Source of the DNA: Multifurca ochricompacta | Taxonomy: Eukaryota; Basidiomycota; Agaricomycetes; Russulales; Russulaceae | Direction: 5' to 3' | Length of the DNA stretch: 64,000 bases | Assembly: GCA_022496185.1 (NCBI GenBank) | Contig: WTXG01000183.1 | Span: 1-64,000, forward strand | Part shown: positions 1-64,000 of the stretch, piece after piece | Layout: each line of letters opens with the position of its first letter | How positions within the stretch are numbered: the stretch's first letter is position 1 | Notes under the pieces: generated by a model | The model's database searches: none | Told to the model about the DNA's origin: nothing | What the model saw: the letters and a program-made list of their open reading frames with translations, nothing else | Translations under genes and position numbers: made by a program

Positions 1-132
1 CATCTATGGTTTCTAAGAGCCTGAGTTCTGTTTTGTGCTCTGAGTATCTTTGTCACATTCAATGCTGACTATGGCTTCTTTTACAGAAACCATCTACTCA
101 TGCTCCCAAAAACACTTACTCAAATCTTAACA
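1..132 (+). other. Copia-B 5' leader with a possible primer-binding site
   Basis: Bases 1-2 (CA) would be the end of the 5' LTR. The 3' LTR candidate ends in GCATCT and the window opens CATCT, so the junction matches. From base 7 the sequence TGGTTTCTAAGAGCC starts with TGG and loosely resembles the plant-type Copia primer site TGGTATCAGAGCC. That resemblance is weak evidence. The rest is untranslated leader before the gag ATG near 133. Confidence 0.4.
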
Positions 133-727
133 ATGTCATCTCAACTGACCATTGCCATTCCTGTCTTTGACAGATCTAACTATTCCACTTGGGCCAATGT
201 GATGAGGGCTTTCCTTATGTCTAGTGGGCTTTGGGAGGTCATGAATGGCTCTGACTCTCATCCTGATGCCAAGGATGAACAGAACCCACTGAAGATGAAA
301 AATTACTTCAGAAGGAATGGGACCACACTGATAACAAGGCAATTGGCACTATAATCTGAGGCTGTCCACTGCGATCCAGCATGAACATACCTCAACTGGC
401 TCTTCCTTTCTTATATGGATCGGTCTAAAGAGCAAGTATGGCTCAGTGGGGCCTGCTGCAATCTTTAGGGACTTCAAAGAAGCCCTAAACTTTTGCCTGG
501 ACTCTGCCAAACACCCCTTGCCTCAGATTAACCACCTTGAGGTTGCCTTTGAGTGCCTTGAGACCAATAGTGTCACCATCCCTGATGTCTTGCAGGGCAT
601 GCTCCTGCTCCATATGCTCCCTCCCAAATGGGAGGCCCTTATCCCCACCATCCTTGTTGGAAGATCTCCTTCCAACATTAATCTAGCTGTAATCCACAAT
701 GCTGTGCTTGCTCAGTGGGAGCAAGAT
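133..727 (+). pseudogene. Copia-B gag, N-terminal part
   Basis: From the ATG at 133 the product begins MSSQLTIAIPVFDRSNYSTW, the start typical of Copia gag proteins in which a short N-terminus leads to a YxxW core. Gag coats the element RNA in virus-like particles. The frame is broken near 290-440 by at least one indel and stops, then continues with a well-kept segment (446-727) that includes the PPKWEALIPTIL block. It is cut at codon 'EQD' by Gypsy-A and resumes at 9331, where the same frame gives a basic QSRGKN segment. No CCHC knuckle is visible in either half. Confidence 0.8.
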
Positions 728-1320
728 TGTTACGAACCCTGCTACATCATCTTTTCTTTCATTTGTGCCACATGACTTGCTGTTTGTCCTGTTTGGCCCT
801 TATTGATCACATTTATGTCTTCTTTGTACTTGTTTGTTCCTTATCTTTGACTCGGGCTGTGCTTATCTATGACTCATACTTTACATCAGAACTCTTATGT
901 ATTTTCCCACCAGAATCGCAACTATACAGATACGTCTATGTATATTCTCACCTGGCCCACCTCTACTCTGTTTCCCCTTATAGATACATTACAACTTCAT
1001 TGATACACTGAGTAGGCTACTCTGATTCAGACTCTGATCTCTATTACATATATAAGGCCCACTTAGATAGCCTGTATACCTTAGACTTGACTTCTTAATC
1101 AACTTGGTGCATTACCTTCTGGGTGATCCCTAAGACCCAATCTCTGAAATGTCTCAGTGCTTCTGGCACTCTTCCACTCACCAGCACTAAGGGATTAGCT
1201 CCTTGGTGTTGACTTCTCACTTGACCTCCATGCACTTGAAAGACAGTGTACACCTGAACTTGTAGTTATGCTATGTGACTTCATCACACACCATGCTGAA
1301 CACCTGCACCAGGCATTACA
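728..1320 (+). repeat. Gypsy-A 5' LTR (LTR1)
   Basis: It pairs with 8736-9330 and is bounded by TG and CA. A TATA-like ACATATATAAGG lies at 1046-1057, and the inferred transcript start (AGACTTGACTT) follows about 30 bases later. Confidence 0.95.
1046..1095 (+). promoter_or_regulatory. Gypsy-A promoter and inferred RNA 5' end
   Basis: The TATA box at about 1049-1056 is followed by AGACTTGACTT near 1084-1094. In sister copy E this stretch is complementary over 11 bases to the sequence just inside the 5' LTR, which is the arrangement expected when the RNA 5' end is its own primer. In A the match has two mismatches, both explained by CG decaying to TG on different strands. Confidence 0.6.
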
Positions 1321-1332
1321 TTAAGTTGAGTC
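1321..1332 (+). other. Gypsy-A primer-binding site (self-priming type)
   Basis: TTAAGTTGAGTC directly follows the 5' LTR. It does not begin TGG as a tRNA 3'-end site would. It is the near-complement of the inferred transcript start in the LTR (two mismatches here, none in copy E). This matches the Tf1/sushi type of self-priming. Confidence 0.65.
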
Positions 1333-1338
1333 CCTCCC

Positions 1339-3371
1339 ACTGTGGCTTCATCTAGCCAAAGCCAGACCTTGCACAACAAAGAACCCATCAACCATTGAGA
1401 TGAGGATAATCTTTCACAACAGATCCTTGGCTCTGCTGTCTGGAAAGACTTTGAAACTGAGTTTGGATACTACATCTATCACGACGACCAGTACCAGCCA
1501 GTTGAATACAATGAACACAAGAGGGTTTGGTACCATATCTGTTACTCTCGGAGCCACCATTCCTGGGTCACTACAGGACCTGCCCCACCAGAATATGGCT
1601 TAGGGCCTTGGAGAGAGAATCCTCCAGCTATCATCACAGATTCAGAACCAGAGGAACTCATCAAAGAAAGTAGTGAAGACATGCAGATCATAGCCACTAG
1701 TTTTACGGCTCTGACAGTCACACCAGGGAATACCACATTCAGTAGACCTGCTTTGGTTTCCCCCCAGATTACACAACAGACTTCCAACACCCTGACTCTC
1801 ATTTACCCAACCATGTCAACTATAGCCGCACAGTTACCTGACCCTGCTCCCATTGCTCCAGTCCCAAACCTCCCCCCCCCATCAGGACACCTTTTGGGAG
1901 TCCTGCCAACCACTTTCGCTGGCAATTGCTCTCAGAGCAAAAAGTTCATGCTTGAGTTCGAGACGTTTAAAAACTTCAACCATGACATCCTGCAGATTGT
2001 CAATCCCTTCCAACATACCAATTTATTCCTCTCACTCATCAGAGGGGATGCCGTCGATGACTGGACTATGGAGCAAATAGAGTGGCTGAATGACAGGATT
2101 ACAGCCAGAACTGAACCACAGATGAGGATCTGTGGGATATAGTGGCACAGAGATTCAAAGACACCTTCATGGATGGGCAAGCCAAACAGAAGGCTGCCAG
2201 AGAGTTGAAAAATCTGAAGATGGAGAGAGGCGACTTGGATGGATACATAGCCAAGTTTCGCAACCTGGCCAAGCAAGCAGGATACAATGTGAATGAGGAG
2301 GCCACGCTTGACCTCTTCTCCCAGGGACTGCCCAATCCCCTGGTGAAAAACATTATTCAGTTTCATCACCCTGAATCATGGAGCCAGTGGACAAATGCTG
2401 CAAGAAGGCAGCAGCAGGTGTGACAGAATTCTCCCTGCGATGTTACTAATGACTTGACATCATGTTTCACCGGTGTTTTGCTTACTGAGGGCCTAACCCC
2501 TCCTAATTCTCCATAGTTCTAGCTTGATCTACTATTAGACATTATATCATAGTACTAGATGCTTCTACATAATATGACATAGCTAGCTCCACATGTATTT
2601 AAAGACCAACTAGAGTAGAGAGACAGACCAAGTCTGTTCTCTTGTATTCAATCAGAGGTGCTTCGGAATCCTTGAATCCTCTCAGTTAGAGCCCCACTTG
2701 AACTCTCCAAGATGTGACTTGGAGAGCCTTCATCATCTTGAACTTGCTGCAGGACTGAGCGTCTCTGCTGTCGACTTCGATTCTCGTGCACGCCCTTGAC
2801 TTCATTGTGGGCTTGACCAGAACTTGACTTTGCTGTGACCTAGAGCCTTGACTTATCTTGATGCAACTTGGGAGGCTAGCTCCCACACAATCCCCGACAC
2901 AGTTCCGCACCTAACTGTGACAGCAGGATTATCTGGATTTCCAGTACGTGCTTTGGCATAGACATGAAGAAGGGTAAAACCCAAGACCAGTGGAAGGTGG
3001 CTTTCAGAATAATACCCACCACACAACAGGATCCAAATGCTATGGATACCTCAGCAGACCAAACCAAAGCTTGTGCAGTGCTCACTGACAATGAAAAGAA
3101 GACCCTCATGAAGGAGGGGCACTGTTTCCACTGCCAAGCACAAGGGCACATGTCCCACTTCTGCCCCAAGAAAACAGTCCATGTGGCAGAAGCAACTGTA
3201 GCTACCACTTCCACCATGACCCCACCACCTGCTCCTGTCAAAGAAAACCCAATAACCGCCCCAAAAACTAAAGAACAGAAAGCTGCAGCAATCTGGGAAC
3301 ATATGATGAATGAAGATGAAGCAGTGTGCGCCCTGCTCATTGACAAGGCCTTTGGCCAGAAGGATTTTTGA
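1339..3371 (+). pseudogene. Gypsy-A gag (interrupted by solo LTR7)
   Basis: The coding sense starts near a GTGGCTTC at about 1338-1345 and runs through a conserved leader (GYYIYHDDQYQPVEY), a Pro-rich linker and the capsid-like core (SQSKKFMLEFETFKNFNHD). It continues past the solo LTR at 2419-2922 to a CCHC zinc knuckle near 3122-3163 (CFHCQAQGHMSHFC, spacing C-x2-C-x4-H-x4-C). Gag forms the particle shell and binds RNA. It ends at GAT-TTT-TGA (3363-3371), the candidate frameshift site shared by all four copies of the two families. At least one frameshift near 2142 and one TGA upstream break it. Confidence 0.85.
2419..2922 (+). repeat. Solo LTR7 inside Gypsy-A gag
   Basis: This 504-bp TGTGACA...TGTGACA unit is flanked by GCAGG (2414-2418 and 2923-2927). 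Removing it with one GCAGG restores the gag sense (RRQQQ followed by DYLDF-like sequence). A TATTTAAA at about 2596-2603 precedes AAGTCTGTTCT at 2630-2640, the same start and primer sequence used by LTR5 and LTR6, so LTR7 belongs to the J/K clade. No internal region is present, as expected after LTR-LTR recombination. Confidence 0.95.
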
Positions 3372-4980
3372 TAGGCTTGACCCCATTGGCCTGGGCAAGA
3401 GCACTCCATGTAACTTCTGTGTATACTAGTTGTTTCAAGTCTCTGAAAATACCAGTACATTTTGAAACCAAACAGAAGATGGCCGACAGACAAATCCTAA
3501 TTGATTCAGGAGCAACCAACAATTTCATCAGTCAAAGGCTCCAGAGGACATTAGGATTGGGGACACAATTGCTTCCCCAAGAGAAAAACATCTGGAACAT
3601 AGACAGAACAGCTAACAAAGCCAGGAAAATCACACATTGCTGTGAATTGGAAGTACAGGTTGGGGAGTGAACTAAGCAACTTCACTTCCTCATCACGGAC
3701 CTGGGTGACAAAGATATGGTTCTGGGATATCCATGGCTGGCAGCATTTGAACCAAAGATTAACTGGGCAGAAGTGACAATGGACAAAGACTTCTACCCAG
3801 TCCTCATTACATCTTTGGGGTATGATTATGCTGTGCGACACCCCCTTACCCACGCCATTGTCATGGGATCAGCGGTCACCTGGAGTGATGTGGAACCTGT
3901 AGATCAAGTGTATTGCTATGTAACAAAGGCATCCAAGCTGGCTCAAGCTGAGGTGCAAAAGAATCCAGAAAAGACATTCAAAGAGATAGTCCCTGCAGAG
4001 TACCACCAACACCAGAAAGTTTTCTCAGAAGAGGAGTCACAATGCTTCCCTCCTTCCCAACCATGGGATCATGCCATTGATTTTGTCCTGGATGCTCCAC
4101 AAGCAGTTGATTGTAAAATTTACCCACTGTCCCAGCCTGAGAAGGAGGTGCTCTCAGCCTTCCTGGAGGAACACCTGGCAAAAGGATATATACGACCATC
4201 TAACTCCCCTTACGCCTCACCATTCTTCTTCATCAAGAAGAAGGATGGGAAATTACAACTGGTACAGGACTACAGACGGATTAATGAGTTAATGGTGAAA
4301 AACAACTACCCACTTCCTTTGATCTCTGAAATCATCGACAAAATGCACAACAAAGCCTTATTCTCGAAAATGGACATTTGTTGGGGTTACAACAACATTT
4401 GTATCCAAGAAGGCAATCAGCCCAAAGCCACCTTCAAGACCAACCAAGGACTCTTTGAACCCAATGTCATGTTTTTTGGCTTAACAAACTTGCCAGCAAC
4501 CTTTCAATCAATGATGAACCACATCTTCCGAGATTTGATCCTTACAGAGGAGGTAGTTGTGTATATGGATGATATTCTAGTGGCTACAGGGAACGACATT
4601 AACCATCATCAAGCCAGAGTTCACAAGGTACTCAATATCTTGACAAAACATGATCTCTACCTGAAACCTGCCAAGTGTTCTTTCAAGCAGACCAGTGTTG
4701 AATATCTAGGTGTCATCCTGGAAGGTGGTCAAGTGTGCATGGACCCTGTGAAAGTACAAGGCATTTGGGAATGGTCTACTCCCCAGTGTACCAAGGACGT
4801 CAGATCATTCATTGATTTTTGTAACTTCTATTGACAATTTGTCAAAGGGTTCTCTGCCATAGCCCAACCACTCAATGATCTACTGAAAAAGGATGTGCCC
4901 TGGCACTGGGATACACCACAACAGGAGGCCTTTGAGCAAATAAAAACAATCATTAGTTCAGAACCCATTCTTATCCAACC
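3363..4980 (+). pseudogene. Gypsy-A protease and reverse transcriptase
   Basis: In the -1 frame relative to gag the sense begins GFLIGLTP and reaches the aspartic protease motif ILIDSGATNNF (about 3493-3525) and the second protease motif VLGYPWLAAF. A TGA near 3668 breaks the frame. RT follows with [14 protein letters not shown], the FGLTN block and the catalytic YMDDIL (about 4564-4581). A TGA after FCNFY near 4832 precedes KGFSAIA. The block is cut at 'ILIQP' by solo LTR3a. Protease matures the polyprotein and RT copies the element RNA. Confidence 0.9.
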
Positions 4981-5554
4981 TGTTACAACTCACTGTTGAC
5001 TGCCTGGACAGTGGGTTGTATGTGAAGGGGATGATTTGGAAGTGGGGCAAGAGATGAGAGTGAGGATGAAAGTGCAGGGAGACAAAGTGAACAGCTCAAG
5101 GACAAGGGTGAGAAGCCTTCCACAAGGTGGGGCTAATCTCCTAGGCAATAAGGTACTGGATCACAAGTGGACAGTCTGGAGCTGTCCATTCTATTCCCAA
5201 AGGGTTTATATACGTAATTACAACAAGGACTTTGGTCTGTGCATCACTTTAGGGGAGGTTAACTTTGCTTTAACTCCCTACTGATCCACCAATGAGAATA
5301 GCCCCACTTTTTGGGCTTAGAAATCCACAGTCCGCAGTCTGCAGCTTGTGGACTGCTGTTTAGGCATTGTGGGGTTCTGTTAGTATTCTTCCCACAGGTC
5401 TCCAATTTGGCAGGAGTCCGGCCCTGGTCTGGACCAGCCCTTCTCTGGTCTTAATCTAGGGTTATCTTCATCTCTGAGGGTTCTGCAAGGTCTCTGGGAG
5501 CATCTAGGGATTTCTAGGGGGTCAGGAGGTCTTCTAGGGTGTCAGTTCATGACA
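4981..5554 (+). repeat. Solo LTR3a inside Gypsy-A RT/RNase H
   Basis: This 574-bp unit starts TGTTACAACTCACTG and ends TTCATGACA. It is flanked by CAACC (4976-4980 and 5555-5559). Removing it restores the sense ILIQPDLEKPLKLEVDAS. Two more copies lie at 53951-54525 (reverse) and 61703-62209 (truncated). No internal region of this family occurs in the window. Confidence 0.96.
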
Positions 5555-7465
5555 CAACCTGACTTAGAGAAGCCACTCAAACTTGAAGTCGATGCCTCCA
5601 TGTATGCCAATGGGGCCATCCTCTCACAATGTGACCACACAGGGATTCTCCACCCTGTTGCATTTTATTCAGAAACCTTTTCATTGGTGGAAAGGAACTA
5701 CAACATATGGGATAGAGAACTATTGGCCATTGTGAAGGCATTACAACACTGGTGGCCATATTTGGCTGGATCCCTGCACAAAACTGTCATTTATATGGAC
5801 CACTCCAACCTCCTCTACTGGCGAGAACCCCACAAAATCAGCCAATGTGTAGCATGGGAGGTTTTAGAACTTGAAGAGTACAACTTCATACTCAAACACC
5901 TCCCAGGAGCCTGCAATGCATGTGCAGATGCCCTGTCTAGACCCACCAACAGTAATGAAGGAGAGGACGATAATGACAATATTGTAGTCTTACCAGAAGA
6001 TGTCTTTGCAAAAACTGCTGTTGTCAGCCTCCATGATATGGATCTATGGGCCCAAGTGACGCAAAATATGAACCAGGAGCTGTGCAAATCCTGGGTAGAG
6101 CCACACAATATAAAGATGAAGAATGGCCTCTGGTGGAAAGACAATGATTGGCTGGTTGTCACTGGTGGTGACAACATTAAGAGGGGGGTGATTCATTTTC
6201 ACCATGACCTTCCCTCTGCAGGACACCCTGGCATTGCAAATATGTACACCCTTGCCAAGCAAGATTACTGGTGGCTGAACATGAAGAAAGATGTTGAAGC
6301 ATACATCAAGGGTTGTGCAGAGTGCCAAGCAAACAAAGTAAACACACACCCAAAACCACCAGCACTTTCACCCATTACACCAATTGCAATGGCTCCATTT
6401 CAGACTATTGCTATGGATTTCATCATCAAACTACCACAGTCACAGGGATACAACTCAATACTCACTATCACCGACCATGACTGCTCGAAAGCTGCACTGT
6501 TTATCCCCTGCAACAAAACAATTTCAGCCAGAGTCGCCAAGCTTTACCTGGATCACATATATCAACACTATGGCCTCCCTCAGAAAATCATCTCTGACTG
6601 GGACCCCTGATTTGCATCCATGTTTGCCCGAGCCCTCTGTAAACAACTTGACATCCAACAGAATATTTCCATGGCATATCACCCCCAGACAGATGGTCAA
6701 TTGGAATGAACAAATCAGTGGTTGGAACAGTACCTTCGTTTCTGGTGCAACAAGAGACAGGACGATTGGGCAGAGTGGCTGGTGACAGCTGAATTTGCAC
6801 ACAACAGCTGGCTGAATGGGACAATGAAGGTTTCCCCCTTCTCCCTTATTATGGGATGGAACCCCCACACCACCTGGACAGATAAACCCACCAACATACC
6901 ATCTGTTACCCAGTGTATCAACCAATGGGAGGAGATATGAGAATCTGCCAATAAGAACCTTCTCAAGGTGCAAAAGACCCTGGCTGAGAAGCCCACAAGG
7001 TTTATGCCCTATCAAGTCGGAGATCAAGTTTGGCTGGAAGGATGTAATATCCACACTTCTCATCCAATGGCAAAACTCACTCCTAGACACCATGGCCCAT
7101 TTGAAATTGAGCAGAAGCTGTCTGACATTATGTACAAGTTGACATTGCTGCCCTCATGGAAGATCCACCCTGTCTTCCATGCCAACCTTCTCACGCCATA
7201 CAAAGAAACCCCCATTCATGGACAGAACTTCCCAAGACCCCCTCCAGAATTAGTTGACAGAGAACCAGAATGGGAGGTAGAGCATATTGCTGATGCTAAG
7301 TGGAAAGGATGAGGGTGCAAGTGCAGCCTCCATTATCTGATCAAATGGAAGGGCTTCCCTGATGTTGACAACTCGTGGGAACCTGCTGTGGACATCTTTG
7401 TGCCCAAGTTGATTGAAGACTTCTATAGATGCCATCCCCAGGCAGATAAAGAGAGGGCCGTGACA
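5555..7465 (+). pseudogene. Gypsy-A RNase H, integrase and chromodomain
   Basis: RNase H opens with LEVDASMYANGAILSQ and runs to ACADALSRP. The integrase has the zinc-binding HHCC domain (H-x-D-LPSAGHPG ... GCAECQANK) and the DDE core: Asp in AMDFIIKLP, Asp in ISDWDP (sister copies have SDRDP) and Glu in the DGQLE position. The chromodomain is EWEVEHIADAKWKG ... LHYLIKWKGFPDVDNSWEP, the reader module that guides chromoviruses to marked chromatin. In-frame TGA codons at 6608-6610, 6707-6709, near 6938 and 7310-7312 stand where sister copies mostly have Arg or a sense codon. Confidence 0.9.
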
Positions 7466-8703
7466 CATTCACCTCAACAATCCTCCTCCCCAATACACCT
7501 CAGAACGAATTCTATGTTGCCCTCCAGTGTTCACACCTCTGCTGCCATCGATGCATTTCCCCTGCTTTCTCCTCTGCACCCTCCTTCTTGCCCACTGTCT
7601 CCTATCAATTATGATGTGGCCGCCAGAGTGGCTGAAGGGACGCAAATCCCCAATGTCAATGACAATTTTAATTTGCCTGAACACCCCCATCTGAACAACC
7701 TAATTGATGTTGACTTTGGTGATGAAGCCCCCGAGTTCCCATTCTTCCCTAACAACCCCACATCCCAATTCTACTTCCCACTCATGATCCCCACAGCTAG
7801 AAATGATGGCACAACAGAAGTAGCCAAGTACATCTATTACACCAATGAAGGTATGGATGTGGCAGGGTGTTTGGAGAAAGGAGGGCTGGTCTATGGAGCT
7901 CCAGTCTACTTGGAAGAAAAGAAGACTGACCAGCTTCACTATGTCTTGGGGCCAGAGCACCTGAAACATTTGTCAAGTACCAACCCTCGTGCTTTTGCCA
8001 TTAATGAGGTGCTTTGAGATTTGCGCATGCTGCAACTTACCACCAAGGTTGCATGGCTACACAAGTTTATGGCACTCAAGGACAATCTAGACATGCAGCA
8101 CCATGATTATGAACAACAAATGGTGAGGATCTCATGGGGAATTTTTGATATTGAGCAGCACCTGGTGGCCATTAGGATGTGACTGGAGTTGGGGGAAGCA
8201 TACCAAACCATATCTGAATGGTACACTGACATTTTTGCCTGACCCCTTCCCTGTTGCCACCTCAAACTTGCACCTCAGCTCAATCTGAGCTGCCTCAAAA
8301 TGCCATGCCTCCACAAAAACCCTGGTGGTCAGCTTTGCTGGTGCTGTAGCAGCAAGTACCACCTTAGTTGGTGCTGCCCCACTGCCAAGAAGCGATGCTG
8401 GCACTGTCAAAGCACCTCACATTGGAGTCAACAGTGTTTGTTCTGATGGCTCATGCAAGCCCCCAATGTCCTCAACCCATCTGGATGGTGCGGCAAGTGT
8501 CTCTCTCACAACACCAGCCACAGAGAAATTGACTGTCACATTTACGATGGTTGCTTTCGATGTGGGAGGAGAGGGCCCTATGGTTTTCTATGAACACACG
8601 TTTGCCCCACAGACAAAGACAAGGAGAACTATGACACTGACCACTATGCTGTAGCTGATGACTACCTCTCCTTGGTCCAGGATGACGATGGTATGCCAAT
8701 CTA
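7466..8703 (+). pseudogene. Gypsy-A C-terminal extension with Cys/His motifs
   Basis: The frame continues beyond the chromodomain through a Ser/Pro linker into the conserved block DEAPEFPFFPNNPTSQFYFP and VAKYIYYTNEGMDVAGC ... PVYLEEKK. A heptad-like segment follows, then Cys/His motifs: CWCCSSKYHLSWCC, CWHCQSTSHWSQQC, WCGKCLSHN and CFRCGRRG. It ends with an acidic tail containing KEN (DKDKENYDTD) and YLSLVQDDD. TGA or TAG codons interrupt it near 8015, 8180 and 8240. Family C/F keeps the same cysteine spacing with different residues between, so the module was under selection. I know no named family for it. Confidence 0.75.
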
Positions 8704-8735
8704 GCTGGCTCTGCTAGGACTTAGAGAGGGGGTAA

Positions 8736-9330
8736 TGTTATGAACCCCACTACATTGTCTTTTCTTTCATTTGTGCCATGTGACTTGCTGTTTGTCCCTG
8801 TTTGGCCCTTATTGATCACATTTATGTCTTCTTTGTACTTGTTTGTTCCTTATCTTTGACTCAGGCTGTGCTTATCTATGACTCATACTTTACATCAGAA
8901 CTCTTATGTATTTTCCCACCAGAATCGTGACTATACCAGATACATCTATGTATATTCTCACCTGGCCCACCTCTACTCTGTTTCCCCTTATAGATACATT
9001 ACAACTTCATTGATACACTGAGTAGGCTACTCTGATTCAGACTCCAATCTCTATTACATATATAAGGCCCGCTTAGATAGCCTGTATACCTTAGACTTGA
9101 CTTCTTAATCAACTTGGTGCATTACCTTCTGGGTGATCCCTAAGACCCGATCTCTGAAATGTCTCAGTGCTTCTGGCACTCTTCTGCTCACTGGCACTAA
9201 GGGATTAGCTCCTTGGTGTTGACTTCTCACTTGACCTCCATGCACTTGAAAGACAGTGTACACCTGAACTCGTAGTTATGCTACGTGACTTTGTCACATG
9301 TCATGCTGAATGCCCACACCAGGTGTTACA
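8736..9330 (+). repeat. Gypsy-A 3' LTR (LTR1)
   Basis: This 595-bp partner of the 5' LTR follows a polypurine tract (AGAGAGGGGGTAA, 8722-8735). The copies differ often by CA against TG at the same site (for example ATCGCAAC/ATCGTGAC and GCCACATG/GCCATGTG), consistent with an ancestral CG that decayed on opposite strands. Confidence 0.95.
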
Positions 9331-10537
9331 AAGATCAATCCAGGGGTAAGAACCCTCATGCAGCTAATAAGCTCTTGGCAATCAAATGGAAGCGGGGTGA
9401 CCCTCGCTTTAATCAGCAGAAACACTTCAGTGGCAAACAGCTGGAGCAAGCAGAGAAACAGTCAGATCAGAAATTCCAGCATGGGTGCCATGCCAGGAAG
9501 AAGTACAGAGATAATCAGCAGTCCAAGGGACAGCAGCATTCTCACATTGCCAATCAGGTGTTCTTCCCTCCTCCTCATCTCATGACCATGCCATCCATTC
9601 CCTCACCTCCTGCGTTTAAATCTCATTACAGGAATGGAAGGCCTCGCATTGTGATGCATACCACACCTAAGGAGCAGATCCCTGGCTGCTATCAAGTGTT
9701 TAACCAAGCCTTAGATCTGTGCAATGATATAGGTGTGCCAGGGACCTCTCATAACATTAAACTGCTTGAGGCCTGCATCACTGACCAATTCTCAAGAGCA
9801 TCATCCAGTAAGACCAAACTGGAGGACCTTGAAGAGGATGGAGATGAGCCGCCCTGCAAGAAAACCAGATCCCCCTCAACTATTGATGTCAATTCAGAAG
9901 ATGAGGAGGAGGACCCCAATAATCCTCTGGACTGGGGTTCTGATCATCTTGATGATCAGTTGGCTGATCTGGCTGGTCTAGACAAGGATGACAATCAAGA
10001 TGTGTACGTCCCTCCTTTCCTTCTACCCTGCAAAGCTCATAGATGCATTTACACTTCTTTAGTTCATGCTTCTAGGGAACCCCCCATTGAGAGCCATTAT
10101 TATGCAGGAGTAAACAGCACAGTACATGACTTTAGGTCATGTACCAATATATTTGAGTTGTGGCATAATTGCCTGTGTGCTAAATGTAAAGGAAAAACTA
10201 TGGATGATAGCCATATAACATGGCTCTTAGATTCAGGTGCTTCATCGCACTTTACCTTTTCTCTTGATAATTTCATTGAGTATGAGGACATGGTGAATCC
10301 TGAGCCCATTAAAACAGCTTCTAAGCCAATCTATATCAAAGGGAAGGGTACAGTTCTACTAGAACATGATGTCACATACAATGGAGTCACTAAAACACGC
10401 ACTATGCACTTATATCCAGTATATTACATTCCTGATATTACTGGGAGACTCCTGAGTGTTGGAGAATTTCTTAAGCAAGGGCTGAATGTCTATGGGGACA
10501 AACACCAATTAACCTTGCGCAATAAGGGATCAAAAGT
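9331..10537 (+). pseudogene. Copia-B gag C-terminus and protease
   Basis: The open frame starts right after Gypsy-A with QSRGKNPHAANKLLAIKWKR, a Lys/Gln-rich basic stretch that probably replaces the usual zinc knuckle for RNA binding. It continues through an acidic Asp/Glu-rich linker (DVNSEDEEEDPNNPLDWG) to the protease motif WLLDSGASSHFTF (about 10210-10250) and the C-terminal protease strand region ITGRLLSVGEFLKQGLNVYG. The frame has no stop in 1.2 kb. It is cut at GSKV by Gypsy-C and resumes at 38868. Confidence 0.88.
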
Positions 10538-11137
10538 TGTTACAACCTCTGCCAAGTAACCCCATTTTCTTCACCCTTCCCAATGAGAACCCCTCCTTAC
10601 CACCTACTCTACACTTCCTGATCACATCTCCATCCTGGGACCCATCACATGCCCTCCTCCCATCCCTGTGACCTGCTTTGTATCTGTTGACTTGATGTTT
10701 ATCCATGTTTACTTCTTTATCTCTTTATCTCTTTATCTCCTTATCTTTACAACCAGACACTTACTTAATCCCCTATCAGAAGCCAGGCTTTACACCATCC
10801 ACTTTTGTATATTCAGGCCCACCTGACTCCACTATCTTATCTATAGATGCCCACTCAATTACATATATATAAGTCCACTGTAACTACCTTGTAGACTTGA
10901 GACTCAACTTATTGAATACATTGGTGTTTGTCTTCTGGACAGTCCCCTTTGAACCTCAACTTAGTTGTCTCAGTGCTTTCAAAGCACTCCTCCACTCAAC
11001 ATTGTCTTAGGGAAGCATCCTTTTGACTTTGACTCATCCCACATAAACTCCAAGAAGTCCTATTGACTTCTTATCTGAAACTCACAAACAAACACTGTCA
11101 CACATGTCATGTGGAACATCCCACACCAGACATAACA
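10538..11137 (+). repeat. Gypsy-C 5' LTR (LTR2)
   Basis: It pairs with 38276-38867. It holds a short CTTTATCT repeat (about 10711-10745), a TATA box (ACATATATATAAG, 10861-10873) and the inferred RNA start GAGACTCAACTT at 10909-10920. Confidence 0.95.
10861..10920 (+). promoter_or_regulatory. Gypsy-C promoter and self-primer sequence
   Basis: The TATA box lies about 45 bases upstream of GAGACTCAACTT (10909-10920). That stretch is perfectly complementary over 12 bases to AAGTTGAGTCTC just inside the LTR (11140-11151). The pairing supports both the start of transcription and self-priming. Confidence 0.7.
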
Positions 11138-11151
11138 TCAAGTTGAGTCTC
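11138..11151 (+). other. Gypsy-C primer-binding site (self-priming type)
   Basis: TCAAGTTGAGTCTC directly follows the 5' LTR. Its last 12 bases are the exact reverse complement of 10909-10920 in the same LTR. It does not begin TGG. Confidence 0.75.
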
Positions 11152-11159
11152 TTCCCATT

Positions 11160-12672
11160 GTGGCTTTGTCCAGCTGCAGTCAGACCTTGTTCAAAGAAGA
11201 GCTCATTGACCGCAGAGATGAGAATAATCTTTCACAACAGACACTTGGCTCTGCTGTCTGGATAAGACTTTGAAACTGAGTTTGGATACTATGTCTATCA
11301 TGGCAGAGGATACCAGCTGGTAGAATATGATGATGAGAAAAGAGTTTGGTATCATATCCAATACTTGGAATGACGACACTCTTGGGTTACTACAGGACCT
11401 GCTCCACCAGAATTTGGATTAGGACCATGGAGGGAGAATCCACCTGCCATTATTACTGACTCCGAAGAAGAGTACATAGAACAAGAACAGAGCAACAATG
11501 CACCGGTATTAGCTGTGGCTACCCAGGTTGCACCAGAGATTGCTACAATCAGAGCCCCTGCATTAGCAACTCCCCAGATATCCATACAATCCACCAACAC
11601 CATCCACCCTATCACCATGTCTACAATTGCTGCACAGCTTCCTGACCCCACCCCCAACCCTCTGCCTCCACCTACCATAACTGCCCCAAACATCCCACCT
11701 CCATCAGGACAGCTCTCAGGAGTATTGCCCCAGACATTCATGGGAGATTGCTCCCAAAGCAAGAAGTTCATTCTGGAATTTACCACCTTCCAGAATTTCA
11801 ACCATGATGTCCTGCAAATCATCAACCCATTCCAATGAGCCAACCTCTTCCTATCACTCATTAGAGGGGAAGCCATAGATGACTGGACAATGGAGCAACT
11901 AGAGTGGCTGAATGACCAAGTGGCAGCTGGATGATGAACTACGAGCCTTGGGCTCTGGGAAACTGTCGCCCAGAGATTTAAAGATGCCTTCACAGATGGA
12001 CAGGCTAAACAGAAAGCTGCAAGAGAACTGAAAACATTGAAAATGGAGAGAGGAGACTTGGATGCATATGTTGCCAAGTTCCGTAGCCTAGCCAATCAAG
12101 CTGGGTATGACACGGATGAAGAGGCTACACTGGACCTCTTCTTGCAAGGACTTCCCAATCCCCTGGTAAAGAACATAATCCAGTTCCATCACCCACATAC
12201 TTGGGAGGCCTGGGTGGATGCTGCACATCAGCAGCAACAAGACTACCTCAACTTCCAGACAAGGTTTGGAGTCAACACAAAAAAGGGGAAGACAAGGGAC
12301 CAATGGAAGGCAGCCTTTGGAGTAAAACCGCCAGGGCACACCTCGACAAGGGATCCAAATGCCATGGACACTTTGGCCAACAGAACCTGTGTCTGGGCTA
12401 CCCTGATGGAAGATGAGTGACAGACCCTCATGAAAGAAGGGAGGTGTTTCCGCTGTAAAGCACAAGGGCACATGTCCCAAGATTGCCCAAAGAAGGGAGT
12501 GCGTGTAGCCAAAGCCACAACCACCTCCACCCCAGTCTCTAATAACCTGCCCTCAATTGACAAGCGCACCAAGGAGGAAAAGGCCCATGATATATGGGCA
12601 AACATGATGAAGGAAAGTGAAGAAGTATGTGCCATTCTGGTAGAGAAGGCATTTGCAAAGAAGGATTTTTGA
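11160..12672 (+). pseudogene. Gypsy-C gag
   Basis: The leader (YQLVEYDDEKRVWYH), a Pro-rich linker and the core (SQSKKFILEFTTFQNFNHD, then WTMEQLEWLNDQ and LKTLKMERGDLDAYVAKF) match Gypsy-A gag. The zinc knuckle is CFRCKAQGHMSQDC at about 12450-12491. TGA codons near 11370, 11836, 11932-11937 and 12418 and at least one indel break the frame. It ends at the shared T5 stop context (T5 at 12666-12670, TGA at 12670-12672). The first in-frame ATG comes late; a GTG stands at 11160 where the leader opens. Confidence 0.87.
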
Positions 12673-14477
12673 CTGGCTCAACCCCATCAGCCTGGGCAAG
12701 AGCACTACATGTAACCTCTGTGTACACTAGTCGGTTCAAATCATTAAAAATACCAGTTCATTTTGAAACCACACAAAAAACGGCCGACTGAGACATTTTG
12801 GTGGACTCTGGAGCCACCAATAACTTCATCAGCCAGCAACTTGTAAAAGTCCTGGGATTAGGGACACTCACACTCCCTCACAAGAAAAACATTTGGAACA
12901 TAGATGGTACAGCCAATAAAGTGGGGAAAATCACACATTGTACCGACCTAAGCATACAGGTTGGTGAAAGTACCAAAACAATCTGCTTCCTCATCACTGA
13001 CCTTGGTACTGAGGATCTCATCCTGGGATATCCATGGTGTGCAGCCTTTGAACCAAAAATAAACTGGACAGACACAACCATGGACAAAGAGTTCTACCCT
13101 GTCATCATTACATCTTTGGGATATGACTATGCAGTACAACATCCTGCCATCTGGGCCATTGTTATGGGAGAAAAAACTATGTGGGAAGACCTAGAACCTA
13201 GTGATCAAGTATACTGCTACACAACAAAGGCCTCTGAATTGGCACAGAAGGTGTTGGAGGGACAGGAAGGCAAAACCTTTGAAAATACCATCCCCAGAGA
13301 GTACCATCATCACCATAAGGTATTCTCTGAAGAGGAGTCTCAGCGATTCCCACCTTCATGACCCTGGGATCATGCCATTGACTTTGTACTGGATGCACCC
13401 CCTGCCATTGACTGTAAAATCTACCCACTATCACCAAAAGAGCAGGAGGTGTTGACTGCCTTCCTGGAGGAACACCTGGCCAAAGGATATATCTGCCCAT
13501 CCAAGTCACCCTATGTGTCACCCTTCTTCTTCATCAAAAAGAAGGATGGCAAACTACGCCCAGTACAGGATTACAGGAGAATCAATGCTTACACCATTCA
13601 AAATGCCTACCCCCTTCTGCTTATACCAGAACTTATTGAGGCAATGAGAGACAAAGTGTTGTTCTCCAAGATGGACATCCACTGGGGGTACAACAATATA
13701 TGCATTCATGAAGGAGATCAGGGAAAAGCTGTGTTCAAAACTAATCAAGGACTCTTTGAACCCAATGTCATGTTCTTTGGGTTGACCAACTCCCCAGCAA
13801 TGTTCCAAGCAATGATGAACCATATATTCTGGGACCTCATACTGACTGGAGAAGTGGTTGTCTACATGGATGACATTTTGGTTGCTACCAGAGATGATCT
13901 CCCTCATCATCATACCTGCATCCATCAGGTTCTGGATATTCTATATGACCATGACCTCTACTTAAAACTGGCAAAATGCTCCTTTGAACAAAAAAGCATT
14001 GAGTACCTAGGAGTTATACTTGAAGGAGGGCATGTATGCATGGATCCAGTCAAAGTGCAGGGGATCAGAGAATGGCCAATGCCCACATGTGTCAAGGATG
14101 TTAGATCCTTCATTGGATTCTGTAACTTTTACTGGCATTTTGTCAAAGGCTTCTCTGGAATTGCTCGCCCACTGAACGATCTCTTGAAAAAGGACATACC
14201 ATGGCACTGGGATACACCCCAACAAGAAGCATTCGAACAGATCAGAGACATTGTAGGAGCAGAACCAGTGCTCATCCAACCTGATCTAAACCAACCCTTT
14301 GAGTTGGAGGTAGATGCCTCCCACTTTGCAAATGGAGCCATACTGTACCAGCAAGATACTGCCCAAGTTCTACACCCAGTGGCATACTATTCCAAAACCT
14401 TCTCCCTGGCTGAACAAAATTATGACATCTGGGATAGAGAACTGCTCACCATAGTCAAAGCGTTACAACACTGGTGA
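12662..14477 (+). pseudogene. Gypsy-C protease, reverse transcriptase, RNase H start
   Basis: In the -1 frame the sense runs GFLTGSTPSAWARALHVTS into protease (LVDSGATNNF, about 12800-12830, after a TGA at 12788-12790) and LGYPWCAAF. A TGA near 13360 separates it from an open 342-codon frame (13449-14477). That frame carries RT blocks [30 protein letters not shown] and YMDDILVA (about 13864-13887), then RNase H starting ELEVDASHFANGAILYQ. It ends at a TGA in QHW-PYLAG. The RT catalytic box is intact. Confidence 0.9.
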
Positions 14478-16046
14478 CCCTACCTAGCTGGTGCCCCTCA
14501 CAAAACCATTATTCACACTGACCATTCCAACCTATTGTACTGGAAGGAACCCCATAAAATCAGCCAACATGTGGCATGAGAAGTTCTGGAGCTAGAAGAA
14601 TACAACTTCACTCTGAAACACATCACAGGAAGCCATAATGCATGAGCGGATGCATTGTCACGAAGACCAGACATGCATACCAGAGAGGATGATAATAATA
14701 ACATTACTGTCCTCCCGGAAGAAGTGTTCACAAGGACTGCTGTCATCAGCCTCCACAACATGGACTTGTGGGCACAAGTCTCACAAAACATGAACCAAGG
14801 CTTTGTCAGTCTTGGGCCGATGCACACAATTTGAAGGAGATTAACAGCCTGTGGTGGAAAGATGGCAATTGTCTCATTGTCACCAGTGGCGACAACATTA
14901 AGAGGGGGGTGATCCATTTTCACCATGACCTCCCCTCTGCCGGCCACCCAGGTATTGCCAACACCTACACCCTCACCAAATGAGATTACTGGTGGCCCAA
15001 CATGAAAAAGGATGTTGAAAACTATGTGAAAGGATGTGCTGCATGTCAGGCAAACAAGGTCAACACACACCCAAAAGTCCCACCAATACATCCCATCACG
15101 CCCATTGCATTGACTCCATTCCAGACCATTGCCATGGATTTCATAGTCAAACTTCCTGAGTCACAAGGATTCGACTCCATCCTCATGATCACCAACCATG
15201 ACTGCTCAAAGGCAGCCCTCTTTATACCCTGCAAAGAAACCATTACAGCCAAAGGAGTGGCAAAGCTGTATCTTGATCATGTCTACCACCACTATGGACT
15301 TCCCCAGAAGGTCATCTCTGATTGAGACACTTGGTTTACATTGACATTTGCATGAGCCCTATGCAAAACATTAAATATCACACAGAACATATCCACAGCA
15401 TATCACCCACAAACCAATGGACAGTCAGAACAGACCAACCAATGGTTAGAACAGTATCTGTGATTCTGGTGTAATGGACGACAAGACAACTGGGCCCAGT
15501 GGCTCTCAACAGCAGAGTTTGCTCATAACTCCTGGCCCAGTGGGATGACAAAAGCCACTCCCTTCTCACTTATCATGGGTTGGACCCCATGAACCACATG
15601 GGTAGATAAGCCCACCAACATACCATTGGTGGCCCAATGAGTTGACCAATGGAAGGAGCTATGACAATCAGCCAATGAGAATCTGCTGAAGGTGCAAAAG
15701 CTCTTATCTGCACAGCCTAGCAAGTTCACACCTTATCAGACCAAGGACTGGGTCTGGCTCAAAGGCCAAAACATTCACACATCACACCCCACTGCCAAGT
15801 TAGCACCCCAATGTCATGGACCCTTCCAGATCAAAAGGAAGCTGTCAGAAATTTTGTACAAACTCAAACTCCCTGAGAAATGGAAGATTCACCCAGTCTT
15901 CCACACCCAGCTGCTGACTCCATACAAGTAAACCTCCATTCATGGAGAAAACTTCCCAAGGCCACCACCTGATCTCATTGACAGAGAAGCGGAGTGGGAA
16001 GTGGATCACATTCTAGATTCATCCCAATGAGGCCAAGGGTGCAAGC
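14478..16046 (+). pseudogene. Gypsy-C RNase H end and integrase
   Basis: The sense continues from PYLAGAPHKTI through LLYWKEPHK, the integrase zinc domain (HFHHDLPSAGHPGIAN ... GCAACQANK) and the DDE core (AMDFIVKLPE, then VISD-DTW, then [15 protein letters not shown]). A cluster of TGA codons (about 14575, 14642, 14980, 15322, 15462, 15589, 15638, 15661, 15928 and 16027) disables it. It is cut at the start of the chromodomain ('GCKL') by Copia-I with the duplication CAAGC and resumes at 22286. Confidence 0.85.
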
Positions 16047-16431
16047 TGATAAACAGGCATGTGTGCGCAGTGATACTGACTGTTGGATGTTAGCGTGTGA
16101 GGCTATAAGACAAGTTAGCTTCAGAGGTGAAGTAAACTCTGAAGTGTAAGGGAAGAAAAAGACCTCCTTATATAGCCGCAAGGAATGGTCTGTGCGCAAT
16201 GGAATGCGCTAGAATGTACTACTGAGGGACAAAGGCCATTGGCCAGTGAGATATCACATGCTACACAGGATTACTAAGGTACATCAGTCAGCTGCTGCGC
16301 ATTGCGAGAAAGAAAGTAATAATGATATAGTAAAAAGTCCGAAACTCCGAATCTATATCTAATCTAATCTTGCACTGCTTAGACCCTAACCTAGATGCCT
16401 GAAGCACCTCAAGACACATGCCGTGTCAACA
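16047..16431 (-). repeat. Copia-I 3' LTR (LTR8)
   Basis: It pairs with 21901-22285. On the minus strand it starts TGTTGACACGG after a purine tract (ATGGAGGGA). Inside, CTTCAGAG and CTCTGAAG (16119-16126 and 16137-16144) form a short hairpin that is also present in the diverged relative LTR8b. Confidence 0.95.
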
Positions 16432-16639
16432 TCCCTCCATGATTAAGGCATCAGGTCAAAATGAGTTAAATGAGCACATTGCCAATTAAGAGGCGTGAGA
16501 GTGAGTCAACAAGAGGAGAGGAGTGATCTGAAGTGTATTATGCAAACTGAAACGCGTTCTGTTGCACACTTCTCATGTCACATTCGAGGTCAAGAATGTG
16601 CACACACTTCTTGTGTCACTCTCAAGGTCGAGAATATAC

Positions 16640-18343
16640 TCATATAAGCCCAAGTCTAGTAACCATGTCTTCATGTGACACTCTTGGTAGAGACTTTGTG
16701 AAGCCATCTGCCAGCATTTCACCAGTGGGAGTTCGCACTAAATCTATTAGATGCGATTCTACATACTCCCTGATTGCATGGTACTTTATTGGTATGTGTT
16801 TTGACTGCCTTCCTGTGACAGGGTTTAATGCCAAGTCTACAGCACCCTTATTGTCACAATGGAGTTGTATGGGTGAAGTGACTTCGTATCCCAATTCCTC
16901 CATAAACGTCCTATACCACGCAGCCTGATTGGAAGCCTCAGCTAGGCTCATATATTCAGCTTCTGTGGTGGACTGTGCTACAGTCTTTTGCTTTCTAGAG
17001 CACCAGGATATGGCTCCATTTGCAAGTTTAAAGACATAGCCTGAAGTAGAGTGGCAGTCCTCCTGATCTCCCCATGAGGAATCTGCAAAGCCATGAAGAC
17101 CACTCTCTTCATTCCCTCCAGAATATCGCACCCTGTAGTTCATAGTAGCGTTAAGGTACTTTAGAACATACTTTGCTAGGCGCAGATGATGTTGTGAAGG
17201 ATTGGAAGCGTATTGACTAAGGTGCGCAACAGCAAAGCTAATATCGGGTCTGCTTCCAATCTGCACCCATAGCAGTGACCCCATTAGCTGTTGATACTTC
17301 TTTATCTCTGAAATAGATGCCTGGCCTTCAAACTTGACCAGATGTGCATCCGCGCCAGCTGGTAGGGGAGTGTATACTGGATTGGAATCCCTCATCCCAA
17401 ACTTCTCAAGAATAGACAAAACATAAGCTGCCTGATCAATTTCCAGCGTCTTGTTAGGACAATCTCTGGTGATGTTAACACCGAGATATGACTGGATTTC
17501 TCCCAGGTCAGTCATCTCATATCGGCTAGATAGAGATTCCTTCAGCCATGTTATCTTATCTTTTGAAGATCCAAGTATAGTGATGTCATCAACATAAAGA
17601 ATGACGAAAAGTGAATCATCCCCCCCATGGTGATGATACACATATACTCCTGCATCAGAGTACGTCTGAGTGAAGCCCAGTTCATTTAAAACCGCATGAA
17701 ACTGAAGATTCCATGCTCGGGAGGCTTGTTTGAGGCCATATAAAGCTTTTTGTAGCCTACAAACTTTGGACTCTTGTCCAGCAATGATGAAACCAACAGG
17801 TTGCTCCATATAAATCTCCTCATCCAGATCGCCATGAAGGAATGCCAATTTGACATCCATCTGGTGGATTTCCCAATCTTCTAGCGCAGCTAACGCTAGT
17901 AATAAACGAAGTGATTCAAATCTGGTGACTGGGGAGAATGTTTCATCAAAGTCCACTCCTTCTATTTGAGTGAAACCTTTTGCCACAAGTCTAGCATGAA
18001 ACCATCCATCTGGTTTCAACTTAAAAACCCATTTTGACTTGACAGCCTTTCTTCCTTCAGGAAGATCCTCAAGGCGCCACACATTTAACTTTTGTAAGGC
18101 ATCCATTTCATATTGACATGCCTCAAGCCATTCAGCAGCATTATCAGACTGCATTGCCTCCTGAAAGGTCAGGGGGTCTCTATAAGAGACACCGGCGGCA
18201 TTCAGCAGCTCCATGGTCCCAAGTCTGGATGAACCTTGCATAAACTCTGCATTATCCTCATTGTAAAAGCGAGGATTCAGACGACGTGAACGTTTTGGCA
18301 TAACAATATCAAGATCTAAATCTTCTTGTATAGCCACAGACTG
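16640..18343 (-). CDS. Copia-I reverse transcriptase and RNase H
   Basis: This open frame follows a TGA (18344-18346) that separates it from the integrase frame without changing phase. RT starts around EAMQSDNAAEWLEACQYEMD, has KLKPDGWFHARLVAKGFTQ, DVKLAFLHGDLDEEIYMEQP and the Copia catalytic YVDDITIL (about 17580-17605). RNase H carries GFADSSWGDQEDCHSTSGY, the TEAEYMSLAEA motif and the terminal HCDNKGAVDLA ... HIPIKYHAIREYV segment. It copies element RNA and removes the template. All catalytic boxes I can check look intact. The minus-strand N-terminus begins right after the TGA; a CGA-to-TGA change would explain the split. Confidence 0.92.
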   Translation of the reverse strand, partial: QSVAIQEDLDLDIVMPKRSRRLNPRFYNEDNAEFMQGSSRLGTMELLNAAGVSYRDPLTFQEAMQSDNAAEWLEACQYEMDALQKLNVWRLEDLPEGRKAVKSKWVFKLKPDGWFHARLVAKGFTQIEGVDFDETFSPVTRFESLRLLLALAALEDWEIHQMDVKLAFLHGDLDEEIYMEQPVGFIIAGQESKVCRLQKALYGLKQASRAWNLQFHAVLNELGFTQTYSDAGVYVYHHHGGDDSLFVILYVDDITILGSSKDKITWLKESLSSRYEMTDLGEIQSYLGVNITRDCPNKTLEIDQAAYVLSILEKFGMRDSNPVYTPLPAGADAHLVKFEGQASISEIKKYQQLMGSLLWVQIGSRPDISFAVAHLSQYASNPSQHHLRLAKYVLKYLNATMNYRVRYSGGNEESGLHGFADSSWGDQEDCHSTSGYVFKLANGAISWCSRKQKTVAQSTTEAEYMSLAEASNQAAWYRTFMEELGYEVTSPIQLHCDNKGAVDLALNPVTGRQSKHIPIKYHAIREYVESHLIDLVRTPTGEMLADGFTKSLPRVSHEDMVTRLGLI

Positions 18344-20980
18344 TCATTCAGAGCGTGGACTTTCCCTAGTAAAAACTGGTTGGGAAAGTTTGCCTCTAGC
18401 CTTCTTTGTTGACTTTCTAATGGCACGAGTTCTGGTGGGGAGCTGGGAGGGTTCCATTATTTGGGACGGTGGTGTCTGATATATGGTGTCTGTGTGTGTG
18501 TCTACTTCATTGTCGGGTGTGGTAGGCTCAGGATTTATTTGAGGAGGCTCCACTACCTCCTGTTCCTCAACCTTGGTATCCTTATACACAGGATCCTGAG
18601 GAACTGTGGCTATTGCTGGTGAGGGCTGGACAGACCCTCCTTCTACAGGAACAGCTTGTTCCTTTCCTTTATCCCTGTTGTCTGCTAAAGAGTGGGATGG
18701 GAAGGACTCTTCATTAAACGTCACATCTCTGGATGAAACAAAGGACCAGGTATGTCTATCCCATAGAGTGTAGCCTTTGCTATTTGGCTCATACCCCACA
18801 AAGACAGCTTTTTTGGCTTTAGGATCCAATTTCTGCTGCTTGTTTTCCAGAACATGATAATATGCTTCGCAGCCGAAGACTTTAAAATAAGAGACATCTG
18901 GTATGTCCCCAACCAGAAGCTCTAGCGGTGTCCTCCACTTGTTAGAACGGATGGGAGTTCTGTTATATATGTGACATGCTGTAGAGACAGCGCACTCCCA
19001 AAAGCCAAGAGAAAGCCCAGCATGATGAAGCATGCTAGTGGCTTTTTCCATTATGGTTCTGTTGAACCTTTCAGCTCTTCCATTCTGTTGTGGGGAATAT
19101 GGCATCGTAAGTTTATGCTCTATGCCTGCCTCACTTAGCAAGGACTTCAGCTCATTATTTACATATTCACCACCACAGTCTGTGTGTAAGGTCTTTATTT
19201 TATTGTTTGTTTTATTTTCTAGGAATGCCTTAACATTTGCAAAGACCGATTTGAAGTAGTGTTTTGCCTTCATAGGAACAACTATAGCACTCCGGCTAAA
19301 GTCATCTATGAAAGTGGCAAAGTATAAATGCCCTTGTATTGAGGTACATTGGAGTGGACCAACTAGATCACTATGTATGACCTCCAAGGGTGCTGAAGCC
19401 TGCTTATGAGAGGGAGGGAAAGGAAGGCAATGGGATTTTCCCATTTCGCAGCCATGACAAGGCTTTACTTCCTCTTGGCTATTTTTTAAACTGAGACCTT
19501 TTACGGCCTCAGGAGCATATCTCTTTAGGGCTTGTTTAGACATATGACCCATTCTGAGATGCCAGGTATCAAGGCTGGTTGATGCAGTATTCAGGGCAGT
19601 GGTTGGTTTATCCACTATTGTCCCTTGGATCCAGTATAGATCCCCAGCCTTAATTCCTTCCACTATTCTTTGTCCTTTATACTCTATTGCGACATTATAT
19701 TGATCAAATAAGACCATACCACCTCTGTTGGTGATATGACTTGTAGACAAGATGCGATTTCCTGCCAATGGCATGTAGAAGACATTGTTAAGTTCCAATA
19801 TATAATTTTTATTGGTCCTTATATGGACGCTTCCTACTCCTTCTATTGGGACCACGGTTCCATCTGCCACTGTAACAGTGTGTCCTGAATGAGGCAGATA
19901 TTCATAGAAATCTGACTGAAAGGGTGTGAAGTGGGTGGTGGCACCGCTATCCATCATCCAGGCAAATCCATCATCTTGGAAGGTTTCTTCAGTCGTATTC
20001 AAGGTATAAAGTTTAATGTGAGGTGTCTCATGCACCTCCTGTATTCTTCCACTACCATTAACTATTGTAGCTACTTGGTGGGAAGATGATGGTACACTGG
20101 CGCCTTGCGCCTTCCTCTGGTTGCCCTTTTTACCAGCAGCGGCATTCTGCCGATCCTGTTTCCTCTGCCGACATTCATTTGCCTTGTGGCCTGGCTTCTG
20201 GCAGTAGAAGCAGGTGACATCATTGGACGATGATGCACCTGCAGGTTGTGGTGTGATAAATTGTACTTTTTTGTTTTTATTTTTGTTGACATGGGCTGCC
20301 TTGTTAAGGGCAGCCCCAACACCACTTCCTGCGGGGCCGGCAAGTCGGCTTTCCTCATTTAGGAACCTCTGAATGAGGTCCTGAGGGGAAAGGCGTTCAG
20401 GAGGACCTGAAGCCAGGATTGAGCCAGCAATGGCACTGTATGATGGGGGAAGGGACTGGAGCAAAATAAAGCTCATCTGGAGGTCAGAGACCTCCATCCC
20501 ATTCTCCTTCAGGGTATTTCTTGCATCTAGCACACGCTGCAATTGGGGTCTGAATTGTTTGCCTTCCTCTAAACGGAAGGACGAAACTGAGCACCACAAA
20601 TTGTAGGTGGCCATGCTACCCACAGTGCCATACAAGGACTCCAGCTGCTCATACTTTGAGCAGCTGACGGATACTTCCTATCAGAGGCAACCTGAGAATA
20701 AACTTCACTGGTGACGACCAGCACAGTAAACCCATCAATACTTCTTCAACCCTATTCCACTCCTGGATTATGGGTTCGTCCAGGCGCAAATCTGCCTGGT
20801 ATCCACTTCCTTCTCATCATCCTTCTGGACGGGGGATTGGATATTCAGGCCCATCATGTGTGATGTGCCTTCTCATGCCATTGATCCTCAACAGGGCGGT
20901 AAAAGATACTGACCACTGTGGCCAGTTGGAGCCATCGAGCTTGTGAATTTGAAGGTCGAAGGGAAAATGATGTTAGCCAT
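18344..20980 (-). pseudogene. Copia-I gag, protease and integrase
   Basis: The long open part (about 20635 down to 18344) carries late gag, the zinc knuckle CFYCQKPGHKANEC, protease MMDSGATTHFTPF and GAG-pre-integrase. Integrase follows with H-x3-H (HLRMGHMSKQ), CHGCEMGK and the DDE triad (HSDLVGP, HTDCGGEY, QNGRAERFN). The gag start is best placed at the ATG 20980-20978 (MANIIFPSTFKF). Between there and 20650 the sense jumps among three frames (LDGSNWPQWSVSFTALLRI, then TSEVYSQVASDRKYPSAAQ, then KYEQLESLYGTVGS), so at least three indels are present. The frame ends in a TGA after SPRSE. Confidence 0.88.
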
Positions 20981-21882
20981 TTGAGATGATTTGTAAAATT
21001 TTGATCCTGGTTCCAAGGAGCAGTTAGAACCAGTTGTCCAGGTCTCATTTAAGAGGGCCCATCCAATCTGTGGCACTATGCTTCAGAACTTAAGAAAGTC
21101 CTGCCTCTGATGTGTGACTTCTAAGTAGTATAGTGAAGCTGTCTAACCCCATTCTACAACAGATCCCAGAGCCCATCAGGCGGATACTGTGTAAATAGAA
21201 GGGGAGTCATGTCATGGAGGAGCCAACCGCAAGTTCCACTAGAGACAAAGGGTATAAGCCCTTCCTCTAGTGCTGGTGGTGGAGTCCATGATTAAGCCCT
21301 AGATGTTGGGGCCATGACTGTAGTAGACTATTGGGTTTCCTCTGGTGGGGCGAACCCCCACAAATGGCAGCGAATACTTCTGCCCAGAGACAAAACCTCT
21401 AGCTACTGTGTAAATACTATAGTAGTGTGGCCTACTTGTATCGAGCCCAAGCGTCATGGGAGTGACTACCCATGCCTTGTTCTAGACCCTAAACTCTACC
21501 AGCGGGTGGCTAAACCCGGCTTACGGATCGAGCCAAGCATTGACCAGACCTAAAGCCTCAAGCCTTCTGGGCAAGCGGCCTACTAAACTATCTATGGGAC
21601 GAAGACCCAGCTACAACTATGAACACTATTTACTTAGGGCACACATGAGGAGCTTAAGGTGTTTCACCCACTAAGGGTCCCTCGTCACCTTTGCAAGAAC
21701 CCTTGAGAAAGGGCTAGCCAAACAGATCAAGGTGGGCACATAAAGTGCACCACCTTGTGGACAGTTAAGGGCAAAAAGCGAAAGAGAAGCTCACAAGAAA
21801 AAGTTATTGGGAATGAACTTTTGAAGCTTGTGAGCTTTAAAGTTGTCGGACTGTGATCAAAAGGAGTGCCAGATCAGTAAGA
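20981..21882 (-). other. Copia-I 5' leader
   Basis: About 900 bases lie between the primer site and the gag ATG. I see only short unrelated frames and no recognisable domain. It is GC-richer than the flanking Gypsy-C and keeps CpG sites. An RNA packaging role is possible, but nothing in the sequence proves it. Confidence 0.5.
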
Positions 21883-21900
21883 GCGTCAGGGCCCATAACC
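21883..21900 (-). other. Copia-I primer-binding site matching the initiator-tRNA anticodon arm
   Basis: On the plus strand GAGCGTCAGGGCCCATAACC ends exactly at the LTR edge. GGGCCCATAACC is the anticodon stem-loop sequence of initiator tRNA-Met, with CAT as the anticodon. The element sense strand therefore has GGTTATGGGCCC right after its 5' LTR, as in Drosophila copia and yeast Ty5, which prime from a half-tRNA. It is a primer site rather than a tRNA gene. Confidence 0.8.
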
Positions 21901-22285
21901 TGATAAACAGGCATGTGCATGCAGTGATACTGACTGTTGGATGTTAGCGTGTGAGGCTATAAGACAAGTTAGCTTCAGAGGTGAAGTAAACTCTGAAGTG
22001 TAAGGGAAGAAAAAGACCTCCTTATATAGCCGCAAGGAATGGTCTGTGTGCAATGGAATGCGCTAGAATGTACTACTGAGGGACAAAGGCCATTGGCCAG
22101 TGAGATATCACATGCTACACAGGATTACTAAGGTACATCAGTCAGCTGCTGCGCATTGTGAGAAAGAAAGTAATAATGATATAGTAAAAAGTCCGAAACT
22201 CCGAATCTATATCTAATCTAATCTTGCACTGCTTAGACCCTAACCTAGATGCCTGAAGCACCTCAAGACACATGCCATGTCAACA
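21901..22285 (-). repeat. Copia-I 5' LTR (LTR8)
   Basis: 385 bp, identical in length to the 3' LTR. A minus-strand TATA box (GCTATATAAG) lies at 22021-22030, and the conserved hairpin follows downstream of it. Confidence 0.95.
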
Positions 22286-22548
22286 CAAGCTGCACTACCT
22301 AATTAAGTGGAAGGGATTCCCAGACTCTGACAATTTGTGGGAACCAGCTGGGAATATCTTTGCTCTGGCCCTTATCAAAGAGTTCCACTTACAACATCCC
22401 CAAGTGCCCAAAGACAGTTAAGAGGACAACCCTCAGACCCCAAACGAACTCCCCAGTACATGCTCCCCCAGCAACATCCTAACACTTTACAATCCATTAT
22501 GTCTTTCATTGCTGCCAACACTGCCATTGATGCCTTTACCTCCCCCAC
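22286..22548 (+). pseudogene. Gypsy-C chromodomain and linker
   Basis: The sense resumes after Copia-I with KLHYLIKWKGFPDSDNLWEP, the second half of the chromodomain. It continues with an IFALALIKEFH segment and a linker whose frame shifts near a TAA at about 22420 into SIMSFIAANTAIDAFTSPTV. Gypsy-J cuts it there (duplication CCCAC) and the linker resumes at 37095. Confidence 0.85.
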
Positions 22549-23056
22549 TGTCACAGCCAGGTGCGTGCTGTGTCAAGATCAGGAAATTGTTCGAGTTTGA
22601 AGCAACTAGATCAAGATCGAGTCTTTAATCAAGACGAGTCAAGCCCACACAAGTTAGAGGGGCGCGTGCGAGATGCGGGATCGAGCAGCGACACTAAGTC
22701 CTGCCACAAGCTTACTGGGGTTCGAAGACCTCCTAAGACGCGACTTAGAAGGCTCAAGAGTGGGTTTCTGGGAGTCTTGATACACCTGTATTGAACACAG
22801 GAGAACAGACTTAAGGTCTGTTCTCTAGAATGTAGTAGGTTTAAATACAGTTGAATCACTACTAGAGATAAGAGTCTAGCCAATGAAGTAAAGTAGGTAT
22901 AGTAGGATGATATCATGCTGCATCACAGTGACTTCAAAGCTACGTCATACCATGTCATATAAGTACAGGAGATGGGCTAGGCCAGTACATAAGTAAACAG
23001 TAAACAATAGAGGGGTTACACCCTCTATAGTATTTGGTCAGTTAACCTAGTTAGAT
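22549..23056 (-). repeat. Gypsy-J 3' LTR, outer part (LTR5)
   Basis: It matches 36505-37012 of the other LTR and stops at TTAGAT, where Gypsy-K begins. The remaining 77 bases are at 30178-30254. Confidence 0.95.
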
Positions 23057-23788
23057 TGTCACAGCCAGGTCTCTGCTGTGTCCAGGGTCGTTCAAGTCAG
23101 GGCCCCTTCAAGATGTGGGGTGCGTGCAAGGTCAAGACAGTCAAGGGTAAGTTGATTCAGGTGTCAGGGTGAGCCACAGAGGGCCAGGGTCAAGGATCAA
23201 GGTCAAGGCTGCCAAAGCAAGTCAATTCAAGGTCAAGGCAAACTACAAGGAGCTGTAGTCAAGGTTCAAGATGCCCACAAGTTACAAGAAGGGCATGCAT
23301 GCAAGAAGTGAGTCGAAGCAGTGGCAATAGGCCCTGCTAGAGGTCTGGGGTGAAGGCTCCCTAAGTTGCAGCTTAGGGAGTTCAAGGGAATTCTGGGGTG
23401 AAGCACAGTAAACCTGTATTAGATACAAGAGAACAGACTTAAAGTCTGTCTCTACTAATGTGTCCTCCTTAAATACAAGTATTCTAGTGTCTTTGTAAGT
23501 AAAGGAGAATATTCAGATAGTAAAGTAAAAGTCCATGTGAATCTCCAGTGGAGATTGAGACAGGAAATGTAAGTGGTGTTGCACCCACTCCAAAGGCAAA
23601 TGAGTGTCAGTCCAAGTCAGTCTAAGTCCAAAAATCAGATCAGATAAGAAGAGATCATCAACTCCAGTCACATGACTCGGAGTAAGAAGTCGAAATGCTG
23701 AAACAGAAGTCGAATGCGCACAGGTCGAAAAACCGTCACAAAAGTCACACGCGCATCACAAACCGTTACATCGACAAAAAGCGTCACA
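23057..23788 (-). repeat. Gypsy-K 3' LTR (LTR6)
   Basis: It pairs with 29430-30172. The right copy carries an extra short CACGCGTGT-like segment near its end. Other differences are mostly CG/TG/CA. Confidence 0.95.
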
Positions 23789-24204
23789 TCACCCCCGTTG
23801 TACGGTCGAGCTTGCCCCTAAGCTCAGTTGATTAGAGTCGCATCAGTGATACATAGGGGAAAGTGGATTGCGTCGTCTATAGCGTCGAGAGCGTCTGATC
23901 TCGTCTGATTGGGGTGTCGTGTGAAGTTCTGGTCAGCGCGCGTGATGTTAGATAAGATGTAAGTCGCGGTCAGTCCGGTCCACCTGCCATCATCAGTGCA
24001 TGAGTTCTTCTTGGTAGATTAGATCGCCTAGTAGCATACTGATTATGGGAGGTCTTCGTCTAGGTTGCATGATCACAAAGGTCGTCTAAAGATAAGCCCA
24101 CTAGAGAAGTGAATCTTGATCTGTCTTGACAAAGTGTCTGTTGGAAGCGGAAGTTGTTAAGGGTAGTGAAATTGGGCCTTTCATTGTCAGAAATTACCCC
24201 CCCT
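23789..24204 (-). other. Gypsy-K 3' untranslated tail
   Basis: These 416 bases lie between the chromodomain stop and the LTR. I find no frame resembling the J ORF3 or the C-terminal extension of A, C, E and F. Confidence 0.6.
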
Positions 24205-26082
24205 CTAAGACTGGTGCCGACCCTGGCACCTAGATAGTGAATCGTAGTAGGCGCGGATGAGGTCTGGGGCATGACAGTCGTTCAGATCTACCCAGGAGTT
24301 GTCACTAGTAGGGTAGCCCTTCCAGCTAACTAGGAATTGTAATCTCTTGGCGCGTCCGTAGCGGCAGTGGGAAAGTATAGACTCCACTTCATACTCTTCT
24401 TCATGATTGATAAGATCAGGAGGGGGCCTCGCATAATTGGGGCCATGAGTGTCAGTTTCTAGGTAAGGGGATAAAAGATCGATGTGGAACACATTGTGAA
24501 TCTTCATGTGGTCCAGCAGAGCTAAGCGATAGGCCACAGGGGAAATACAAGCCAAGATAGCAAATGGCCCATAGTGTCGAGGGGCCAGTTTGGAGGATGG
24601 GAAATGTGTCTTCAGATTCTTTCCTTTGAGCCAGACTTGCGCGCCAATCTCCAATTGGGGTCAGGCCGGTAGATCCATGGTCGTTCGGAATGCATGTTCT
24701 GTGCGAGATCGAGCATCGTGTAGATTGCGCATATGCTCGTCAACCTGTGGAACATCAGTGTCACTAGCTTCAGCCTTCCAGTCAAACTGCATGCCATGGA
24801 TGAGTGCATGCAGAGAGATTTTCGTTTTATCATGTGGCCAAGAGTTGTGGACATATTCTGCCAATGGTAGGTATTCGGGCCATTGGTGTTGATCATCGCT
24901 TATCCAGAGTCGTAAGTATTGTTCGAGCCAAAGGTTCATACATTCGCTAGATCCATCTGTTCAGGGGTGAAATGCCGTAGATAAATTCTGTTGGATCTGA
25001 AGAGTCTTGGTAAGAGCGCGCAAGAAATGTGATGTAAAGCGCGGATCTCGATCGGAGATTATGCATCGTGGAACACCAAAGATCGGAAGGAGATGGCGAT
25101 AGTAGAGTGTAGCAACACCTTCACCAGTGATATCCTTAGAGCATGGAATGAATTTTGCTGCCTTAGAACATCCTTGATCTACAATTGTGAGTACCGCGTC
25201 ATACTTCCCAGCCGGTGGGAGATCCGTGATGAGATCCATAGCAATATATTGAAATGGGCTGCTAGTTGCCGGTACATCTAATGGAAAGATTGGCGCCTTC
25301 TTTGTGAGTTTCAGCTTATTTTCCTGACATTTGGTGCATCCTCGGACATATTCTCGTACAAAATCCTTCAGGTCTTTCCCTTCGTACTCACACTGTACTC
25401 TGCATGTGGTTTTGTTGATGCCGGGGTGTCCCACTAAGATATGATCATGATAACGCTGAAGGATCTCGCGTCTCTCGGGAACGGTCTGAGGGAATGGAAG
25501 TTTCATTGGTTGCGACATTTTGACAAATAATTCTGCCAGTAGAATAGTGACCTCATCGTTATCTTCTAATCCGCGATCTGCATCCGGTCGTCGCAAGAGC
25601 ATATCAGCAACCGTATGCAGCTTTCCTGGGATGTGCTCAAGGGTAAAGTCAAAATCCGCGAGCTCCTGGAGCCATCTAGCCTGTCGTTGATTGAGTTTCT
25701 GGGGCTCCTTGAAGTACTGAAGATTATTGTGATCGGTGCGGACTTGGACTTTATGTTTGGCGCCGAGAAGGTATTGACGCCACAATCTAAATGCGATAAT
25801 GATAGCAAATAGTTCATGATTGTAAATGTCCCAGTTCTGTTGCATAGCATCTAGAGTCTTGGACAAGTAGGCAATTGGATGTAGTCGCCCTTCGGAATCC
25901 TTTTGACTTAGAGTCGCTCCAAGAGCATAGCCTGAAGCATCCGCATCCACAATAAAGGGTTCTTCAAAGTCTGGTTGCATTAGCACAGGTTGAGAAGTTA
26001 TGCGTTGTTTGAGATTGTCAAATGCTTTCTGTTCTGTCTCTGTCCATCTCCAGGGGTTCTTGGCACTGGTAAGCGCGTTCAA
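24205..26082 (-). pseudogene. Gypsy-K RNase H, integrase and chromodomain
   Basis: The sense opens with FDNLKQRITSQPVLMQPDF and RNase H DADASGYALGATLSQ. Integrase follows with its zinc domain (ILVGHPGINK ... GCTKCQENK) and DDE core (AMDLITDLPP, IISDRDPRFTS and Glu in DGSSECMNLW). After further integrase C-terminal sequence (VWLKGKNLKTHFPSSKLAPR) comes the chromodomain EEEYEVESILSHCRYG ... FLVSWKGYPTSDNSW. In-frame stops near 24960 and 24660 break it. SSEC stands where J has SSER. Confidence 0.9.
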
Positions 26083-27167
26083 TGGGGCTGCAATTGTACT
26101 GAATCCCTGGATAAACCGTCGATAGAATTGGCAAAGCCAAGGAACGAGCAGATTTCTTTTACTGTGGTAGGCGTTTTCCAGGTTGCGACACCTTCCACTT
26201 TGACTGGATCCATATGCACCTGATTTGCTTCTAAAATGAGCCCTAGGTATTTGATGCGCATTTGCTCAAAGGCGCATTTCTCTGGTTTGAGGTATAGATC
26301 CAACTTGTTAAGCTTATCTAGAATGCGGTGTACTTTAGATTGGTGATTCTGGAGATTGTGATTGGTATGAATAAGGATGTCGTCCATGTAAACAGTGAAC
26401 CAGGCCTTTCCAGTGTCGTCTCGCTCGTTAAGTTCATCCCTGAACTCTGCATTCATCATGGTCTGGAATGTTGCCGGAGAGTTTGTGAGTCCAAAGAACA
26501 TAACGTTTGGTTCGTACAGGCCGCGATTGGTCTTGAAAGCTGCCTTCCATCTATCCTCAGGGACTATTTGGATGTTGTTGTACCCCCAGCGGACATCCAT
26601 CTTTGTGAATAAAGTGCTGCCGCGGACACGGTCGATAAGCTCAGGGATCAATGGTAATGGATAAGTGTTTTGGATCATCCACTGATTTAATTTGTGATAG
26701 TCCTGGACTGGTCTGAGTTTCCCATCCTTCTTCTTGATGAAGAAGAAGGGCGATGTGTATGGCGATTTTGACTCTTTAATGTACCCCTTCTGTAGGTGCT
26801 CCTCTAAGAATTTATTTAACGCGTCCTGTTCTCCAGGCCCCAGAGGGTAGATCTTACAATCTAGTGTTGATGGTGCATCTGGCTTTAATTCAATTTGATG
26901 ATCCCACGGCCGGGCCTCAGGGAATCACTGCGCTTCCTGGTCACTGAACACCTTCTGATGTCGATGGTACTCCTTCAGCACGATCTGATCCCAAGAGTGC
27001 TCGATATTATCTTTCGCTTTGATTGCTAGTTCCTGAGCAATATTCAATTTTCTAACATGTGCTCCCAGTACACTGAGTTGGATCGATTGCATAAGATGTC
27101 CTTGTCTCCAGTCTATAATCAGGTTACTAGCAGCAAACCAAGGGTAGCCCAAGATCATTTGGTCCAT
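26079..27167 (-). pseudogene. Gypsy-K protease end and reverse transcriptase
   Basis: It starts with the second protease motif MILGYPWFAAS and a linker containing YHRHQKVFSDQEAQ. A stop follows near 26926. RT has [48 protein letters not shown] and an intact YMDDILIHT (about 26370-26396). A frameshift in SFLGF near 26125 moves the sense into the RNase H frame. Confidence 0.88.
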
Positions 27168-28582
27168 CCTGATTGACGCAATATAGAACTGGTGTTGCTG
27201 AGATTGTTGTTTGTAATTAGATCTAGATCAACATATTGATTAATGCACGGGGTGGCGTTAGGGGTCCCATCAGCGTTTCGTAGTTTCTTTGGGATCGTGA
27301 GTCGTTTTGTCAGGAGTTGATATTTGATGACCGTTCTATAGTTAATAAAATTTTCTGTTGCACCACTATCAATGAGTGCTTCTATGCTGGCCTTCTCTTT
27401 CACACCATGGAGAGGGATAACCACATTCATTGCCCAGATAGGTGAGATGAATACATGATGTGAAACTATCACTCGAATGAAGGCCGCGCCATTCAAGTGA
27501 TATAAGAAATCCTCATCATTCTTAAATTTATTCTGCAGTTCAAGGTGTTGGTCGTCGGTCAGAGATTTCAAGGAAGCAGCAATTGCTGTGATATTCATTG
27601 TCGGCTTCGAGATGTTTGATCCAGTGGGTACCGTCGCAGTCGTCAGAGTGACGTTCATGATAGTGGCAGTCCGGGTTGGATCGGTTGTAGTCTGCCGTGG
27701 AGCTTTATTTGGGCAATCTCTGATGAGATGTCCTCGGTGTCCACATTCGAAACAGCGACCCTCCTTTCTACAGCATTCTTTATCTTCTGTGGTGACTGCT
27801 TTTCTGATTGTGTCTGCGTTCATGGCATTCGGGGCGCATCATCGAGGGAGAGTGAACTTTACTCCTTGATCATTATTTTGACTAGTGATTGTTGTTTTGT
27901 TCCCAAGAAGGCTCTGGATGAAGACCCAGTTCGCATGGTATCTTCGAGCTGAATCTGCTGTTTCGTCGAACGTCTGGGGGCTGCCCTGGGTAATCACAGT
28001 CTGCACGAGTCTCCATGGTAATCCTTTCTGAAAACTCTGCCGTGTTGCTGGGTCATCCAGGTGCAGTCTGGCCCAAGCTGCGAGATCTTGGAAATCAGCG
28101 ATATAATCATCAATGTTTCTATTTGTCATCCGGAGTTTCTCCAACTCCTCTAGTGCTTTTTGCTTGGTGGTTTCATCGGCGAATGCTGCCTGAAACGTTT
28201 GTCGGAATTTCTCCCACAGGTGCGGCTCCTGAATTCTGGCATGGGCTACATTGGCTAGCCACCTTGTCTGCTCTGTCACCCATCTGCTAATCTTGGGTCC
28301 TCTCATTAGGGTCAACACATATGATATTCTGGAGATTTCATTTTTTATGACTGTTGCTTGGCTATTTAGGAAGATGTGGAGCTCCACTCGAGTCCACCAG
28401 TGTTCTGCTTCAGCTTGGTTTCCATCAAAGAATGGGGGCGGTGCCCCTTCGATTCGGTCTCCTGTCACACCATCCTTGGGTGTCATGGTGGTGAGTAATT
28501 CAGTCAGTCCTTCTTCAGGGTCCTCTGGATCCACTGATTGTTGTTGTTGTCTAGGTTGGGAATCAGGTGGCGTGGTTGACAT
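27155..28582 (-). pseudogene. Gypsy-K gag and protease
   Basis: A true ATG at 28582-28580 starts MSTTPPDSQPRQQQQ. The capsid-like region follows (FFDGNQAEAEHWWTRVELHI, FRQTFQAAFADETTKQKALE, NIDDYIADFQDLAAWARLHL). A TGA at 27839-27841 interrupts the frame, which continues with the knuckle CFECGHRGHLIRDC and protease EALIDSGATENFINY. Gag and protease are in one frame here, unlike the A/C/E/F group. A frameshift near 27160 leads into the next block. Confidence 0.88.
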
Positions 28583-29416
28583 CAGTCCTGGATTCGGTAC
28601 TGCCAGTGGTGCGTTGAATAATGGTTGGAGAATACGTTTTGTCAGTGGGGTTTCGGTGGATTTAAGTGCGTGTATTTCAGTTTCGTTGGGGGCTACTCTA
28701 ATAGCCTCTATCTGTCCTAGGTTGTTAGGACGGACGTGGTATCAAGTCTTTTAGGCAAAGATCGACTGCAAGCTGCGTATGTCGGTAGGGGGTCCAATAT
28801 CCCCTAAAAGGTACGTTTTTCCTTTTGCGACTCTTATCTGGCATGTGTTTCTCTTTCGGCTCCAGGTTGATGTTGTCGGTCAATCGGACAGGAAGGAGGT
28901 CACTACAGGTGCAAGATTCGTTTTGATGGAGGTCAATGGAAATCCCTGGAGCAGTCGCGCTTTCCCATCAAGGTTCGAGGACGAAGTCGGGGTTCAGGGA
29001 TTTAGTGTCGTGTGGGGAACTGTCAGTCGGGGGATCGCTTGCAAGAAGGGCAAGGTGGTTCCAGTTCTCAGGTAAGATGTGTTCGATTTCTGGGGTTACT
29101 GATCTATCTTCTAGGTTTCGATCCAGAGATTGGTTTTCGAGGGATGCGTCGTCTGTCAAAGGGTTCTGCAGAGTGGGGCGTTGTCATTTGGGGATTCAGG
29201 AGAGGGGGAGGAGTCATCCAAAGGCGTCCAAGGTTCCCTTGCGGAATAAGATGTCTTCGTTCAGGGTTCGGACAAGAGGACGCGGGTCTGGGTGAGTCTC
29301 TTTCTTCTTGAGTTCTGGGGCTGGCGATTAGGATTGCTGGCATCTGGGTGTCGGGGCGAGGGACACGTCGTTGTCGCCTTGCGCGTTCAGTAAGTTCTTT
29401 TCTTTCTAAGTTCTGT
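28583..29416 (-). other. Gypsy-K 5' leader and possible gag leader
   Basis: About 830 bases lie between the primer site and the gag ATG. Short frames contain phrases such as NWNHLALLASDPPTDSS, but none is continuous with gag. I assign no function. Confidence 0.45.
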
Positions 29417-29429
29417 AAGTCTGTTCTAA
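29417..29429 (-). other. Gypsy-K primer-binding site (self-priming type)
   Basis: On the minus strand TTAGAACAGACTT follows the LTR. Its AGAACAGACTT is the perfect 11-base complement of AAGTCTGTTCT in the 5' LTR (29803-29813), about 25-35 bases past a TATTTAAGG TATA-like box. Confidence 0.75.
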
Positions 29430-30172
29430 TGTCACAGCCAGGTCTCTGCTGTGTCCAGGGTCATTCAAGTCAGGGCCCCTTCAAGATGTGGGGTGCGTGC
29501 AAGGTCAAGACAGTCAAGGGTAAGTTGATTCAGGTGTCAGGGTGAGCCACAGAGGGCCAGGGTCAAGGATCAAGGTCAAGGCTGCCAAAGCAAGTCAATT
29601 CAAGGTCAAGGCAAACTACAAGGAGCTGTAGTCAAGGTTCAAGATGCCCACAAGTTACAAGAAGGGCATGCATGCAAGAAGTGAGTCGAAGCAGTGGCAA
29701 TAGGCCCTGCTAGAGGTCTGGGGTGAAGGCTCCCTAAGTTGCAGCTTAGGGAGTTCAAGGGAATTCTGGGGTGAAGCACAGTAAACCTGTATTAGATACA
29801 AGAGAACAGACTTAAAGTCTGTCTCTACTAATGTGTCCTCCTTAAATACAAGTATTCTAGTGTCTTTGTAAGTAAAGGAGAATATTCAGATAGTAAAGTA
29901 AAAGTCCATGTGAATCTCCAGTGGAGATTGAGACAGGAAATGTAAGTGGTGTTGCACCCACTCCAAAGGCAAATGAGTGTCAGTCCAAGTCAGTCTAAGT
30001 CCAAAAATCAGATCAGATAAGAAGAGATCATCAACTCCAGTCACATGACTTGGAGTAAGAAGTCGAAACACTGAAACAGAAGTCAAACGCGCGTGGGTCG
30101 AAAAACCATCACAAAAGTCACACGCACGTCACACGCGTGTCACAAACCGTTACATCGACAAAAAGCGTCACA
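29430..30172 (-). repeat. Gypsy-K 5' LTR (LTR6)
   Basis: 743 bp, starting TGTCACAGCC and ending GTCACA. The inferred start AAGTCTGTTCT (29803-29813, minus) lies inside an inverted repeat (AGAACAGAC / GTCTGTCTCT) that is also present in LTR5 and LTR7. Confidence 0.95.
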
Positions 30173-30177
30173 TAGAT

Positions 30178-30254
30178 AGGTTAACTGATACAACTCAGAC
30201 AGTTATTCAAACAGTCGACAAAGAAAAGAAAAGTAAGGAAAACAAACTGTCACA
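30178..30254 (-). repeat. Gypsy-J 3' LTR, inner part (LTR5)
   Basis: These 77 bases match 37013-37089, ending CTGTCACA. Added to 22549-23056 they give 585 bp, the same length as the intact 5' LTR. Confidence 0.95.
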
Positions 30255-30292
30255 TCACCCCTCTGTTACAGTGGTGCTTGCCTCAAGCACCC

Positions 30293-31590
30293 TTAGTCTT
30301 CACCAGTGAGATCAATGATGTGAGGTGGAGCAATGCGAAGACGACAACGGCGAGGCAGATGGGAACTACCTATGCCCCCAGCCTGTAGGACAGCATGCAG
30401 TTCTGGGTGGGGTGCAAAATGAGAGGCAGCTGCTGGTGTCATGCGGGGGTTATTGGAATATGCATAAGTTAAATAGGGGTAAAGTCGATAGTAAACATCA
30501 CCACGAGACATAGCATGGACAGCCAAACGAATATCTTGATTGGCTCTCTCAGCCATCCACCTCCAGTGTGCAAGGTTCCTGTGGGCTTCATCCAGACGGC
30601 AAGCTCCATAGCAGTAGCGAGACACCTCAGCCCAAGCTCCAGGATCATCTAAGTCATCAAGGGCACCATTGACAATGGTGGTGAAGGTCTGGTCAGCCTC
30701 AAAGAGTCGTTGTTGCATGGATGTGAGAATGGGGTTTGGGCCACGGTCAAAACAAGGGTGTGGAGTAACATGAAGTGGAATATAATAGACTGGTTGATGG
30801 GCCCCCATGGTAAAAGCAATGCACGGGTCTGAGCGACGATAGTCATAGGCTAACCAACGAGCAATGTTGACACGGCCAGCATTGTCTGAGATGCGGTGGT
30901 CAAAGAAGTGGTGAGAGTGTTCATGATTACGCATGAATGGAAGAGGGGGGGGTCATACTGGTCGGCGTGTTCTCTTTCCTCTTCGACTTCTTGTTGGGTT
31001 TGTTGTATGATAGCCTTGTCTGGGAGCTGGCCAGGTTCAGGCCCCAGGGAGGTGGGTCAATAGGTGGTAGTGGGATCAATGGGTGGGGACGTGTCAGCCT
31101 CCAGTCTCGCACAAACCTCCTGCAATAGAGCCAGCACTCGAGCACGAACCTCTTGGTCCACTGTCTGGTCTTGAGAGGCTAGTGCGATCACCTGGGTCAT
31201 ATTCTCTGCTGGGATGTCAGACATGGTAAAGGAAAAGTGGGAAGGAGGGGTCGAGTTGGTAGATGATGAAGCAGGAGTGGTAGGGAGTGTAGGAGTGTTG
31301 GCAGGTCGAAGTAGAGCACCAAGGGTGGCAGCATCATTGGCAGCAGCTATAGTTCGATCTAAGAAGGCGATGTCGATAATGGGGACAGGTGGGGTGTCAG
31401 TCTGGGTGGTGTCGGGTTGAGAAGTTGAAATGCAGCAGGAGGTCGTCATTCTGGGGGTTGGCTTGAAGGATTTGTGTGGGGTGGAGAGTCTAGTGGTATT
31501 CTTAATACGGGCCAGAGCTGAAACGGTTTGTGGGACTGCAGAGAAGAAAACGTGAAAATTTGATGAAAAACATGAAAACGTGAAAACCAA
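30293..31590 (-). pseudogene. Gypsy-J ORF3, extra protein downstream of pol
   Basis: This frame starts just past the integrase stop. Its N-terminal 177 codons are Thr/Pro/Ser-rich and end with a helical segment (VDQEVRARVLALLQEVCARL). After one TGA at about 31057 the sense continues with a helical acidic stretch (QQEVEEEREHADQYD). It then shifts frame at a run of eight Cs (30947-30954) into 213 codons (to 30293) with NIARWLAYDYRRSD ... PVYYIPLHV, AWAEVSRY and a GDVYY motif. By eye this second half lines up with the extension of Gypsy-C (VTIAKYIFYTNRGMD ... GPVYEALVY, KAEVMRL, GDVYQ). No signal peptide or membrane span is visible, so it is not an obvious envelope protein. No known family comes to mind. 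Confidence 0.7.
31532..31556 (-). promoter_or_regulatory. Candidate 3' splice site before Gypsy-J ORF3
   Basis: On the minus strand the pyrimidine run TTTTCTTCTCTGCAG ends with AG at 31537-31536, between the integrase stop (31607) and the first conserved part of ORF3. This is a textbook acceptor. It would allow ORF3 to be made from a spliced RNA. No donor was identified. Confidence 0.4.
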
Positions 31591-31606
31591 CGAAAATCAC
31601 CCCCCC

Positions 31607-32710
31607 TTAAGGGAGGCGACGACCCTGGCGCCTAGATAACGAAGAATGGTACCGCGTGAGAAGGTCCGGGGTGTGACAGTCATCCTTATCTACCCAAGAG
31701 TTTTCACTGGTTGGATAACCAACCCAGCTGACCAGATATTGAAGCTTCTTCTGACATCCAAAGAACCGGTGAGCTAAGATGGTGGCAACTTCATATTGTT
31801 CTTCCTCGTTGATAAGGTCTGGTGGGGGACATAAATAATTGGGGCCATGAGCCGTTGTTTCACGATAAGGAGATAACAGGTTAGCATGGAATACATTGTG
31901 GATGTGCATGTGAGTGGGCAAAGACAAACGAAAAGCAAGAGGAGATATTTGTGTGGCAATTGTAAAAGGGCCATAACGCCGAGGAGCGAGCTTGGTCGAG
32001 GGGAAGTATGTTTTTAAATGTTTTCCCTTGAGCCATACTTGTGCGCCGACGATGAAGTCAGGGTTGGGCAGTGGAACCGAAGCGGATGCTTGAAACGCGC
32101 ATTCCGCGCAAGAGCGCGCGGTTTGTAAGTTCTGTAATTGTTCGTTGACCTGGGGGACATGCGTTTCATGTATCTGAGCATTCCAATCAAAAGTGATGCC
32201 GTGTAGAAGTTCGTGTGGGGAGAGTTTTGTTCGATCGTGTGACCAGGTGTTATGGACATACTCAGCTAAGGGGAGATAATCTGGCCATCTATATTGGTCA
32301 TCGCCCAGCCAAAGACGTAAGTATTGCTCTAGCCACAGGTTCATGCGCTCACTAGATCCATCGGTTTGCGGGTGAAAGGCCATCGACAGGTTTTGTTGAA
32401 TTTGCAGAACATCAGCAAGCGCACAGGCAAAATGGGAGGTGAAATGGGGGTCTTGGTCGGAAATAATGCGCCTTGGGACTCCAAAGAATGGAAATAGATG
32501 TCTATAATATAATATTGCGATTCCTTCACCAGTGATATCTTTAGAACATGGTATAAATTTCGCTGCTTTCGTACATCCTTGGTCGACGATCATTAACACA
32601 GCATCATATCGACCTGACAACGGAAGATCTGTAATGAGGTCCATAGCCACATACTGGAATGGACCGGCGGTGGCGGGTACGTCCAAGGGATACGATGGTG
32701 CTTTCCCCAC
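31607..32710 (-). pseudogene. Gypsy-J integrase core and chromodomain
   Basis: This 367-codon open block begins right after a TGA. It holds the DDE triad (AMDLITDLPLSG, IISDQDPHFTS and Glu in DGSSERMNLWLEQ), the C-terminal VWLKGKHLKTYFPSTKLAPR region and the chromodomain EEEQYEVATILAHRFFG ... YLVSWVGYPTSENSWVD. It ends at RQGRRLP. Integrase inserts the cDNA and the chromodomain is the likely targeting module. The block itself has no stop. Confidence 0.9.
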
Positions 32711-32713
32711 CAG

Positions 32714-33520
32714 TCAAGGTTTATTCTCCTGACATTTGGCGCATCCACGTATGTATTCGCGTATGAACGGCTTTAGATCCGGCCCTTCGTACTCTTGTTG
32801 GATCCTTTGTATCGTTTTGTCAATGCCCGGATGGCCCGCTAGTAAGTGATTGTGATACTGCTGAAGAATTTTGCGGCGTTCAGAGAGCGTCCAGGGAAAC
32901 GGGAGTTTGTCGTCAGTTACTGTCTTGATAAATAATTCATTGGGGAGGACTGTAACCTCTTGGTTGTCGTCCTCGCCATGGTCCGCATCGGGTCGGCGAG
33001 ATAACATATTGGCAATGGTGTGTAATTTTCCTGGGACGTGCTCAAGCGAGAAATCAAAGTCTGCAAGCTCCTGGAGCCAACGAGCTTGTCTACAATTCAG
33101 TTTTTGTGGTTCCTTAAAGTATTGAAGGTTATTATGATCAGTACGAATTAGGACTTTATGTCTAGCACCCATGAGATATTGTCGCCATGAGCAGAGTGCG
33201 ACAATGACTGCAAATAACTCGCGATCATAGATATCCCAGTTCCTTTGTGTCGCATCCAATGTTTTTGATAGATAAGTGATTGGGTGAAGGCGTCCTTTGG
33301 GATCCTTTTGACTGAGGGTGGCGCCCAGTGTGTACCCTGATGCGTCGGTATCTACAATGAAAGGTTTATCGAAGTCAGGTTGGGCTAAGACTGGCTGAGA
33401 TGTGACTCGTCGTTTTAGAGTATCGAAAGCGTTTTGTTCTTCTGTCATCCAGTGCCAAGTTTTCTTTATACTGGTCAAAGCATTCAGTGGGGCTGCGATT
33501 TTACTGAATCCCTGAATAAA
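32714..33520 (-). pseudogene. Gypsy-J RNase H and integrase zinc domain
   Basis: The sense runs FDTLKRRVTSQPVLAQPDF, RNase H DTDASGYTLGATLSQ, then LLAGHPGIDKTIQR ... GCAKCQENK, the HHCC zinc domain. A TGA separates it from the integrase core (ENKP-stop-LVGKAP, where K has ENKLKLTKKAP). Another at 33521-33523 separates it from RT (sister reading RRF). Confidence 0.88.
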
Positions 33521-34906
33521 TCAACGATAGAACTGGCAGAACCCCAGAAAGGATCGGACCTCTTTGACATTTGTGGGCATTTTCCAGGTGGCAACACCTT
33601 CTACTTTTACAGGATCCATGTGAATGCGGTCAGCCTCCAGAATGAGACCTAAGTATTCAATGCGTGTTTGTTCAAATGAGCATTTCTCCGGCTTGAGATA
33701 GAGGTCCAAATCACTAAGTTTATCCAAGATGCGATGTACTTTTGCATGATGATTGACCAGATCATGATCAGTATGGATGAGGATATTGTCCATATAAACG
33801 GTGAACCAAGCCCTTCCGTTAGTGTCACACTTGTCCAGTTCCTTTTGGAATTCAGCATTCATCATAGTCTGAAAGGTTGCTGGAGAGTTAGTTAACCCAA
33901 AGAACATCACATTTGGTTCAAATAGACCGCGGTTCGTTTTGAATGCTGCCTTCCAGCGATCTTCTGGGACGATGCGTATATTGTTATAGCCCCAGCATAT
34001 GTCCATCTTTGTAAATAAGGTACTACCGTGGACGTGATCTATTAGCTCTGGGATCAGCAGAAGAGGATACGTATTACGGATTGTCCAGTCATTTAGCTTT
34101 CGATAATCTTGAACAGGTTGGAGCTTGCTGTCTTTCTTCTTAATGAAAAAGAAGGGGGACGTGTAGGGTGATTTCAACTCCTGAATATAGCCCCTTTGTA
34201 AATGTTCTTCCAAAAACTTGTTTAATGCATCTTGCTCTCCTGGTCCAAGAGGGTAGATCTTGCAATCTAAAGTGGCTGGTGCATTGGGTTTTAATTCAAT
34301 TCGATGATCCCAGGGGTGCGGCGCTGGGAAGCACTGTGCCTCCTCGTTGCTAAAGACTTTGTGATGTTCATGATATTCAGGAGGTATGACCTGGTCCCAC
34401 GATCTTTCTATTTTGTCTTGTGCCTTGATGGCAAGTTCTTGTGCAATATTGAGACGTCGGATCCTGTCGCTAGGGAGAGCGAAGTGGATCTGTTGATTTA
34501 GTTGTCTGTTCTGCCAGTCAATTTGTGGATTTGTTGCTGCAAACCAAGGGTACCCCAGGATCATGTCGTCAGTGCTGATAGATGCGATGTAGAAGCGATG
34601 CCATTGGAGTCTGTTGTCTGTAGATACTAGCAGATCAACACATTGGGTGATTTTATTAGTGGCGTTAGGGGATCCATCTGCGTTTTGTAGTTGTTTTGGA
34701 ATCGTCAGACGTTTAACTGGGAATCTGTTTTTAATAATCATCCGATAACTGATGAAATTTTCCGTGGCTCCACTGTCCACAAGTGCTTGTATATGGGCCT
34801 CTTTTTTTGTCACTCCATGTAGGGGAACAGATATTTTCATTGCTCTGAGTGGTGATCTGAATACATGATGTGATACTAGTGCTCGAATGAAGGCCACGCC
34901 ATTCAA
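33521..34906 (-). pseudogene. Gypsy-J protease and reverse transcriptase
   Basis: This 461-codon open block carries protease (ALVDSGATENFISY, then MILGYPWFAA) and RT ([42 protein letters not shown]). The catalytic box reads YMDNIL (about 33783-33800) instead of YMDDIL, a GAT-to-AAT type change that should abolish polymerase activity. The block ends at FCQFYR before a TGA. Confidence 0.9.
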
Positions 34907-36215
34907 GCGATATAAAAATCCTCATCTCCTTTAAATTGATTTTGTAACTCCAGTTGCTGTTCATCAGTCATGGTCTTGAGAGCAGCCACCAACGCGGGAA
35001 TGCTAATCGCAGAAACAGAGGGTGCCATGAGCACTGGGGAGGGGGCCGCAGGCGCAGTGGGTACTGCTGCAGTTGCGGGTGGCACTTCCGAGATGGTGGC
35101 AGTCTGAGCCGGTGCATTTACACCAGTCCTAGGTTTTTTGTTTGGGCAGTCGCGGACAAGATGACCTCGTCATCCGCATTCAAAACAACGTCCTTCCTTC
35201 TTATACTGTTCCTTTTCTTCAGCAGTGACAGCCTTCTTTATGGTGTCTATGTCCATGGTGTTAGGATTGCATTTCTTGTAAAAGGTGAACTTGTTTCCAC
35301 GTGGGGACGGATCTGTGTTCTTTTTCCTACCGACAATACCTCAGAGAAAGACCCAGTTGGCTTGGTGTCGTCTAGCTGAGTCAGTGGCTTCCTCTAGTGT
35401 TTGCGGCTGGTCCTGAGTTAGGATTGTAGTGGCTAGTCCAGTGGGCAGTCCACAATAGAAGTATTGTCAAACACTGGCGTCGTCTAAGTGCAGCTCAGCC
35501 CGAACAGCTAGATTGTGGAACTCTGCGATATAATCATCAATGTTGCCATCTTTCATTTGTAATCTCTTGAGCGCTTGCAGCGCTCTTTGCCCTGCCGCCA
35601 CATCGGACCAGGCGGCAATGAAGGTTTGTCGGAAGATGTCCCATGGTCATTGAACTCTAATTCTATTTTGAGCGATGTCGACTAGCCAATTGGTCTGCTC
35701 TTCGACCCATCAATCGACTTTCAGTCCTCTCATCAACGCCAATACATACGCTATGCGGCTTTGCTCGTCCAGAATGGTAGCCGCATATTTGTTCAAAACA
35801 AGTGTAACTCAAGCTGAGCAAACCACCGTTTTGCCGTGGAGCGGTCGCCTTCAAAGAAAGGTGGGGGTGCTCCTTTGATTCACCCTGCTACTGGGATATT
35901 TGGCGCTAATCCTAGAGCAGGGCCTGGTGGGCCTCCTCCTGGTGGGCCTCCTCCACCTCCGGGGCCGCTTCCTCCGCCTCCTGGTGGGCCGCCACCTGAC
36001 AAGGTTTGTCCCGTTCCTGTGAATTGGGAAGGGGTCGTCCCAGGGTTGTACTAACTGTGGTAGGGAGTGCTGTCGTCATCAATGTTGTTGGGTTGCTCAA
36101 GAGTGAGGCTGTTGGTGGTGCCATGGGGAGCGCGATGGGTGTGAGAAAAGGTTCCTCAGGTAAGTTCAATCCAGTCTCTTCGGGTGCTATACGTACAGCT
36201 TCAATCTGACTCAAG
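34907..36215 (-). pseudogene. Gypsy-J gag
   Basis: The degenerate sense includes an acidic and Pro/Gly-rich N-terminal region, FFEGDRSTAKRWFAQLELHL, FRQTFIAAWSDVAAGQRAL, NIDDYIAEFHNLAVRAELHL and the knuckle CFECG-RGHLVRDC, in which the residue after CFECG is a stop. Several TGA codons and frameshifts are present. One near 34917 at a short T run joins it to protease. The architecture equals Gypsy-K gag. Confidence 0.8.
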
Positions 36216-36491
36216 TTATTAGGGTGTATGTGGTACCAAACACCTCAATACCAATCAACAGCAAGGTTAGTCTGTTGATACGGGACCCAGTAACCGCGGA
36301 AGGGAATGTCTTGCTCGTGTGCTTCAAGCCAATGCGCGGATCGCTTCAGATGTTGAGGGAGGTTGTCACTGGTCCTGGGAGGGAGTATAAAAGGGAATCG
36401 AATGGAAGTCGTGGTGTCGGGAGTCGGGGCAAGGGACGCGTCGTCGTCTCCTTGCGGCTCTGGTGAGTTTTCTTTATTCTGTGAAGTCTGT

Positions 36492-36504
36492 AAGTCTGTT
36501 CTAA
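36492..36504 (-). other. Gypsy-J primer-binding site (self-priming type)
   Basis: On the minus strand TTAGAACAGACTT follows the 5' LTR. AGAACAGACTT is the exact complement of AAGTCTGTTCT at 36758-36768 (minus) in the LTR. The leader between here and gag (36216-36491) holds nothing I recognise. Confidence 0.75.
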
Positions 36505-37089
36505 TGTCACAGCCAGGTGCATGCTGTGTCAAGATCAGGAAATTGTTTGAGTTTGAAGCAACTAGATCAAGATCGAGTCTTTAATCAAGATGAGTTAAGC
36601 CCACACAAGTTAGAGGGGCGCGCGCAAGATGCAGGATTGAGCAGCAACACTAAGTCCTGCCACAAGCTTACTGGGGTTCGAAGACCTCCTAAGACGCAAC
36701 TTAGAAGGCTCAAGAGTGGGTTTCTGTGAGTCTTGATACACCTGTATTGAACACAGGAGAACAGACTTAAGGTCTGTTCTCTAGAATGTAGTAGGTTTAA
36801 ATACAGTTGAATCACTACTAGAGATAAGAGTCTAGCCAATGAAGTAAAGTAGGTATAGTAGGATGATATCATGCTGCATCACAGTGACTTCAAAGCTACG
36901 TCATACCACGTCATATAAGTACAGGAGATGGGCTAGGCCAGTACATAAGTAAACAGTAAACAATAGAGGGGTTACGCCCTCTATAGTATTTGGTCAGTTA
37001 ACCTAGTTAGATAGGTTAACTGATACAACTCAGACAGTTATTCAAACAGTCGACAAAGAAAAGAAAAGTAAGGAAAACAAACTGTCACA
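36505..37089 (-). repeat. Gypsy-J 5' LTR (LTR5)
   Basis: 585 bp. A minus-strand TATA-like TGTATTTAAAC lies at 36796-36806, and the inferred start AAGTCTGTTCT (36758-36768) lies within a palindrome (AGAACAGAC ... GTCTGTTCT). Confidence 0.95.
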
Positions 37090-37094
37090 CCCAC

Positions 37095-38244
37095 TGTAGT
37101 TGTCAAAAATTTCCCATCTGCTCACCCCTCCACACATCCCTCCTCTCCCATTGACTATGAAGCTGCAGAAGTGTGAGTCAAGAATCAATCCCCCAACCCC
37201 AATGATGACTTTGACCACTGTGAAGAACCTCACCCGAACAACCTATTGGGGATGGAATTGGATGATGAAGTTCTGGAGTTCCCATTCTTTGCCAACAACC
37301 CGAACTCCTCCATGTACTTCCCTCTTGAGATCACCATGGCTGACAGAGAGGTCACCATTGCGAAATATATCTTCTACACCAACAGAGGAATGGACGTAGC
37401 CAGATGCATGAAGAAGAATGGCCCAGTCTATGAGGCCCTGGTTTATCTAGAGGAGAGATATACAGGTTGTCTCCATCATACAATGAGTGATGAACAACTC
37501 AGGCATTTAGCCACTGATGACTCTCGAGCCTTTGCAATAGACAAAGTGCTAAACGACATGTGCCTTCCGTGTCTCAAAGCAGAAGTAATGAGACTGCAGA
37601 AGAACCTGACACTGCGCACCACACTCAACAAACAGTACAAAGAACATGCAAAGATGATGATGAGATTGACTAGCAGGATGTTCCAAGTGGAGCAGGAACT
37701 GGTAGAAATTTGGAAGAGGCTGGAAAAGGGAGATGTGTATCAAACTATTGCTGAAAGGTACACTGACATGTATGTGTGGCCCCTCCCTCCACAATCATTG
37801 GGAGCTGCCCCAATGCTGCTGCTGAATCGATTTGAGATGCTGTGTATGCATGAGAATCCCTGTGGAGAGACATGTTGGCAGTGTGACAGTAAGTACCATA
37901 TCAGTTGGAACTGCCCCCTCAACCACAAGTGGTGCTGCCACTGTCACAGCAATTTACACTGGAGCCAATTCTGCATTTTTTGCCACATAGGTGTTGCCCC
38001 AATGATTATCAATCCATCTGGGTGGTGTGGCAAATGTCTCTGCCACAACTCAGGACATTGTGAGCTGGACTGCCCCATCCATGACCTATGCTATTTGTGT
38101 GGGCAATGTGGCCCTTACAGGTTCCTCTGTGCCCACAGATGTCCCCAGGATTCGGACAAAGAAAATTACACCATGGACAATCGTAATGTAGCTGACGATT
38201 ACTTGGACTTGGTGCAGGATGATGACAGTATGAGTTGCTTCTAG
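37095..38244 (+). CDS. Gypsy-C C-terminal extension, zinc-knuckle array protein
   Basis: After a short linker (HPSSPIDYEAAEV, one TGA at about 37171) an open frame of 332 codons runs 37246-38244. It contains DDEVLEFPFFANNPNSSMYF, VTIAKYIFYTNRGMDVARC and GPVYEALVYLEERY. A probable coiled coil follows from CLKAEVMRLQKNLTLR to VEQELVEIWKRLEKGDVYQ. Then come Cys/His motifs: CWQCDSKYHISWNC and CCHCHSNLHWSQFC (both C-x2-C-x4-H-x4-C), WCGKCLCHNSGHCELDC and CYLCGQCGPYRFLC. The tail is acidic with SDKENYTMD and YLDLVQDDD. Zinc knuckles suggest nucleic-acid binding. In Gypsy-E the same module is in frame with integrase, so it is normally the C-terminus of Pol. This is the only fully open copy. Confidence 0.85.
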
Positions 38245-38275
38245 CCGGGTCTGCTAGAACCAGAAGAGGGGGTGA

Positions 38276-38867
38276 TGTTATGACCTCTGCCAAGTAACCC
38301 CATTTTCTTCACCCTTCCCAACAAGAACCCCTCCTTACTGCCTACTCTACACTTCCTGATCACATCTCCATCCTGGGACCCATCACATGCCCTCCTCCCA
38401 TCCCCATGACCTGCTTTGTATCTGTTGACTTGACATTTATCCATGTTTACTTCTTTATCTCTTTATCTCCTTATCTTTACAACCGGACACTTACTTAATC
38501 CCCTATCAGAAGCCAGGCTTTATGCCATCTGCTTTTGTATATTCGGGCCCACCTGACTCCACTATCTTATCTATAGATGCCCACTCAATTACGTATATAT
38601 AAGTCCACTGTAACTACCTTGTAGACTTGAGACTCAACTTATTGAATACATCAGTGTTTGTCTTCTGGACAGTCCCCTTTGAACCTCAACTTAGTTGTCT
38701 CAGTGCTTTCAAAGCACTCCTCCACTCAACATTGTCTTAGGGAAGTGTGCTTTTGACTTTGACTCATCCCACATAAACTCCAAGAAGTCCTATTGACTTC
38801 TTATCTGAAACTCACAAATGAATGCTGTCACACACGTCGTGTGGAATGTCCCACACCAGATGTAACA
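38276..38867 (+). repeat. Gypsy-C 3' LTR (LTR2)
   Basis: This 592-bp partner of 10538-11137 is preceded by a purine tract (AGAAGAGGGGGTGA, 38262-38275) and followed by the duplication AAAGT. Confidence 0.96.
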
Positions 38868-40196
38868 AAAGTCCCTGTTATTCAATGCCATCTGGCAATT
38901 CCTGGCCAAACTATCTATTGGCTTCATTCTAAGATCACTAATTTACAATCTTACTCCACAATCTACACTGTAGATTACGATCAAATGCATAAGCACCTAG
39001 GACATCCTTCAAAGGAAGTCTTACATCATGCAAAAGATCACACTAAGGGATTCCCCTGAGATCTATCTTATCTGAAGACAGCTCCCTTATGTCTGGGATG
39101 TGCACAAGGCAAGATGCCTTTGCAATCTTATCTCCTGTCTGAAACACATGCCTCAAAGCCATTTGAGTGCATTCATTCAGATCTGAAGATCTTCCTGGTA
39201 GAATCTTATCATAAATACAAATATTTTATCAGCTTTATTGATGATTATATGTCATTCATGTGGATTGTCTGTTTGCACACTAAGTCTGCTGCAATAAATG
39301 CTTTGCAACAATTCCTTGCCATGATCACAAATCAACATAACACCACCATTAAAGAGTGGATGTCTGATGCTGGTGGCAAATACAAGTCTGATGTATTTAT
39401 GAATGTACTAAAAGATGAAGGGATAAAAATCCTACAGAGCATGCCTTATACTCCCCAACAAAATGGCCATGTGGAGCACTTCATGCACACTTGTATGGAT
39501 AAAGTGCAATTGATGTGCATTGAGTCATGTCTTCCAGACTCTTGGTGGGAATTTGCTGTATTGCATGCAGTGCATCTCTACAATAGGACTCCTGTACATT
39601 GCCTGAAATGGCAGACACCTTATGAAAAACTACATGGAGAGGCACCAGAGATATCTCATTTGTGCGTCTTTGGATGTGGTGTGTATGTCTACATTCCTGA
39701 AGAACATCACAGCAATAAACTAGCACCTAAGTCAGAACTTATGGTGTACATTGGGCAGGCAGATGGCATTAAAGGCCATCTGTTCATGAGGCTTAGCAAT
39801 AATCAATTATACACTCAAGCTACAGCCCTCTTTGATGAGAATCTCTTCCCTAAGTGTGATTCCACCAGACGGCATGGAGTTACAAAATTGAATGAGCCTC
39901 TACATACTGAAGGGCCAGATACACAGCCCATTCCTTTAGTGGACAATGATGATTTCCTACCATCTCACCTTCCACCTTCCAAACAAATAGAAGGACCTCA
40001 GGTTCTTGACAAAGAACCTAGCACTTCACAGCCAGAGTTACCCTTGCCTTCTCCTGTGCCAGAACAACAACCAGTGCCTTTGCAGTGCTCTACACAGGAA
40101 AGGAAAGTTGCACTTCGCCCTGGGAATGTCTATGGGGATAACAGGCACCCTGTTGATCAGATTACAGACATTCAGTGGATGCAGCAATGGAGATGA
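38868..40196 (+). pseudogene. Copia-B pre-integrase and integrase
   Basis: The sense resumes with VIQCHLAIPGQTIYWLHS and the zinc motif HKHLGHPSKEVL ... CLGCAQGK. The integrase core follows: Asp in HSDLKIFL, Asp in WMSDAGGKYKSD, and Glu at NGHVEHFMHT (usual NGVAER). The Pro-rich region before RT closes the block. TGA codons near 39057 and 40194 interrupt it. HSDLKIFLVES keeps the first catalytic Asp but the surrounding block is diverged. Confidence 0.87.
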
Positions 40197-40199
40197 GCA

Positions 40200-41987
40200 G
40201 TGGAACCTCAGGGTAGCTCCCCAATTCCATCCATGCATTTGAGACAGGTTCCTGGTCCTAGTCTCGACACTCCGGCCTGCACTAGTGATGATCTGCTTAC
40301 ACCCATAAGGGGGAGTGATGATGAAGTTGAGGATCTAGTAGATCTCGTATCTCAACTAGCCCAGGAAGGGGGAGGAGAATTTGTGAATTATCTGCTTGCC
40401 AATGCAGTTCCACATGATTCACAGCCACTAGACACATCCAATATACAAGAGTGGACATATAGAGATATTTTGCACATGCCTGATGTGCAACAAAAGGAAT
40501 GGAAGACTGCCTGTCACAAAGAACTTGAGGCACTTCACAGACAGAAAGTCTTTATGCTTGTGGACCCTCCCAAAGGGAGGAAGACAATTAAAAACAGATG
40601 GGTCTTTGACCAGAAATCTGATGGTCATAAGAAAGCCAGGCTTGTAGCCAAAGGCTTTTCTCAGGTTGAAGGCATTGACTTTAATGAAATATTCTCGCCT
40701 GTTGTAAGGTTTGAGACTGTCCAGTTGATGCTCGCACTTGCAGCACTTGAGGATTGGCACATCACTGGATTAGACATCAAAAGTGCTTTCCTGTATGGTG
40801 AACTAGATGAAGAGCTATACATGGAACAACCTGAAGGTTTCAAAATTAAAGGACAAGAAACCAAAGTGCTACAACTACAACACACCATTTATGGTCTTAA
40901 ACAAGCTGCCTTAGCATGGTGGAAGGTGCTGGATAAATCCATGGCAGCAATGGGCTGTAAACACCTACTCTCTGACTCAGGCCTATTTCTATATAAGGCT
41001 AATAATGGGTCAATTGTCATCATCATTGTATATGTCGATGATGCATTATTTATGGGAAATGACAAAGTCCTAGTCAGAAAATTAAAAACTGACTTCATGA
41101 ACAAATGGGAGTGCAGGGATCTAGGAGATACAAAGGAGTTCTTGCAAATGTGCATAACTAGGAAGGATGGCAAAATTTTACTTGATCAACAGCCATACCT
41201 AACTAAAGTGCTGCAACACTTTGGGATGCTTAATGCGAAATTTGTGCCCACTCCTCTCCCAGAAGGCTATCATCCAGAGCCTAACACTGAACCTGCCAAT
41301 CCTTCCATTTGTTCAAAGTTCCAGCAAGTAATCAGCTCATTACTTTACATTATGTTGGGCATGCAACCAGATATTGCCTTTGCAGTTACAAGGCTATCTC
41401 AATTTGCTGCTAATCCACCTCAAGATCATCTTGATCGAGCACTGTATATCTGCCAATATTTAGCCAGCACATCTGATTACATGCTTATCTATGATGGCAG
41501 ATCAAATGGCAGATTGATCATGTGCGCTGATTCTGATTGGGCATCAAACCCAATAGATCACCGATCTACTACTGGATATATGGTGAAAATAGCGAATGGG
41601 ATATTCAGCTGGAATTCTAGAGTGCAAAAGACCACAGCGCTCTCATCCACTGAAGCAGAATACATGTTGCTTTCTGACACAATGTGACAGATTGTATGGA
41701 TCAAATTGCTTCTAAGCAAAATTGGTATTGATCTAGGACCCATTCCCCTCTGCAGTGATAACCAAGGCTCCATCTTTATGGCCTCTAATCCTGTACAGGA
41801 GCAACAGATAAAACATATTGATATCCACTTCCACTACATTAGACAAATTGTACAGGAGAAGAAAATTGAGCTATTCTTTATAGAAGGCTCTGAAAATCCC
41901 GCAGACATGTTCACCAAGAATTTGGGATGTGTCAAATTCCTGAAATTCAGGAGTCAACTTGGGCTAGAGATTAACTTGCCTAAGTAG
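40200..41987 (+). pseudogene. Copia-B reverse transcriptase and RNase H
   Basis: An open frame (40200-41687) carries RT: KEWKTACHKELEALHRQKVF, NRWVFDQKSDGHKKARLVAK, DIKSAFLYGELDEELYMEQP and the catalytic YVDDALFMG (about 41032-41058). RNase H has CADSDWASNPIDHRSTTGYM and SSTEAEYMLLSDT, then a TGA at 41685-41687 where the related pattern is Arg. It continues to CSDNQGSIFMASNP ... HIDIHFHYIRQIV and a stop at 41987. One stop aside, the catalytic residues look intact. Confidence 0.9.
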
Positions 41988-42033
41988 GGAGAATTGCTTA
42001 GCATGCTTAGTAGCGGCACTTAGCAAGGGGGAG

Positions 42034-42298
42034 TGTTGAACCAAGATACCAGTACAGAGGCTCCAGGATAGTGGTACAACATGATTGTGATCATGCATAG
42101 ATAACACAAGTAAGAACATGTTCATAATTAGCTAGATTACTTAGAATATACATCTAAGATTGGGCATGTGATCAAATCACATCAATAACAAGATAATGCA
42201 CTCGTATAATTAAGTAGCTGATATAGTACATTAAATTGTATATAAACTACTGTATAACTGCTATAGATTAAGCAGTTGCTATCGCATTAATGACTGCA
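42034..42298 (+). repeat. Copia-B 3' LTR (probable)
   Basis: It starts TGTTGAACCAAG after the purine tract AGCAAGGGGGAG and ends about GACTGCA. A TATA box (GTATATAAAC, about 42239-42248) is inside. The 5' LTR is outside the window except perhaps its last two bases, so the right end rests on the CA rule and the shared ATCT. Confidence 0.7.
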
Positions 42299-42990
42299 TC
42301 TCAGTCTCAAAGTAAAACAAAGGTGAGATAGCTAGCAGTAATGTAGTATCTAGTGTAGGCTGCACCATACCTGTTCTATAACCTCCAGAAGATGAAGAGC
42401 ACAAACCCATCCCAGTCCTGCTGCACCCCCACCAGAGCAACCACTTCCCCCTGTCCCAGAGCCCTTCCTTGCCCATCTAAACTATTCCCTCATCCCACTC
42501 ACATCCACTCAGCTTGCCCAGGCATCAACACCATTCCTGAATCTCCTGGTCATAGAATCTGATCAATCTTGATCTTGATCCCCTTCTATCATTCATCTAG
42601 TCAATCACATCTACCCTGTTACAGATATCTATGTCTCTGGGACATTACCCACCTGAAACCCTAGTGAACTGTGAGAATTCCATATCCACTGCTCAGCCCA
42701 GCTTGCAACCCAAAGAGCCAATCACCTTGATGTCTACCACCCCTTGAGTGAAGCTAACTGCATCACCACAGACCCCTTGTACTTTGAAAACCTCCTCTGG
42801 CACCTTCACATCATTATTTCTGCCTCAGGAATAGTTGAAGAGTATTATTGGATCCACAGAAACATCTGCAACTATTGTCTAGACTGTGCCATTCTTCACC
42901 CAGCCTATCAAGTTTTCTATGCTTGGAATGCCCTAGGGTGGACTACATACTGCCTTAACACTTGCTCTGAATGACCTCAGAATGACCTCT
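42299..42990 (+). other. Unassigned stretch upstream of Gypsy-D gag
   Basis: About 690 bases of low-complexity, Pro/Ser-coding-like sequence without a stable frame. It is probably the leader or N-terminal gag region of Gypsy-D, into which Copia-B may have inserted. No LTR pair or domain could be identified. Confidence 0.4.
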
Positions 42991-44825
42991 TACTACTGAA
43001 GAACTAGCTCAGATCCCCTTTGGTTTTACTCATCCCATCTTTGACTATGATAACAGTGCTTTTGTTGCTACCTGGAAAGGAGACAACTACTACACTCAGA
43101 CTCTTGGAACAGACTGGAAACACCTTTGAGACAGCTGCACCCTCCCTGCAGATGAATACCTCAGTAATTTCCCTAACATTGACCTCATCAGCAACCTTGA
43201 CTCACACATTCTACAGAACATATAATGGAAAAGAAGTCTGTTGGTCTGACATCCACAGAGCTTGGGTTTATCTCAACAATCACCACATCCAATTCCCTAT
43301 TGCCTCTACCACCTCTGATGAAGAGGAAGTATCTCAATCCCTTGAAGCTGTAGAGCAATCCCTTCATGCTATCACCCTTAGAACCCCTCCCAACCTCCCA
43401 CCAATCTCCCTTGCTTCCACCACCACTGCTATAGCCTCACACCCTCCCAAGACACCAACACCCTTGAACATCATGAGCACTGCCATTGCTTCCAGTGGAA
43501 AGATCCTGGGATCACCCCCAGAATCTTTTGACAGCCAAGCCTCTAAAGCAGAATGTTTCTGGTCTCAGTTAGCCAACTATTACTACCTGAATGAAGGGGC
43601 CTTCACTGATGAAAGTAGACAAGTCTCTGCGGCCCTCACCCACTTTAAACTTGACACCCCAGCAGGAGAATGGGCCAGAGACCATACCAACACTGCACTC
43701 CAAGCCAGCCCCCCTTCCTTTGGGACATGGGACTGCTTCAGAATTGACTTTGAAAAACAGTTCATCCCAGTAGAGAGTTGCCTCTTGTCCACCAAAGCCA
43801 TGTAGGAGATTTGCCAAGGCACTTGCCCCTTCAATGACTGGTACCAAGAATGGTCCACCCATGCCACTTGTGCCACAGTAGACAAAAATACCAAGATCTA
43901 TGCCTTCAGAAGCATGATCAATCAGGGTCTAGGACAGAAACTCCTTGGACTATCCCCACAGCCCACCACACTCCATGACCTCATTACTAAAGCTAGAGAA
44001 TTTGATGCTGCATGGCAGCTTTATGGCAAGACTACCAAACCTAGACCTCTCTACCTACACATTGGGGAAACTACCACTGATAACCAAGAAACCCAAGTCA
44101 ACTTTGTTGCCCCTTCCCAGTCCAGAAATCCTAATGCTCCTCCACACACTACCAAGTTAACCCCAGAAGAAAAGAAATATTGATGCAAAAATAAGCTCTG
44201 CTTCTATTGTGGAAAGCCTAATCATATTGCTAACCAGTGTCGCAGCAAGACCAGAGCCATCCAAGGTCAAGGACCTCCTTGCACCACTCCAGTAAGAGCC
44301 CTGGCATCAGAAGAAGCACCTCCCCAAACACCACAACTGTCCCCTGACCACCTCTCACTATCTGCCACCAAGAGTTATGAAGACCCAGTACCATATATGA
44401 TGGACAAAGATGGACCTTCAGATTTTTAACACATCCTACAGCTGCACTGTCTGTGAGGATTTCTTGTACCCCCAGTGTTCCTTGTATGAGCTGCTCTGCA
44501 GTCCTAGATAATCCTGGTTTTGAGCATGTATCCTTGCTAGTGACTGGAAATGCTAGATCACCTTCTATTGTGCTCAAAGCAGAACTCATTGGACAAAACA
44601 CTGGGAAGAAAATCAGTGCATGTGCCCTAATAGATAGTGGGGCAGAAGGATTGATAATCCACCAAGACTACACCAAAGCACATCACTTAACCTTGAGAAC
44701 CCTTGCCAAACCCTTTAGAGTCAAGAATGTGGATGGTACTTGCAATGCTAATGGAGCCATTTACCACACCACAACCCAAACCTTGCAGCTACCCCTCAAA
44801 GACCAATATCATGAAGAACTTGCAG
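42991..44825 (+). pseudogene. Gypsy-D gag and protease, 5' part
   Basis: The sense begins ELAQIPFGFTHPIFDYDNSA and DNYYTQTLGTDWKH, shifts frame near 43200 to NGKEVCWSDIHRAWVYLNNH, and continues through a Pro/Thr linker to a capsid-like core (KAECFWSQLANYYYLNEGAF, then ARDHTNTALQASPPSFGTW). A TAG at 43803 and a TGA at 44183 precede the knuckle CFYCGKPNHIANQC. In another frame protease follows (ACALIDSGAEGLIIHQDY). The block is cut at EELA by Gypsy-F and continues at 61528. The gag is unlike that of A-K, so D is a further Gypsy family. Confidence 0.82.
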
Positions 44826-44921
44826 TGTTATGTCCAGTGCAGGATGTTCCACACAACTTGTGTGACAGCATTGTATGTGTATTCAGGTAAGAAACCAATA
44901 AGGCTTCTTGGAGTTAACAGG
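44826..44921 (-). repeat. Gypsy-F 3' LTR, outer part (LTR2)
   Basis: These 96 bases match 60951-61046 of the 5' LTR. They stop at ACAGG, the target duplication of Gypsy-E, and continue at 52449. Confidence 0.94.
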
Positions 44922-45518
44922 TGTAATGCCTGGTGCAGGCATTCAGCACAACATGTGACTAAGTTGCGTAGCAGAACTATGAAGTCTGTGTACACTGTGT
45001 TACAAGTGTACAGAGGTGAGTGACAAGTCAATACCAAGGAGCTAATCCCTTAGTACTGGTGAGCGGAGAAGTGCCAGAAGCACTGAGACGATTCAAGGGT
45101 CGGGTCTTTAGAGATCACCCAGAAGGTAATGCACCAAGTCAATTAAGAAGTTGAGTCTAAGGTATACAGGGCTATCTAGGCAGGCCTTATATACATAATA
45201 GAGGTCAGGGTCTGAATTGGAGTACAGTACTCGGTGTATCAACAAAGTCATAATGTAACTAAATAGGGAAATGGAGTACAGGTGGGCCAGGTGAGAATAT
45301 ACCAAGATGTATTCAGTATAGTCATGATTCTGGTGGGAAAATATGTAAGAGTCCTTGTGTAATATATGAGTCATAGATAAACAAAGAAGATGGGTCATAG
45401 ATAAGGGACAAACAAGTATAAAGAAAGGCAAGAGCATAATCAACAAGGGTCAAGCAAGGCCAAACAACAAGTCACGTGAGGAAAAAGGAAACAAGATGAT
45501 GCAGTGGGGTTCATAACA
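44922..45518 (-). repeat. Gypsy-E 3' LTR (LTR1)
   Basis: 597 bp, same length as the 5' LTR. On the minus strand it follows a purine tract (AGAGAGGGGGTAA). Confidence 0.95.
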
Positions 45519-45549
45519 TTACCCCCTCTCTAAGTCCTAGCAGAGCCAG

Positions 45550-47583
45550 CTAGATAGGCATACCATCATCATCTTGGACCAAGGAGAGATAGTTGTCAGC
45601 TACAGCATAGTGGTCAGCATCATAGTTCTCCTTTTCTTCATCCATGGGGCAAATGTGTGTTCATAGAAAACCATAGGGCCCTCTTCTCCCACATTGAAAG
45701 CAGCCATTGTAAATGTGACAGTCAATTTCTCGGTGGCCTGCGTTGTGAGAGAGACATTTGCCACACCATCCAGATGGGTTGAGGACATTGGAGGCCTGTG
45801 TGAGCCATCAGAATAAACACTGGTGGCTCCAATGCAAGGTGCTGTGACAGTGTCGACATCATTTCTTGGTGGTGGGGCAGCACCAACTAAGGTGATATTT
45901 GCTGCTGCAACACCAGCAAAGCTGGCTGCTGGGATTTTTGTGGAGCCGTGGCATTTCGAAACAGTGTGGGTTCAGTTGGTGCGTGAGTTTGAGGTGGCGA
46001 CAAGGAAGGGGTTGAGCAAATATGTTGGCATACCATTCTGATATGGTTTGGTATGCCTCTCCTAACTCCAGTCACGTCCTGATGGCTGCCAGGTGTTGTT
46101 CTACATCAAAAATCCCTTGTGAAATCCTCACCATCTGTTGTTCATAATCATGGCACTGCATGTCTAAGTTATCCTTGAGTGCTTGGAACTTGTGCAGCCG
46201 TGCGACCTCAGCAGTGAGTCGTGGCATGCATAAGTCTTGGAGCACCTCATTAATGGCAAAGGTGCAAGGGTCTGTACTTGACAGATGCTTCAAGTGCTCC
46301 AGCCCTAAGACATAGTGAAGCTGGTCAATCTTTTTCTCTTCCAGGTAGATGGGAGCTCTGTAGACTGGTCCTCCTTTCTCCAAGCATCCTGCCACATCCA
46401 TACCTTCGTTGGTGTAATAAATGTATTTTGCCACTTCTGTTGTGCTGTCGTTTCTGGACATAGGGATCATGAGCAGAAAATAAAACTGTGATGCAGGATC
46501 ATTTGGGAAAAATGGGAATTCAGGGGCCTCGTCTCTGAAGTTGACATCAATCAGGTCATTCAGGTGGGGGTGCTCGGGCAGACTAAAATCTTCATTGATG
46601 TTGGTGGCTTTGATCCCTTCAGCCACTTTGGCAGCGGCATTGTAGTCAATAGGAGATAATGGATGAGAAGGAGGATGAGCAGGAGAAAGTAGGGGAAAGG
46701 CATTGATTGTGGCGGAAGTGTGGATGCTGGAGGGAGACATAGAGTTCATTCTGAGATGTACTGGGGGAGAGGACTGTTGAGGTGAGTACATCATGGCCTC
46801 CTCTTTATCTGCTTGGGGATGGCATCTATAGAAGTCTTTGATTAATTTGGGTGCAAAGACATCCACAGCAGATTCCCACGAATTGTCAGCATCAGGGAAT
46901 CCCTTCCATTTGATTAGGTAATGGAGTTGATGTTTGCGCCCTTGGCCTTTCCATTTAGCGTCAGCAATGTGCTCCACTTCCCACTCTGGTTCTCTGTCGA
47001 TTAATTCAGGAGGGGGTCTTGGGAAGTTCTGTCCATGAATAGGAGTCTCCTTGTACGGTGTGAGAAGGTTGGCATGGAAGACAGGGTGTATCTTCCACAT
47101 GGGGGGCAGCATCAATTTGTATGTAATATCCAAGAGCTTCTGTTCGATCAGGAAGGGGCTGTGATGTTGGGGAGCTAATTTCACCATTGGATGAGAAGTG
47201 TGGATGTTGTGCCCTTCCAGCCAAACTTGATCTCTGACTTGATAGGGTGTAAACTTTGTGGGCTTCTTGGCCAGGGTCCTTTGCACCTTGATAAGGCTTT
47301 TATTGGCAGATTCCCATATCTCCTCCCATTGGCCAATATGCTGGGTAACTGATGGTATGTTGGTAGGCTTATCCATCCAAGTGGTGTGAGGGTTCCATCC
47401 CATAATAAGGGAGAAGGGGGAGACCTTTGTCATCCTGTTCAGCCAGCTGTTGTGTGCAAACTCAGCTGTTGCTAGCCATTCTGCCCAGTTGTCCTGTTGC
47501 TTGTTGCACCAGAAGCAAAGGTACTGCTCCAGCCATTGATTTGTTCGTTCTGATTGACCATCTGTCTGGGGGTGATATGCCAT
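45550..47583 (-). pseudogene. Gypsy-E integrase C-terminus, chromodomain and extension
   Basis: One open frame (47583-46072) starts at the third integrase catalytic region ([20 protein letters not shown], Glu present). It runs through VWLEGHNIHTSHPMVKLAPQ and the chromodomain EWEVEHIADAKWKGQG ... LHYLIKWKGFPDADNSWE to a Ser/Pro linker. It then enters the extension (DEAPEFPFFPNDPASQFYF, VAKYIYYTNEGMDVAGC, PIYLEEKK) and the coiled-coil part. A TGA at 46072-46074 and further damage precede the Cys/His region and the EEKENYDAD tail, which ends at TAG 45552-45550. This copy shows that the extension is physically fused to integrase. Confidence 0.88.
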
Positions 47584-48495
47584 GGAGATGTTCTGCTGAA
47601 TATCGAGATGTTTACAGAGGGCTCATGCAAACATAGATGCAAATCGTGGGTCTCTATCAGAGATAATCTTCTGGGGGAGTCCATAGTGTCGGTATACATG
47701 GTTCAGGTAAAGTTTAGTGACTCCTTCAGCCATGAACGTCTCATTACAGGGAATGAAGAGTGCAGCTTTGGAGCAGTCATGATCAGTGATGGTGAGTATC
47801 ATGTTGTATCCCTGTGACTGTGGTAGTTTAACTATGAAGTCCATGGCGATAGTCTGAAAAGGGGCTGTTGCAATGAGTGTGATAGGGGAAATTGCTGGTG
47901 GTCTGGGGTGTGTATTCACTTTATTTGCCTGGCATTCTGTGCATCCTTTGACATATGCCTCTACATCTTTCTTCATATTCGGCCACCAGTAATCTCGCTT
48001 GGCAAGGGCATACATGTTTGTGATGCCAGGATGTCCTGCAGAGGGAAGGTCATGGTGAAAATGGATCACCCCCCTCTTAATGTTGTTGCCACTGGTGACA
48101 ACCAGCCTATTGTTGTCCTTCCACCAGAGGCCATCCTTCATTTTTATATTATGTGGCTCTACCCAGGACTTGCATAGCTCCTGGTTCATGTTCTGTGTCA
48201 CTTGGGCCCACAAATCCATGTCATGAAGGCTGACAACAGCAGTTTTTGCAAAGACATCTTCTGGTAAGACCACAATATTATTGTTGTCATTCTCTCCTTC
48301 ATCACTGCCGGCTGGTCTGGACAGGGCATCTGCATGTGCATTGCGAGCTCCAGGGAGATGTTTAAGCATGAAGTTGTATTCTTTGAGCTCCAAAACTTCA
48401 CATGCCACTCGTTGACTAATCTTATGGGGTTCTCGCCAATACAGAAGATTGGAGTGGTCGGTATAAATGATGGTCTTATGTGGAGATCCTGCCAA
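47584..48495 (-). pseudogene. Gypsy-E RNase H end and integrase core
   Basis: An open block (48495-47623) has YTDHSNLLYWREPHKISQRV, NAHADALSRP, the zinc domain (HFHHDLPSAGHPGITN ... GCTECQANK) and the first two catalytic Asp (AMDFIVKLPQ, IISDRDPRFAS). It stops at a TGA in FA-stop-ALCK where Gypsy-A has Arg. The terminal stop upstream (48496-48501) is also TGA, in QHW-stop-PYLAG. Confidence 0.88.
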
Positions 48496-48501
48496 ATAGG
48501 G

Positions 48502-50309
48502 TCACCAGTGTTGTAGTGCCTTTACGATAGCCAGGAGTTCTCTATCCCAGATGTCATAGTTCCTTTCTGCAGATGAAAATGTTTCTGAATAAAATGCAAC
48601 TGGGTGGAGAATTCCTGTGTGATCTTGCTGTGACAGGACAGCTCCATTGGCATACATGGAGGCATCAACTTCAAGTTCAAAAGGTTTTTCTAGGTTGGGT
48701 TGGATGAGGACAGGTTTGGAACTAATGATTGTCTTTATTTGCTTGAATGCCTCTTGCTGTGGTATGTCCCAACACCAAGGCGTGTCCTTTTTCAACAAGT
48801 CGTTAAGTGGTCTGGCAATGGTGGAAAATCCTTTGATGAAATGCCGGTAGAAGTTACAAAAACTGATGAATGATCTGACATCTTTGGTACACTGGGGAGT
48901 TGACCAATCCCAAATACCTTGCACTTTGACAGGGTCCATGCACACCCAACCTCCTTTGAGAATAGCACCCAAGTATTCGATGCTGGTCTGTTCAAAAGAA
49001 CACTTGGCTGGCTTCAGATAGAGATTGTATTTCATCAGGATGTCAAGTACTTCATGGACTTGAGCTCGGTGATGGTGAAGGTCATTCTTGGTGGCTACAA
49101 GGATATCGTCCATATATACAACTACTTCTGTAAGGATGAGATTGCGAAAGATATGATTCATCATTGACTGGAAGGTTGCTGGCAAATTGGTCAGGCTGAA
49201 GAACATTACATTGGGTTCAAAAAGTCCTTGGTTGGTCTTGAAGGCAGCTTTGTGTTGGTCGCCTTCTTGAATGCGGATATTGTTGTACCCCCAGCGAATG
49301 TCCATTTTGGAAAATAAGGCCTTGTCACGCATTTTATTGATGATTTCAGATATCAGGGGAAGTGGATAGTTGTTTTTCACCGTGAGCTCATTAATCTGTC
49401 TGTAATCCTGTACCAGTCATAACTTCCTGTCCTTCTTCTTGATGAAGAAGAAGGGTGAAGCATAAGGTGAGTTCAATGGTTGGATATACCCTTTAGCCAA
49501 ATGTTCTTCTAAGAAAGTCAAGAGTGCTTCCTTCTCAGGCTGAGACAGTGGATAGATTTTACAGTCAACTGCCTGTGGGGCATCTGGGATGAAGTCAATA
49601 GTGTGATCCCATGGCCAAGAAGGAGGAAAGTGTTGTGACTCTTCTTCTGAGAAGACTTTTTGATGTCAATGATACTCTCTGGGGACTACCTCCTCAAATG
49701 TCTTTTCCAGATTCTTTTGTGCCTCTGCCTGAGCCAGCTCCAATGCCTTTGTAACATAACAATACACCTGATCCACAGGTTCCATGTCACTCCAGGTGAT
49801 GGCTGACCCCATGACAATAGCATGAGTGAGAGGGTGTTGTGTGGCGTAATCATATCCCAAAGATGTAATAAGAACCGGGTAAAAATCTTTGTCCATAGTC
49901 GCTTCTGCCCAGTTAATTTTTGGCTCAAATGCTGCAAGCCAGGGATATCCCAAGACCATGTCTTTGTTGCCTAGATCCGTAATAAGAAAGCAGAGTTGTT
50001 TGGTCCACTCTCCAACCTGTACTTCCAAATCACAGCAATGCATGATTTTCCTGGCTTTGTTAGCCATCCCATCTATATTCCAAATGTTCTTTTCTTGGGG
50101 GAGTAACTGCATCCCCAATCCTAATGCTTTCTGGAGCCTTTGACTAATGAAGTTGTCCATTGCTCCAGAGTCAATCAATATTCATCTGTCGGCCATCTTC
50201 TGTCTGGTTTCAAAGTGTACTGGTATTTTTAGAGACTTGAAATGACTAGTGTACACAGAAGTTACTGTAATGCTCTTGCCCAGGCTGATGGGGTTGAGCC
50301 AATCAAAAA
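48502..50309 (-). pseudogene. Gypsy-E protease and reverse transcriptase
   Basis: From the candidate frameshift site (T5 at 50305-50309) the pol sense leads to protease (DSGAMDNFISQRL, with Thr to Met in the usual DSGAT, then VLGYPWLAAF). After a break near 49665 RT follows with [40 protein letters not shown] and intact YMDDILVAT (about 49100-49126). A codon is missing in LTEVVVYM compared with LTEEVVVYM in A. RNase H begins LEVDASMYANGAVLSQ. Confidence 0.88.
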
Positions 50310-51810
50310 TCCTTGTGGCCAAAGGCCTTATTGACCAACAAGGTGCGAACTGCCTCATCTTTGTTCATCATGTGTTCCCAAATAGCTTCTGCTCTCTGCT
50401 CTTTGGTCTTTGAAACTGTTGGTGGGTTTTCTTTGGCAGGAGTGGGTGGTGGAGCAGAGGAAGTTGCAGTCAAAGTGGTGGCCACAGTGGCTTCTGCAGC
50501 CTGAATCATTTTCTTGGGGCAAAATCTGGACATATGCCCCTGAGCCCGGCAGTGGAAGCAATGCCCCTCCTTCATGAGAGTTTTCTTTTTGTCATCAGTG
50601 AGCACAGCATGTGCTCTGGTGTGGTCTGCTGAGGTGTCCATGGCATTGGGGTCTCATGGAGTTGTGGGTTTTACTCCGAACACCGCCTTCCACTGTTCTT
50701 GGGTTTTACCCTTCTTTGTGTCTACACCAAAGCATGTCTGGAAATCCAGATAGTCCTGTTGCTGCCTCCTAGCAGCATTCATCCACTGGCTCCATGACTT
50801 GGGGTGATGGAATTGAATAATGTTTTTCACCAGGGGGTTGGGCAGTCCCTGGGAGAAGAGGTCAAGTGTTGCCTCTTCATTCACATTGTCATTTGGCCAG
50901 GTCATGGAATTTGGCTACATATCCATCCAAATCCCCTCTCTCCATCTTCAGAGTTTTTAACTCTCTGGCGGCCTTCTGCTTGGCCTGCCCATCTGTGAAG
51001 GCATCTTTGAATCTTTGTGCCACTATATCCCACAGATCCTTGTCTGTGGTTCTTGTTCTGGCTGTAACCCTATCATTCAGCCATTCAATCTGTTCCATGG
51101 TCCAATCGTCAACCGCATCTCCTCTGATAAGCAAAAGGAAGAGATTGGTTCATTGGAAAGGGTTGACAATTTGTGGGACATTGTGATTGAAATTCTTAAA
51201 TGTTTCAAATTCCAACATAAATTTCTTGCTCTGTGAGCAATCCCCTGTGAAGGTTGTTGGTAGGACTCCCAAAAGGTGTCCTGATGGTGGGGGTAGATTC
51301 TGGATGGGGGCAGGAGGAGCAGGATTGGGTAATTGAGTGGCAATAGTTGACATGATTGGATGGGTAATAGTCGGGGTGTCTGAGGTCTGTCATATAATCT
51401 GAGGAGATACCAAAGCAGATCTACTGGACGTGGTATTCTCAGGTGCAACTGTTGAAGCTGTAAAGCTGGTGGCTATGACTTGTGTGTCTTCACTACTTTC
51501 TTCAATGTATTCATCAGGTTCTGAGTCTGTGATGATGGCTGGAGGATTTTCTCTCCACAGTCCTAAGCCATACTCTGGTGGGGCAGGTCCTGTGGTGACC
51601 CAGGAATGATGGCTTCTAGAGTAATGGATATGGTACCAAACCTGTTTCTGTTCATCATATTCAACTGGCTGGTACTGACCATCGTGATAGACATAGTATC
51701 CAAACTCGGTTTCAAAATCTTTCCAGACAGCAGAGCCAAGGACTTGTTGTGAAAGATTATCCTTGTCTCAGCGGTCGATGAGTTCTTTGTTGTGCAAAGT
51801 CTGGCTTTGG
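50303..51810 (-). pseudogene. Gypsy-E gag
   Basis: The sense runs from LSQQVLGSAVWKDFETEFGY and the leader (YHDGQYQPVEYDEQKQVWY) through the linker and capsid-like core (SQSKKFMLEFETFKNFNHN, WTMEQIEWLNDRVTAR, LKTLKMERGDLDGYVAKF) to the knuckle CFHCRAQGHMSRFC. A short frame change near 50900 and 50650 and a TGA near 51750 break it. It ends at the conserved GAT-TTT-TGA (TGA at 50305-50303). Confidence 0.86.
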
Positions 51811-51833
51811 CTAGATGAAGCCACAGTGAGGGG

Positions 51834-51846
51834 AGACTCAACTTAA
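51834..51846 (-). other. Gypsy-E primer-binding site (self-priming type)
   Basis: On the minus strand TTAAGTTGAGTCT follows the 5' LTR. AAGTTGAGTCT is the exact 11-base complement of AGACTCAACTT in the LTR (52073-52083, minus), about 30 bases past a TATA box (52112-52119). Confidence 0.75.
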
Positions 51847-52443
51847 TGTAACGCCTGGTGTGGGCGTTCAGCACAACATGTGACTAAGTCATGTAGTGGA
51901 ACTACGAAGTCTGTGTACACTGTGTTACAAGCATACAGAGGCAAGTGACAAGTCAATACCAAGGAGCTAATCCCTTAGTACTGGTGAGCAGAGAAGTGCC
52001 AGAAGCACTGAGATGATTCACGGGTCAGGTCTTTAGAGATCACCCAGAAGGTAATGCACCAAGTCAATTAAGAAGTTGAGTCTAAGGTATACAGGGCTAT
52101 CTAGGCAGGCCTTATATATGTAATAGAGGTTGGGATCTGAATCAGAGTACAGTACTCAGCATATCAACAAAGTCGTAATGTAACTAAATAGGGAAATGGA
52201 GTACAGGTGGGCCAGGTGAGAATATACCAAGACATATTCAGTATAGTTGCGATTCTGGTGGGAAAATATGTAAGAGTCCTTGTGTAATATATGAGTCATA
52301 GATAAACAAAGAAGACGGGTCATAGATAAGGGACAAACAAGTATAAAGAAAGGCAAGAGCATAATCAACAAGGGTCAAGCAAGGCCAAACAACAAGTCAT
52401 GTGAGGAAAAAGGAAACAAGACAACGCAGTGGGGTTTGTAACA
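51847..52443 (-). repeat. Gypsy-E 5' LTR (LTR1)
   Basis: 597 bp with TATA (CATATATAAG, minus) and the inferred start AGACTCAACTT. The flanking ACAGG follows at 52444. Confidence 0.95.
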
Positions 52444-52448
52444 ACAGG

Positions 52449-52929
52449 GATGAGTCAAAGTCAAAGGGGCTGTTCCCTAAGACTCTGTTGAGTGGAAGAG
52501 TGCCAAAAGCACTGAGATGGATGAGTCAAGGATTCAAAGGGGATGTCTGGAAGACAAGCACTGATGTATTCAATAAGTTGAGTCTGGAGTCTACAAGGTA
52601 GATACAGTGGGCTTATATATGTAATCAGGTGGGCGTCTACGAGATAAGAGTCATGGAGTCAAGTGGGCCCAAATATATGGAAGCAGAGGGCATAAAGCCT
52701 GGCTTCTGATAGGGAATTAAGTAAGTGTCCAGTCACAAAGATAAGAGATAAGAAGACAATCATAAGCAAAGTGAAGTAAACAAGTACAAAGGCGATCACA
52801 GGGAAGGAAGCAAGGCACATGATGGGTCCCAGGAAGGAGATGTAATCATGAAGTGTAGCATAGGGGGGAGGGCAGGGTCATTGTTGGGGATAGTGAAGAA
52901 AAGAGGGTTGCTAGGCAAGGGTCGTAACA
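52449..52929 (-). repeat. Gypsy-F 3' LTR, inner part (LTR2)
   Basis: These 481 bases complete the LTR begun at 44826-44921 (total 577, equal to the 5' LTR). The minus-strand purine tract AGAAGGGGGGTGA precedes it. Confidence 0.94.
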
Positions 52930-52959
52930 TCACCCCCCTTCTGGTTCTAGCAGACCCAG

Positions 52960-54777
52960 CTAGAAATGACTCATACCATCATCATCCTGCACCAAGTCCA
53001 AGTAGTTGTCAGCTACATTATGATCATCCAAAGTGTCATTCTCCTTGTCCAAATCCTGGGGGCATCTGTGGGTGCAGAGGAACCCATAAGGGCCATGCTG
53101 ACCACACAAATGACACAAGTCATGGATGGGACAATCGAGCTCACAATGTCCTGCATTGTGTCACAGGCACTTGCCACACCATCCTGATGGGTTGATAATC
53201 ATAGGGGCAACTCCTACATGACGGAAAATGCAGAATTGGCTCCAATGTAAATTGCTGCAGCAATGGCAACACCACTTGTGGTTGAGGGGACAATTCCAGC
53301 TGATGTGATACTTACTATCACACCGCCAGCTTGTTTCTCCGCAAGGATTCTCCTGCATTTGCAGCATCTTGAATCAATTCGGCAGCAGTGTTGGGGTGGC
53401 TCCCAATGATTGTGGGGGAGGGGTTGCACATAAGTGTCAGCATACCTTTCCGCAATGGTTTGGTATGCATCCCCTATCTCCAATCTCTTTCTGATCTCTG
53501 TCAATTCCTGTTCCACCTGGAACATCCCACTGGTCAACCTTGTCATCTGCTTCACATACTCCCAGTACTGTTTGTTGAGCATGGTGTGCAATGTCAAGGT
53601 CTTCTGCAATCTCATTACCTCAGCCTTGAGACGCGGAAGGTGCATGTTGTTCATTACTTCATCAATTGTGAAGGCTTGGGAATCCTCAGCTGCTAAATGG
53701 CTGAGCTGTTTGTCACTCATTGTGTGGTGGAGATGGCCAGTATACCTCTCCTCCAAATACACTGGTGCCCCATAAACAGGGCCATTCTTCTTCATGCAAC
53801 CAGCCACATCCATCCCTCCATTGGTGTAAAAGATATACTTGGCAATGGCAACCATCCCATCAGCCATAGTGATCTTGAGAGGGAAATACATGGATGAGTT
53901 GGGGTTATTGGTGAAGAATGGAAACTCAGGAACTTCATCATCCAGCTCCATGTCATGAACTGACACCCCAGAAAACCTCCTGACCCCCCAGAAATCCCCA
54001 GATGCTCCCAGAGACCTTGTAGAACCCTCAGAGATGAAGATAATCCTAGATTAAGACCAGAGAAGGGCTGGTCCAGACCAGGGCCAGACTCCTGCCAAAT
54101 TGGAGACCTGTGGGAAGAGTACTAACAGAACCCCACAATGCCTAAACAGCAGTCCACAAACTGCGGACTGTGGACTGCGGATTTCTAAGCCCAAAAGTGG
54201 GGCTATTCTCATTGGTGGATCAGTAGGGAGTTAAAGCAAAGTTAACCTCCCCTAAAGTGGTGCACAGACCAAAGTCCTGGTTGTAATTACATATATAAAC
54301 CCTTTGGGAATAGAATGGACAGCTCCAGACTGTCCACTTGTGATCTGGTTCCTGATTACCTAGGAGATTAGCCCCATCTTGTGGAAGGCTTCTCATCCCT
54401 TGCCCTTGAGCTGTTTGCTTCATCTCCCTTGCACTTTCACCCTCACTCTCATCCTTTGCCCACTTCCAAATCCCTTTCCCTTGCATACAACCCACTGTCC
54501 AGGCAGTTGACAGTGAGTTGTAACACTCCATACCCAAGAGGTCATTTGGGTGAGGTTCCTCACAGTGATCAAAGTTGTCATTGGGGTTAGGGGATTGGTT
54601 TTTAACTCGTGCTTCTGCAGCTTCATAATCAATGGGAGAGGAAGGGTGTGTGGATGGGTGAGCAGAAGGAAACTTTTCAACAACTACTGTGGGGGAGGTG
54701 AAAGCATCAACAGCAGTGTTGGCAGCAATGAAAGACATGATGGACTGTTGGGTTGTAGGATGTTGCTGAGAGAGCAT
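52960..54777 (-). pseudogene. Gypsy-F C-terminal extension (interrupted by LTR3b)
   Basis: The linker (SIMSFIAANTAVDAFTSPT, HPSSPIDYEAAEARVKNQ) reaches NDLLGME and is cut by solo LTR3b. Past it come LDDEVPEFPFFTNNPNSS, VAIAKYIFYTNGGMDVAGC, GPVYGAPVYLEERY, the coiled coil and GDAYQ. A frameshift near 53340 leads into the Cys/His part (SWRCDSKYHISWNC with the first Cys changed to Ser, CCHCCSNLHWSQFC, WCGKC). The tail has DLDKENDTLDD and YLDLVQDDD before the TAG at 52962-52960. It is a sister of the intact Gypsy-C copy. Confidence 0.85.
53951..54525 (-). repeat. Solo LTR3b inside the Gypsy-F extension
   Basis: This 575-bp reverse copy of the LTR at 4981-5554 is flanked by CTCCA (53946-53950, 54526-54530). 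Removal restores GMELDDEVPEF across the site. Confidence 0.96.
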
Positions 54778-54843
54778 GTACTGGGGAGTTCAACCAGGGT
54801 CTGGGGGTTGTCCCTTTTAACTGTCCTTGGGCACTTCTGGATG

Positions 54844-56517
54844 TCAGGCATGAAACTCCAAGATAAGGACCAGGGCAAAGATATCCCAGGTGGGTTCCCA
54901 CAAGTTGTCAGAGTCTGGGAATCCTTTCCACTTGACTAGGTAATGCAGTTTGCACCCTTGGCCTTTACATAGGGAGTCTAGAATTTGTTCCACTTCCCAT
55001 TCCGCTTCTCTGTCAACTAATTCAGGAGGGGGTCTTGGGAAGTTTTCCCCATGGAGGGACATTTCTTTGTAGGGAGTCAGAAGTCTGGCATGAAAGACCA
55101 GATGGATCCTCCATGTAGGTGGGAGCTCAAGTTTGTATGACACATCTGACAGCTTCCTTGTTATCTTGAAAGGTCCGTGACATCGGGGTGCTAGCTTGGC
55201 TGTGGGGTGTGACATGTGAATGTTCTTCCCATCCAACCATACAAAGTCATTGGTCTGATAAGGTGTGAACTTCAAGGGTCTTTCCAACAGGGTCTTTTGT
55301 GCCTTCAACAGATTCTCATTGGCCAATTTCCTAATCTCTTCCCATTGGCCAATACGTTGCGCAGCTGATGGCACATTCATGGGTTTGTCAGCCCAAGTGG
55401 TTTGCAGTGTCCATCCCATGATGAGTGCAAATGGGGGGGTTTTAGTGGTACCATTGGGCCATGAATTGTGTGTGAATTCTGCTGTTGCTAGCCAGTCAGC
55501 CCAGTCATCTTGTCATCCATTACACCAGAACTGAAGATATTGTTCCAACCATTGGTTTGTCCTTTCCAACTGTCCATCAGTCTGTGGGTGATAGGCTGTC
55601 GAGATATTCTGGGTTACATCCAGGGTTTTGCAGAGGGCTCAGGCAAATGCTGAAGTAAAGTGTGGATCATGGTCCAAGATGATCTTTTCAGGGAGTCCAT
55701 AATGTCTGTAGATGTGATCCAGGTAAAGTTTGGCCACTCCTTCTGCTGTAATGGACTCGTTGCAGGGTATGAATAGTGCTGCTTTGGAGCAGTCATGGTT
55801 GGTGATGGTCAAGATGGAATCACAGCCTCTAGAGGTTGGCAGTTTGACAATGAAGTCCATGGCAATAGTCTGGAATGGGAGTGAGGTTGTTGGAGTGATT
55901 GGGGATATTGCTGGTGAGTGTGGATGTGTGTTTACTTTGTTGGCTTGACAATCCACACATCCTTTCACATAGTTCTCTACATCCTTCTTCATGTTTGGCC
56001 ACCAGTAGTCTTGTTTGGTGAGGGCATATGTGTTAGCAATGCCAGGGTGGCCTGCAGAAGGGAGATCATGGTGAAAATGGATCACCCCCCTCTTAATGTT
56101 GTCGCCACCAGTGACAACAAGATGATCCTCATCCTTCCACCAAAGGCCGTCAATCTTTTTCAGACTGTGTGTGTCTGCCCATGATTGGCATAGCTGCTGG
56201 TTCATGTTTTGTGACACTTGGGCCCACAAGTCCATGTCATGAAGGCTGACAACTGCAGTCTTTGCAAATACTTCTTCAGGGAGTATGACAATGTCATTGT
56301 TGTCATCCCCACCATTATCCAAGTCTGGCCATTGTGACAGAGCATCTGCACATGCATTGCAACTCCCAGCAATGTGCTTTAGTACAAAGTTATATTCTTC
56401 CAGCTCCAGCACTTCTCGTGCTACTTGCCAGCTGATTTTGTGCAGTTCTTTCCAGTACAACAGATTGGAGTGGTCTGTGTGGATGATGGTCTTGTGAGGG
56501 GTTCCTGCTAGGTACGG
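54844..56517 (-). pseudogene. Gypsy-F integrase and chromodomain
   Basis: The sense includes VLELEEYNFVLKHIAGSCN, the zinc domain (HFHHDLPSAGHPGIAN ... GCVDCQANK), DDE residues (AMDFIVKLPT, ILDHDPHFTS where sisters have SDRDP, and Glu in [10 protein letters not shown]) and the C-terminal VWLDGKNIHMSHPTAKLAPR. The chromodomain is EWEVEQILDSLCKGQG ... LHYLVKWKGFPDSDNLWEP. Stops near 55515 and 55640 and at the QHW junction break it. Confidence 0.88.
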
Positions 56518-57391
56518 TCACCAATGGTGCAAGGCTTTCATGATGGCTAACAATTCCCTGTCCCAGATGTCATAGTTTCGTTTGGCTGAGGAGAAGGTTT
56601 TGGAATAAAAGGCTACTGGGTGGAGGATTCCCATGGCATCTCTTTGATTTAACACTGCTCCATTGGCAAAGTGAGATGCATCAACTTCAAGTTTGAATGG
56701 CTTCTCTAAGTCCGGTTGTAAAAGGACAGGTTCAGATCTGACAATGTCTTGGATTTGCTCAAAGCTTGTTGTTGGTCGGTCCCCCAATGCCAGGGTATGT
56801 CTTTCTTTAATAGCCCATTCAGGGGCTGAGAAATACCCAAGAATCCCTGTATGAATCATCGATAGAAGTTGCAGAATCCTATGAAGGAGCACACATCTTT
56901 ATGCATGTGGGGACAGGCCATTCTTGAATTCCTTGTACTTTTATTGGGTCCATTCACACTCATCCTTCTTTGAGGATGACTCCTAGGTACTCAATGCTCT
57001 TTTGTTCAAAGGAGCATTTGGTGGGTTTGAGATACAGATCATGCTCATGTAATATGTCCAGTACCTGGTGTACCCACTCCTGATGATGGCCTATGTTATC
57101 TGTAGTTGCCACCAGAATGTCATCCATGTAAACCACCACTTCGCCAGTAAGGATGAGGTCATGGAAGATGTGGTTCATCATGGACTGGAATGTAGCAGGT
57201 GAATTTGTAAGGCTGAAGAACATGACATTTGGTTCAAATAAGCCTTGATTTGTCTTAAAGGCTGCTTTACCCTGGTCTCCTTCCTTTATCCTAACATTGT
57301 TATACCCCCAGTGTACATCCATTTTCAAGAAGAGTGATTTATTCCTCATGGTGTTGATGAGCTCAGAAATGAGAGGCAGTGGGTAGGTGTT
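56518..57391 (-). pseudogene. Gypsy-F reverse transcriptase (C-terminal part) and RNase H start
   Basis: This holds [43 protein letters not shown] and intact YMDDILVAT (about 57105-57132). A break near 56960-56890 follows, then RNase H LEVDASHFANGAVLNQ. It is separated from the RT N-terminus by two solo LTRs. The junction reads INAYTVKNTYPLPL once they and their duplications are removed. Confidence 0.88.
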
Positions 57392-57994
57392 TGTTACACT
57401 CAGAGGGGCGTATGCAGTTGGGTGCGGGTGGCTAGGTCACAGAGACAAGGTTGGGACGATCTTGGGTTGATGCGGAAGACAATAAGTCCGATGCAGGGTC
57501 TACCAGAGTCACAGGCTCAGTGTACAAGTCACAGAGGACGAGTACCAAAGGGATGAGTTCGGGTGGTGAGACGCAAGGAAGGAAGTTAAAGGTCCACAAG
57601 GCTACTGATTGTCACAGGAGCTCAAGATGGGGAACATCTGAGCGAGACTAGCTAGGGTATATATACATGCTGGTACTAGCTTAGTCATCCATTCTTATCA
57701 GTCTTATCTAGACGCTTGTGGTTCTGGACGTGTGACTATGGAACCTTCCATCAGAACCAGTGCCACCGTCTTCCCACGTCAACTAAGGTTCAGGGTCCTT
57801 CTGTACACGAGGCATCAAACCTTACTGTCACATGATCTGCTTCTGTACCTCATGCCGTATCTGTCTTCTGGACTTCGGCATGGGACATCATGACTAAGCC
57901 GGCGATGTCCTTGCGGACCCCGCGCGGCTACTGTCACTGCTTGTGTGTCCCCCATGTCTTGCCGTCTGTCGGGTACGCTGGGTAGGTCGTAACA
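57392..57994. repeat. Solo LTR9 inside Gypsy-F RT
   Basis: This 603-bp unit begins TGTTACACTC and ends GTCGTAACA, flanked by GTGTT (57387-57391, 57995-57999). It is much richer in CpG than the surrounding F sequence, which suggests a young insertion or a less methylated family. A TATATATA at about 57657-57664 may belong to a minus-strand promoter. No other copy is in the window. Confidence 0.92.
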
Positions 57995-58004
57995 GTGTTC
58001 TTCA

Positions 58005-58510
58005 TGTTGAACACAGAAGATGTTTGGTGATGCTTCAGGCATCAGGTGATTAGATTAGCTACTTTGTAGATTAGATTAGATACCGGAGTTTCGGACTTTT
58101 TACATTATCATTATTACTTTCTTTCTTACACTCCGCAGTAGCTGACTGATGCACCATGTAACATGTGATTTCTGTATTAGCCAATGGCCTTTATCCCTCT
58201 TGTTTATTGTTTGGACTTTGTCTGGCACTTGTGGACTTATTCCCAGTGCACAGACCATCCCTTGGATTGTATATAAGGGTGTCTGTTTCATCTCTTACAC
58301 TTCAGAGTTTTCTTCACCTCTGAAGTGTAAGTCCTATCTCTCTTACTTACTACCTTACCTTTGACTAACCATCTCCTGTAGATAACTTGTCTTTCTAGGT
58401 GTGTAGTATAGTATAATAGAGTTTTCTTCACCTCTGAAGTATAACTTGTCTTTCTAGCTTAAACTGCTAACTCTTACAGTCAGTATGCTGCACCTCATGC
58501 CTGTTTGACA
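58005..58510 (+). repeat. Solo LTR8b, relative of the Copia-I LTR
   Basis: This 506-bp unit starts TGTTGAACACAG and ends CTGTTTGACA, flanked by CTTCA (58000-58004, 58511-58515). It shares scattered blocks with LTR8 in the plus sense (TGCTTCAGGCATC, GAGTTTCGGACTTTTTA, GCCAATGGCCTTT, CATGCCTGTTT). A 14-bp perfect inverted repeat (CTTACACTTCAGAG / CTCTGAAGTGTAAG) lies near 58294-58331. Confidence 0.94.
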
Positions 58511-59431
58511 CTTCACAGTGTAGGCATTGATTTGATGATAATCTTGGACAGGTCTGAGTTTGCCATCCTTCTTTTTGATGAAGAAGAAGGGGGAGGCATA
58601 TTGTGACTTGGATGGTCAGATGTATCCCTTTGCCAACTGTTCTTCAAGGAAGGCGGTAAGCACAACTTGTTCCTGCTGAGACAGGGGATAAATTTTGCAA
58701 TCTATTGCAGCAGGTGCATCTGGTACAAAGTCAATAGTGTGATCCCAGGGGTGTGTGGGCAGGAATCACTGTGACTCTTCTTTGGAAAATACCTTCCAGT
58801 GTTGGTGATAAGCTTCTGGTACCACCTCCTCAAACATCCTTTCAATTTGTCCTTGTACTGCCTTCTGTGCTAGCTCTGATGCCTTGGTAACATAGCATTG
58901 ACCAGGATCTTCTGTTACTAGTTCCTTTTCCCCACTCATCCCTTGTACTGCTGAGTGTCGGATGATATAGTCATACCCAAGAGACATGATGATGGTTGGG
59001 TAGGAGTCTTTATCCATAGTGGCATCTGCCCAGTTGATCTTTGGCTCGAAAGCTGCTAGCCATGGGTACCTGAGAATGAGGTCTTCATCGCCTAAATTTG
59101 TAATAAGGAAACAGATGACCTTTGTTGCTTCCCCCACTTGGACTTTTAGGTCGGTGTAGTGGGTAATCTTTCCTGCACAGTTGGCAGTTCCATCAATATT
59201 CCAGATATTTTTCTCTTGAGGGAGTGCCAGCATCCCTAAGCCCATCGTTTTCACCATTTGTGGGTTAATGAAGTTGTCGGTGGCTCCTGAATCCACCAAG
59301 ATATCGCAGTTGGCTGTCCTCTGTGTAGTCTCAAAATGTACTGGTATTTTCAATGATTTGAAGCAACTAGTGTACACAGATGTAACATGGAGTGCTCATG
59401 CCCAGGCTGATGGGTTTGAGCCTATCAAAAA
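58511..59431 (-). pseudogene. Gypsy-F protease and RT N-terminus
   Basis: From the frameshift site (T5 at 59427-59431) the sense gives HVTSVYTSCFKSLKIPVHFE, protease ILVDSGATDNFINPQ and ILRYPWLAAF (usual LGYPW). A linker ends at YHQHWKVFSKEESQ, and RT starts with [20 protein letters not shown] and [10 protein letters not shown] stop after EESQ near 58766 and one near 58620 are visible. Confidence 0.86.
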
Positions 59432-60931
59432 TCCTTCTTCACAAATGCCTTCTCTACCAAGATGGCACATACTTCCTTGCTTTCCTTCATCATATTAGCC
59501 CATATGTCCTGGGCTTTCTCTTCTTTGGTTCACTTGTCTACAGCAGGTGGGTTGTTCTGGATGGGGGTAACAGGTGTTGTCATTGCTTCAGCAGCATGTG
59601 CTCCTTTCTTGGGACAGTCTTGAGACATATGCCCTTGTGCTTTGCAGTGAAAGCATTGCCCTTCCTTCATTAATGTCTGTCGCTCATCTTCTGTGAGCGC
59701 GGCCCTGGCCTTGGTTCTGTCTGCAGAGGTGTCCATAGCATTTTGATCCCTCTGTGTGTGGTGCATAGGTTTGACCCCGAAGGCTGTCTTCCACTGGTCT
59801 CGAGTTTTCCCTTTCTTTGTGTCAAGTCCAAAATGTGTTTGGAAATTGAGATAATCTTGCTGCTGTCAGCAAGCAGCATTGACCCATCCATCCCAGTCCT
59901 GGGAATGATGGAACTGGATGACATTCTTGACCAATGGATTAGGTAGTCCTTGGGAGAAGAGGTCCAGTGTCACCTCCTCATCTGTGTCATATCCTGCTCT
60001 ATTGGCCAGGCTTCTAAATTTTGCCACATAGGCATCCAAATCCCCTTTCTCCATCTTCAGGGATTTCAATTCATGAGCAGCCTTTTGTTTGGCCTGCCCA
60101 TCCATAAAGGCATCCTTGAACCATTGGGCAATAGTCTCCCAGAGGCCTTCACTAGTGGTACATCACCCACTTTCAATTTGTTCATTGAGCAATTCCAGCT
60201 GCTCCATTGTCCAGTCATCCACTGCATCTCCTTGGATAAGAGACAGGAAGAGATTGGCACATTGGAAAGGGTTGATTATCTGGGGGACATCATGGTTGAA
60301 GTTTTTAAATGTTGTAAATTCCAACATGAACTTCTTGCTCTGTGAACGATCCCCTGTGAACATCTGAGGTAGCACCCCTGACAGACGTCCTGAGGGGGGG
60401 GATGTTTGGTGGTGTGACTGGCGGGGCTGGAGGGGCTGGGTCTGGGAGCTGGGTGGCGATGGTTGACATGTTTTGATAAAATGGGGTGACTGTATCAGTA
60501 GATTGTATGGAGATCTGGGGAGTTGTCAAAGCAGGGGCTCTGAACATGACAACTGTGGGTGCAACTGGGGATGTAGTCGACGCTAATACCAGTGCTTCTT
60601 CGCTATGTTCTTCTATGTACTCTTTTGGTTCAGAGTCCATGACAATGGCCAGGGGATTTTCTTTCCATGGTCCTAGTCCAAATTCAGGTGGGGCAGGTCC
60701 TGTAGTGACCTGAGAGTGTCAGCTATCCAAGTATCAGATTCGATACCAAACTCTTTTTTCGTCATTGTATTCTATTGGTTGGTATCTTCTGTCATAATAG
60801 ACATAGTATCCAAACTTGGATTTAAAGTCTTTCCAGGTGGCAGAGCCAAGTACTTGTTGTGAAAGGTTATTCTCATCTCTGCGTTCAATGAGTTCTTCTC
60901 TGAAGAGGGTCTGACTGCAACTGGAAGCCAC
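59425..60931 (-). pseudogene. Gypsy-F gag
   Basis: The leader frame opens at a GTG (60931-60929): ASSCSQTLFREELIERRDEN, then FGYYVYYDRRYQPIEYNDEK. The linker (TTGPAPPEFGLGPWKENP) and core (SQSKKFMLEFTTFKNFNHD, WTMEQLELLNEQ, LKSLKMEKGDLDAYVAKF) follow. The knuckle is CFHCKAQGHMSQDC. A run of eight Gs near 60395 marks a frameshift in the linker, and stops occur near 60735 and 60165. It ends at the conserved GAT-TTT-TGA. Confidence 0.86.
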
Positions 60932-60937
60932 TGTGAG

Positions 60938-60950
60938 AGACTTGACTTGA
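60938..60950 (-). other. Gypsy-F primer-binding site (self-priming type)
   Basis: On the minus strand TCAAGTCAAGTCT follows the LTR. AAGTCAAGTCT is the exact complement of AGACTTGACTT in the same LTR (61173-61183, minus). Gypsy-C has the alternative pair, so both partners differ between copies while complementarity is kept. Confidence 0.75.
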
Positions 60951-61527
60951 TGTTATGTCTGGTGTGGGACATTCCACACAACTTGTGTGACAGCATTGTA
61001 CATGTATTCAGGTAAGAAACCAATAAGGCTTCTTGGAGTTAACAGGGATGAGTCAAAGTCAAAGGGGCTGTTCCCTAAGACTCTGTTGAGTGGAAGAGTG
61101 CTGAAAGCACTGAGATGGACAAGTCAAGGATTCAAAGGGGATGTCTGGAAGACAAGCACCGATGTATTCAATAAGTCAAGTCTGGAGTCTACAAGGTAGA
61201 TACAGCGGGCTTATATACATAATCAGGTGGGCGTCTATGAGATAAGAGTCACAGAGTCAAGTGGGCCCAAATATACAGAAGCAGAGGGCATAAAGCCTGG
61301 CTTCTGATAGGGAATTAAGTAAGTGTCCAGTCACAAAGATAAGAGATAAGAAGACAATCATAAGCAAAGCGAAGTAAACAAGTACAAAGGCAATCATGGG
61401 GAAGGAAGCAAGGCATGTGATGGGTCCCAGGAAGGAGATGTAATCATGAAGTGTAGCATAGGGGGGAGGGCAGGGTTGTCGTTGGGGATAGTGAAGAAAA
61501 GAGGGTCACTAGGCAAGGGTCATAACA
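60951..61527 (-). repeat. Gypsy-F 5' LTR (LTR2)
   Basis: 577 bp. A minus-strand TATA box (ATGTATATAAG) lies near 61211-61221, with the inferred start at 61173-61183 (minus). Confidence 0.95.
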
Positions 61528-61702
61528 TGCAGAGTTCTATGTCACAAATATAGGGGATCATGACATTATCCTAGGAACTGACTGGCTGCATTGCCACAAT
61601 CCAGAAGTAGACTGGAAGAATGATACCTTGACCTTGAAACACTGCCCAACATCCTGTACCCTCACCATGACCCCTCTGAACCTTGCTTCAGCACATCCCT
61701 TC
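61528..61702 (+). pseudogene. Gypsy-D protease, 3' part
   Basis: Joined to 44825 the frame reads HEELAEFYVTNIGDHDIILG and TDWLHCHNPEVDWKND, the second half of a retropepsin-like protease with the ILGTDWL motif. LTR3c cuts it after ASAHPF. The rest of D pol is beyond the window. Confidence 0.85.
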
Positions 61703-62209
61703 TGTTACAACTCACTGTCAACTGCCAGGACAGTGGGTTGTATGCAAAGGGGAAGGATTTGGAAGTGGGCAAAAGATGAGAGTGAGAGTGAAAGTGCAGG
61801 GAGATGAAGCGAACAGCTCAAAGGCAAGGGGTGAGAAGCCTTCCACAAGATGGGGCTAATCTCCTAGGTAATCAGGAACCAGATCACAAGTGGACAGTCT
61901 GGAGCTGTCCATTCTATTCCCAAAGGGTTTATATACATAATTACAACTGGGACTTTGGTCTGTGCACTACTTTAGGGGAGGTTAACTTTGCTTTAACTCC
62001 CTACTGATCCACCAATGAGAATAGCCCCACTTTTGGGCTTAGAAATCCACAGTCCACAGTCCACAGTTTGTGGACTGCTGTTTAGGCATTGTGGAGTTCT
62101 GTTAGTACTCTTCCTACAGGTCTCCAATTTGGCAGGAGTCTGGCCCTGGTCTGGACTGGCCCTTCTCTGGTCTTAATCTAGGGTTATCTTTGTTTCTGAG
62201 GGTTCTGCA
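61703..62209 (+). repeat. LTR3c, truncated by a further insertion
   Basis: It matches the first 507 bases of LTR3a and breaks off at GGTTCTGCA, where an unrelated TGTTGAGCTGG begins. CCTTC (61698-61702) would be its target duplication; the other end is not in the window. Whether it is a solo LTR or the start of a full element cannot be told. Confidence 0.88.
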
Positions 62210-62506
62210 TGTTGAGCTGGTAATGGATCAGAGTTGGCCAGACTGGATCAGAGGTGACCAGAGTTGCTGGTACAAGATGGAGTTAAGTGGACATTGTAAT
62301 ATACCTACTGACATTCCACTTGTTTACTATGATTACTTATGATTAAAGATACAATCCTTTATGACCATAGCACAGCACACTCTTTACAGTATTTAAGGAC
62401 ATTATTTCTGTGTTGTACACTTCAGTTTTGACCTTTCACAAACTGATGTGAGTATTTACTTAGATTATCTTTACCACATGTATAGCTAACATTACTCACA
62501 TAGTTA
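62210..62506 (+). repeat. LTR-like end of an unidentified element (G)
   Basis: The sequence begins TGTTGAGCTGG exactly where LTR3c is broken and has a TATTTAAGG at about 62391-62399. It may be an LTR whose partner lies beyond the window, with CTGCA (62205-62209) as the duplication. Only position and the TG start support this. Confidence 0.4.
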
Positions 62507-63419
62507 CAGTAACCCACAAAACTGTTCCAATGTTTGGCCATCCTGAAGAGATTGACCTACCACACAATGAGAATAATTTCCAAAATTAGTAGAAATTGGT
62601 AGAGGATAGTGTAGCATCTAAGCTTCAATTAAAGCCTATAATAATGTCAATTGGGTCAGTGGTTCATGATATATAAAATGTTTTGTGAGGCATTATCATT
62701 GGAACAGTTTTGTGGCTGACATGTGAGATGACAAAACCAGTATCTGGTGGTCATGCAAATGCATTGACAGTCATGTGACAATGTTTAATAAGTTAAACAT
62801 ACACCAAATAATCATTAACAAACTTGCTTCTTACCATGCATGCCCTCTCTGCTGCCAAAAGGACTCACATCATCTCCCTCCTCACTTCAGGCAAATCTGC
62901 CCATGAAGTGTCAACTATGACTGGCCATGGCACTGTTACCATCTCCAGATGTGTCATAATACTGCCCTTACCATCCCAAGTCAAATGGAGGGAGACCAAG
63001 GAGGCTGACAGAGAGAAATGCTCAGCATGCTGTTTGCCTTATCTCCTCTGGCAGGGCAGACACAGATGTGGAAGTGACTAGAGCACTTCAGAAGTTGTTA
63101 ATGGGTTCCTCTATCAACATACAATGCCTGTCCATCCTCCCATCAAATTTTCAAGCCATACCTGGCCCCTCCCATATCATACACCCCCATTCCATCATAA
63201 GTGCAATAGGCCACAAAACCATTCTAATGACATTGCTACACAAAACATTTTATATATCATGCACCACTGACTCAATTGACATTAGTATAGGCTCTAATTG
63301 AAGCTTAGATGCTACACTATCATCTATCAATTTCTACTAATTTTGGAAATTAGTCTCATTGTGTGGTAGGTCAATCTCTTCAGGATGGCCAAACATTGGA
63401 ATGGTTTTGTGGGTTACTG
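62507..63419. mobile_element. Non-autonomous Tc1/mariner-like element with long inverted ends
   Basis: It lies between TA dinucleotides (62505-62506, 63420-63421). Left (62507-~62722) and right (63200-63419) ends are inverted repeats of about 215 bp, both starting CAGTAACCCACAAAAC from outside. Each arm also has its own inverted tips (CCACAAAACxxTTCxAATG), so each arm alone looks like a small MITE. The centre holds only the N-terminal helix-turn-helix part of a transposase. The DDE catalytic domain is absent. Confidence 0.75.
62824..63081 (+). pseudogene. Tc1-like transposase N-terminal fragment
   Basis: The frame gives MHALSAAKRTHIISLLTSGK and SAHEVSTMTGHGTVTISRCV, a paired-type helix-turn-helix that recognises transposon ends. 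In a shifted frame the next part reads SNGGRPRRLTERNAQHAV and SGRADTDVEVTRALQ, the AT-hook-like GRPR and second helix-turn-helix of Tc1 transposases. The sequence ends before any catalytic Asp. An inverted copy lies at about 63540-63800. Confidence 0.7.
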
Positions 63420-63421
63420 TA

Positions 63422-64000
63422 TGATGGAACAGGGGTGTATGATATGGGAGGGGCCAGGTATGGCTTGAAAATTTGATGGGAGGATGGACAGGCATTGTAT
63501 GTTGATAGAGGAACCCATTAACAACTTCTGAAGTGCTCTAGTCACTTCCACATCTGTGTCTGCCCTGCCAGAGGAGATAAGGCAAACAGCATGCTGAGCA
63601 TTTCTCTCTGTCAGCCTCCTTGGTCTCCCTCCATTTGACTTGGGATGGTAAGGGCAGTATTTATGACACATCTGGAGATGGTAACAGTGCCATGGCCAGT
63701 CATAGTTGACACTTCATGGGCAGATTTGCCTGAAGTGAGGAGGGAGATGATGTGAGTCCTTTTGGCAGCAGAGAGGGCATGCATGGTAAGAAGCAAGTGT
63801 TGTTAATGATTATTTGGTGTATGTTTAACTTATTAAACATTGTCACATGACTGTCAATGCATTTGCATGACCACCAGATACTGGTTTTGTCATCTCACAT
63901 GTCAGCCACAAAACTGTTCCAATGATAATGCCTCACAAAACATTTTATATATCATGAACCACTGACCCAATTGACATTATTATAGGCTTTAATTGAAGCT
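63422..64000. mobile_element. Inverted second copy of the Tc1-like element (cut by the window end)
   Basis: 63422-64000 is the reverse complement of 62621-63197 with few changes, including the same transposase fragment (minus strand, near 63796-63540). The two copies face each other around 63200-63419, so the region is a palindrome with arms of at least 577 bp. The outer end is beyond the window. Confidence 0.85.

Follow-up and report, generated by a model that had tools for sequence, protein, structure and literature searches.

ORF3, a constrained third gene of Multifurca ochricompacta chromoviruses, is separate from Pol in one family and part of Pol in another

Chromoviruses of the window and the position of ORF3

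The window, the 64,000-nt stretch of Multifurca ochricompacta DNA analysed here, contains chromoviruses of two families, LTR1 (elements A and E) and LTR2 (elements C and F). The chromovirus features found are a chromodomain at the integrase C-terminus, LTRs and a polypurine tract. In element E, the chromodomain (PF00385, E 3.5e-11) and SH3_Tf2-1 (PF24626) lie together in the frame 47622-46072, and both domains also occur in D1 and D2. In RT, LTR1 (A) and LTR2 (B) are 77% identical, LTR2 and D1 62%, and D1 and D2 81.5%. The two LTRs of each of A, C, E and F match at 93.1-94.5% identity, so none of the four copies is recent; a purine run precedes the LTR in each. The LTR2 element at 10538-38867 is interrupted by a Copia element, D1 and D2, inserted in nested fashion; element C of the first-pass annotation is the 3' part of this element, and the name is used here for the whole. 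Near the window end lies a near-perfect inverted repeat (62958-63661), with 242-nt arms of 99% identity set 220 nt apart.

Past the chromodomain, A, C, E and F carry the same sequence blocks, as the first-pass annotation had reported. This coding region, here called ORF3, is open for 355 codons in C, and in A, E and F its frame is disrupted by stop codons, frameshifts or an insertion (Table 1).

Table 1. Positions of the elements and of ORF3 features in the window
Feature	Position	Strand	Remark
Element A (LTR1 family), LTRs	728-1320 and 8736-9330		
Element A, ORF3-equivalent region	7514-8704	+	decayed
Element C (LTR2 family), 5' LTR	10538-11137	+	93.3% to 38276-38867
Copia element inside C, repeats	16043-16342 and 21897-22196		element ends approximate
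Element C, Pol stop after chromodomain (PKDS-stop)	22419-22421	+	77 nt upstream of ORF3 ATG, other frame
Element C, ORF3 first codons (ATG of MSFIAAN...)	22499-22548	+	severed from body by D1; pieces read apart, not joined; coordinates counted from printed frame
D1 (other chromovirus lineage) inside C	22549-37089		
D2, inserted within D1's LTR	23057-30173		
D1, coding sense between pol and LTR	30293-31449	-	frameshifted; ATG at 31449 is our reading
Element C, ORF3 body (zinc-array protein)	37177-38244	+	355 codons, stop TAG
ORF3 N-terminal domain (EFPFF..NNP, AKYI.YTN, PVY..VYLEE blocks)	37276-37545	+	
ORF3 long helix, probable coiled coil	37567-37725	+	low-confidence model and heptad test
Zinc module 1, CX2CX4HX4C	37873-37914	+	
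Zinc module 2, CX2CX4HX4C	37933-37974	+	
Zinc module 3, CX2CX6HX4C	38026-38073	+	
Module 4, CX2CX11HXC	38089-38142	+	
Acidic tail with DKEN and DLVQDDD	38143-38241	+	
Element C, 3' LTR	38276-38867	+	ORF3 end 31 nt upstream, polypurine tract between
Element E (LTR1 family), LTRs	44922-45518 and 51847-52443		
Element E, ORF3-equivalent region from conserved Met	45550-46740	-	decayed, in-frame TGA stops
Element E, integrase C-terminus, SH3, chromodomain, first half of extension	46072-47622	-	single open frame
Element F (LTR2 family), LTRs	52443-52930 and 61041-61528		
Element F, ORF3	52960-54738	-	broken by insertion and frameshifts

The relationship between ORF3 and Pol differs between the two families. 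In the LTR2 element C, the piece 22197-22548 holds the end of the chromodomain, the PKDS-stop, the 77-nt spacer (22422-22498) and, in another frame, the MSFIAAN ATG. Across the genome, LTR2 Pol ends in TAA at 26/26 junctions found (chromodomain-end pattern, 33 loci), and the ORF3 ATG lies 70-78 nt past this codon in 25 of them, copy L005 being the exception. The spacers place ORF3 in phase with Pol in 13 cases and out of phase in 12, with all three phases represented. The coding sense in C and F, first taken as a continuation of Pol, is a separate ORF after the Pol stop. Within 60 nt upstream of the LTR2 ORF3 ATG, the motif CCCCAG is found at 26 of 28 starts located (absent from L005 and L008), which is compatible with a candidate 3' splice site for a subgenomic mRNA.

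In LTR1, ORF3 is in frame with Pol at 50/50 loci, where 'HPxADK(E/D)' is followed by 20 codons and then Met; the start Met of LTR2 ORF3 is retained as a residue of the fusion. Natural open frames reach at least 842 aa in L061, from upstream of the chromodomain through the tail, and 648 aa in L064. In element E, for which continuity with integrase had been noted, 47622-46072 is one 516-aa ORF comprising SH3_Tf2-1 and Chromo. The fusion to integrase first proposed for all four elements thus describes LTR1 and fails for LTR2, where Pol terminates and ORF3 has its own ATG. As read from these junctions, ORF3 is a third gene, and LTR1 is the only one of the two families in which it belongs to Pol.

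Parts of the ORF3 protein

The ORF3 protein is ~396-399 aa long; the open copies encode 399 aa in 11 LTR2 cases, 397 aa in one LTR2 case (L083) and 396 aa in two LTR1 cases. An alignment of ten open copies gives the order: N-terminal linker, N-terminal domain, helix, four zinc-type modules and acidic tail. The N-terminal domain is marked by the motifs EFPFF..NNP, Y(F)PL, AKYI(Y/F)YTN-GMDVAGC and GPVYGAPVYLEE. The predicted helix covers ~53-68 residues at pLDDT ~50-72, within models of low overall confidence (two AlphaFold predictions, A2 and A6, mean pLDDT 37.6 and 40.0). The heptad-rich stretch described at first pass is present, but its signal is only moderate: in four sequences it is reached by 4, 94, 190 and 239 of 5000 shuffles.

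The Cys/His ligands are nearly invariant. Across 53 copies of both families, 13/16 ligand columns show no change, and the remaining three have one exception each. The repeated C-x2-C-x4-H-x4-C spacing first assigned to the array applies to modules 1 and 2 but not to the other two of the four; it is the motif of CCHC zinc knuckle proteins, present twice per protein. A six-frame scan of the window for this motif gives 14 matches, seven in frames whose position marks them as gag or gag-like, and seven in ORF3 extensions. The gag knuckle is still present in elements bearing ORF3 (3123, 12445, 50519, 59614), making ORF3 an additional knuckle protein.

Comparison with known domains returns little. 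A search of Pfam yielded no named family for the region, one of the two outcomes that would have told against the first-pass reading: across seven window pieces and the ten members of profile A3, the extension has no Pfam match. In the same set, no dUTPase or gag domain is matched in the extension and zf-CCHC falls short of its gathering score. In the distant relatives P0002 and P0003, zf-CCHC scores 20.5 and 20.4 bits against a gathering score of 20.8. Against PDB sequences, the ORF3 profile yields 27 weak matches (best E 0.03): 16 to Lin28 or retroviral Gag/nucleocapsid knuckles around modules 1-2, five to GCN4-type coiled coils on the helix, and six others.

The tandem CCHC knuckles and the weak profile matches to nucleocapsids would suit a gag nucleocapsid that was displaced or duplicated. 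This origin is very improbable and is rejected, since the same elements retain their gag knuckle; the absence of a gag match in Pfam also speaks against it. An envelope-like protein could be expected from the position of ORF3 downstream of integrase, which is that of env in Metaviridae (PMC7879559). In five sequences, however, the best 19-residue hydropathy is 0.68-1.45 and there is no transmembrane-like stretch, and the Cys/His ligands are constrained. An envelope function is very unlikely and is rejected for its missing transmembrane stretch.

The C-terminal tail is acidic and hydrophobic and is conserved between LTR1 and LTR2. The KEN motif that was first used to characterize it is not fixed: it is absent from one open LTR2 copy (L083) and lies in the N-terminal part of P0002 and P0003.

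Copies and constraint

The Multifurca ochricompacta genome (53.8 Mb, 605 contigs) contains at least 114 LTR2-type and at least 144 LTR1-type scored ORF3 matches, some of them partial. Rates were estimated (NG86) for the 53/80 loci whose two ORF3 ends were found in the same frame (22/30 LTR2, 31/50 LTR1), the other 27 being dropped. The median dN/dS is 0.04 in LTR2 (22 copies, 231 pairs, pN 0.069, pS 0.665, 43 pairs without dS), where copies L001-L030 were ranked by ORF3-protein similarity, which lowers dN. In LTR1 it is 0.07 (31 copies, 465 pairs, pN 0.089, pS 0.605, eight without dS), with 20/50 loci (L061-L080) picked mostly for open frames; the LTR1 query excluded the zinc array, and the zinc array dN/dS in this family is still 0.073. 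Three further copies, L081-L083, were picked for open Pol frames out of 150 chromodomain-list rows; ORF3 is present in 3/3, frameshifted within the zinc part in L082, and the two open copies give a dN/dS of 0.032.

By region, dN/dS ranges over 0.02-0.09 in LTR2 and 0.04-0.23 in LTR1. The yardstick taken from the integrase-C/SH3/chromodomain segment is 0.20 in LTR2 (16 copies) and 0.10 in LTR1 (30 copies); the LTR1 maximum of 0.23, in the N-terminal linker, exceeds the yardstick of its own family. These within-family values, far below 1, bear out the proposal that the region is a selected coding sequence. Between LTR1 and LTR2, synonymous sites are saturated (681/682 pairs not computable), and thus give no reliable dN/dS; the synonymous excess (pN 0.30, pS 0.84) speaks against neutrality, and a ratio near 1, the other outcome that would have told against the first-pass reading, was not obtained from these pairs. 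On the low dN/dS and the near-invariant ligands, a chance open frame is rejected. At dN/dS ~0.05 in two diverged families, ORF3 must, to judge by this constraint, matter to the element.

Most copies are nonetheless decayed: among the 53, open frames remain in 7/22 LTR2 and 2/31 LTR1 copies. In the L001-L080 copies of this set, 123/126 in-frame ORF3 stops are TGA, and 124/126 fall at Arg columns of same-family copies. This is the signature of CpG C-to-T decay following insertion, pointing to CpG-directed decay in the repeats of the genome.

Relatives, proposed role and known systems

A single-sequence protein search with ORF3 has P0001, from Multifurca ochricompacta, as its sole match, and the LTR1 extension has none at E<=0.001. 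P0002 and P0003 came up only with the ten-row profile A3 (E<=10), in searches whose candidates were limited to 0.55-1.75x the query length, such that long Pol fusions could escape. P0002 (461 aa, E 3.7e-60) and P0003 (422 aa, E 5.3e-57) cover 85 and 92% of the query at 33-34% identity, with colinear N-domain, helix and zinc modules; of the 16 ligands, P0002 keeps 15 and P0003 all. Among ORF3 copies scored with P0003, 13/99 share one open-frame length, 401 aa, and may form a further ORF3 subfamily. No relatives were confirmed in IMG/VR or in bacterial/archaeal genomes. ORF3 may be common in mushroom genomes, where repeat masking could hide it.

A more distant relative is found in D1. Here, a stop at 31607-31609 ends Pol; the ORF after it uses a different frame, and the matching 219-aa part lies in the frame of Pol, as read in one decayed copy. 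Pairwise hhalign aligns this part to 152 columns of profile A5, in the N-terminal domain and helix (E 9e-7, probability 91%). In a rerun, the probability is 85% and the score 36.8; the top scores among 100 shuffles and among 62 other window ORFs are 11.3 and 13.2. This suggests that the ORF3 gene is older than LTR1 and LTR2. The D1 relative lacks zinc modules, and the core function may accordingly not be zinc-mediated. In D2, there is no ORF3-like frame between Pol and LTR, and none exceeds 73 aa.

Taken with the separate ORF3 of LTR2, the listing of P0002 and P0003 as separate proteins and the Pol stop ahead of the D1 ORF suggest, by parsimony, that the LTR1 fusion is likely the derived state. 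The same observations bear on the possibility that ORF3 extends integrase and anchors the integration complex on chromatin or DNA, as in the targeting role suggested at first pass. The LTR1 junctions, in frame at every locus, and the long frame of L061 speak for such a tether. The LTR2 stop codons and the three spacer phases run against it, as does the separate listing of P0002 and P0003, although gene prediction may have divided a fusion. In D1, Pol likewise stops before the related ORF, and 0/150 scored copies of this ORF in the genome have an open frame longer than 461 aa. As ORF3 is separate in LTR2, fusion to integrase cannot be essential to its function in general. Tethering is unlikely as the role of ORF3, and targeting through the fusion is conceivable in LTR1 only.

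An alternative would be a host-directed regulatory or counter-defence protein, either anti-silencing or a degradation- or SUMO-linked adaptor, whose KEN/acidic tail is the interacting part. The conservation of the acidic hydrophobic tail between LTR1 and LTR2 fits this proposal, as does the end of the D1 relative, IIDLTGED, which we take to resemble a SUMO-interacting motif. Yet the position of KEN is not conserved, and the CpG-type decay shows that the repeats are still targeted. Such a function is rather improbable.

The sequences establish that the gene exists and is under selection, that the Cys/His ligands are present and that two arrangements occur, and the role proposed here builds on this. 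ORF3 is probably an oligomeric nucleic-acid-binding accessory protein of fungal chromoviruses, encoded by a third gene between pol and the polypurine tract. The protein would bind zinc through its modules and oligomerise via its helix. By analogy with nucleocapsid and Lin28, the tandem knuckles may bind single-stranded nucleic acid, and the protein could act on element RNA or cDNA, in the particle or the pre-integration complex. In LTR1, ORF3 would be made with Pol and then probably freed by protease; in LTR2, it would be made via termination and re-initiation, or from a spliced mRNA. Its net charge (K+R minus D+E) of -4 to -17 in five sequences differs from that of a typical nucleocapsid and counts against the proposed role. 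Modules 1-2 share spacing and local sequence with the tandem knuckles of retroviral nucleocapsid and Lin28, as reflected in the weak profile matches, whereas ORF3 has four modules, two of them differently spaced, and no likeness is seen in the rest of the protein.

A broader reading may be offered tentatively: ORF3 would be an undescribed old third gene whose N-domain is common to at least two deeply separated lineages, LTR1/LTR2 and D1, with one lineage adding the four-module zinc array. The gene would have switched between separate and Pol-fused states, and would provide a second nucleocapsid-like activity that does not depend on gag and that retrotransposition requires.

The elements share with other chromoviruses (Metaviridae, Ty3/Gypsy) the gag CCHC, Pol with integrase, SH3_Tf2-1 and Chromo, the polypurine tract and the LTRs, and differ in having one more protein gene, placed past the chromodomain and ahead of the 3' LTR. 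For Metaviridae, between one and three genes are described, and env is the third (PMC7879559). In most descriptions of fungal chromoviruses, gag and pol form either a single fused ORF or two ORFs (PMC2864245). That Pol normally ends at the chromodomain, as the first-pass annotation assumed, has a published exception: PosPlaTy3-4 carries a dUTPase at the Pol carboxyl end (PMC2864245). Fungal chromoviruses in that source likewise bear extra coding sequence, in one case at this position, whereas ORF3 has no dUTPase. In fungal chromoviruses, the dUTPase is variously placed, and a figure legend names an 'add. ORF of unknown function' (Novikova 2010, PMC2864245). ORF3 may be identical to this ORF, whose bearer element is shown only in a figure.

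Accessory ORFs of other LTR elements offer partial parallels. The ORF3s of bdelloid rotifer elements (PMC5408684) are, like the one here, family-specific and downstream of pol, and some contain coiled coils. The types named for them (env-like, GDSL, DEDDy, coiled-coil, transmembrane) are unlike the present protein, and the single Zn knuckle mentioned is placed after a dUTPase, between protease and RT (PMC5408684). In plant Gypsy elements, the Retand TRP28 ORFs (PMC11963269) and the orchid AlkB ORF (PMC9289625) encode accessory proteins with likely nucleic-acid roles, as proposed here. Their domains are other than those of ORF3, and the Retand ORFs are antisense (PMC11963269, PMC9289625). No description of the ORF3 protein was found in full-text searches of open-licence papers. 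Accessory ORFs are a known kind, while the protein family, its constraint and the fused/unfused pair appear new. The two sister families, one fused and one unfused, constitute a natural experiment on the need for the tie to integrase.
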